32,249 bases of DNA from the NCBI RefSeq assembly GCF_016765695.1, contig NZ_JAETGO010000062.1:1-32249 (forward strand), in the 5' to 3' direction. Source of the DNA: Sporosalibacterium faouarense (GTDB taxonomy: Bacteria; Bacillota; Clostridia; Tissierellales; VENL01). Of the stretch, positions 1-32,249 are shown piece after piece. The notes beneath the pieces were generated by a model. The model saw only the letters and a program-made list of their open reading frames with translations, searched no databases and was not told the origin of the DNA. The stretch's first letter is position 1, and every line of letters begins with the position of its first letter. The translations under genes were made by a program, and so were the position numbers.

Positions 1-484
1 TCTGTGGATAGTTTGCCAGGACTCTTGCTAGTGCAACTCTTTGCTTCATCCCCCCCGAAAGTTCAAAAGTAGCCTTATCACCAAATCCCTCTAGCTTTAC
101 TTGCTCTAAAAAATGTGTTCTTATTTTTTCAATTTCCTTTATAGGGATATCCCTCATTTTTGGTCCAAATTCTACATTGTCTTTTACACTCATCCATGGA
201 TATAAGGTTGGAGACTGGAATACAACTCCCCTGTGCCAGTCAGGTCCTGTAATGGGTTCTCCTTGCATAAGGCACTCTCCACTTGTAGGTTTAATATAAC
301 CAGCAATAGTTTTTAATAGTGTACTTTTCCCACAACCAGATGGCCCTAAAACGCATAGAAACTCTCCCCGTTTAATTTGAAGATTTATATTTTCCAATGC
401 CAGAATTGAATCCCCTTTTTTACCGTATACTGATTTTAAATTTTCAATTTCTATTAATACTTTTTGTTTTTCTTTATTTACCAT
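1..484 (-). CDS. tauB: Taurine/sulfonate ABC transporter ATP-binding protein, partial
   Basis: Reading from the ATG at 484 gives 161 codons that run off the left edge of the window, so the C-terminal third is missing. The Walker A motif GPSGCGKST, a Q-loop region (VVFQSPTLYPW) and the ABC signature LSGGMKQR are all present; Walker B and the H-loop lie outside. The protein should sit on the cytoplasmic face and power the permease encoded at 1711-2589. A ribosome binding site (AAAGGA, about 9 nt upstream) supports this start. It is the third gene of a tauC-tauA-tauB unit, 71 bp after tauA. The family (SsuB/TauB) is clear; the substrate is inferred from the neighbouring binding protein, which looks like TauA. 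Confidence 0.93.
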   Translation of the reverse strand, partial: MVNKEKQKVLIEIENLKSVYGKKGDSILALENINLQIKRGEFLCVLGPSGCGKSTLLKTIAGYIKPTSGECLMQGEPITGPDWHRGVVFQSPTLYPWMSVKDNVEFGPKMRDIPIKEIEKIRTHFLEQVKLEGFGDKATFELSGGMKQRVALARVLANYPQ

Positions 485-555
485 TACTTAGGTTCCTTTC
501 TACATTTTTTGCTCCATCCTCAAGAGAAAATCAATGTGATGAGTGAACAATTTAT

Positions 556-1623
556 TTAATTAATCCCTGTCTCTAAAGATTTTTCAATATATATGGGATT
601 TACATAGTCATTAAATTCTTCCTGAGATGGAGAGTTATCAATAGATTTTTGATCTTGTAAGAAGTCTGATGTATCTTTCATGATAGTTGCAAAAGCCCCA
701 GGTGACCCCTTTGTTCCAAAAAATCCTTCTTCCAGCAATTCTCCCGGTGTATGCCAAGTTGAACCTTGCATCTGTAATAATGCCTCTTCTGCTGGTATTT
801 CCAGTTCCTCAGATATTATATCTGCTGCTTTTTGTGGATCTTTTCTATATATATCAGCCGCTTCTGTTAAGCAAGATATAAAATCTGAAACTATATCAGG
901 ATACTTTTCAGCAAATTCTTTTCTTACAACTTCAACATTAGCTGTTATAAATCCTTTCTCAGCCATATCTTTACTTGAAATAAGCATTTTACCATCTTTT
1001 AATAATACGCCAAGAGATGGTTGCCAAGTATAAGCAGCTTTGATATCCCCTCTTTCCCATGCTGCAACTATTTCCGGTGTTTTCATATCTAGAAGTTGTA
1101 CTCGATCTTCAATTCCAGCATCTTTGAGGGCATTTAGTAAAATATAATGGGATGTAGATGCAAAAGGTGTGGCTACTTTCTCGCCTACAAGGTCTTCCAT
1201 ATTATTAATTTCACCATTATTTTTTACTGCTAAAGCTTCTATTTCTCCAAGTACTTCATGTATCCAAATCATTTCTACATCAAGATCCATAGATAAAGCA
1301 ATTATAGCGTTTGTATTTCCCATAGTAGCAAAATCAATACTTCCAGATGCCAATGCTTTATTAGCGTCAGAACCTGAATCAAAAACAATATAGTTACACT
1401 TAATTCCTTTATCTTCAAAGTATTTATCAAATAATCCATTGGATATTGCTATGGTTTCATCATTAGGTACTCTAAGTATCCCGAAATTTATTTCTTTCGG
1501 TATAGATGAAGTATTCTCCGATGATTGATTATTTTTTTCAGAAGTGCCATTACAAGCTACAAATGATAACATTACAATTCCTATTAATATAATTGATAAC
1601 ATTCTTTTAAATATTTTTTTCAT
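556..1623 (-). CDS. tauA: Taurine ABC transporter substrate-binding lipoprotein (TauA-like)
   Basis: A 355-residue exported protein. The N-terminus is a lipoprotein signal peptide (positively charged start, hydrophobic core, Cys24 in FVAC), so it should be anchored outside the membrane. The body matches the TauA/SsuA periplasmic-binding fold: FDSGSDANKALASG, VATPFASTSHY, AAWERGDIKAAYTWQP and VVRKEFAEKYP all correspond to recognisable blocks of E. coli TauA. That makes taurine the most likely substrate, although related aliphatic sulfonates remain possible. It lies between tauC (87 bp upstream) and tauB. Start is set by AGAAGGAGG, 7 nt upstream. No taurine-cleaving enzyme (TauD, Tpa, Xsc, IslA) is visible in the window, so what happens to imported taurine is unknown. 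Confidence 0.9.
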   Translation of the reverse strand: MKKIFKRMLSIILIGIVMLSFVACNGTSEKNNQSSENTSSIPKEINFGILRVPNDETIAISNGLFDKYFEDKGIKCNYIVFDSGSDANKALASGSIDFATMGNTNAIIALSMDLDVEMIWIHEVLGEIEALAVKNNGEINNMEDLVGEKVATPFASTSHYILLNALKDAGIEDRVQLLDMKTPEIVAAWERGDIKAAYTWQPSLGVLLKDGKMLISSKDMAEKGFITANVEVVRKEFAEKYPDIVSDFISCLTEAADIYRKDPQKAADIISEELEIPAEEALLQMQGSTWHTPGELLEEGFFGTKGSPGAFATIMKDTSDFLQDQKSIDNSPSQEEFNDYVNPIYIEKSLETGIN

Positions 1624-1710
1624 ATTTTACCTCCTTCTATATTTAGCATAGTTTCAAGTTTTATATTCCTATTTAAATAAAATTCCTATATTAAAAAATA
1701 TCTTCGAAGT

Positions 1711-2589
1711 TTATACATGTCCCTTCCAGAACACAATCTTCTTCTCCAAGAAACGTAATCCAAGGTCAATTAATATACCCGTTATTCCCATTATCAGAAT
1801 TCCTACAATCATAACATTACTTTTCAAGAAATTTGATGCATCTAATACCATCCATCCTATACCTGAAGTAGCAGCTATCATTTCCGCAGAAACTAAAGTA
1901 GTATATGATACTCCAACAGCTGTTCTAATTCCTGTAAAAATCTCAGGCAGGCAAGCAGGTAATACTATCTTAAAAAAGATTTTTTTTGAATTAGCACCTA
2001 ATGATTTAGCACTCAATATATAATCTTCATTAATTTTTCTAACAGCAGATACACAGGCAATATAAATTGGTGCAAAACCTGCTAGGAATAATAGTGTTAT
2101 CTTTGATGTGTTATCTATACCAAGCCATAATATAAGCAGTGTATAGTAAGCCAGTGGTGGCAATGGACGATAAAATTCAACTACTGAATCGACTATTGCT
2201 TTAACCTTACTAAAGTATCCACTTAATAATCCAATGGGAATGGCAGTTACAATAGCGAGCCCTAAAGCAAAGAATAACCTTTGAAAACTGGCTCCGAGGT
2301 GCACCCATAAAGAGACTTTGTTGTAACCATTTTTTAAAATATTAAGAAAAGTAATCCACACCTTGTATGGTGATGGTACTAAGGTGGGTGAAAATATCTC
2401 TAGTTTGGTTATTAAATACCAAATGCTTAAAATTACAACCCAAGTAGCTACTGTCAGAACTTTTTCGTTCATATTCTTTTTATTTGCTTTTCCCCAACCT
2501 TTAACTTTATTTTTACTCTTTTGTTGTGACTTCTTCTTATGCAAATCAGTACTTTTCTCCAATCCGCTAATCCTATTTTTAAAATCCAT
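1711..2589 (-). CDS. tauC: Taurine ABC transporter permease (TauC-like)
   Basis: A 292-residue inner-membrane permease of the BPD_transp_1 type. After a lysine-rich cytoplasmic N-terminus of about 40 residues come roughly six hydrophobic segments. The block FYRPLPPLAYYTLLILWLG and the EAA-type loop (SAKSLGANSKKIFFKIVLP) are characteristic of TauC/SsuC permeases; the closest resemblance I can recall is TauC. The EAA loop should dock the TauB ATPase. It is the first gene of the unit and has a strong ribosome binding site (AAAGGAGGGGGTG). The extended basic N-terminus (residues 1-40) is longer than in E. coli TauC. Transcription may start locally or read through the weak hairpin at 2666-2695. 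Confidence 0.92.
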   Translation of the reverse strand: MDFKNRISGLEKSTDLHKKKSQQKSKNKVKGWGKANKKNMNEKVLTVATWVVILSIWYLITKLEIFSPTLVPSPYKVWITFLNILKNGYNKVSLWVHLGASFQRLFFALGLAIVTAIPIGLLSGYFSKVKAIVDSVVEFYRPLPPLAYYTLLILWLGIDNTSKITLLFLAGFAPIYIACVSAVRKINEDYILSAKSLGANSKKIFFKIVLPACLPEIFTGIRTAVGVSYTTLVSAEMIAATSGIGWMVLDASNFLKSNVMIVGILIMGITGILIDLGLRFLEKKIVFWKGHV

Positions 2590-2660
2590 AAGTTACACCC
2601 CCTCCTTTCATAATTTAATTTTACATATGCAAGGTAATTAACTTATTTTATATAAAAACA

Positions 2661-2695
2661 ATAGCAAAGCCACCGAGTATAAACTCAATGGCCTT
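2661..2695 (-). terminator. Hairpin terminator after the CoA-disulfide reductase gene
   Basis: On the minus strand a 12-bp stem (several G-U pairs) with a 6-nt loop lies 62 bp after the stop codon at 2758. It is followed by GCTATTGTTTTTATA, a T-run displaced several bases from the stem, so termination is probably incomplete and may allow read-through into tauC. Confidence 0.55.
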
Positions 2696-2757
2696 ACTAA
2701 TTTAATTTTTTAGAAATTTTTTAGAGGAGTTTTAAATATAATAAATTTAAGAATTTT

Positions 2758-4455
2758 TTAGTTAAAATTATATTCTGTAACTATTTTTTCTCTTCCAGTT
2801 ACTTGGTCTTGATAATATTCATAGCAGCATATACCCAAATATGAACCAGAGATATTATATAAATTATCATATCCCATGTTCTGTAATGCCATTACTGCAT
2901 TATAGCTTCTTTGACTTGAACGACAATGCAGGTATACTGGCTTATCCTTTGGAATTTCATCTAATCTATTTCTGAATTCACTCAATGGAATATTTACTGA
3001 ATTTTTAAGATGTCCAGCTTTATATTCATCTTTTTCCCTTACATCTATAATAAATGCGTCATTTTCTACCAATTCTCTAACTTTAGTTACAGGTACTTGT
3101 CTAAACTGACCATTTAATATATTTAGTGCAACTAAAGCTGCATGATTAACTACATCCTTTGCAGTTCCAAATAATGGAGCATAACATAACTCTAATTCTT
3201 TTAGATCTTCTAAAGTTCCGCCCATTAATATCATTGTTGCAATAACATCTATTCTCTTGTCTACATTGCCTTTTCCTATTGCTTGAGCTCCAAGTATTTT
3301 ACCAGTTGGATATTCATACATTAATTTGAAATGCATTGGATTACTTTCAGGCATTAAACCAACTTTATCCCCAGGAATTAAATATACAAAATCATAAGAA
3401 ATACCTGCTTTTTTAGCAGCTTTTTCATTTAATCCTGTAGAAGCTGCTCCTAAGTCAAATACTTGAACTACAGATGAGCCTATTACTCCATTGTTTCTAT
3501 GTGGAATATTGTACATGTGGTCAGATGCAGCTCTAGCTTGCCTTTGTGCAGGACCTGCAAGAGCAAGTCTTGTTTTTTCGTGAGTTAGACGATTATATAC
3601 CTCTATAGCATCACCAACGGCATAAATATCTTTATCATTAGTCAAATAGTTATGATCTACTTTAATTCCACCTGTTTCGCCTATTTCAAGTCCAGCGTCT
3701 TTTGCTAAACTAGTTTCTGGACTTACTCCTATTGACATTACTACAGCTTTTGCTTTCACGTTTTTGCCTGATTGCAATTCTACAGAGTCTTCATTGATTT
3801 TTTGCACTGCATCACTTAGTATAAGGTTAATGCCTTTATCCATCATTTCTTTATGAAGAATTTGTGCCATATCATAATCGAATGGAGCCATTATCTGATT
3901 TTGTGCTTCTATTAAACTAACGTTTTTACCTGCTAGATGTAAATTTTCTGCTACCTCTACTCCGATGAATCCACCACCAACAACAGCAATATCATCTATA
4001 TTATTATTTACGATGTAATCATTAAGTTTTTTGATATCAACAACATTTCTAACTGTAAATACATTAGAACCAGTTATACCATCAATACTTCTAGGAAGTA
4101 TTGGATTAGCTCCTGGAGACAATACCAATTTATCATATGACTCTTCATATTCTTCTCCAGTTTCTAAGTTCTTTACTACTAATTTTTTTTCTTCTCTTTT
4201 TATTTTAGTAACTTCACTATTAACTCTAGCTTCAATGTTGTATTGCTTTTTAAATTGCTCTGGACACATTAAAACTAAGTCCTCACTTTTTTCAACTATT
4301 CCACTTAAATGAAATGGTAATGCACAATTAGAAAAAGAAACATTTGGTCCTCTTTCAAACATAATTACCTCTGCTGATTCATCAATTCTTCTTGCCCTTG
4401 CTGCAGCTGAAGCTCCTCCAGCTACACCACCAATAACTAAAATTCTTTTACTCAT
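2758..4455 (-). CDS. CoA-disulfide reductase with C-terminal rhodanese domain (CoADR-Rhd / NAD(P)H sulfur oxidoreductase)
   Basis: A 565-residue cytoplasmic flavoprotein. Residues 1-450 form a pyridine nucleotide-disulfide oxidoreductase: FAD-binding motif VIGGVAGGASAAARAR, the single redox cysteine Cys44 in SFSNCALP, a second nucleotide-binding motif (VVGGGFIGVEVAENL) and the FAD motif IYAVGDAIEV. Residues about 460-550 are a rhodanese domain with Cys511 in YLHCRSSQRSY. Enzymes of this architecture reduce CoA-disulfide, CoA-persulfide or polysulfide with NAD(P)H, and the rhodanese domain hands over sulfane sulfur. This fits elemental sulfur or polysulfide reduction. Neighbours are the YeeE protein (188 bp upstream) and the lipoprotein rhodaneses. 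Start follows AAAGGAGGACGGG. The substrate (CoA persulfide, polysulfide or glutathione-free thiols) cannot be told from sequence. Confidence 0.95.
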   Translation of the reverse strand: MSKRILVIGGVAGGASAAARARRIDESAEVIMFERGPNVSFSNCALPFHLSGIVEKSEDLVLMCPEQFKKQYNIEARVNSEVTKIKREEKKLVVKNLETGEEYEESYDKLVLSPGANPILPRSIDGITGSNVFTVRNVVDIKKLNDYIVNNNIDDIAVVGGGFIGVEVAENLHLAGKNVSLIEAQNQIMAPFDYDMAQILHKEMMDKGINLILSDAVQKINEDSVELQSGKNVKAKAVVMSIGVSPETSLAKDAGLEIGETGGIKVDHNYLTNDKDIYAVGDAIEVYNRLTHEKTRLALAGPAQRQARAASDHMYNIPHRNNGVIGSSVVQVFDLGAASTGLNEKAAKKAGISYDFVYLIPGDKVGLMPESNPMHFKLMYEYPTGKILGAQAIGKGNVDKRIDVIATMILMGGTLEDLKELELCYAPLFGTAKDVVNHAALVALNILNGQFRQVPVTKVRELVENDAFIIDVREKDEYKAGHLKNSVNIPLSEFRNRLDEIPKDKPVYLHCRSSQRSYNAVMALQNMGYDNLYNISGSYLGICCYEYYQDQVTGREKIVTEYNFN

Positions 4456-4643
4456 ATTAACCCGTCCTCCTTTTAATTGTTATAAATCCCCTTACCTTGT
4501 TGTTGTATAATAAGCACAGATATGCATGTACCTTTAAATTGCAGTTCTGATTTTAATATGTTTATCAAATATCAATCAATTTCGTAACATCTATAATTTA
4601 AGCACTAGATTTTCTGATTATTACTAATAATTATTAGCAATAT

Positions 4644-5942
4644 CTATGAAGCAGCTGAAGACGTTGAAGCAGTAGATTCACTAGAACTAAATTTCTTAGA
4701 AAGTACGTTTCCAACAATTCCTCCTAATGTCATGAAAATTAGGAATATCCAACCTGAAAGTGAAAAATTAGCTATAGGTGTATATAAAGCACCTACATTA
4801 CATCCATTAGCAAATCGAGTTCCTAAGCCCATAGTAATACCACCTAATGCAAATAGTAACAATTCTTTTTTATTAACTTTTATTTCTTCCATAAATGATT
4901 CCTTAAGTTTACCAGCAGTTAGTAAGTAGATCATTGTTCCAAATACGATACCAACATTTTGTACTGTGATTGGATGCTCAAAGAATGGTAGCTCAAAAAC
5001 ACTCGATGACATTTTAGTGAAAGAAACAATTGAATCAGTTGAAACTCCAAAGAGCATTAAAACCTTACCAAACCAGATACCGTAAGGTGTAGACGCACCC
5101 CATCCAGACTTAGTTACGCCCATTAGTAAAACAAATATAATACTAATAGCTATTGCCCCTTGCTTCAAAGTCCAAGGTTTAACAAATATACGATTATAAT
5201 TTTCAGCACTAAAGAAGCCGTAGTTCTTATCATCTAGTCTTTCCTGTTCATGCTGAATTTTTTCCATTGGATGTCCAGTATAACTACTGTTCTTCTTACG
5301 ACGTCTCTCATAATTAAATGCAATGAAAGTAACTAAGCTACAAAGTAAGACAGTTAACAAAAGTGCACCTAAATAACCTTCGAAACCATCCCATTTAAAC
5401 ATATCTGGTAAAAAAACTCCTCCAGATAATTGTTCTCCCACTGATGTAGAAATCCAAGAATTTCTAACCCAACCTGCAGTCCTTTGCATAGGAAATCCAA
5501 GAAATACGCCTAAACTAAAGAACACTAATGTTGTAAAAGCTCTAGGTAAACCTGTTACCAAGTCTGTAAGTACTCCAGAGGCACAACACACGGAAAATGA
5601 CATACCAAAGCCAAATAGTAATCCACCTAAAATTAGTCCAAAATTAATAGGGTTTATCCAAAGACCATAACTTGCTGGATCACCCTTAAATAAAAATGCG
5701 GTAGTTAATAAAGCAGTAATTCCAAACATAAACATTAAAGTCCTTACTAATTTTGTTGATCCAGTACCATAGGCACGATTAATACTTCCTGCAAAGCCAG
5801 TATAGGCCCTCATCAATGTATAACCTAATCCTACACCAATTAAAAGCCTAAAGAACAACATATCAGTTTTTAAAAGTATGTTCCCTAGTACTAATATTAA
5901 TAAAATTCCTATGAATCCGAGAATTTTTTCATTCTTTTTCAT
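4644..5942 (-). CDS. YeeE/YedE-family membrane transporter, full-length two-repeat form
   Basis: A 432-residue polytopic membrane protein with two YeeE/YedE (PF04143) repeats and a cytoplasmic loop near residues 215-245. Family members such as TsuA import thiosulfate through a relay of conserved cysteines. Here the second and third cysteine motifs are present (SVCCASGVL, Cys119/120; FANGCNVGALY, Cys381). The first motif, normally KSRFCFxA, reads RAYTGFAGS, so that cysteine is absent. The same motif is intact in the split homologue at 18983-19681. This suggests a different sulfur species or mechanism. The C-terminal tail is a short Ser/Thr/Ala-rich extension. Start is supported by AAGGGGG 7 nt upstream. 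It lies between lipoprotein rhodanese and CoADR-Rhd genes, which points to sulfur uptake feeding the reductase. Confidence 0.9.
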   Translation of the reverse strand: MKKNEKILGFIGILLILVLGNILLKTDMLFFRLLIGVGLGYTLMRAYTGFAGSINRAYGTGSTKLVRTLMFMFGITALLTTAFLFKGDPASYGLWINPINFGLILGGLLFGFGMSFSVCCASGVLTDLVTGLPRAFTTLVFFSLGVFLGFPMQRTAGWVRNSWISTSVGEQLSGGVFLPDMFKWDGFEGYLGALLLTVLLCSLVTFIAFNYERRRKKNSSYTGHPMEKIQHEQERLDDKNYGFFSAENYNRIFVKPWTLKQGAIAISIIFVLLMGVTKSGWGASTPYGIWFGKVLMLFGVSTDSIVSFTKMSSSVFELPFFEHPITVQNVGIVFGTMIYLLTAGKLKESFMEEIKVNKKELLLFALGGITMGLGTRFANGCNVGALYTPIANFSLSGWIFLIFMTLGGIVGNVLSKKFSSSESTASTSSAAS

Positions 5943-6091
5943 TTTTTTACCCCCTTATATCTTCATATAATGTCAAAAGTTTTTGTCAAATATCCAAATG
6001 TAGCTTTGGTTTCACACAATTTATAAGCAAATCTTCCTTCACCCTCAAAAGAAGCGTCTTGTTAGATATCGCTTATCATTATTTTATTAAG

Positions 6092-6126
6092 GGTCAAGCA
6101 AGTATCTATAAGATACCTGCTTAACC
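6092..6126 (-). terminator. Long hairpin after the double-rhodanese lipoprotein gene
   Basis: An inverted repeat with a 16-bp stem (two mismatches) and a 3-nt ATA loop begins 27 bp after the stop at 6153. Neither strand has a clear T-run after it, so it may be an mRNA-end stabilising structure or a weak terminator rather than a classical one. Confidence 0.4.
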
Positions 6127-6152
6127 ATTGTTCCTGCTTATTTATAAATTGA

Positions 6153-7109
6153 TTATTTTACTAATGAAAATCCTTTATTCGCCCATCCTAATGGTTCATT
6201 TGATGACATTCCTGTACCACCATTTAATGATACAGCATCATAACCTAATACTCTTAAAGTCGCCACAGTTTGACCTGCTGTTTGACCTGTATAACAATAT
6301 ACTATGATTTTTTTATCTTTCGGTAATGTATTGAATTCTTTATGCATTTCTTTTCCAAAAGGAATATTTTCAGCACCTTGTATATGACCTTTTGCAAAAT
6401 CGTCTGCTTTTCTTATTGATAAGAACATTATACTACTATCTTCTTGGTCTAACATATTCTTAGCATTATCTTCACTTATCTTATAGTTTGCATATGTAGT
6501 TCCATTTACTTCTGCAAGACCACTATAATATTCATCTATTGCCTCTTTAATTTCTGTGTCAATTTCAACTCCTGTTGGTTGACCAAATTCATTAGGAGTT
6601 GTTTCAGTTATCGCTTCCACTCCTTCAACCTTTGAAATACCATAATTCCAACCTAAGTTAACAGATTTAGCATCAAAACCTGCCATGTTTAATAGGGCAA
6701 CTGTTTGACCTGCTGTTTGTCCTGAATAGCAGTACACCATTATTGTTTTGCTTCTTGGTAGTTTGTCAAGACTTTCACTTATGGCTGTTCCCCAAGGAGC
6801 ATTAACAGCACCTTTTATATGTCCTTCAGCATATGCATCAGATTGTCTTATATCTAATATGAACATATCTTCTTCTGCATTAACCTTGTCTACGAATTTA
6901 TCTTGAGCAATCTTATAGATGTCACTACCCATATTAGTATAATAATCACTTACAGCTTGAGTTAAAACATCGTCACCATTTGTAGCTCCTTCTATATTCG
7001 AATTTGGCTGTGTATCTACATCTGATTCTTCAGCCTTACCACACCCCACTACACTTAATGCTAATATAAATACCAAAACTAATGATATTCCTTTAAAATT
7101 TTTAAACAT
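6153..7109 (-). CDS. Surface lipoprotein with two active-site-bearing rhodanese domains
   Basis: A 318-residue exported lipoprotein: signal peptide 1-22 and lipobox Cys23 (VVGC). Two rhodanese-like domains follow, residues about 65-160 and 205-300. Both keep the catalytic loop in almost the same form: VYCYSGQTAGQT (Cys127) and VYCYTGQTAGQT (Cys272). In ordinary two-domain thiosulfate sulfurtransferases only the C-terminal domain keeps the cysteine, so this arrangement reflects duplication of a complete single-domain unit, each copy preceded by a DYYTNMG/EYYSGLA-type segment. It should act outside the membrane, carrying sulfane sulfur as a persulfide. It is the first gene upstream of the YeeE gene (210 bp). 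The start follows AAAGGGG. The sulfur donor and acceptor are not known. Confidence 0.9.
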   Translation of the reverse strand: MFKNFKGISLVLVFILALSVVGCGKAEESDVDTQPNSNIEGATNGDDVLTQAVSDYYTNMGSDIYKIAQDKFVDKVNAEEDMFILDIRQSDAYAEGHIKGAVNAPWGTAISESLDKLPRSKTIMVYCYSGQTAGQTVALLNMAGFDAKSVNLGWNYGISKVEGVEAITETTPNEFGQPTGVEIDTEIKEAIDEYYSGLAEVNGTTYANYKISEDNAKNMLDQEDSSIMFLSIRKADDFAKGHIQGAENIPFGKEMHKEFNTLPKDKKIIVYCYTGQTAGQTVATLRVLGYDAVSLNGGTGMSSNEPLGWANKGFSLVK

Positions 7110-7152
7110 GTTACAAGACCCCTTTCGAATTGTTATTATTTTAACATATATG

Positions 7153-7161
7153 ATTATAACA
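7153..7161 (-). promoter_or_regulatory. Extended -10 promoter for the double-rhodanese lipoprotein gene
   Basis: The minus strand reads TGTTATAAT, a consensus extended -10 element, 44 bp before the start codon at 7109 and downstream of the terminator at 7270-7313. No good -35 is seen, which is tolerated with an extended -10. Confidence 0.5.
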
Positions 7162-7269
7162 CAGATTAAATCATTTCTATCCTCGGAATAACCAATACTA
7201 GATAAGAAAAAGTGATACCAAAATAAGAAAAAGCAATATCAAAATATTCAATTAGTTTAAATTAAGAGA

Positions 7270-7313
7270 AAAAAAACACCGAGATGGTTATTTAACCATT
7301 TCAGTGTTTTTTT
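7270..7313 (-). terminator. Rho-independent terminator after the SseA-like lipoprotein gene
   Basis: A 15-bp stem (one mismatch, one G-U) with loop AAAT on the minus strand, followed directly by a run of eight T. It starts 36 bp after the stop at 7345. The other strand also ends in a T-run, so it could work in both directions. Confidence 0.85.
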
Positions 7314-7344
7314 AATTTTTTAATAGAATCTAATAACTCTTTTA

Positions 7345-8256
7345 TCAAGAGTTATCTTGCTCGTTTATCTCTACTTTGTTATTCTCTGGCATTTGTACTG
7401 GTAAAGACGTATCTTTGGACCATTCAGACCATGCACCATCATATAATTTTAGATTTCTATATCCTGCATTATAAAGTGCAAGGTAGGTTTGAGCCCCTCT
7501 AATTGAGGTTTTACAATACATAATAGCAGTATCATCAGGGATTAGCCCAGCATCTAAATACATAACTTGAATATCTCCCACTGTTTTATAAGTCCCATCA
7601 CTCTTATTATTATCAACATAGTTCATTAATACAGAACTTGGAATAGTTCCTGCGTCATATTCTTCTTGAGAACGAGTATCTATTAAGATTACATCTTCTT
7701 TAGGATCATTGATTTGTGATTTCATATCATCAATAGTCGCTATCATATTTACATTTTTTTCTTTAGCTACATACTTTGTAGGTGAAATATCTGGTATTTC
7801 TTTTGTTAATTCAACACCAGTTGCATTTAAAGCTTTTATTCCACCACTTACTACTTTAACATTCTCGTGACCATAAACCTTTAAAGTCCACCACAATCTT
7901 GCTGAATCCATATTGTTATTATTATCGTAAATTACAACTGTAGTATCATTAGAAATTCCCTTTGTACTCACGACTTCTTCAATTTGATCTTTTGGAGCAA
8001 GCATATTGGGTACAGGTTCATTGATTACTATATCTGCCCTGCTAATGTTAACAGAGTTTTTAATATGACTATATAGATACCCTTCTGAACCTTGTGCATC
8101 AACCAATACAACATTTTCTTGATTAATTAATTTTACTGCTTCATTTGCATCAATGATTTCAGTACCTTCTTCTCCACTAAAAGAACTACATCCAATATTT
8201 GTGAACATAATTGCTATTATGAGTATAAGTAATGATGCCTTAGATAATCTTTTCAT
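7345..8256 (-). CDS. Thiosulfate sulfurtransferase-like (SseA/TST-type) lipoprotein
   Basis: A 303-residue exported protein with signal peptide and lipobox Cys23 (NIGC). Two rhodanese domains: residues about 35-155, without a catalytic cysteine (the loop reads VVIYDNNNNMDSARLWW, as in inactive N-terminal domains), and about 170-285 with the active loop MYCKTSIRG (Cys248). Other family blocks are VYGHENVKVVSGG and LYDGAWSEW. This is the classical TST/SseA architecture, placed outside the membrane, and it differs in origin from the neighbouring double-active lipoprotein. It is its own transcription unit (terminator at 7270-7313). Start is fixed by GGAGGAAAAAA before the ATG. It probably transfers sulfane sulfur from thiosulfate or an organic persulfide to a thiol acceptor on the cell surface. 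Confidence 0.92.
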   Translation of the reverse strand: MKRLSKASLLILIIAIMFTNIGCSSFSGEEGTEIIDANEAVKLINQENVVLVDAQGSEGYLYSHIKNSVNISRADIVINEPVPNMLAPKDQIEEVVSTKGISNDTTVVIYDNNNNMDSARLWWTLKVYGHENVKVVSGGIKALNATGVELTKEIPDISPTKYVAKEKNVNMIATIDDMKSQINDPKEDVILIDTRSQEEYDAGTIPSSVLMNYVDNNKSDGTYKTVGDIQVMYLDAGLIPDDTAIMYCKTSIRGAQTYLALYNAGYRNLKLYDGAWSEWSKDTSLPVQMPENNKVEINEQDNS

Positions 8257-8455
8257 TTTTTTCCTCCATTCTTTATTTTCCCTATTAAACTGTTTAAAAA
8301 GATTGTTAATTTTTATACAGCTATAATTATACTTTATATATAAAGCAATTGGTCATAGAAATTTCCAATGTAGCATTTAATTATTAAATGAGGGCCTTGC
8401 ATATTAAAGTTTTATGTAAAAATGTACTTAATTCGTTAATATGAAATTTCCGCAA

Positions 8456-8483
8456 TTGTATAATATAGTAAAAATGTTATAAT
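8456..8483 (+). promoter_or_regulatory. Promoter for the GT-C glycosyltransferase gene
   Basis: TTGTAT (8456-8461) and TATAAT (8478-8483) are separated by 16 bp on the plus strand. The gene starts at 8542, giving an untranslated leader of about 52 nt. Confidence 0.6.
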
Positions 8484-8541
8484 TGAAAAAGCACTAACAA
8501 CTCATAGATAAAGAGTCATATTTAAACTAGGAGGCAAAAAC

Positions 8542-10098
8542 ATGTTTAAAATTAAGTTAAATCTAAATAAAAAGATTGCTATAGGACTTCTAATAATTTA
8601 TTTTTTAATGAATTTAGCTTTTTTGACTAAATTCCCATTTGTTCATTCTGATGAACCGTGGCTAAGTGGTTTGACTAGAAATATTTTAGAGGAAAAAAAT
8701 TTTTCTGTAACAGAGACTTTTTTCGATTTATATGAAAGGCATCCCCATGCAATTAAAAGCTTATTTCATTTAATACAAATGCCCTTCTTAAAGCTATTTG
8801 GCTATAGTGTTTTTACATTTAGACTAATATCTTTAATATTTGGAACACTAACATTAATCTTTTTTTATAAACTTTGTTATCTTCTATTCAAATCAAAAAA
8901 GTTTGCTTTACTTTCAACCTTTCTGTTATCAATAGACATTCAATATATATATGCATCCCATTTTGCTAGGCAAGAAATAATTTTACTTTTCTCTTTTATA
9001 TTAGGTTTATATATTTTTAATAAAAGTACAAAGGCTGATGATTATCGTAGAGATGTGATAGTAGGTATTTTAATTGGTATGAGTATAGGTATACATCCTA
9101 ACAGCTTCATAATATCTATTCCCTTTGGATTCCTATATTTATATCATGTTTTTATTACGAAAAATCTAAAGTTTAGAAATCTTACACTATATGTTGCTAT
9201 AGTTTCTTTATTTGCCTTATTCTTTATTTTTCTTAGTTTTAAATTTGATCCAAACTTTTTAAGTCATTACACAAATTATGGAAATCAATTTGGTGTACTT
9301 AACCCAGTAATATCTAAAGTTGAGCAGATAAAATATTTTTATTTAAAACTCTATTACGGTATTAGTGGTACATACTATACTCCAAAGATTAAATTTCAAT
9401 TTTATTTATTCAGTACAGTATTGATTACAAGTTTTATCAAGCTGTTTTTAAATAAATATAGTTCAAAAAAATCACCTTTAATCTCTATACTATTATGCAT
9501 TTTAGCCATAAATATCGGAATAATTTTAATAGGTAGATTTAATGCAACCAGTGTAATATTTATATTTCCACTGCTTTATATCTTAACAACTTATACACTA
9601 ATGGACCTAAAAAAGTGGAAATCTTTATTTGCATTTTTGATATCTATTATTCTCATTGTTAATACAATTAGTAATATACTGCCATATCTAAACACTAGAT
9701 ATGATACCTATCTTAGTGAAATAGGAAAGTTTGTCCAGAAGGATGATACTGTTTTAGCTAATCTTAATAGTGAATACTATTTTGAAAATGGAAAGCTATA
9801 TGATTATAGAAATCTTTCTCTATTAAGTGAAAACAACATGAGTTTTTCAGATTATATATATAATCATGATATTGAATACATAGTGTATTCACAGGAGATG
9901 GATTTTATATATAACAATAGACCAGTATGGAATGGATTATATGGGAATCTATATTTTTATTATGAGGATATGCAAAGTTTTTTTGACTCTAAATGTACCC
10001 TTGTCCATGAATTCAAAGACAATATATATGGCATTAGAATAGCAAGGTATATTAACACCAGAGATTGGTGGATAAAAATATATAAAGTAAAAGAATAG
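8542..10098 (+). CDS. GT-C family membrane glycosyltransferase (ArnT/PMT-like)
   Basis: A 518-residue integral membrane protein with about ten hydrophobic segments in residues 10-385 and a hydrophilic C-terminal domain after that. The first outside loop has HSDEPW (residues 35-40), the acidic pair expected for the catalytic site of PMT/ArnT enzymes that use polyprenyl-phosphate sugars. A second loop motif (HFARQE) is also typical. It would transfer a sugar from undecaprenyl phosphate to an acceptor outside the cell; the acceptor (protein, teichoic acid or lipid) is not visible. It is convergent with the glycan operon that encodes a matching lipid-linked sugar supply. The ribosome binding site AGGAGG lies 7 nt upstream. 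The last codons form half of an inverted repeat with the facing gene. Confidence 0.88.
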   Translation: MFKIKLNLNKKIAIGLLIIYFLMNLAFLTKFPFVHSDEPWLSGLTRNILEEKNFSVTETFFDLYERHPHAIKSLFHLIQMPFLKLFGYSVFTFRLISLIFGTLTLIFFYKLCYLLFKSKKFALLSTFLLSIDIQYIYASHFARQEIILLFSFILGLYIFNKSTKADDYRRDVIVGILIGMSIGIHPNSFIISIPFGFLYLYHVFITKNLKFRNLTLYVAIVSLFALFFIFLSFKFDPNFLSHYTNYGNQFGVLNPVISKVEQIKYFYLKLYYGISGTYYTPKIKFQFYLFSTVLITSFIKLFLNKYSSKKSPLISILLCILAINIGIILIGRFNATSVIFIFPLLYILTTYTLMDLKKWKSLFAFLISIILIVNTISNILPYLNTRYDTYLSEIGKFVQKDDTVLANLNSEYYFENGKLYDYRNLSLLSENNMSFSDYIYNHDIEYIVYSQEMDFIYNNRPVWNGLYGNLYFYYEDMQSFFDSKCTLVHEFKDNIYGIRIARYINTRDWWIKIYKVKE

Positions 10099-10134
10099 GT
10101 CTAAGTATCACCAGAACCTATTCTTTTACTTTAT
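10082..10134. terminator. Bidirectional terminator built from the 3' coding ends of two convergent genes
   Basis: A perfect 19-bp inverted repeat (10082-10100 and 10116-10134) with a 15-nt loop. Each arm contains the last codons and TAG stop of one gene; both proteins therefore end in the same residues, KVKE. The right arm is T-rich on the plus strand, as is the left arm on the minus strand, which fits termination in both directions. Confidence 0.8.
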
Positions 10135-10873
10135 CATAAATTTCTTTCACTTTTTCAATAAACCCAGTACTTAATCTATCCCTTGGTCTATCCAAATTAT
10201 TAACTATTGTATCTCTAATGCTTGTGGGTGATTTTCCCATGACTATAATTCTATCCGATAGTACTACTGCTTCTTCTATGTCGTGGGTAACAAAAATGAT
10301 AGTAGCTTTTATCTCCTTCCACAGTTCAATTAAGATACTTTGTAACTGTGTACGAGTTTCAATATCTAGACTGCCAAAGGGCTCATCCATTAATAAAATT
10401 TCAGGTTTCATAGCCAAAGCCCTTGCAATAGCAGTTCTCTGCTTCATCCCTCCAGATAACTCATGGGGATAATAATTTTCATATCCCTCTAGTTTAACCA
10501 TTTGCAAATAATGCTTGGCTAATTCTATTCTATTATCTAATTGTATCTCTGTTTTGTTAATATTAAGTGGAAATAAAACATTCTTAAGAACAGTTTGCCA
10601 AGGAAAAAGTTGATTAAACTCTTGAAACACCATTATACGATTAGGACTTGGCCCTAGTATTTCTTCCTCTTTAAAAAAAATGTTGCCTTCATCATATTCT
10701 TCAAAACCACCAATTAATCCTAATAGGGTTGATTTCCCACAGCCTGATGGTCCAACTATAGATAAAAATTCTCCCTTTTTGACATGAAAACTAACTTTAT
10801 TAAGTACATCTACTTTTTTACTATCTTTTATAAAAGATTTAGATATGTTATTTATTTTTAATAATGATGTCAT
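10118..10873 (-). CDS. NitT/TauT-family ABC transporter ATP-binding protein
   Basis: About 251 residues, full-length ABC ATPase of the SsuB/TauB group: Walker A GPSGCGKST, Q-loop VFQEFNQLFPWQ, signature LSGGMKQR, Walker B ILLMDEP, D-loop and H-loop (VTHDIEEA). I prefer the ATG at 10873: it forms an ATGA overlap with the stop of the permease gene and has GGGGGAT 8 nt upstream. An in-frame ATG at 10888 would add five residues. It is the last gene of the glycan operon and supplies energy to the permease at 10870-11655. The substrate is not known; the family handles sulfonates, nitrate, bicarbonate, thiamine precursors and similar small molecules. Confidence 0.93.
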   Translation of the reverse strand: MTSLLKINNISKSFIKDSKKVDVLNKVSFHVKKGEFLSIVGPSGCGKSTLLGLIGGFEEYDEGNIFFKEEEILGPSPNRIMVFQEFNQLFPWQTVLKNVLFPLNINKTEIQLDNRIELAKHYLQMVKLEGYENYYPHELSGGMKQRTAIARALAMKPEILLMDEPFGSLDIETRTQLQSILIELWKEIKATIIFVTHDIEEAVVLSDRIIVMGKSPTSIRDTIVNNLDRPRDRLSTGFIEKVKEIYDKVKE

Positions 10874-11655
10874 ATTGACATCCCCCATTTTCTAATAGTA
10901 ATTTTTTCAAGTCTATCAAAAAATATATCTTCTACTAATATTCCAATAAATACGATAACTATTAATCCTCCAAATAATCCAGGGGTATCCATAAATACTC
11001 TCTTTTTAAAAATGAGCCAACCAAGTCCACCTATCCCTCCAGCTGCTCCGAAAACCATTTCAGCACTTATAACTGCTCTCCAAGCCCTTGCCCATCCAAT
11101 CTTCAAACCTGTGATAAAATAGGGTAGTGCTGCTGGAATTAATATATATCGAATAATACCTATAGTATTTAATCCATAGTTTTTTCCAATTTTTTTATAT
11201 ATTTTAGGAATTGATTTAAAACCAGTAAGCAAATTAATTATCAATGGCCATAATACAGAATGTATTATTATAAAAATAATAGCACCTTCTCCTATACCAA
11301 TCCAGAGAATTATTAAAGGAAGCAATGCAATCCCTGGCAGTGGATGGGCGATAGCTATTAATGTTTCAACAAATCCTTCAAAGGTCTGTGATATTGCTGA
11401 AAGACCAGATAATACTATAGCAATTATTAATGCAGCTGCTACTCCCCTAAAAATAAGACTTAATGAATATAACGTTTGAAGAATTATATCACCATTTGTT
11501 ACGTCATGAATTAAAGAAGATAATATTGTTTCTATCCTTGGAAATGAAGTGGGATTAAAGACTTGGCTTAGGGCAACTACTTGCCATATGATACCTAGTA
11601 TAACTATCCAAAATAATCTTAATATATATTTATTATTAATAAACTTATTTTTCAT
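10870..11655 (-). CDS. NitT/TauT-family ABC transporter permease
   Basis: About 261 residues with six hydrophobic segments and the BPD_transp_1 pattern: HPLPGIALLPLIILWIGIGE before the core, and an EAA-type loop around IGKNYGLNTIGIIRYILIP. The second half (GLKIGWARAWRAVISAEMV) is typical of SsuC-like permeases. The ATG at 11655 (GGGAAG upstream) is preferred; an ATG at 11664 is also in frame. The start overlaps the 3' end of the binding-protein gene, and the stop overlaps the ATPase start, so the three are translationally coupled. Clearly different in sequence from the tauC at 1711-2589, so it is not a recent copy. Confidence 0.92.
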   Translation of the reverse strand: MKNKFINNKYILRLFWIVILGIIWQVVALSQVFNPTSFPRIETILSSLIHDVTNGDIILQTLYSLSLIFRGVAAALIIAIVLSGLSAISQTFEGFVETLIAIAHPLPGIALLPLIILWIGIGEGAIIFIIIHSVLWPLIINLLTGFKSIPKIYKKIGKNYGLNTIGIIRYILIPAALPYFITGLKIGWARAWRAVISAEMVFGAAGGIGGLGWLIFKKRVFMDTPGLFGGLIVIVFIGILVEDIFFDRLEKITIRKWGMSI

Positions 11656-12643
11656 AATTAACATCTTCCCATAATACCTCTTCTAAATTTTGAAATGAAT
11701 TTGATATATAATTATTTCTCTTCATAAAATCAGTGAAATCCTCTAATCCCTTTACTTTTGATGTATATTTTGTTCCATCTGCAGTTATATACCTTAATAC
11801 TTCTTCCTTAGGTAAATCATATTCTTTAGCTAAAATACTTGCTGCTTCCTGTGGATGATCGTTTATAAAATCAATTGCCTCGTGTAATGAATCTAAAAAT
11901 GCTTCATATGTCTCAGAGCTCATATCATGAAACTCCTTTGTTGCTACCCCAATAATGAAAGTAAAATCTTTACCCATAGCCTCTTCTCCAGTTAAAACCT
12001 GGTGAAACCCTTCATTATCTAACTCTTTAAAAATATAAGGAGGTGAAGTAAAGTGAGCACTTATATCCTTTTTAGCTAGTAGAGCATTCATACCATCAGG
12101 GTGTGCCATAGTTACCAGTTGGTTATCAAGTTTATGAGAATCACTAAAAGCTTTTTCACTAGCCATTGATAACAATATGTGTTGAATACTACCTGGTTGT
12201 GGCAAAGCAATTCTATCATTAGTAGTCAAATCTTTTATTGAATTTATACCATCTTTGTAGGTTATCAAACCAATAGGCATAGAAGATAATCCACTGGCTA
12301 TTTTCCAGTCCATCCCTTTATCCCACCCAATTAAAAATGGAGGAATAGCCATAAACCCAATGTCTACTTCATTTGATATCATTCCTTCTCTTATTGCTGC
12401 AGTATTTCCCATTTGCTTCCATATTATTTGCGTTTGTGGTAACCTCTTTTTCAAAATTTCTTTATTTTTCATTATTTGAAGTGGAGCGTAAGCTAGACCA
12501 TATTGTTCTGCTATTCTTATCTCATTGTTTTGGGATGTGTCATTGTTGAGAGTACATCCATTCAATGAAAGTACTATTACAAATATTATTAATACTATAC
12601 AAATTCTATGGATTTTCGTTAATTTTTCCACAAGTCTTCTCAT
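11645..12643 (-). CDS. NitT/TauT-family ABC substrate-binding lipoprotein
   Basis: A 332-residue exported lipoprotein: hydrophobic signal segment, then lipobox LNGC near residue 30. The remainder is a SsuA/NMT1-like binding protein (IRIAEQYGLAYAPLQIMK, GNTAAIREGMISNEVDIGFMAIPPFLIGW, IALPQPGSIQHILLSMA, DDHPQEAAS-like segment FINDHPQEAASILAKEYDLP). It lacks the TauA-specific blocks seen at 556-1623, so I do not call it taurine-specific. The start is uncertain: AGGAG directly abuts the ATG at 12643, while a GTG at 12631 has it 12 nt upstream. It follows the ATP-grasp gene by 7 bp, inside the same operon as nucleotide-sugar genes. The ligand may be unrelated to the glycan or may be a precursor for it. 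Confidence 0.88.
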   Translation of the reverse strand: MRRLVEKLTKIHRICIVLIIFVIVLSLNGCTLNNDTSQNNEIRIAEQYGLAYAPLQIMKNKEILKKRLPQTQIIWKQMGNTAAIREGMISNEVDIGFMAIPPFLIGWDKGMDWKIASGLSSMPIGLITYKDGINSIKDLTTNDRIALPQPGSIQHILLSMASEKAFSDSHKLDNQLVTMAHPDGMNALLAKKDISAHFTSPPYIFKELDNEGFHQVLTGEEAMGKDFTFIIGVATKEFHDMSSETYEAFLDSLHEAIDFINDHPQEAASILAKEYDLPKEEVLRYITADGTKYTSKVKGLEDFTDFMKRNNYISNSFQNLEEVLWEDVNYEK

Positions 12644-12650
12644 CTCCTAT

Positions 12651-13889
12651 TTAGTACATTTTATACTGGATAACAAGATTATTATCATCGTTATCATATA
12701 TTTTTAAATTTATAAAAGCCTTATTTATATTCCTTGCAAGAGATTCATTATCTTCTCCAACTATAATCATGTATCCTGCCCTTGCAGTGGCATTTATTAT
12801 TTCTTTTAGTTCATCTCCAACTTTAAAGTTAAACTTGGCATCTATTACGCCCTGTAATCTTTTTATTTCTTCTAGATGACTTAAATATTTGATTTTACCA
12901 GGTCTAGCAAAAAACAACTGAACTGATGCCTTTTTATGGTTTTTTAATAAATCATACTCCTTTAATTTCGTATAATCTATCTCTTTTCCCAGGGAATAAT
13001 CTATAACCATATCTAATATATCTATCTCAGTCAATAATGGTATCAATTTATCCTCATAGGCTCCTCCAATTCTACAAGCTACTTCATTAACCTTAACACC
13101 CTCATCCCCTATTAGCATTTGAAAATAGATAGGTCCCTCTTGTATTTCAAAAGCATCAACTATTTTTCTTGTGATATTATCAATATCTTCATAATAATCA
13201 TATAAATGCTTAGAAGGAAAATCATGGGCTAAACATATTCCAATATGCTGATTCCTGCTAAATGTAACTCTATCGGTAACTAAAATTATATGAGTATTTC
13301 CCCCTTGAACCCAACCGCTTACTGTAATCTCTTCACTTTCATAATATTCCTCAACTAATACTACTTCTTCTCTTGAATAGCTTAATGTGTCTTTAATCTT
13401 TTCTCTTATTTCATCTATAGAATTCAACTTATAAATGCCTCTTTGTCCTTGACTATCAACAGGCTTTATAACAATAGGAAATTTCAAATCATCTAATTCA
13501 TTATCCATAAAGCTTTCATCTATAAAAGCATAGTTGACTGTTGGAATTCTATTTTCTTGGAAGATTTCCTTCATTATTCTTTTATTTGTGACAGCTTGTG
13601 CAGTTGAAACATTCAAAAATGAAGGGAGTTTTAATTCATTTGCTACATTTGCTACTGTATAAATTGGTTGATCAGTCCCTATAGTCATAATTCCATCAAT
13701 ATTATATTTCTTTGCTACATCTATATTTCCTTCAACATCAAATGTACTAACTAACTCACCGAAGTCACTAATTTCCTTACCAGGTGCATCTTCATAGTAA
13801 TCTGAAACGACGGTGGTAATCCCTTTTTCATTTCCTCGTTTTATGGCATTAATTTGACTATTTCCGCCGCCTAATATTAAAAGTTTCAT
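12651..13889 (-). CDS. ATP-grasp ligase of unknown specificity
   Basis: A 412-residue protein of the carbamoyl-phosphate-synthase/PurK-like ATP-grasp fold. Residues 1-105 are a Rossmann-like N-terminal domain (ILGGGNSQINAIKRG, IDGIMTIGTDQP). The ATP-grasp core follows: FPIVIKPVDSQGQRGIYK (Lys for ATP binding), VLVEEYYESEEITVSGWV, and the metal-binding end VNEVACRIGGAYED. The C-terminal region (about 310-412) holds a PurK-like cap. Such enzymes join a carboxylate to an amine or thiol through an acyl phosphate. Placed between a 4-aminosugar pathway and a transporter, it may add an acid or amino acid to the sugar amine; this is inference. Ribosome binding site AGGAGG, 8 nt before the ATG. Confidence 0.85.
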   Translation of the reverse strand: MKLLILGGGNSQINAIKRGNEKGITTVVSDYYEDAPGKEISDFGELVSTFDVEGNIDVAKKYNIDGIMTIGTDQPIYTVANVANELKLPSFLNVSTAQAVTNKRIMKEIFQENRIPTVNYAFIDESFMDNELDDLKFPIVIKPVDSQGQRGIYKLNSIDEIREKIKDTLSYSREEVVLVEEYYESEEITVSGWVQGGNTHIILVTDRVTFSRNQHIGICLAHDFPSKHLYDYYEDIDNITRKIVDAFEIQEGPIYFQMLIGDEGVKVNEVACRIGGAYEDKLIPLLTEIDILDMVIDYSLGKEIDYTKLKEYDLLKNHKKASVQLFFARPGKIKYLSHLEEIKRLQGVIDAKFNFKVGDELKEIINATARAGYMIIVGEDNESLARNINKAFINLKIYDNDDNNLVIQYKMY

Positions 13890-13901
13890 TTAATAGCCTC
13901 C

Positions 13902-14639
13902 TTAAAGATAACTTTCACTTATTTCAAATTGAGACTGTTTTTTTAAAAACCTATTAAAAAGTTTATAGTCTGAATAGTAAATATATAGCTTTAAAAACAA
14001 GCTAATAAGCTTTGAAAAATTATAATTAGACTTACCGTATTTCCTAGGTCTATGCTCAACATAGATATTTCCAATATTTCTAGTTATTTTAAATATTATA
14101 GCGCTTATATAAACAAAGCTTGTCCTATCCTTTTTAATTACTTCAAGGGTATTTTTCTTAATACAACGAAAACTACTGACCCTTATATCCTTTGGCTTAT
14201 GACAAATAGTATTGAAGAGAAAATTAGTCATCTTTGACCCAACATTCCTTAAAAAATTATGTTCTTTTTTTTGTGCTATTCCATAAACTACGTCGTATCC
14301 TTCATCCATTTTTTCCATGATTTTTATTATTTCTTTTGGTTGATGTTGTAAGTCATCGTCCATAGTAATTATAAATTCCTTAGTTGCAAATTCAAATCCA
14401 CACTTAATTGCATTCTGCTGACCAAAGTTTTTCTCAAGTCTTATAATCTTAAGATTCTTATTCCTTTTATACATATCTTTCATCTTTAAAAAACTATTAT
14501 CTGTACTATAATCATCTACTAAAATAATTTCATATTCAATAAATATTTCCTTTAATACTTTAGATAATCTATCAAGTAATTCATCTAAAGAATCTATACT
14601 ATTGTAAACTGGAATTACTATTGACCCACTACTCCACAT
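13902..14639 (-). CDS. Family 2 glycosyltransferase, ArnC/GtrB/DPM1-like
   Basis: A 245-residue GT-A fold enzyme: IVIPVYNSIDSLDELL at the start, VDDYSTDNS (residues 41-49), DXD-type motif MDDDLQHQP (93-101) and the C-terminal block RKYGKSNYNFSKLISL that marks polyprenyl-phosphate sugar transferases. It should move an activated sugar onto undecaprenyl phosphate on the inner membrane face. Unlike ArnC or GtrB (over 300 residues) it ends soon after the SNY block and has at most one short hydrophobic segment in place of the usual two C-terminal membrane helices, so membrane attachment may be peripheral. It starts 2 bp after the end of wecE (ribosome binding site AAAGGAG inside wecE's end). The likely donor is the dTDP-sugar made by the three genes upstream. 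Confidence 0.9.
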   Translation of the reverse strand: MWSSGSIVIPVYNSIDSLDELLDRLSKVLKEIFIEYEIILVDDYSTDNSFLKMKDMYKRNKNLKIIRLEKNFGQQNAIKCGFEFATKEFIITMDDDLQHQPKEIIKIMEKMDEGYDVVYGIAQKKEHNFLRNVGSKMTNFLFNTICHKPKDIRVSSFRCIKKNTLEVIKKDRTSFVYISAIIFKITRNIGNIYVEHRPRKYGKSNYNFSKLISLFLKLYIYYSDYKLFNRFLKKQSQFEISESYL

Positions 14640-14641
14640 AT

Positions 14642-15787
14642 CTAAATCTCCTTTAATATTTTGTCTAATTTATGTATAACATAATCTGCTTCTTTAATAG
14701 TCATATCTGTATATAACGGGAGTCTTATAAGGGTTTCCCCCACTCTTTCTGTTATTGGTAAGTCTCCTAGATTATATCCTAAAGATTGACCCATGGATGA
14801 ACTATGTAGTGGTTCAAAGTGGGTGGTAGCATTGATACCAAAATCTCTTAACTTACTAATCACCTTGTTTCTTGAAGCTTCTTTATTTATTAAAATATAG
14901 AAAATATGATGGTTTGAATCCTGATAATCTTCTACACTCGTCATACCTTTTAATAAACCAGACTCTAAATATCCACGCAAATTATCTATATAATGACAAA
15001 CAATCTTCCTTCTCTTTTCTTTTATAATATCTAAATGCTGTAATTGAGCATATAATACTGCCATTAAAATATCTGAAGGTGTATAACTAGAACCTTTATC
15101 TACCCAAGTATATTTATCAACTTCACCTTTTAAAAACTTATTTCTATTAGTTCCTTTTTGTCTTATAATATCAGCTCTTTCAATAAGTTCTTCATCTTCT
15201 GAATTAATTAAAAGAGCTCCACCTTCACCACTAATGTAATTTTTTGTTCCATGAAAACTATAGCAAGCTAAATGTCCCCAAGCACCTAAGAATTTATCTT
15301 TATATTTAGAATTAACTCCTTGAGCTGCATCCTCAATTATATAAAGATTATATTCTTGAGCAATTCTTATAATCCTATCCATCTCACATCCAACCCCACC
15401 ATAATGAACTGGTACTATAGCTTTGGTTTTTTTAGTAATCTTCCTTTCTATATCATCGGGGTCAATGTTTAACGTGTTCTGAGATATTTCAGCAAATACT
15501 GGAGTTGCACCTTGAAGTATTGATGCGTTTGCTGTAGATGGAAAAGTAAAAGAAGGCATTATTACTTCATCATTAGTCTCTAAGCCAATAAGTTGCATGG
15601 ACATATCTAATGCATGGGTTGCTGAAGTTGTCATAAGTACCTTGGGAATGTGAAATTTCTCCTCAAGTAAAGAAGATACTCGAGATGTAAAATAACCATC
15701 TCCACTAACACTTGCCATATTAAAAGCTTCTTCTATTAATTTTATTTCATTTCCAGTTAAATAGATTTTATTAAATGGAATATTCAT
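14642..15787 (-). CDS. wecE: dTDP-4-dehydro-6-deoxyglucose transaminase (dTDP-4-amino-4,6-dideoxygalactose-forming, WecE/RffA-like)
   Basis: About 381 residues, DegT/DnrJ/EryC1 PLP aminotransferase. The similarity to E. coli WecE extends over the whole length: IPFNKIYLTGNE, VSGDGYFTSR, VIMPSFTFPSTANA, IVPVHYGGVGCEMD, IIEDAAQGV, SFHGTKNYISGEGGALL, IIRQKGTNRNKF, YTWVDKGSSY. The PLP lysine is Lys182 in HGTKNY. It converts the RfbB product to a 4-amino sugar with glutamate as amino donor; the WecE likeness favours the galacto form (Fuc4N). The longest frame opens with a TTG at 15802, but MNIPFNK at 15787 matches the family's N-terminus; ATGs at 15790 and 15799 are alternatives. All overlap the 3' end of the nucleotidyltransferase gene. 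Confidence 0.92.
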   Translation of the reverse strand: MNIPFNKIYLTGNEIKLIEEAFNMASVSGDGYFTSRVSSLLEEKFHIPKVLMTTSATHALDMSMQLIGLETNDEVIMPSFTFPSTANASILQGATPVFAEISQNTLNIDPDDIERKITKKTKAIVPVHYGGVGCEMDRIIRIAQEYNLYIIEDAAQGVNSKYKDKFLGAWGHLACYSFHGTKNYISGEGGALLINSEDEELIERADIIRQKGTNRNKFLKGEVDKYTWVDKGSSYTPSDILMAVLYAQLQHLDIIKEKRRKIVCHYIDNLRGYLESGLLKGMTSVEDYQDSNHHIFYILINKEASRNKVISKLRDFGINATTHFEPLHSSSMGQSLGYNLGDLPITERVGETLIRLPLYTDMTIKEADYVIHKLDKILKEI

Positions 15788-16523
15788 CATAATCACCATC
15801 AATAATTTGATTATTTATTTTATAAAGCATATCATTTGCTATTCTATAGGATTCTATTGTACCTGCATCCGTCCATTCTCCATCCAAAATATCATAAGTC
15901 AACTTTCCCTTATCAATATACACATTATTAGCACTAGTTATTTCGTATTCACCTTTAGGAGAAGTAGGAATACTCCTTATAATATCAAAAACGTTGTTAT
16001 CATACATATATATACCAGTTACTGCATAGTTACTTCTAGGTAGTGTAGGTTTTTCTTCTATACTTATTAGTTTTTTCTCATCTAAAATTGCTATTCCAAA
16101 GTGGTGAGGGTTCAAAACTTCTTTTAGTAATACTTTAGCACCTATTTTTTGCTTTTTAAATTTATCTATATATGGTCTGATACTTCTAGTTACAATATTA
16201 TCTCCTAATATTACAGTTATCAAATGACCTGCTGCAAAATTTTCTGCTAATGAAAGAGCATTAGCTATACCTCTTGGTTTTTCTTGCACTTTAAAGGTAA
16301 AATCACATCCAAATTCTTCTCCACTTCCAAGTACATTAACTACATCTCCCATATTTTCTCTGCTTGTTATTATCATAATATCTCTAATATCTGATGCTAT
16401 TAGCTGCTTTATTGGATTATATATCATTGGCTCTTTTCCTACAGGTAATAGATGTTTATTTGTATTTTTAGTTAAAGGAAACAATCTTGTACCTTTACCC
16501 CCTGCTAAAATAATCCCTTTCAT
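15771..16523 (-). CDS. Glucose-1-phosphate thymidylyltransferase-like nucleotidyltransferase (RfbA/SpsI type)
   Basis: A 250-residue sugar-phosphate nucleotidyltransferase: N-terminal GGKGTRLFPLT (residues 8-18) and KHLLPVGKEPMIYNPI, then GDN metal/nucleotide motif (ILGDNIV) and EKP (ISIEEKP). It would activate glucose-1-phosphate with dTTP for the RfbB step. It is shorter than typical RfbA (about 290 residues) and lacks the C-terminal helical part used for allosteric tetramer contacts, as in the spore-coat SpsI type. The gene starts 23 bp after rfbB with AGGAGGAAGAGG upstream, and its end overlaps wecE. The nucleotide could in principle be UTP or CTP, but the rfbB-wecE context supports dTTP. 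Confidence 0.88.
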   Translation of the reverse strand: MKGIILAGGKGTRLFPLTKNTNKHLLPVGKEPMIYNPIKQLIASDIRDIMIITSRENMGDVVNVLGSGEEFGCDFTFKVQEKPRGIANALSLAENFAAGHLITVILGDNIVTRSIRPYIDKFKKQKIGAKVLLKEVLNPHHFGIAILDEKKLISIEEKPTLPRSNYAVTGIYMYDNNVFDIIRSIPTSPKGEYEITSANNVYIDKGKLTYDILDGEWTDAGTIESYRIANDMLYKINNQIIDGDYDEYSI

Positions 16524-16546
16524 AACCTCTTCCTCCTAAATGTCTT

Positions 16547-17554
16547 CTACTCCACTACTAATCCTTCATCAATATACCAATTAATTGTTTTTTCTAAGCC
16601 CCATTCTAATCCAATTGAATTATTCCATCCTAGTGTTTCAATTAACTTAGTTGCCTTTATACCATATCTTTTATCATGTCCTTTTCTATCCTCAACAAAT
16701 TCAATTAATTCTTCACTAATACCATTTGAATCTAAACCTTTATTTTGTAATATTTCTTTTGTTTTATTAATAATTATCCTAACTATATCAATATTTCTCT
16801 TTTCATCATTGCTGCTTATATTATAAACTTCACCGATAGCTCCTTTATTCAATATTTTATTTATACCATAACAATGATCTGTAACATAAATCCAATCTCT
16901 AACATTGATTCCATTACCGTAAACAGGTATTTTTCTTCTTTCTAGACAATTAGTAATAACCTTCGGTATAAGCTTTTCTTTGTGCTGACATGGGCCATAG
17001 TTATTACTAGAACGAGTTATTATAGAAGGTAACCCGTAGGTATTATAGAAGGATTGCACTAATAGGTCTCCTGAAGCTTTGCTAGCAGCATATGGATTAT
17101 TAGGCTTCAAAGGTGATTCTTCACTAAAAAAGCCATTCTCAATGGACCCATATACCTCATCAGTTGAAATCTGTATAAACTTTTCTATTTCACTATTCAA
17201 AGAACATTCTAATAATACTTGTGTACCTAATACATTTGTTTTTATAAACTCTGTACTGCTTTCAATACTTCTATCCACATGGGATTCTGCCGCAAAGTTA
17301 ATAACATAGTCTGGCTTATAAAAGTTAAAAATATCCCTTATGCTATTTCTATTACATATATCTTCTTGAATAAAAGTATAGTTATACTTTTTCTCTAATT
17401 TCTTAACATTTTCTAAATTACCAGCGTATGTCAATTTATCTATATTTACAATGTTTATATTTTCATTTCCCGTAAGTTTATTATTTCCAAATATATACCT
17501 TATAAAATTTGAACCTATAAACCCTGCACCACCAGTAACCAAATATCTTTTCAT
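16547..17554 (-). CDS. rfbB: dTDP-glucose 4,6-dehydratase
   Basis: A 335-residue extended short-chain dehydrogenase. NAD-binding motif TGGAGFIGSN (residues 7-16), IDKLTYAGNLENV, the AAESHVDRSI block, catalytic TDE (131-133) and YAASK (Tyr155, Lys159) are all intact, as is NNYGPCQHKEKLIP. It turns dTDP-glucose into dTDP-4-dehydro-6-deoxyglucose, the substrate for the WecE-like transaminase two genes on. It is the first gene of the eight-gene minus-strand operon, with GGAG 9 nt before the ATG. The family is often annotated as rfbB or rmlB. No rfbC or rfbD is present, so the pathway here is aimed at an amino sugar, not rhamnose. Confidence 0.95.
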   Translation of the reverse strand: MKRYLVTGGAGFIGSNFIRYIFGNNKLTGNENINIVNIDKLTYAGNLENVKKLEKKYNYTFIQEDICNRNSIRDIFNFYKPDYVINFAAESHVDRSIESSTEFIKTNVLGTQVLLECSLNSEIEKFIQISTDEVYGSIENGFFSEESPLKPNNPYAASKASGDLLVQSFYNTYGLPSIITRSSNNYGPCQHKEKLIPKVITNCLERRKIPVYGNGINVRDWIYVTDHCYGINKILNKGAIGEVYNISSNDEKRNIDIVRIIINKTKEILQNKGLDSNGISEELIEFVEDRKGHDKRYGIKATKLIETLGWNNSIGLEWGLEKTINWYIDEGLVVE

Positions 17555-17594
17555 TTAAACATCTCCATAGTATAATTTAGTTTGATTTATTTCA

Positions 17595-17624
17595 ATGACA
17601 TTATAACACAAATTATGATATAAT
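17595..17624 (+). promoter_or_regulatory. tusA promoter
   Basis: ATGACA (17595-17600, five of six to consensus) and TATAAT (17619-17624) with an 18-bp spacer, ending 31 bp before the tusA start. The -35 element touches the -10 of the divergent rfbB promoter. Confidence 0.6.
17600..17608 (-). promoter_or_regulatory. Extended -10 promoter for the rfbB glycan operon
   Basis: The minus strand reads TGTTATAAT, a consensus extended -10, 45 bp before the rfbB start. The same TGTGTTATAAT string precedes the lipoprotein gene at 7109. Confidence 0.5.
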
Positions 17625-17655
17625 GTTTACTAGCTTATAACGAAGGAGAATTAAC

Positions 17656-17874
17656 ATGAAGAAAGTTAATTGTTTAGGTGATTTATGCCCTATTCCTGTT
17701 ATTAAAACGAAAAAAGAACTTCAAAAAATGAAGTCTGGAGAATCCGTTATGGTAGTAACAGACCACAGCTGCACACTTGAAGCTCTTGTTGATTTATTCA
17801 AAAATTACGATGTTAAATTTGACTATGATGAAGTAATCAATGGTGTTTGGGAAATAACAATTACCAGACTCTAA
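17656..17874 (+). CDS. tusA: TusA-family sulfur carrier protein
   Basis: A 72-residue cytoplasmic protein with the defining CPxP motif (Cys11 in LCPIPVIKTKKEL), normal for the family length. TusA proteins carry sulfur as a persulfide on that cysteine, passing it between rhodaneses or desulfurases and acceptors; many are encoded beside YeeE transporters, as here (TsuB-like role). Start set by AAGGAG 7 nt upstream. Its stop overlaps by 4 bp the 3' end of the convergent LysR gene. Sulfur could come from the split YeeE importer at 18983-20293 or from CoADR-Rhd. Confidence 0.93.
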   Translation: MKKVNCLGDLCPIPVIKTKKELQKMKSGESVMVVTDHSCTLEALVDLFKNYDVKFDYDEVINGVWEITITRL

Positions 17875-18767
17875 CACAAACTATCTTTTCCTATCTTTTT
17901 ACAATACTCTATAAATTCACTAACAGATTTACTTAATCGTGTATTTTTTTCATTTATTAAATACATCTGATATTCCATGGAAAAATCTGATATTTTTATC
18001 AGTTTTAACCTCTCCTCATATAATTCTTTCTTAATAGAAATATAAGGAAGAAATGCAATGCCATACCCTCTAAATATAGAAGATTTAACTGACTCCGTTG
18101 AATCACTTTTGTACAGAACATTTAATTCATTAGACTCATACCCTAGCTTTTTCATTCTATCCTTTAAAGATTTTTCAACATTAAGCTTATCATTCAACAA
18201 AACAAATGGATGTCTTAACAAATCTTCAAAATTAACTTCATTCTCTATTTCATAATCAGATGATGCAACCAAAACAAGGTTGTCAGTTCCTATTTCATAA
18301 TAAGCCAAAGAGCTATCATGTGGCTTTCCATAAATAACACCTATGTCAGCAATATTATTCCTAATATTCTCTTCTATGGCTTCAAATGAATTAGATATCA
18401 ATTCATAATTATGATAAGGAAATTTTTTCTTTATTTTACATAATACACATGGCAAGGCATAAGTGGCTATTGGCCAACATGCTTCAATTTTAATAATTTC
18501 ACCATTTTTTGAATCTTCATTTAAGTTTTCCATCATAGCTTCATAAGTTCTTATAAGATTATCAGCATATTTTAAAACTATTGACCCTTTTTCTGTCAAT
18601 TCTACCCCTTTATTACTTCTTATTAATAGGTCATATCCTAAGCTTTCTTCAAGCTTTTGAATCTGTTGACTGAGAGCTGGCTGAGAAATATGAGCATCAT
18701 TTGCGACCCTTGAAATACTCTTAGCTATGGCCACTTTATAAAAATATTCAAAGCATTCTATATGCAA
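17871..18767 (-). CDS. LysR-family transcriptional regulator
   Basis: About 298 residues. Residues 1-60 are the LysR helix-turn-helix (FEYFYKVAIAKSISRVANDAHISQPALSQQIQKLEESLG), then a linker and an effector-binding domain from about residue 90 (IKIEACWPIATYALPCVL onward). The start I chose is TTG at 18767: the string AGGGGTGA, which matches the ribosomal anti-Shine-Dalgarno, lies about 5 to 8 nt upstream, and MHIECFEYF is a normal LysR opening. The longer GTG at 18776 lies within that ribosome binding site. It is divergent from the yeeE pair and convergent with tusA, so both are candidate targets. A sulfur metabolite effector, as in CysB or CysL, is plausible but not shown. Confidence 0.93.
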   Translation of the reverse strand: MHIECFEYFYKVAIAKSISRVANDAHISQPALSQQIQKLEESLGYDLLIRSNKGVELTEKGSIVLKYADNLIRTYEAMMENLNEDSKNGEIIKIEACWPIATYALPCVLCKIKKKFPYHNYELISNSFEAIEENIRNNIADIGVIYGKPHDSSLAYYEIGTDNLVLVASSDYEIENEVNFEDLLRHPFVLLNDKLNVEKSLKDRMKKLGYESNELNVLYKSDSTESVKSSIFRGYGIAFLPYISIKKELYEERLKLIKISDFSMEYQMYLINEKNTRLSKSVSEFIEYCKKIGKDSLC

Positions 18768-18903
18768 AACAGTCACCCCTTTATTATCTTACTTAATTAC
18801 CTTATAGTTTGTCTATCAAAAATATTATAACATATAATCTTTCTAAACTACTAAAATCATATTTTTACATATAAATATTGACATATAGTTAGTACATGTT
18901 CAA

Positions 18904-18933
18904 TTGCTATTTTCTACTTTTTTATGTTACAAT
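18904..18933 (+). promoter_or_regulatory. Probable promoter of the split yeeE genes
   Basis: TTGCTA (18904-18909) and TACAAT (18928-18933) with an 18-bp spacer, in the 215-bp LysR-yeeE divergent region. LysR operator sites would be expected here, but I could not single out a convincing T-N11-A box. Confidence 0.4.
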
Positions 18934-18982
18934 TTTGTTAGTAATATATCTTGATGCCTAAGAGAAGGAGTTGTGTGGTCTA

Positions 18983-19681
18983 ATGGCCGAAATAAGTAAT
19001 ACAAATCAAACTATAAAAGAAACCTATTCTTCTAAAAAGTCAAAATATAGGAAACATAAAAAAAGTCAAATTCCTTTAGGATTTGTAATTTTAGTAGCTA
19101 TTGTAATAATTGGAATCTTACTATCCAAAGTTTCTACTAATTTAGGATTATTTTGGATGATTGGTATTTGCTTCGGAGTCATACTACAAAAATCAAGATT
19201 TTGCTTCACTGCATCTATGAGAGATCCATCATTAACAGGTAGTACATCGTTAACTAAAGCAGTTCTTGTAGCTCTTGCAATCACAACTATTGGTTTCACA
19301 GCAATAAGATTCGGTTTATTTTCTAATGGATTACTTAATTCACAACAGATTTCTGTTCCTCCTATTAGCATTACAACAGTTATTGGTGCTTTTATGTTTG
19401 GTATAGGAATGGTTATTTCAGGTGGATGTGCATCAGGTACTCTTATGAGAGTCGGTGAAGGGTTCTTAATGCAAATATTAACTTTAGTATTCTTCATCAC
19501 TGGTTCTCTTTGGGGAGCCCACAATTTTGGATGGTGGAATACTAATTTTATTACAAAAGGAAAACCCGTATTCTTACCTAACATATTTGGTTGGTTTGGG
19601 TCAGTTGTTCTTCAGCTATTACTAATAGCAGCCTTATATATTTTAGCTGATAAATGGGGAAGTAAAAAACAAAATTTTTAA
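18983..19681 (+). CDS. YeeE/YedE-family transporter, N-terminal half
   Basis: About 232 residues. A hydrophilic, lysine-rich stretch (1-30) leads into five or so membrane segments. Two of the family's cysteine motifs are here: LQKSRFCFTAS (Cys74) and ISGGCASGTL (Cys149). The third is in the next gene. Known thiosulfate importers of this family (TsuA) use three cysteines in the pore. The longest frame begins with TTG at 18971, which abuts the ribosome binding site AGGAG; the ATG at 18983, 12 nt after it, is more likely. It pairs with 19763-20293 (81-bp gap) to make a two-repeat transporter equal to the fused protein at 4644-5942. Confidence 0.9.
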   Translation: MAEISNTNQTIKETYSSKKSKYRKHKKSQIPLGFVILVAIVIIGILLSKVSTNLGLFWMIGICFGVILQKSRFCFTASMRDPSLTGSTSLTKAVLVALAITTIGFTAIRFGLFSNGLLNSQQISVPPISITTVIGAFMFGIGMVISGGCASGTLMRVGEGFLMQILTLVFFITGSLWGAHNFGWWNTNFITKGKPVFLPNIFGWFGSVVLQLLLIAALYILADKWGSKKQNF

Positions 19682-19762
19682 TCATTAGCAAAGCAAGATT
19701 ATTAGGCTAAATCAAATGGAAATCGTTTGTTGAAAAACCTTGGTAATCATTAGGAGGAAAAT

Positions 19763-20293
19763 ATGAAATTAGAAAACAATAAATTTTATAAATTATGGTT
19801 TAAAAACTCATGGTCATACATAGTTGGTGCAGTGCTTTTATCAGTATTCCAGATAGTAACATTAGCTACCACCGGAAGTCCTTGGCGGATATCAGGAACC
19901 TTTGCTTATTGGGGAGCGTGGTTATATAAAGCATTAGGTGGTAGTGTAGATAACTGGGCCTATTTCAGTAGTGAAAGTGCTCAATCTACTTTAAATCTTG
20001 GCTTTTTCAAGGATCCTAGTTCTATGAGAAACATTGGAATAATCTTTGGTGCTCTTTTAGCTTCTCTCCTAGCTTCTCAATTTAGATTCAAAAAAATTAA
20101 AATGAAGCAAGTTATAGGTGCTATTTTAGGTGGTTTATTAATGGGCTATGGAGCGGTAATAGGATTTGGTTGCAATATTGGAGCAATGTATAGTGGCATC
20201 GCTTCATTAGCCCTTTCCGGTTGGGTATATGCTCTATTTCTTTTTCTTGGTGCTATAGTTGGTAGTAAACTATTAGTAAAGTTCTTTATGTGA
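19763..20293 (+). CDS. YeeE/YedE-family transporter, C-terminal half
   Basis: A 176-residue membrane protein with the C-terminal YeeE repeat: LGGLLMGYGAVIGFGCNIGAMYSGIASLALSGW, with Cys137 in GFGCNIGAM as the third conserved cysteine of the family (given here as the single block around residues 122-154). The N-terminal part has two membrane segments and a loop with SPWRISGTFAYWGAW. It is preceded by TAGGAGGAAAAT and follows its partner by 81 bp, so the two should be made together and assemble in the membrane. Substrate likely thiosulfate or a related sulfane-sulfur anion, in line with the nearby tusA. Confidence 0.9.
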   Translation: MKLENNKFYKLWFKNSWSYIVGAVLLSVFQIVTLATTGSPWRISGTFAYWGAWLYKALGGSVDNWAYFSSESAQSTLNLGFFKDPSSMRNIGIIFGALLASLLASQFRFKKIKMKQVIGAILGGLLMGYGAVIGFGCNIGAMYSGIASLALSGWVYALFLFLGAIVGSKLLVKFFM

Positions 20294-20336
20294 TTCTGTG
20301 AAAAAATCCTTTATTATCTATGATCTTTCAAAGATA

Positions 20337-20439
20337 TCCAATTATTTATGTAGATATAGCCATGATTTTTACTATTAGTGAAAATTTCTTAATATGTATT
20401 TTGATGCAGCTATGATACTATAAATCATAAATAATTGGA
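20337..20439. repeat. 103-bp segment with 14-bp perfect terminal inverted repeats
   Basis: TCCAATTATTTATG at 20337-20350 is exactly matched by its reverse complement at 20426-20439. It lies in the 228-bp gap between the convergent yeeE and mrp ends. No target-site duplication is seen. It could be a long-stem terminator-like structure or a small mobile-element relic. Confidence 0.4.
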
Positions 20440-20521
20440 CCAAATAAATATTAAACTCGCACCAATACTTTATAATTTATCTTTGTTTTCTTTTATTCCT
20501 TGCTACTTAGGTTTCTATTTT

Positions 20522-21355
20522 TTACTCCATATTTTCTAAGAATTCAGTGATATTATCAATCCAATTACCATCAAAAGATTCAATCATTCCCTTATCACAT
20601 GCAGCAGAAATTTTAGGTTCAATTGGTAATTTAGCAAAAACATTAATATTATGCTTTCCTGCTACTTCTTCAATATGACTCTCACCAAATATCTTGTATT
20701 CTTTATTGCAATCTTCGCATTTAAAATAAGACATATTCTCTACTAATCCTATAATAGGAATATTCATCATTTCTGCCATTCTAACTGCCTTTGATACTAT
20801 CATTGAAACTAATTCCTGAGGTGAAGTTACTATAACAATTCCATCTACTGCAATGGATTGAAATACAGTAAGTGGTACATCACCCGTCCCCGGTGGCATA
20901 TCAATAAACATAAAATCTACGTCATTCCATATTACATCCGTCCAAAACTGCTTAACTGTTCCAGCAATAATTGGACCTCTCCATACTACAGGATCTGTGA
21001 CATTCTCCAGTAATAAATTAATCGACATAATACTAATTCCTGTTTTACTTTTTATTGGATATAGACCTAACTCACTTCCTATTGCTTTTCCATTTATCCC
21101 AAATGCTTTAGGTATTGATGGTCCTGTTACATCAGCATCAAGAATAGCTGTATTAAACCCTTTTCTATTCATTGCAACTGCTAACATAGAGGTTATAAGA
21201 GATTTACCTACTCCGCCTTTACCACTTACAATGCCAATTACTTTCTTGATATTGCTTAACTCGTGTGGCTTTTCAGAAAAATCATGTTTTGGCTCTTCTC
21301 TTTCAATACATTCCTCATCACAAGTACTACAACTTTCATTACGATTATTGCTCAT
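20522..21355 (-). CDS. Mrp/NBP35-family Fe-S carrier ATPase
   Basis: About 277 residues. The N-terminus carries a cysteine cluster (Cys9, Cys12, Cys16 in ESCSTCDEEC), then the deviant Walker A SGKGGVGKS (44-52), DADVTGPSIP, IDMPPGTGDV and the C-terminal CEDC pair (Cys213, Cys216), which in this family bridges a [4Fe-4S] cluster between two subunits. Mrp/NBP35 proteins load Fe-S clusters onto apoproteins. The ATG at 21355 has AAAGGAG 9 to 10 nt upstream; the longer frame from 21379 begins ahead of that site. It is the last gene of a five-gene operon with two ferredoxin-containing MinD ATPases, which matches the ORP gene set of anaerobes. Confidence 0.93.
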   Translation of the reverse strand: MSNNRNESCSTCDEECIEREEPKHDFSEKPHELSNIKKVIGIVSGKGGVGKSLITSMLAVAMNRKGFNTAILDADVTGPSIPKAFGINGKAIGSELGLYPIKSKTGISIMSINLLLENVTDPVVWRGPIIAGTVKQFWTDVIWNDVDFMFIDMPPGTGDVPLTVFQSIAVDGIVIVTSPQELVSMIVSKAVRMAEMMNIPIIGLVENMSYFKCEDCNKEYKIFGESHIEEVAGKHNINVFAKLPIEPKISAACDKGMIESFDGNWIDNITEFLENME

Positions 21356-21400
21356 TTTCTCTCTCTCCTTTATGTTCATAATTATTGATATACTAATTGA

Positions 21401-22267
21401 TTAACCTTTGTTAAATAATAATTTAATTGTTTCTTTAAAAATATTTTCAGTAGCCTTCCCTGATTCACATTCAATATCAACAATACTCTTACCATTATTA
21501 ATTGCTTTCACAGCATATGGATCAAAAGGAATTTTCCCAATAAAGGGCAGATTGTTATCTTTACAAAATAATTCTATCCTTCGAGTATTTTCGATATTAA
21601 CATCAAACTTATTAACACACACTGCTGTTTTTGTTTGAAATTTTTTAGCTGTTTCTACAATGCGTTCCATGTCACTAATACCTGAAATTGAAGGTTCAGT
21701 TACAATTAAAACCATATCAACCCCACTCATGGATGCAATTACTGGACATCCAATACCTGGTGACCCATCAATTATAGCTAAATCCGCGTTTCTCACAGAT
21801 GATTTCATCTGCTTTTTCACTTCGCTAACTAACTTACCCGATGTGCCACTTCCCATTTTAAGGCGAGCTGTTGAAAACACTGCATCATCTATATATAGCA
21901 TCAATTCTCCAGCTACAGCAGGTTTTAAAACTGCTGCTCCTACTGGACAAATTGCTTCACACACGCCGCAACCTTCACAAGAATAATAATCTACCTTGTA
22001 CTCAGAATCTACTTTTATTGCATTAAAATTACAGCTTTTCCTACACTTATCACAATTAATACACATATCTGTATTAATTTCTGCCTTTGGTAGTCCATAG
22101 TAATCAGAACTTTTGGTTATTGCTGTGGAATTCATAAGCAAATGCATATTAGGTGCATCAACATCACAATCTGCATATGCTCTGGCATTTGATAATTTAA
22201 TAAATGCACTGGCTATTGTTGTTTTCCCTGTTCCACCTTTACCACTAAGGATTAATAGTTGCTTCAC
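21401..22267 (-). CDS. MinD-type P-loop ATPase with inserted 2x[4Fe-4S] ferredoxin domain (second of pair)
   Basis: A 288-residue protein. Deviant Walker A LSGKGGTGKTT (residues 7-17), then DCDVDAPN, then an inserted bacterial ferredoxin domain with two CxxCxxCxxxC sets (Cys69, 72, 75, 79 and Cys97, 100, 103, 107), followed by the rest of the MinD/ParA fold (IIDGSPGIGCPVIA). It starts with GTG at 22267; AGGAGGTG just before it lies inside the 3' end of the preceding gene, giving a 23-bp overlap and likely coupled translation. Homologues belong to the ORP complex of sulfate reducers and to NifX-linked sets in many anaerobes. The likely job is ATP-driven Fe-S or redox work; the exact reaction is unknown. 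Confidence 0.92.
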   Translation of the reverse strand: MKQLLILSGKGGTGKTTIASAFIKLSNARAYADCDVDAPNMHLLMNSTAITKSSDYYGLPKAEINTDMCINCDKCRKSCNFNAIKVDSEYKVDYYSCEGCGVCEAICPVGAAVLKPAVAGELMLYIDDAVFSTARLKMGSGTSGKLVSEVKKQMKSSVRNADLAIIDGSPGIGCPVIASMSGVDMVLIVTEPSISGISDMERIVETAKKFQTKTAVCVNKFDVNIENTRRIELFCKDNNLPFIGKIPFDPYAVKAINNGKSIVDIECESGKATENIFKETIKLLFNKG

Positions 22268-23102
22268 GTTGCACCTCCTTAGTCACTTTCTGAAGAATAT
22301 CAGAAAACATATCTCTATACTTATCATTTTCCCTTACAGATATCATTCCATTAGAATTTAGCATCCCCAACTGATGATCAAATGGAATCCTACCAATAAT
22401 AGAAATATCATTTTCAATACAAAATTTTTCAGCTAAATTTTCTTCATTTAAGCATTTATTCAGTACTACTCCATAAGGTTTTTTAAATAACTTCACCAAT
22501 TCATGGACCATTTGGAGGTTATGAACCCCAAATAAAGTAGGTTCCGCCACTAAAATACAATAATCTGCATCTTTTATACTCTCCATGACAACACAAGCAC
22601 TTCCAGGTGGAGAATCAATAAAAGTGAAGCCTTCCTTATTTTCTACTTCTTTTATAAGCTGTTTTATAATGGGAACACCAGATGCCTCTCCCGGTTTTAA
22701 TATCCCAGTAACTACTGTGACATTTTCTGAATTTCCTTTTTCAATACTGCCAATTTTTTTTTCTCTTTCTGACATTGCCTTCTGAGGGCAAAACAACACA
22801 CATCCTCCGCAAGAATGGCAAACCTCATCAAAGACAACGACTTTATCTTTGATATATGCCAATGCATTAAATTTACAAAACTCTACACACTTTCTACAAC
22901 CAGTACATAGCTTTTCATCTACTGTGGGAATCTTAATTGAGATGTCTTCTAATTGAATATTTTGAGGTTTAAAAAAAAGATGACCATTTGGTTCTTCAAC
23001 ATCGCAATCAATATATGTAGAATTTTTTGTTATTGCAGCCAAATTGACAGATACTAGCGTTTTCCCTGTGCCTCCTTTGCCACTCAGTACAGCAATTTTC
23101 AT
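22245..23102 (-). CDS. MinD-type P-loop ATPase with inserted 2x[4Fe-4S] ferredoxin domain (first of pair)
   Basis: About 285 residues, same plan as its neighbour: VLSGKGGTGKT at residues 5-15, DCDVEEPNG, ferredoxin insert with Cys66, 69, 72, 76 and Cys95, 98, 101, 105, then FIDSPPGSACVVM. The two are paralogues, clearly diverged, so they probably form a heterodimer rather than being redundant. The ATG at 23102 (MKIAVLSGKGG) has GGAGGG 7 nt upstream; the 14-residue upstream extension in the long frame would lie inside the NifX-like gene and its ribosome binding site. It begins 1 bp after the end of the NifX-like gene. Confidence 0.92.
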   Translation of the reverse strand: MKIAVLSGKGGTGKTLVSVNLAAITKNSTYIDCDVEEPNGHLFFKPQNIQLEDISIKIPTVDEKLCTGCRKCVEFCKFNALAYIKDKVVVFDEVCHSCGGCVLFCPQKAMSEREKKIGSIEKGNSENVTVVTGILKPGEASGVPIIKQLIKEVENKEGFTFIDSPPGSACVVMESIKDADYCILVAEPTLFGVHNLQMVHELVKLFKKPYGVVLNKCLNEENLAEKFCIENDISIIGRIPFDHQLGMLNSNGMISVRENDKYRDMFSDILQKVTKEVQREATINP

Positions 23103-23103
23103 A

Positions 23104-23472
23104 CTATTTCCCTCCATGATGATGAAATCCAGCATGAATTTCATCCAGTAAAGACAGCTTATTATCTACAAAAGCATCTATATTATCTTTAGCAGAAGAA
23201 TTGAGTGACTTATAAATTTTAATATCAGCTGCTTGCAACACCCTTGCTGCATTCTCACCACATCGTGGAGTAAGTAAAACATTCACATCACTATCTACAA
23301 TTGTCTGTGCTGCCTTGATTCCTGCGCCACCTTGACTAGCTACAGCGCTATTATCCAAATAAACGCTTTCATTTGATTCTGTATCATAAATTAAAAAATA
23401 TGGCGCACGACCAAAAGATCTGCATAGATTTGTGTCCATAGACTTAAGGTCTACTGGCATTGATATTTTCAT
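23104..23472 (-). CDS. NifX/NifB C-terminal-domain protein (dinitrogenase Fe-Mo cofactor biosynthesis family, ORP-like)
   Basis: A 122-residue single-domain protein (PF02579): MKISMPVD start, RSFGRAPYFLIYD, GGAGIKAAQTIVD and LTPRCGENAARVL. It ends in HAGFHHHGGK, a histidine cluster that could bind metal. In nitrogen fixers the domain carries metal-cluster precursors, but no nif genes are here; in sulfate reducers the ORP relative carries a Mo-Cu-sulfide cluster. With two ferredoxin-MinD ATPases and Mrp downstream, an ORP-like role is the better guess. Ribosome binding site GGAGGG, 6 nt upstream. Confidence 0.9.
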   Translation of the reverse strand: MKISMPVDLKSMDTNLCRSFGRAPYFLIYDTESNESVYLDNSAVASQGGAGIKAAQTIVDSDVNVLLTPRCGENAARVLQAADIKIYKSLNSSAKDNIDAFVDNKLSLLDEIHAGFHHHGGK

Positions 23473-23551
23473 AATAACCCTCCATTCTATTTTTTATAAT
23501 AATCATTAATCACTTTAAATGAGCATATAATCTTAGATTTAGACAATATTA

Positions 23552-23929
23552 TTAACTCTCACGATTACCTTCCATCAAACTTTCCTCATATCTATGTCTA
23601 TTACATCCTCCACATCCACAAGATTTTTCAAGTCCATCACAAAGTTTGTACTCTCCACCTTCAATCCTTAGAACTTTTCCATTCACTAAAGATTCTGCAA
23701 CTTTTTTTCTCGCTTCATTATATATTCCCTGTACAGTTGTACGTGCAATTTTCATTTGATTTGCACACTGTTCTTGCGTATAGTCTTGTAAATCAATTAG
23801 TCTAATAGTTTCATATTCATCTACTGTCATGATAATAAATTGGTCTCCACTTAATGGAACGTTAAGTGGCCCAAATCTATTACTTTCAGGTAAACAACAT
23901 ACTTTTCTCCATTTTCTTGGCCTAGGCAT
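23552..23929 (-). CDS. DUF134 (UPF0251) HTH regulator
   Basis: About 125 residues. The N-terminus [15 protein letters not shown] is diagnostic of DUF134. A sigma-70-region-4-like helix-turn-helix follows ([40 protein letters not shown], residues about 37-76; two blocks shown by their position). The C-terminus has a cysteine-rich patch ([13 protein letters not shown]) that could bind a metal or Fe-S cluster and act as a sensor. The ATG at 23929 is favoured: GAGGTG lies 7 nt upstream, whereas it abuts the ATG at 23935. It heads the operon and its leader carries an inverted repeat around the promoter, so it may control its own expression. Confidence 0.9.
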
Positions 23930-23954
23930 ATTCATTCACCTCACTTATAGAAAA

Positions 23955-23976
23955 TAATAGAAGCGTCCTTCTATTA
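23955..23976 (-). promoter_or_regulatory. Hairpin in the DUF134 operon leader
   Basis: A perfect 9-bp stem with a 4-nt loop (GACG), followed on the minus strand by TTTTCTAT, between promoter and ribosome binding site. It could be an attenuator or a protein-binding site. Confidence 0.4.
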
Positions 23977-24028
23977 CTATAGGAACAATTTCATCTCCCC
24001 TTAGTATAGAATCATTCCTTTAGTTTTC

Positions 24029-24077
24029 GACATATGCCATTTATAAATTTTATTATATCAAGTTATTGGCATATGTC
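24029..24077. promoter_or_regulatory. Inverted-repeat operator around the DUF134 operon promoter
   Basis: GACATATGCCA at 24029-24039 is repeated exactly in inverted form at 24067-24077. One arm overlaps the -35 element and the other lies just past the expected transcription start, an arrangement that suits a repressor. Confidence 0.5.
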
Positions 24078-24079
24078 AA
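24052..24079 (-). promoter_or_regulatory. Promoter of the ORP-like operon
   Basis: On the minus strand, TTGACA (24074-24079) and TATAAT (24052-24057), both perfect consensus hexamers, with a 16-bp spacer. The leader to the DUF134 start at 23929 would be about 115 nt. Confidence 0.7.
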
Positions 24080-24217
24080 TAATTATTTTTGAAATATACT
24101 CATTTTTTGTATTAGTCTCAATATGAGCATTGATAAACAAATAGTCTCAAGCACACCATATATTCAAGATGATATATGTCTATAATTCGCTTATATTCTT
24201 CATATTTTGAGCATAAC

Positions 24218-24247
24218 AAAAAATCATGATCAAATAAATTCATGATT
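24218..24247 (-). terminator. Rho-independent terminator after the endonuclease IV-like gene
   Basis: A perfect 8-bp stem (AATCATGA type) with a 10-nt loop, followed on the minus strand by six T, 58 bp after the stop at 24305. Confidence 0.65.
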
Positions 24248-24304
24248 CTATATCTCTTGGTTTTAAATTTCTATCTTCTAATTTTAAAAACTTCTAACCA
24301 TTAG

Positions 24305-25123
24305 TCATAATGTTTTATAAGTATTTTTTAATAATAACGCATCTTTCTCTACAAGAGGACCTTCTAAAATGACACAACCTTTTACATTAAAATATTTTAA
24401 AGCATTTAAGCATTCCACATAATTGAAATCACTTTCTAATAATGGCAAGTGATTTTTCTCACCTTTCTCATTATAATTTATTCCACCCATATGAATATGT
24501 AAATCATCTAACGCAGATTTTCCAAGCTCATCTTCCACAAATTGAAGAATCTTCGCGAAATCATCGAAATCTTTTAAACACCCATTTCCCCTTGCGTGTA
24601 TATGTGAAAAATCAATACATATTTCACAGGACTTAACTTCTTTACAAAGAGAAACTAGCTCTTCAAGTGTGCCAAACTGTGTTCCTTTTCCAGTTGTCTC
24701 GAGTCTATAGGATATTTCTTTATATGGAAGCTTTAACAAATTTTCTTTTATAGTATTGTAGGCTTCTTCTTCTGAGTCCTTTAGATAATATCCTGGATGA
24801 AATATTAAACTCCTCCCTTTAACTTTTGCCAATCCTTCAATTCCCCTTATTATTCTTACCATTGATTGCTCTTGTTTTTCAATTTCATTTGCGTTTAAAT
24901 TTATATAATGAGATCCGTGAGCTGACAGATAAAAATCATTATCTAGCTTAGCTTTTAATATTATATCTTTATTTTTGTCTGTTACATTAACATTTCTAAC
25001 AAAAAGAAGCTCCATTGCATCCAACCCTATTGATTTTAAATAATTGATTCCAGTAGCATAGTTAATATTTTTTATCCCGCTACCTATTGGCAATCCAGAT
25101 ATTCCAAATAATAATTTATTCAT
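24305..25123 (-). CDS. Endonuclease IV-like TIM-barrel protein (AP endonuclease family 2)
   Basis: About 272 residues, Nfo/xylose-isomerase-like barrel. Residues lining up with the E. coli Nfo metal ligands are His69 (SAHGSH), His109 (FHPG), Glu142 (LETTGKG), Asp171 and His174 (CIDFSHIHA), His209 (HIHMGG), His225 and Glu254 (ILEGP). The Asp of the usual DRH motif is replaced (KNH), so one of the nine ligands appears missing. It may repair abasic sites in DNA, or it may have a different sugar-phosphate activity. The ATG at 25123 has GGAGG 6 nt upstream; the longer frame from 25165 has no such site. It is a single-gene unit with its own terminator. Confidence 0.85.
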   Translation of the reverse strand: MNKLLFGISGLPIGSGIKNINYATGINYLKSIGLDAMELLFVRNVNVTDKNKDIILKAKLDNDFYLSAHGSHYINLNANEIEKQEQSMVRIIRGIEGLAKVKGRSLIFHPGYYLKDSEEEAYNTIKENLLKLPYKEISYRLETTGKGTQFGTLEELVSLCKEVKSCEICIDFSHIHARGNGCLKDFDDFAKILQFVEDELGKSALDDLHIHMGGINYNEKGEKNHLPLLESDFNYVECLNALKYFNVKGCVILEGPLVEKDALLLKNTYKTL

Positions 25124-25340
25124 TATGGTCCTCCAGTGAAATTTTACTAATATTCTTATACTCATATAATCTATTACTCCATATTCTTAAAAGAATAATA
25201 TGATTTATTAATTCTAATAGTTTATTATCCCATAAAAACAAACTATTATATCTTTAAATTCTAAAATTATTCTTCAATCTTCCACTGTTCTTTCAGTGTA
25301 AATATTCTCTATTCAAATTTAGTAGGTTACTAAGTGTTAC

Positions 25341-25376
25341 AAAAAAATTCCCCAAACCTAAGTCTGGAGAATTTTT
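25341..25376 (-). terminator. Rho-independent terminator after the ferritin-like gene
   Basis: An 11-bp stem (one mismatch) with a 10-nt loop, followed on the minus strand by a run of seven T. It starts 24 bp after the stop at 25400. Confidence 0.8.
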
Positions 25377-25399
25377 CGTTTTAGTCTTTTATTTCATCA

Positions 25400-25615
25400 C
25401 TATTGATTTTTCTCTTTATCTGATTTTAACATTTTTTCAAAAGCTTCATAACGAGTACGCAGTACTCTTTCATGGTCTTCTTCATCCATTTTCAATTGTT
25501 CAAAAAATTTCTTTGCTTTTGGATCATCTACCTCATCAGCTAGTTTTTGGTAATGTTTCTGAGATTTTATCTCATCTTCAATAGCTTCTTGAATCCAATT
25601 TAGTATTTGATGCAT
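25400..25615 (-). CDS. Small rubrerythrin/ferritin-like two-helix protein
   Basis: A 71-residue, highly charged, all-helical protein. Helix 1 (AIEDEIKSQKHYQKLADEV) and helix 2 (DPKAKKFFEQLKMDEEDHERVL) correspond to one half of a rubrerythrin four-helix bundle; Glu13 or Glu15 and the ExxH motif Glu45/His48 are candidate iron ligands. At half the usual size it would need to dimerise to make a di-iron site, as encapsulated-ferritin-type proteins do. No rubredoxin (CxxC) domain is present. It follows the PAS/PP2C gene by 33 bp, with AAAGGGGG upstream, and shares its terminator. Role in peroxide or iron handling is plausible; it could also be a purely structural helical protein. Confidence 0.75.
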   Translation of the reverse strand: MHQILNWIQEAIEDEIKSQKHYQKLADEVDDPKAKKFFEQLKMDEEDHERVLRTRYEAFEKMLKSDKEKNQ

Positions 25616-25648
25616 TCAAATTACCCCCTTTATCTTATCAATTTAACT

Positions 25649-26791
25649 CTATTTCTGTGATAGTTTCATTACAACTAAAGTTATATCATCATTAATTTTT
25701 TCATATCTTAAAAAATCATTAAAATCTTTATGAATTTCTCTAACAATTTCAGTAGGTTCTTGATAGTAAATTTCAGAAACCAATTTTCTCAATCTATTTT
25801 CATAAAATTCATCATTAGACCTTTGCTCAGGTAATCCATCAGACATAATAAACAAGGTCATTTCAGAAAACATTTTCTGAGAATGGTCGTCATACTTTAA
25901 TAAGTCAGCATCTATTGCCGCTGAGATAGGAAGACCACCATTATTTAACTCTATTACATTCCCATTACCCTTGACTATTACAGGACACTTATGAAAACCT
26001 GCATTACAATAGGTCATTTCATTTGTCTTCAAATCAAAGACAGCTAAGAAGAGACATACTAGGTATTCGTCTGGATAGCCTTCCTTTATGTATTGCTCAA
26101 TGAAAAAGTGCATGATTTCTTTTGGAGACAATACTTGTCCTGGTATATGTTTAAGTCTAAAAAAGCTTCTTATTGTATCCTTTACAAAAATAGCTAACAT
26201 GGCACTATCTAATCCATGACCTGAAACATCAGCTACAAAGCATACATATTGCTCAAAATAATCATTTAGCAATCCATTGTCTACTTTAAAAGCATCGTAC
26301 AAATCTCCGCCTAGCTCTTCTGCTGGGATATATAAGGAAGCAAAAGAGATATTTTCTGTATCAGGAATACTCTTAGGAAGAGAACGTTTATGTATCTTAA
26401 TAGCATTTTTAATTTCCCTACCTAATTTTTTTTGCATTCTTTCATACTCAACATATTTTTCATTCCCATAAATGTATATGAGGTTATCCTTTTTAAAAAC
26501 CTTCAGATGGAGCTTTATTAAATCGTGCTTACCAATGAATAAAATTTCCTTCCAATTAGAAGGCTTTTCCGATACACCTTCAATAAGTGATTTGACTTTA
26601 TTAGTATGAATTTCCCCAATTATATCTAAAAAATCCTTTTGTATTAACTCTAAATGAGTGTAGCCTAAATACGACTGCATAGACTTATTTGAGAAAATAA
26701 TTTCCCCTTCAAGATTGCAAACTAGAATATGATCGTCAATTATATTGGCTATCGTCTCATTTATTTTTCCTATGTTAAAGCTTTCTTTCAT
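25649..26791 (-). CDS. PAS-domain PP2C/SpoIIE-type phosphatase (RsbU-like)
   Basis: A 380-residue cytoplasmic protein. Residues about 10-115 are a PAS domain (ILVCNLEGEIIFSNKSMQSYLGY), followed by a short coiled linker (VEYERMQKKLGREIKNAIKIHKRSLP) and a SpoIIE/PP2C domain from about 145 to 378. Metal-binding motifs are intact: EELGGDLYD (159-166), VADVSGHG (186-193), IMSDGLPEQ and NDDITLVVMK. Such proteins dephosphorylate anti-anti-sigma factors (SpoIIAA/RsbV type) in response to a signal sensed by PAS. No RsbV/RsbW partner is in the window. It is co-transcribed with the ferritin-like gene. Start follows TTAGGAGGC. Confidence 0.92.
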   Translation of the reverse strand: MKESFNIGKINETIANIIDDHILVCNLEGEIIFSNKSMQSYLGYTHLELIQKDFLDIIGEIHTNKVKSLIEGVSEKPSNWKEILFIGKHDLIKLHLKVFKKDNLIYIYGNEKYVEYERMQKKLGREIKNAIKIHKRSLPKSIPDTENISFASLYIPAEELGGDLYDAFKVDNGLLNDYFEQYVCFVADVSGHGLDSAMLAIFVKDTIRSFFRLKHIPGQVLSPKEIMHFFIEQYIKEGYPDEYLVCLFLAVFDLKTNEMTYCNAGFHKCPVIVKGNGNVIELNNGGLPISAAIDADLLKYDDHSQKMFSEMTLFIMSDGLPEQRSNDEFYENRLRKLVSEIYYQEPTEIVREIHKDFNDFLRYEKINDDITLVVMKLSQK

Positions 26792-26865
26792 CTATTTTGC
26801 CTCCTAATTAACTAAGCTTTTCGTATATGTACATATAAATATTATCATTAATTCGATTATATCAT

Positions 26866-26899
26866 AAAAAAATATCACATCATCTAACAATGTGATATT
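26866..26899 (-). terminator. Rho-independent terminator after the fucosidase gene
   Basis: A perfect 10-bp stem (ATGTGATATT type) with a 9-nt loop, then a run of T on the minus strand, 35 bp after the stop at 26935. Confidence 0.85.
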
Positions 26900-26934
26900 G
26901 TATAATCCGTTCATTTATCTCAAAAGAATACATA

Positions 26935-28254
26935 TTATATTAATTCAAGTTCAACCACTGTATCCATTTCATCGGGTAGAGAAAATGAAAAGTGATATGG
27001 CTCCCCAAAGTTAATAAATGCGGCTTCAGAATATTCAGCAGCATTCCAAGGGCTTGAGATTTTTACCTCTGAGCCATCTGAAAGAAGACGTGCTTTCTTT
27101 ATTTTTTGATTCAATCCATTTAAATTAATTGGTCCTATACTTTCTTCAAATATATGTGCATAAAGCTTATTCCCTTTTTGAGTGTATCTTCCCCATTCAG
27201 GCTTTGAAAAAACGGACTTTTTACAACCATAAATACTCTCATGATTTTTTTCCATCCATTCCCCAATTTTTTTAAGGATATCTATCGACTTTTCAGGTAT
27301 TTTCCCATTAGCATCTGGCCCAACATTTAATAAAAGATTCCCATTCTTACTTACACACTCAACTAATTTTCTTATGATTACTTTAGGTGTTTTATATATA
27401 TTGTCGTTTGAACAATATCCCCAATTATTGTTTAGAGTTACACAGGATTCCCATGGAATTGAATTTCCACTTTGATCAATAACTCCTTCTGGAGGTATTA
27501 TTTGTTCTGGTGAAGCAAAATCTCCCGAATACATTAATGGATTAGCTGTTTTAATACTGCCATTATATTGACCGCTAGCATCCAACCTATTATCAATAAT
27601 GATATCTGGTTGTAATGTCCTTACCATTTTAATAAGCTCTGTAGCTCTCCATTTTTCACCAATCATATCATCATAAGAAAAATCAAACCACATAATATCT
27701 ATCTTACCATAATTAGTTAATAATTCTTTTACTTGTCCGTGCATATAATCTAAGTAGTTTGAAAAATCTTGTTTGACATATTTATACTTTTCATTCCCCC
27801 GCATGGGATGGTTTGCATCGTTATATATAGGATAATCCTTATGATGCCAATCAATCAAAGAATAATATAAACCAACCTTTAGTCCTTCAGATCTGAATGC
27901 TTCAATATATTCTCTGATAAGGTCCCTCCTTGCCTTTGTATTTGGCGCCTTATATTCTGTCAATTCGCTATCAAACAAACAAAACCCATCATGGTGCTTA
28001 GCTGTCATTACAGCATATTTCATACCTGCTTTTTTTGCAAGTCTTGCCCACTCTTTAGGTCTATATCCAGTAGGATTAAACTCTTCAAAATACATTTGAT
28101 AATCTTCATTACTTATTCTTTCTACACTCCTTATCCATTCTCCCCTCGCAGGAATTGAGTACAGACCCCAATGAATAAACATACCAAATCTATCTTTTAA
28201 AAACCACTCTGTACGTTTTTTTCTTCGTTGTACTATTTCACTATTTTGATTCAT
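26935..28254 (-). CDS. Alpha-L-fucosidase (GH29)
   Basis: A 439-residue glycoside hydrolase. FGMFIHWGLYS (23-33), AKHHDGF (85-91), VGLYYSLIDWHH and IDIMWFDFSYD are GH29 hallmarks; Asp191 in WFD is the likely nucleophile. Residues about 345-439 form the C-terminal beta-sandwich. There is no signal peptide or membrane anchor, so it acts inside the cell, on imported fuco-oligosaccharides or fucosides. Start set by TGGAGG 6 nt upstream. It follows cutC by 130 bp and ends the M81-cutC-fucosidase set. GH29 includes exo-alpha-1,2/1,3/1,4/1,6 enzymes; linkage preference is not readable here. Confidence 0.93.
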   Translation of the reverse strand: MNQNSEIVQRRKKRTEWFLKDRFGMFIHWGLYSIPARGEWIRSVERISNEDYQMYFEEFNPTGYRPKEWARLAKKAGMKYAVMTAKHHDGFCLFDSELTEYKAPNTKARRDLIREYIEAFRSEGLKVGLYYSLIDWHHKDYPIYNDANHPMRGNEKYKYVKQDFSNYLDYMHGQVKELLTNYGKIDIMWFDFSYDDMIGEKWRATELIKMVRTLQPDIIIDNRLDASGQYNGSIKTANPLMYSGDFASPEQIIPPEGVIDQSGNSIPWESCVTLNNNWGYCSNDNIYKTPKVIIRKLVECVSKNGNLLLNVGPDANGKIPEKSIDILKKIGEWMEKNHESIYGCKKSVFSKPEWGRYTQKGNKLYAHIFEESIGPINLNGLNQKIKKARLLSDGSEVKISSPWNAAEYSEAAFINFGEPYHFSFSLPDEMDTVVELELI

Positions 28255-28384
28255 AAATTACCTCCAATAAAATAACTAATATAGTAGCTACCCTTCCTAG
28301 ACAAAAAATATTTTTATTTTAGCATTAACCCAATTGTATTTTTTTATTTTAAACTAAGCTATACTCTTAATTATTCGTTATTCC

Positions 28385-29122
28385 TTAGAGTATCTTATCA
28401 ATTATATCTCTTGCTTTTTTGATAAGGTTATAATCCGCCATTTCAATCACAAATTCATCTTTGGGAGTATTCATTCGTTTGACACACTCTCTGTATTTCA
28501 TTTGACTACCAACATTTACTTTACCTGACATATGATAATTAGTACATTTGGTTCGTCGATATATTGCTTCTACATTATCAGAAGTTACACCACAACCAGG
28601 CATAATAGTTATTGAATCTCCAAATTTTTCTTGTATTTTTGCAATATAATCTGCACCCTCTAGAGCATTTGCTCTTTGTCCTGATGTAAGAATTCTGCAT
28701 ACTCCAATTTCAATAAGCTTTGTAATGTCTTTCATTGGTTCTCTAGCATCATCAAAAGCTCTATGAAATACTACTTTAAGGGGATAGGCATGCTTAACCA
28801 GTTCTTTCATCCGATCTATATCTATACTACCATTAGGCAATAAAGTACCAGTAACAATACCATCAAATCCCATTTGTTTTACAATATCTATATCATGTTT
28901 CATAGTTTCAAACTCGTTGCTATCATATAAGAAGTCTCCAGAACGTGGTCTTATCATAACAAAGATTTCTATATCCTTAATCTCTTTTGCTTTTTTCATT
29001 AATCCATAACTTGGTGTCAATCCTCCTATATTAAGAGCTGAACACAATTCAATTCTATCTGCACCAGCTTTTTTAGCTGTTATAATTGATGTATAAGAGT
29101 CTACACATACTTCTAGAATCAT
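28385..29122 (-). CDS. cutC: CutC-family TIM-barrel protein
   Basis: A 245-residue TIM barrel: ILEVCVDSYTSIITAKKAGADRIELC (start of the family's signature), GGLTPSYG, VMIRPRSGDFLY, FHRAFD, ILTSGQR and MPGCGV. CutC was named for copper tolerance but the family is probably an enzyme; its position in sugar gene sets supports a metabolic role. The ATG at 29122 is chosen: AGGAAGGA lies 8 nt upstream, whereas the longer frame begins with GTG inside that site. It starts 4 bp after the M81 gene stop, so the two are coupled. Confidence 0.92.
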   Translation of the reverse strand: MILEVCVDSYTSIITAKKAGADRIELCSALNIGGLTPSYGLMKKAKEIKDIEIFVMIRPRSGDFLYDSNEFETMKHDIDIVKQMGFDGIVTGTLLPNGSIDIDRMKELVKHAYPLKVVFHRAFDDAREPMKDITKLIEIGVCRILTSGQRANALEGADYIAKIQEKFGDSITIMPGCGVTSDNVEAIYRRTKCTNYHMSGKVNVGSQMKYRECVKRMNTPKDEFVIEMADYNLIKKARDIIDKIL

Positions 29123-29126
29123 ATGC

Positions 29127-30632
29127 TTATCCTTCCTCACCTATCAAATTATCTATCCCATTATATTCAAAATCATAATCCAGTGGAAATATCGGTCTTT
29201 TGACTTTTTTATAATTAAGTGTTTTTAAATCTTCATTTGTATTTCCTTTAGTAAGTGCCATTATGCTACGTTTCGCAACTAAGCTTTGTTGATGTGTAAG
29301 GTATCCAAGTTTACAAACAACTATTTCTACATTCTTAGGATTAACCCCTAAATCTATAAATATCTCTGGAACAATATATCCCACATGAGTTTGAGAAATT
29401 ACAATGTCTACTCCACTACTGTTAAATAACGCTAAATCACCTTTAAGCATTCCTGCCCTAGACCAATCTTTAACATATGCCTTTACAATTCCTTTTGCAG
29501 TAATAGGCGATGAAGTTTCGGTATCAAATTTCGCACCAAAAGTAAGTGTTATTTCTTGACCCACCTTTCCTTCGCACTCATTTGTAGCTATTGGATCATA
29601 AATGCCACCATAGATTACAGGTTTTGTAAGTTTGTCTGTTCTATTATCTGACATTATCAATTTCAAGAAATTTGTACAATCAGAAGACGCTCCAGCAGTT
29701 GGGTTGTCTCCAGAATCAGAAATATAAATAGGGAGTTGTCCATCTTTTATTGCTCCAAAAGCAACATCCAAAGCTTCTTTTTCATTATAAGTTTCTGTAT
29801 GGAAACAAAACTTATTTCTTCTCGACCAAATCAAATCTGCTAATCTCACTGCCTCTCTTTGGGCCAATTCTACGTTCCCATCTGCTACAACATAAACTGC
29901 AATGGAACTATCTTCATTGTCTGCCCAAGGGAAGCCCATCAAATAGGAAGCCGCCATTATTCCTTCTTTTCTTTCACAGACACGCAGTTCATTTATAAGT
30001 TCAATCATAGGCTCAACATTTGTTGATGATTGTTCTCCAGCAATCAAAATGGGTACCTTAACCCAAGCTGATTTTGGCGATGCGCCATTTTCAAGAGCTG
30101 CAATTGTCATTTTTGCAGCATGCTCACCTGTTTCAAAGCAATCCGTATGGGGAGCACATTTATAACCAACAAAACCATCACAACTATTATGCATTCTTTT
30201 AGTCATGGTAGTGTGCATATCCAATGAAGAAAAAATCGGAATATCAGGGAAAATATCTCTTAATTCTTCTAAAAAATATCCTTCAGCCTCTCCCTGATTT
30301 TTAATTCGCATGGATCCATGTAATGAAAGAGTAATTGCATCTATTTTAGCTTCTTCTTGAGCTATCTTTGCCCTCTTTATAATTTCATTTTTTATTTTAT
30401 TATAAAAATCATAATCAATTTCTCCGTTTGGAACTGCTCTGGCAGATACAGTTGGAATTACTTCATATCCAACTCCCTGTAAAGTCTTAATAATACCTGT
30501 TATAGAATCATTGTCTCGTAATTTATGAAAAATATCCTCACCATATATTACATTAAAATCTTTCTCACAAGTTATTATTGGGTTAAAAGAATTAGACTCA
30601 TGGTGCAGTGCTGCAACTAAAACTCTTTTCAT
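29127..30632 (-). CDS. M81-family metallopeptidase (MlrC-like)
   Basis: A 501-residue cytoplasmic protein. N-terminal domain (DUF1485): HHESNSF (10-16), LSLHGSM (102-108), LDMHTTM (137-143), KCAPHTD (158-164), which hold the candidate zinc ligands. The C-terminal MlrC domain contains SDSGDNPTAGASSD (about 305-318). The family is named for microcystinase C, which cuts linear peptides, but most members have unknown small substrates and sit in catabolic operons. Here it heads a set with cutC and a fucosidase, which hints at degradation of a glyco-amino acid or amide-containing sugar. Ribosome binding site AAGGAGG lies about 10 nt upstream. Confidence 0.92.
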   Translation of the reverse strand: MKRVLVAALHHESNSFNPIITCEKDFNVIYGEDIFHKLRDNDSITGIIKTLQGVGYEVIPTVSARAVPNGEIDYDFYNKIKNEIIKRAKIAQEEAKIDAITLSLHGSMRIKNQGEAEGYFLEELRDIFPDIPIFSSLDMHTTMTKRMHNSCDGFVGYKCAPHTDCFETGEHAAKMTIAALENGASPKSAWVKVPILIAGEQSSTNVEPMIELINELRVCERKEGIMAASYLMGFPWADNEDSSIAVYVVADGNVELAQREAVRLADLIWSRRNKFCFHTETYNEKEALDVAFGAIKDGQLPIYISDSGDNPTAGASSDCTNFLKLIMSDNRTDKLTKPVIYGGIYDPIATNECEGKVGQEITLTFGAKFDTETSSPITAKGIVKAYVKDWSRAGMLKGDLALFNSSGVDIVISQTHVGYIVPEIFIDLGVNPKNVEIVVCKLGYLTHQQSLVAKRSIMALTKGNTNEDLKTLNYKKVKRPIFPLDYDFEYNGIDNLIGEEG

Positions 30633-30883
30633 AATAATTCAGCCTCCTTATAGTGATTTCAAATGGCAAAGCCCCCATTGGTATTGTATTATAAATGTAT
30701 GTAAATACAGTATATGATTTCTACGAGTTGCATGGGAAATCCTTCAAAAAAAGAAAAAAGTATCAAGGAGTATATAAGTCCTATAAGACTTTAACCAGTA
30801 CAATATTTGAGATTTAGGTATCAAAGCAGAGGAAATTAAATTTAATTCTAGAGTTGCTAAATCTATTTATTCTAATCTATCTT

Positions 30884-32044
30884 CTATTCTATACCTCTTC
30901 TTTTACTTATTTTATGAATGCTTTCTAACACATAATTAACTTCTTTATCAGTGTTATAGTGACTAAAGCTAAATCTTACTGTTCCATGGGGAAAAGTGCC
31001 CAAGGTTTTATGGGCTGACGGTGCACAATGCAAGCCACATCGCGTCATAATTCCATAATCTTTATCTAAAAGATATGATACTTCTCCATTATCTTTTTTA
31101 CCAAAATCAAGGGAAACTACAGCTGTTCTACCTTGTATTGTAGAAAGTCCAGCTATGCTAATGTTTTTCATGTTTAATACGCCTTCAAGAAATCTAGATG
31201 CAAGGCTTAACTCTTCATTTCTAATATTTTCAATTCCAATTTCACTAATATATTTAAGCGCCCTATGTAATCCAAATATCCCGGGGAGATTCATTGTTCC
31301 AGGTTCAAATTTATCTGGCATATATTCTGGTTGATACTCAGATTTAGAATCACTTCCTGTTCCTCCACATATTAAAGATTCAATAGTCTTTGACAACTTT
31401 TCACTTAGAATAAATCCGCCTGTGCCTTGTGGTCCTAAAAGACCTTTATGCCCTGTGAAAGCTATTGCATCAGCATTCATATCATTAAAATCTATATCAC
31501 AAACACCTGCTGTTTGTGCACTATCTACTATAAATAACAAATTTTCATCTTTACACACTTTTCCTATTTGATATAAAGGAAGTATGGTTCCACATACATT
31601 TGACGCGTGGGTCATAATCACTGCTCTTGTATTGTACTTAATATGTTTCTTTATATCCTTAGGATCTAGCCTTCCAAATTTATCACACTTCACTCTTGAG
31701 AACTCTACTTTCTTGTTAACTAACTGTGACAAAGGACGCATTACTGCATTATGTTCCATAGATGATACTATACAGTGATCTCCTGACTTTAATATTTCTT
31801 TTATAAGAAAGTTCATACTTTGAGTTATATTCATTGTAAATACTACATTATCAGTATTATGAAAATTAAATAAATTACATATCATTTCTCTTGTCTCAAG
31901 TACTGTCTCCCCTGCAGAGAATGCAGTACTATATGTACCTCTTTTAACATTGACCCCTATATTATCTATATAACTCTTTACAGCTTCACCTACTCCTGGT
32001 GCCTTTGGAAATGTAGTTGCTGCATTATCCATATATATTCTCAT
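30884..32044 (-). CDS. Cysteine desulfurase-family aminotransferase class V protein
   Basis: About 386 residues, PLP-dependent. YMDNAATTFPKAP at the start, SSMEHNAVMRPL (His98 region), DSAQTAG (Asp174), TGHKGLLGPQG with PLP lysine Lys200, and the C-terminal RCGLHCAPSAH block containing Cys336 and Cys340. It belongs to the SufS/CsdA-like group (TIGR01977-type), which in Firmicutes often sits beside selenium or YedF/TusA-like genes. It likely releases sulfur or selenium from cysteine or selenocysteine to form an enzyme persulfide. The frame extends to a TTG at 32059, but that codon overlaps the ribosome binding site GAGGAG; ATG 32044 is the start. Its leader contains a strongly structured repeat. 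Confidence 0.9.
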   Translation of the reverse strand: MRIYMDNAATTFPKAPGVGEAVKSYIDNIGVNVKRGTYSTAFSAGETVLETREMICNLFNFHNTDNVVFTMNITQSMNFLIKEILKSGDHCIVSSMEHNAVMRPLSQLVNKKVEFSRVKCDKFGRLDPKDIKKHIKYNTRAVIMTHASNVCGTILPLYQIGKVCKDENLLFIVDSAQTAGVCDIDFNDMNADAIAFTGHKGLLGPQGTGGFILSEKLSKTIESLICGGTGSDSKSEYQPEYMPDKFEPGTMNLPGIFGLHRALKYISEIGIENIRNEELSLASRFLEGVLNMKNISIAGLSTIQGRTAVVSLDFGKKDNGEVSYLLDKDYGIMTRCGLHCAPSAHKTLGTFPHGTVRFSFSHYNTDKEVNYVLESIHKISKRRGIE

Positions 32045-32067
32045 ACTATCTCTCCTCAAAATGAACT

Positions 32068-32157
32068 CGTTCTGCTAAAGCAAAACGTTGGGGCTTCAGA
32101 TGGGGATTCTACTCCACCTGAAGAGAAGTCTTCCCTCCCACTTATATAAGTGGGAGG
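32068..32157. repeat. Structured element with three hairpins, possible IS200/IS605-type end remnant or mRNA leader
   Basis: Three consecutive inverted repeats: an 8-bp stem (one mismatch) around a TAAA loop (32068-32087), a CTTCAG/CTGAAG stem (32094-32123), and a perfect 24-bp palindrome with core CTTATATAAG (32134-32157). GC content is well above the surroundings. On the plus strand a frame runs through it and ends in ASDGDSTPPEEKSSLPLI and stop (32147-32149), with no gene body to its left, which is the pattern left by a tnpB 3' end. Confidence 0.45.
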
Positions 32158-32249
32158 CTTATCAAAAGATGAACGTATTTCTACTTCATAATAGTACTAT
32201 AAACCATAGTTTTTTGATACCATTATTAGTATTTTCTATACATTTTTTT

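Follow-up and report, generated by a model that had tools for sequence, protein, structure and literature searches.

Why genes for a lipid-linked aminosugar should be joined to an ATP-grasp ligase and an ABC importer, and what purpose the product might serve, is the question raised by this locus of Sporosalibacterium faouarense. It lies in a stretch of 32,249 nucleotides, analysed as a whole and referred to here as the window. The original prediction confined the cassette to positions 8542-17554. Every gene that it named is present where it had been placed, as judged from the window ORFs and their profile matches (Table 1), but the frame was too narrow: conserved sulfur genes extend the locus in either direction, and a TusA gene had been overlooked. 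The link to extracellular rhodaneses and to YeeE/TusA had also been missed, and it leads us to reinterpret the purpose of the cassette. Our preferred reading, with a probability of about 0.6, is that the cassette encodes a lipid-carrier glycosylation pathway of Arn type, devoted to the handling of sulfane sulfur outside the cell.

Gene content of the window

The conserved gene order is rmlB-rmlA-wecE-GT2-ATP-grasp-SBP-permease-ATPase, opposed on the other strand by a gene for a PMT-type GT-C glycosyltransferase. Spacing within the operon, from the ORF coordinates, is -32 to 23 bp. The rhodanese, YeeE, LysR and TusA genes sit beside or just outside 8542-17554.

Table 1. Genes of the locus, with profile scores in bits
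Feature	Position	Strand	Evidence
RmlB/RfbB, dTDP-glucose 4,6-dehydratase, first gene of operon	16547..17554	-	TIGR01181 424.1, cutoff 365.1
RmlA-like nucleotidyltransferase, 250 aa	15771..16523	-	NTP_transferase PF00483 188.9; TIGR01207 227.6, below cutoff 360.65
WecE, dTDP-4-amino-4,6-dideoxygalactose transaminase	14642..15802	-	NF008687 496.5, cutoff 375
GT2, ArnC/GtrB-like polyprenyl-phosphate sugar transferase without TM domain	13902..14639	-	PF00535 107.4
ATP-grasp ligase, L-amino-acid-ligase fold, system-specific clade	12651..13889	-	PF18603 LAL_C2 53.9
Importer substrate-binding lipoprotein (SBP), SsuA/TauA-like	11645..12643	-	TIGR01728 94.3, below cutoff 163.5
Importer permease	10870..11664	-	PF00528 60.5
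Importer ATPase	10118..10888	-	PF00005 109.8
PMT-type GT-C glycosyltransferase	8542..10098	+	PF02366 36.5, cutoff 22.7
TusA-like sulfur carrier, 72 aa	17656..17874	+	PF01206 61.4, cutoff 28.6; 4-bp overlap with LysR end
LysR regulator, upstream of operon, divergent from YeeE2a	17871..18776	-	NF040786 200.3, cutoff 250
YeeE2a, YeeE/YedE-type sulfur-compound transporter, first half	18971..19681	+	NF033796 102.2, below cutoff 350
YeeE2b, YeeE/YedE-type transporter, second half	19763..20293	+	NF033796 82.4, below cutoff 350
Rhod2, extracellular rhodanese lipoprotein	7345..8256	-	3-mercaptopyruvate-sulfurtransferase model 90.3, cutoff 250
Rhod1, extracellular lipoprotein with tandem rhodanese domains, inherited together with cassette	6153..7109	-	25/25 strong-homologue genomes carry ATP-grasp
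YeeE1, fused YeeE/YedE transporter	4644..5942	-	NF033796 83.6, below cutoff 350
FAD/NAD disulfide-reductase-type protein, C-terminal rhodanese domain	2758..4455	-	PF07992 207.9, PF02852 48.6, PF00581 71.4

Sugar-nucleotide and transferase genes

WecE, above the cutoff of the NCBIfam equivalog NF008687, also passes TIGR02379 (440.5 against a cutoff of 434.85), and its K187, which we take to be the PLP lysine, is invariant across 45 aligned sequences, the window's included. NF008687 was the best or second-best model in all eight WecE relatives scanned and was above cutoff in six. Relatives of WecE and of RmlB were each found in 17/17 good genomes (20 genomes tested). In MAG G045 (82% complete) a WecE or RmlB relative was not found, and MAG G054 (77%) gave only a WecE fragment; in loci L106-L108 wecE lies some 11-12 kb downstream. 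The RmlA-like protein could not be placed as a full RmlA family member on its TIGR01207 score and length.

The best NCBIfam match of GT2 (245 aa) is the ArnC model NF007986. It was rejected as a true ArnC, the score of 139.1 being far under the cutoff of 529 and the C-terminal TM helices being absent; a simple hydropathy scan gave no TM segment in the protein. D94-D96 is invariant among the aligned relatives. GT2 lies immediately 5' of the ATP-grasp gene in 46 of 47 core loci, an arrangement beyond chance. The PMT-type protein has a PMT/PMT_2 domain and the acidic dyad of the GT-C first loop, presumably D37/E38, which at least 92% of the aligned relatives retain; its gene is present in 26 of the 29 core loci with at least 7 kb on both sides, referred to below as well flanked.

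No acetyltransferase, and no GtrA flippase of the GtrB-GtrA-GT-C scheme, was noticed among the window ORFs. Nor was any other flippase, including an ArnE/ArnF-like pair, noticed in reading those of at least 80-90 aa, in agreement with the original prediction. Three deep-clade loci (L135, L136 and L139) encode EamA-type proteins, ArnE/F-like where scanned, between the ATP-grasp ligase and the SBP; the one scanned from L135 scores below the ArnE/F cutoffs. Together with the WecE calls in relatives and the constancy of the GT2 and PMT genes, this pair in deep relatives supports the proposal of lipid-linked aminosugar glycosylation.

The ATP-grasp ligase

The ligase matches ATP-grasp_4 (PF13535, 45.8 against 27) and LAL_C2 (53.9 against 29.4), and its structure model has a pLDDT of 94.9. 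The closest folds are BL00235 (3vot, Z 38.3) and the Anaerococcus ATP-grasp protein 4dim (Z 37.0). Fold and LAL_C2 domain are shared with 4dim and the L-amino acid ligases (BL00235, RizA, BacD), whereas identity in structural alignments is 13-20% and the cassette ligase has conserved motifs of its own (TDQP, DSQGQRG and GIC.AH.FPS). Its nucleophile is presumably a sugar amine, unlike that of the L-amino acid ligases. The clade comprises 47 fetched loci plus the window (tree support 0.998) and spans at least 21 taxonomic families. In the homologue search 16 of 249 genomes of the order scored at least 613 bits and the next at most 243. By its own terms the original prediction would have been refuted had ATP-grasp or ABC genes stood beside wecE in this genome alone; the set recurs in many families. 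Action of the ligase on an aminosugar, as first proposed, gains indirect support from a DegT aminotransferase gene that also occurs in 10 of 13 paralogous ATP-grasp loci.

The importer

The NitT/TauT importer is complete, with SBP, permease and ATPase. The SBP gene immediately follows the ATP-grasp gene in 32 of the 44 core loci with room for it; the same slot holds a DASS symporter in L109, L110 and L113 and a TAXI-TRAP transporter in L117. In L135, L136 and L139 the importer also trails the ligase, beyond the EamA-type genes. In the 9 control loci scanned, the gene immediately following the paralogous ATP-grasp never encoded an importer. The suggestion that the importer feeds the ligase is strengthened by this slot and its substitutes, and weakened by nine core loci that have room for an importer there but encode none (six f3-family loci together with L114, L123 and L124). 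The exchange of ABC, DASS and TAXI-TRAP transporters favours, without proving it, an imported anion as acyl donor.

The fold of the SBP is closest to SsuA (2x26, Z 29.1), with CmpA near as well (Z 27.7). Q47 and S152, invariant in 34/34 sequences, align with SsuA Gln36 and Ser141, which are side-chain contacts in SsuA according to PMC3839906; the same paper describes a similar dipole in binders of nitrate and other anions. TauA holds the amine of taurine by Glu106 and Asp205, according to PMC6906117, and the corresponding SBP positions, read from the HMMER alignment, are non-acidic, so a taurine-specific TauA was rejected. Likewise set aside were membership of the SsuA family proper (TIGR01728) and the Sao ABC importer (SaoA, SaoP, SaoX), whose models scored 270.8 against 360 (NF040729), 118.1 against 295 (NF040733) and 35.7 against 300 (NF040735).

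Association with sulfur genes

The sulfur set that accompanies the cassettes in many Clostridia-like families comprises extracellular tandem rhodaneses, YeeE/TusA and often a thioredoxin-reductase fusion. The window's TusA has the CPxP cysteine, with C11, P12 and P14 invariant (29 aligned sequences for C11), and in Rhod2 the lipobox Cys and C248 are invariant (24 aligned). Many Rhod1 proteins have linkers rich in S, T, P and E. YeeE1 follows Rhod1 in L024, L026, L040, L104, L106-L108 and L124, and relatives of the disulfide-reductase-type protein, presumably CoA-disulfide or persulfide reductase-like, occupy the equivalent position in L024, L026, L040 and L124. Among the well-flanked core loci, YeeE2a and YeeE2b were each found in 24/29 and a LysR gene in 28/29. 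The LysR fell under the cutoff of the selenium-associated LysR model (NF040786), as did the window's YeeE proteins under those of the TsuA, TsuB and YedE models.

A sulfur gene lies within 9.5 kb in 42 of the 47 distinct core loci and in all 29 well-flanked ones, with the block order rearranged in L109, L122, L126 and L128. The 13 paralogous ATP-grasp loci used as controls gave no YeeE, TusA or rhodanese, and again none with broader, more sensitive HMMs, which do detect the L139 genes excluded from their seeds. Among well-flanked deep-clade loci, YeeE and TusA were present in two of three (L135 and L139). YeeE, TusA or rhodanese genes were not found near L136, which is well flanked, or near L137, L138 and L117 (short flank on one side), and the glycan part may occur without adjacent sulfur genes.

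Strong Rhod1 homologues were found in 14 of 249 genomes in the order sample (best match at least 373 bits) and in 12 of 329 in the phylum sample (at least 392 bits), the window's genome being among the latter. The cassette was present in 14/14 and 12/12, respectively, and in 25/25 when the samples were pooled. As adjacent genes are co-inherited anyway, this joint distribution is partly linkage. Family f114 genomes had only weaker rhodanese homologues, located elsewhere. YeeE2a, unlike Rhod1, is not strictly tied to the cassette: of 24 order genomes (out of 249) with a strong YeeE2a, 11 had no cassette, and 3 of the 16 with the cassette had no strong YeeE2a.

Proposed pathway and alternatives

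The analysis shows which genes are present, the families to which they belong, their catalytic residues, the conservation of the neighbourhood and its joint distribution with Rhod1; from these we infer the following steps and their order. RmlA and RmlB would form dTDP-4-keto-6-deoxyglucose, and amination by WecE would give dTDP-Fuc4N. The ATP-grasp ligase would then cap the free amine at C4, using as carboxylate either an amino acid or some other organic anion, probably supplied by the transporter encoded behind the ligase. GT2 would transfer the sugar onto polyprenyl phosphate, and the lipid-linked sugar would be flipped, by the ArnE/F-like pair in deep relatives and by some other flippase in the window organism. 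The PMT-type GT-C may then pass it to an outer-face acceptor, and there the sugar would cooperate with, or act upon, the tandem rhodanese lipoproteins, from which YeeE, TusA and thiol reductases would receive sulfane sulfur. The whole set is probably controlled by the adjacent LysR. The sugar is probably a working part of an undescribed surface route for the use of sulfur compounds.

The acyl group could come from an organic anion taken up from outside, whether sulfonated (sulfoacetate or cysteate, for example) or not; the surface sugar would then be acidic, and the three transporter types would be interchangeable sources. We think this less likely than not: the importer's position, its substitutes, its absence behind the scanned paralogues and the kept SsuA contacts all point that way, but the lost TauA residues, the dipole shared with nitrate and other anion binders, the nearness of CmpA and the nine empty slots do not. 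That the ligase adds cysteine or another thiol amino acid, so that a tethered thiol in the membrane or wall would take sulfane sulfur from the rhodaneses much as glutathione or bacillithiol does inside other cells, we regard as doubtful. Rhodaneses need an acceptor nucleophile, co-occurrence is strict with the extracellular rhodanese and not with YeeE2a, and among structural neighbours with a known activity the L-amino acid ligases are the closest; against this, no cysteine-specificity determinant was identified in the ligase, the SBP resembles sulfonate/taurine rather than cysteine binders, and TusA, protein thiols or sulfite may be the acceptors instead. Equally doubtful, in our view, is the related proposal that an outer-face anchored Fuc4N with a thiol (cysteinyl-type) or sulfonate acyl group is the sulfane-sulfur acceptor and carrier between the rhodaneses and YeeE/TusA import. 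If true, such a glycoconjugate would be an extracytoplasmic analogue of glutathione or bacillithiol, where a free thiol cannot stay outside.

PMT-dependent lipoprotein glycosylation is reported in actinobacteria, and by analogy the rhodanese lipoproteins, perhaps with the SBP, may be the glycosylation substrates here. The PMT assignment, the PMT gene adjoining Rhod2 or Rhod1 in many loci and the Rhod1 linkers suggest as much; the idea is nevertheless rather unlikely, with the cassette kept in L121, L123-L125 and L127-L129, where Rhod1 has a signal-like N-terminus but neither lipobox Cys nor S/T/P/E linker. It seems a little less likely still that the importer takes thiosulfate- or sulfite-like anions, unconnected with the ligase, and that the glycan is no more than a common surface decoration whose regulation follows sulfur supply. 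The flanking sulfur genes and the kept oxyanion contacts fit that account, and we raised our estimate slightly because L139 has a YeeE pair immediately after the importer; yet in L136 the importer trails the ligase where no sulfur gene was found, and the Rhod1 co-distribution is stricter than a decoration would predict. For a chance neighbourhood of functionally unrelated genes speaks nothing but the lack of a textbook connection between the gene names. It is very improbable, given that sulfur genes accompany 29/29 well-flanked loci, which come from many families and differ in block order, and 0/13 controls.

Comparison with known systems

The Arn pathway (ArnB, ArnA, ArnC, ArnD, ArnE/F and ArnT) makes undecaprenyl-phosphate 4-amino-4-deoxy-L-arabinose. 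The predicted logic is alike: a sugar nucleotide would have its 4-amino group capped, the GT2 is ArnC-like, a GT-C would act last and, in deep relatives, ArnE/F-like proteins are encoded. The cassette differs in its predicted dTDP-Fuc4N (UDP-Ara4N in Arn), in having an ATP-grasp ligase in place of the formyltransferase, with no deformylase noticed, and in being joined by an importer and extracellular rhodaneses; most of its hosts are not expected to have lipid A. The Fuc4NAc branch of enterobacterial common antigen (RmlA, RmlB, WecE, WecD and WecF) shares the route to dTDP-Fuc4N, the window's WecE being above the NF008687 cutoff, whereas the window has the ATP-grasp ligase in place of the acetyltransferase, plus the ArnC-like GT2. 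TauABC and SsuABC are nearest to the SBP in fold and sequence, with the sulfonate Gln/Ser contacts kept, but the SBP is under the SsuA cutoff and has lost the taurine-specific residues, and desulfonation genes were not noticed. YeeE/TusA thiosulfate import and SoxT-type import have their counterpart in the YeeE genes (split or fused), TusA and reductases around the cassette, to which the present loci add extracellular tandem rhodaneses and glycan genes.

No description of a link between such a glycan cassette and sulfur genes, or of this exact set, was found in the literature searched; the original prediction likewise knew of no described system with the exact set. A conserved, multi-gene, widespread system, with no assigned function found in that literature, would tie lipid-carrier glycosylation to extracellular sulfur chemistry. 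It offers an ATP-grasp family whose presumed substrate, a sugar amine, can be tested, and an SBP whose ligand could disclose the acyl group. It also offers candidate genes for thiosulfate or polysulfide handling in fermentative Clostridia without Phs/Psr. In thiosulfate-reducing members such as Fusibacter, PMC10386464 reports phsA/psrA, glpE and tsdA as undetected and sudhAB as a possible route; a locus of the cassette type would be a candidate.

Gene content of the locus

The genes named in the original prediction, from rmlB to the importer together with the GT-C transferase, were all found in the window by ORF coordinates and by Pfam and NCBIfam matches. On the minus strand, rmlB, an rmlA-like gene, wecE, a GT2 gene, the ATP-grasp gene and the three genes of a NitT/TauT importer are separated by -32 to 23 bp. 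WecE and RmlB passed the curated cutoffs; the RmlA-like protein did not reach the RmlA cutoff, nor did the GT2, a short protein that lacks a TM segment, reach that for ArnC. The locus extends past the interval first assigned to the cassette (8542-17554), with sulfur genes flanking it on both sides. There was no tRNA in the window. Nor was there an Rfam match at gathering thresholds, and riboswitch control was set aside for that reason. In the ORF list, which runs to the window end, no ATPase gene for the second importer was found. A weakly scoring permease lies beside the disulfide-reductase gene in the fetched loci L104, L106-L108, L115, L123 and L124.

Features flanking the cassette in the window, and features of three related ATP-grasp loci
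Source	Feature	Coordinates	Strand	Position and basis
Window	PMT-type GT-C		plus	just behind importer genes
Window	Rhod2, Rhod1			one flank; two rhodanese proteins with lipoprotein-type signals
Window	fused YeeE and flavin disulfide reductase with rhodanese domain			same flank as Rhod1 and Rhod2
Window	LysR and split YeeE pair			opposite flank from Rhod1 and Rhod2
Window	TusA	17656-17874	plus	LysR/split-YeeE flank; Pfam match
Window	second importer, NMT1/OpuAC-like type	556-2589		behind disulfide-reductase gene; SBP scanned, permease named by reading
Window	Mrp/MinD-type ATPases with ferredoxin-like cysteines, small proteins	20522-23935		named by reading
Window	alpha-L-fucosidase-like ORF	26935-28254		named by reading, as are its CutC-like and other neighbours
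L024 (G010)	two ORFs	3083-4953		between LysR and rmlB
L034	Rhod1	1615-4203		passes NCBIfam NF045521 (rhoda_near_glyco), 151.7 vs 145
L139	YeeE pair and TusA-DsrE (YedF-like) gene	3838-5716		YeeE pair directly behind importer, PF04143, 64 and 55 bits

The ATP-grasp clade and its neighbourhood

A search of 60 relatives gave orthologues of the ATP-grasp at 41-81% identity, and that of Maledivibacter halophilus (L040) was 83% identical; sulfur genes were already present in the first neighbourhoods fetched. With a profile of 14 orthologues, 16 of 249 genomes of the order scored at least 613 bits and the next at most 243, a sharp split from the paralogues. Matches at E 1e-85 or better occurred in 19 of 391 class-sample and 20 of 398 phylum-sample genomes, the window's own being counted in each. 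Neighbourhoods were fetched for all order, class and phylum matches save the window's own and annotated with home HMMs, which were seeded from the first loci, so that their scores are relative. In a tree that included the paralogues (FastTree, LG only), the core formed one clade of 48 sequences including the window (support 0.998), and the core plus six deeper sequences had a support of 0.739. L116 was left out of the tree; it is a core-type locus (family f39) that scores lower and whose ATP-grasp ORF is split. The core loci fall into 21 numbered families and, in addition, Maledivibacter and Acetoanaerobium, whose families may be among the 21. The idea that the ATP-grasp is an ordinary enzyme of capsule loci was set aside: among plasmids, Acetoanaerobium alone gave a close match (49%), the next being at 30%, and the two records of the latter kind that were examined are capsule or glycan loci. 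The 2.63-Mb Acetoanaerobium noterae record (L021) is labelled a plasmid but by its size looks like a chromosome.

Core loci were defined by at least 430 bits in the home HMM, which left 47 once L041-L043 (duplicates of L024, L026 and L122) had been dropped. A TusA, YeeE, rhodanese or reductase gene lay within 9.5 kb in 42 of these, and the five without one (L028, L102, L111, L118 and L119) sit on contigs of 4-8 kb. Where at least 7 kb was available on both sides, all 29 core loci had a sulfur gene. The tally in these 29 was LysR 28, GT2 28, PMT 26, Rhod1 26, WecE 25, YeeE2a and YeeE2b (the split YeeE pair) 24 each, TusA 22, Rhod2 17 and TrxR 14. Three of the 29 (L031, L109 and L122) had no Rhod1 in range; L031 and L122 belong to genomes in which it lies just beyond. 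The order of the blocks varies by family (L109, L122, L126 and L128 compared with the window). The two additional ORFs in L024 look by reading like a TnpA and TnpB pair of the IS200/IS605 type.

WecE relatives and RmlB were each found in 19 of the 20 cassette genomes tested, and in 17 of 17 good ones; the G054 WecE match is a fragment, and G045 (82% complete) gave neither protein. NF008687 was the best or second-best model for all eight relatives' WecE proteins scanned, and above cutoff in six. A WecE-free variant of the cassette was set aside, because the three good genomes that lack wecE beside the ATP-grasp (L106-L108) have it in the same orientation about 11-12 kb downstream. The combination of ATP-grasp, wecE and an SsuA-like protein, which had been proposed for a neighbourhood search, recurs beyond this genome, with WecE in 25/29 well-flanked core loci and an SBP gene behind the ATP-grasp gene in 32/44.

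The controls were 13 loci, all within the order, that carry paralogous ATP-grasps. None of the 13 had a YeeE, TusA or rhodanese match, two of them (L038 and L142) having little flank on one side. The divergent YeeE pair of L139, which fell below the home-HMM threshold, prompted a repeat with broader HMMs at E 1e-3 and no filters. The controls again gave 0/13; the screen, whose seeds left out L136-L139, recovered L135 and L139. A DegT/WecE-family gene of at least 170 bits was present in 10 of the 13 control loci. An aminotransferase in the locus of an ATP-grasp is therefore a general theme of glycan loci, and what sets this clade apart is its sulfur link.

Rhod1 as partner of the cassette

Rhod1, a tandem rhodanese, has a signal peptide and in most cases a lipobox; two cysteines of catalytic type are conserved in it. 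Strong matches (best at least 373 bits) were found in 14 of 249 order genomes, all within the 16 that carry the cassette; the two cassette genomes without one, G059 and G061, are MAGs 71 and 68% complete. Next come five genomes of family f5, with best matches of 214-243 bits, which do not belong to the cassette genomes. For Rhod1 the phylum sample was 329 genomes, as against 398 for the ATP-grasp search, and strong matches (at least 392 bits) occurred in 12 including the window's, all 12 with the cassette. Weaker homologues (at most 264 bits) occurred in ten phylum genomes, of which five are deep-clade cassette genomes, carrying deeper relatives of the core ATP-grasp, and five are absent from the phylum ATP-grasp matches. 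Pooling both samples gave 25 distinct strong-Rhod1 genomes, 25 of them with the cassette. Because the genes adjoin, this joint distribution is partly linkage. The YeeE2 importer was rejected as the main partner, since YeeE2a is common without the cassette: strong YeeE2a (at least 298 bits) was found in 24 of 249 order genomes, 11 of them lacking the cassette, and was missing from 3 of the 16 order cassette genomes.

Most Rhod1 proteins are about 300 aa long, with others of 529-610 aa, 740 aa (L135) and 862 aa (L034 and L035). The protein grows by domain duplication (L030, L034, L035, L103, L105, L110, L114, L130, L134 and L135), that of L034 having six rhodanese stretches.

The locus probably serves to handle sulfane sulfur, such as thiosulfate or polysulfide, on the cell's surface. 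According to PMC10386464, phsA/psrA, glpE and tsdA were not detected in thiosulfate-reducing Fusibacter, so candidate genes are wanted there. We infer all the reaction steps of the proposed mechanism; what is best shown is that the neighbourhood is conserved and that Rhod1 shares the distribution of the cassette. Searches of the CC-licensed PMC literature, judged by titles and the openings of abstracts, returned no description of such a locus. All enzymes of the cassette are members of known families, and their logic is like that of the Arn (undecaprenyl-phosphate 4-aminoarabinose) pathway; the physiological link, to sulfur, is unusual.

The importer and its substrate

In 32 of the 44 core loci that have room for it (1.5 kb), an SBP gene comes directly after the ATP-grasp gene, at gaps of -38 to 207 bp. 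This count was made by a stricter rule than the tally of core loci, in which some low-scoring SBP and permease matches are a second ABC system. An SBP also follows in L116. In the Pfam scan, an importer stood directly behind the paralogous ATP-grasp in 0/9 control loci. The slot holds a DASS-type anion symporter in three loci of family f57 (L109, L110 and L113), with Pfam above cutoffs in all three and TIGR00785 at 135.4 bits, below 198.6, for L109. In L117 it holds a TAXI-TRAP transporter (232.1 vs 84.35; 641.8 vs 320.65). No importer was found in the slot of six f3 loci, L114, L123 and L124. As f3 and f57 are sister clades in the tree, a single loss may account for the missing ABC system in them.

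What occupies the slot speaks for an ATP-grasp substrate that is a small anion taken up from outside. It is also compatible with an importer that takes up sulfur anions for the neighbouring pathway, and the position of the YeeE pair directly behind the importer in L139 speaks for that reading. In its predicted structure (pLDDT 94.9) the ATP-grasp is nearest to BL00235, an L-amino acid ligase (Z 38.3, rmsd 2.8 A over 378), followed by 4dim (Z 37.0, 4.5 A over 386). The SBP model (pLDDT 92.5) is nearest to SsuA (Z 29.1, 2.9 A over 277), and TauA (27.8) and CmpA (27.7) are close behind. According to PMC3839906, SsuA holds the sulfonate by the side chains of Gln36 and Ser141; Q47 and S152 of the SBP align with these and are invariant (34/34). 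In TauA the taurine amine is held by Glu106 and Asp205 (PMC6906117); neither is kept in the alignment of the window SBP, and taurine uptake was set aside on this ground. The Sao ABC system was likewise set aside, all three parts being below cutoff.

Deep-clade loci

Between the ATP-grasp and SBP genes of the deep-clade loci lie small EamA-type membrane proteins, two in L135 and L136 and one called in L139; those of L135 are distantly ArnE/ArnF-like in the NCBIfam scan. In the deep clade, these EamA-type proteins are the candidate flippase of the pathway. The PMT place is filled by another large protein, that of L135 being weakly PMT_2-like. The L136 cassette adjoins genes for a split-Soret cytochrome c and a NapC/NirT-type cytochrome, as scanned, and by reading L139 does likewise; these neighbours suggest a tie to membrane electron transfer.
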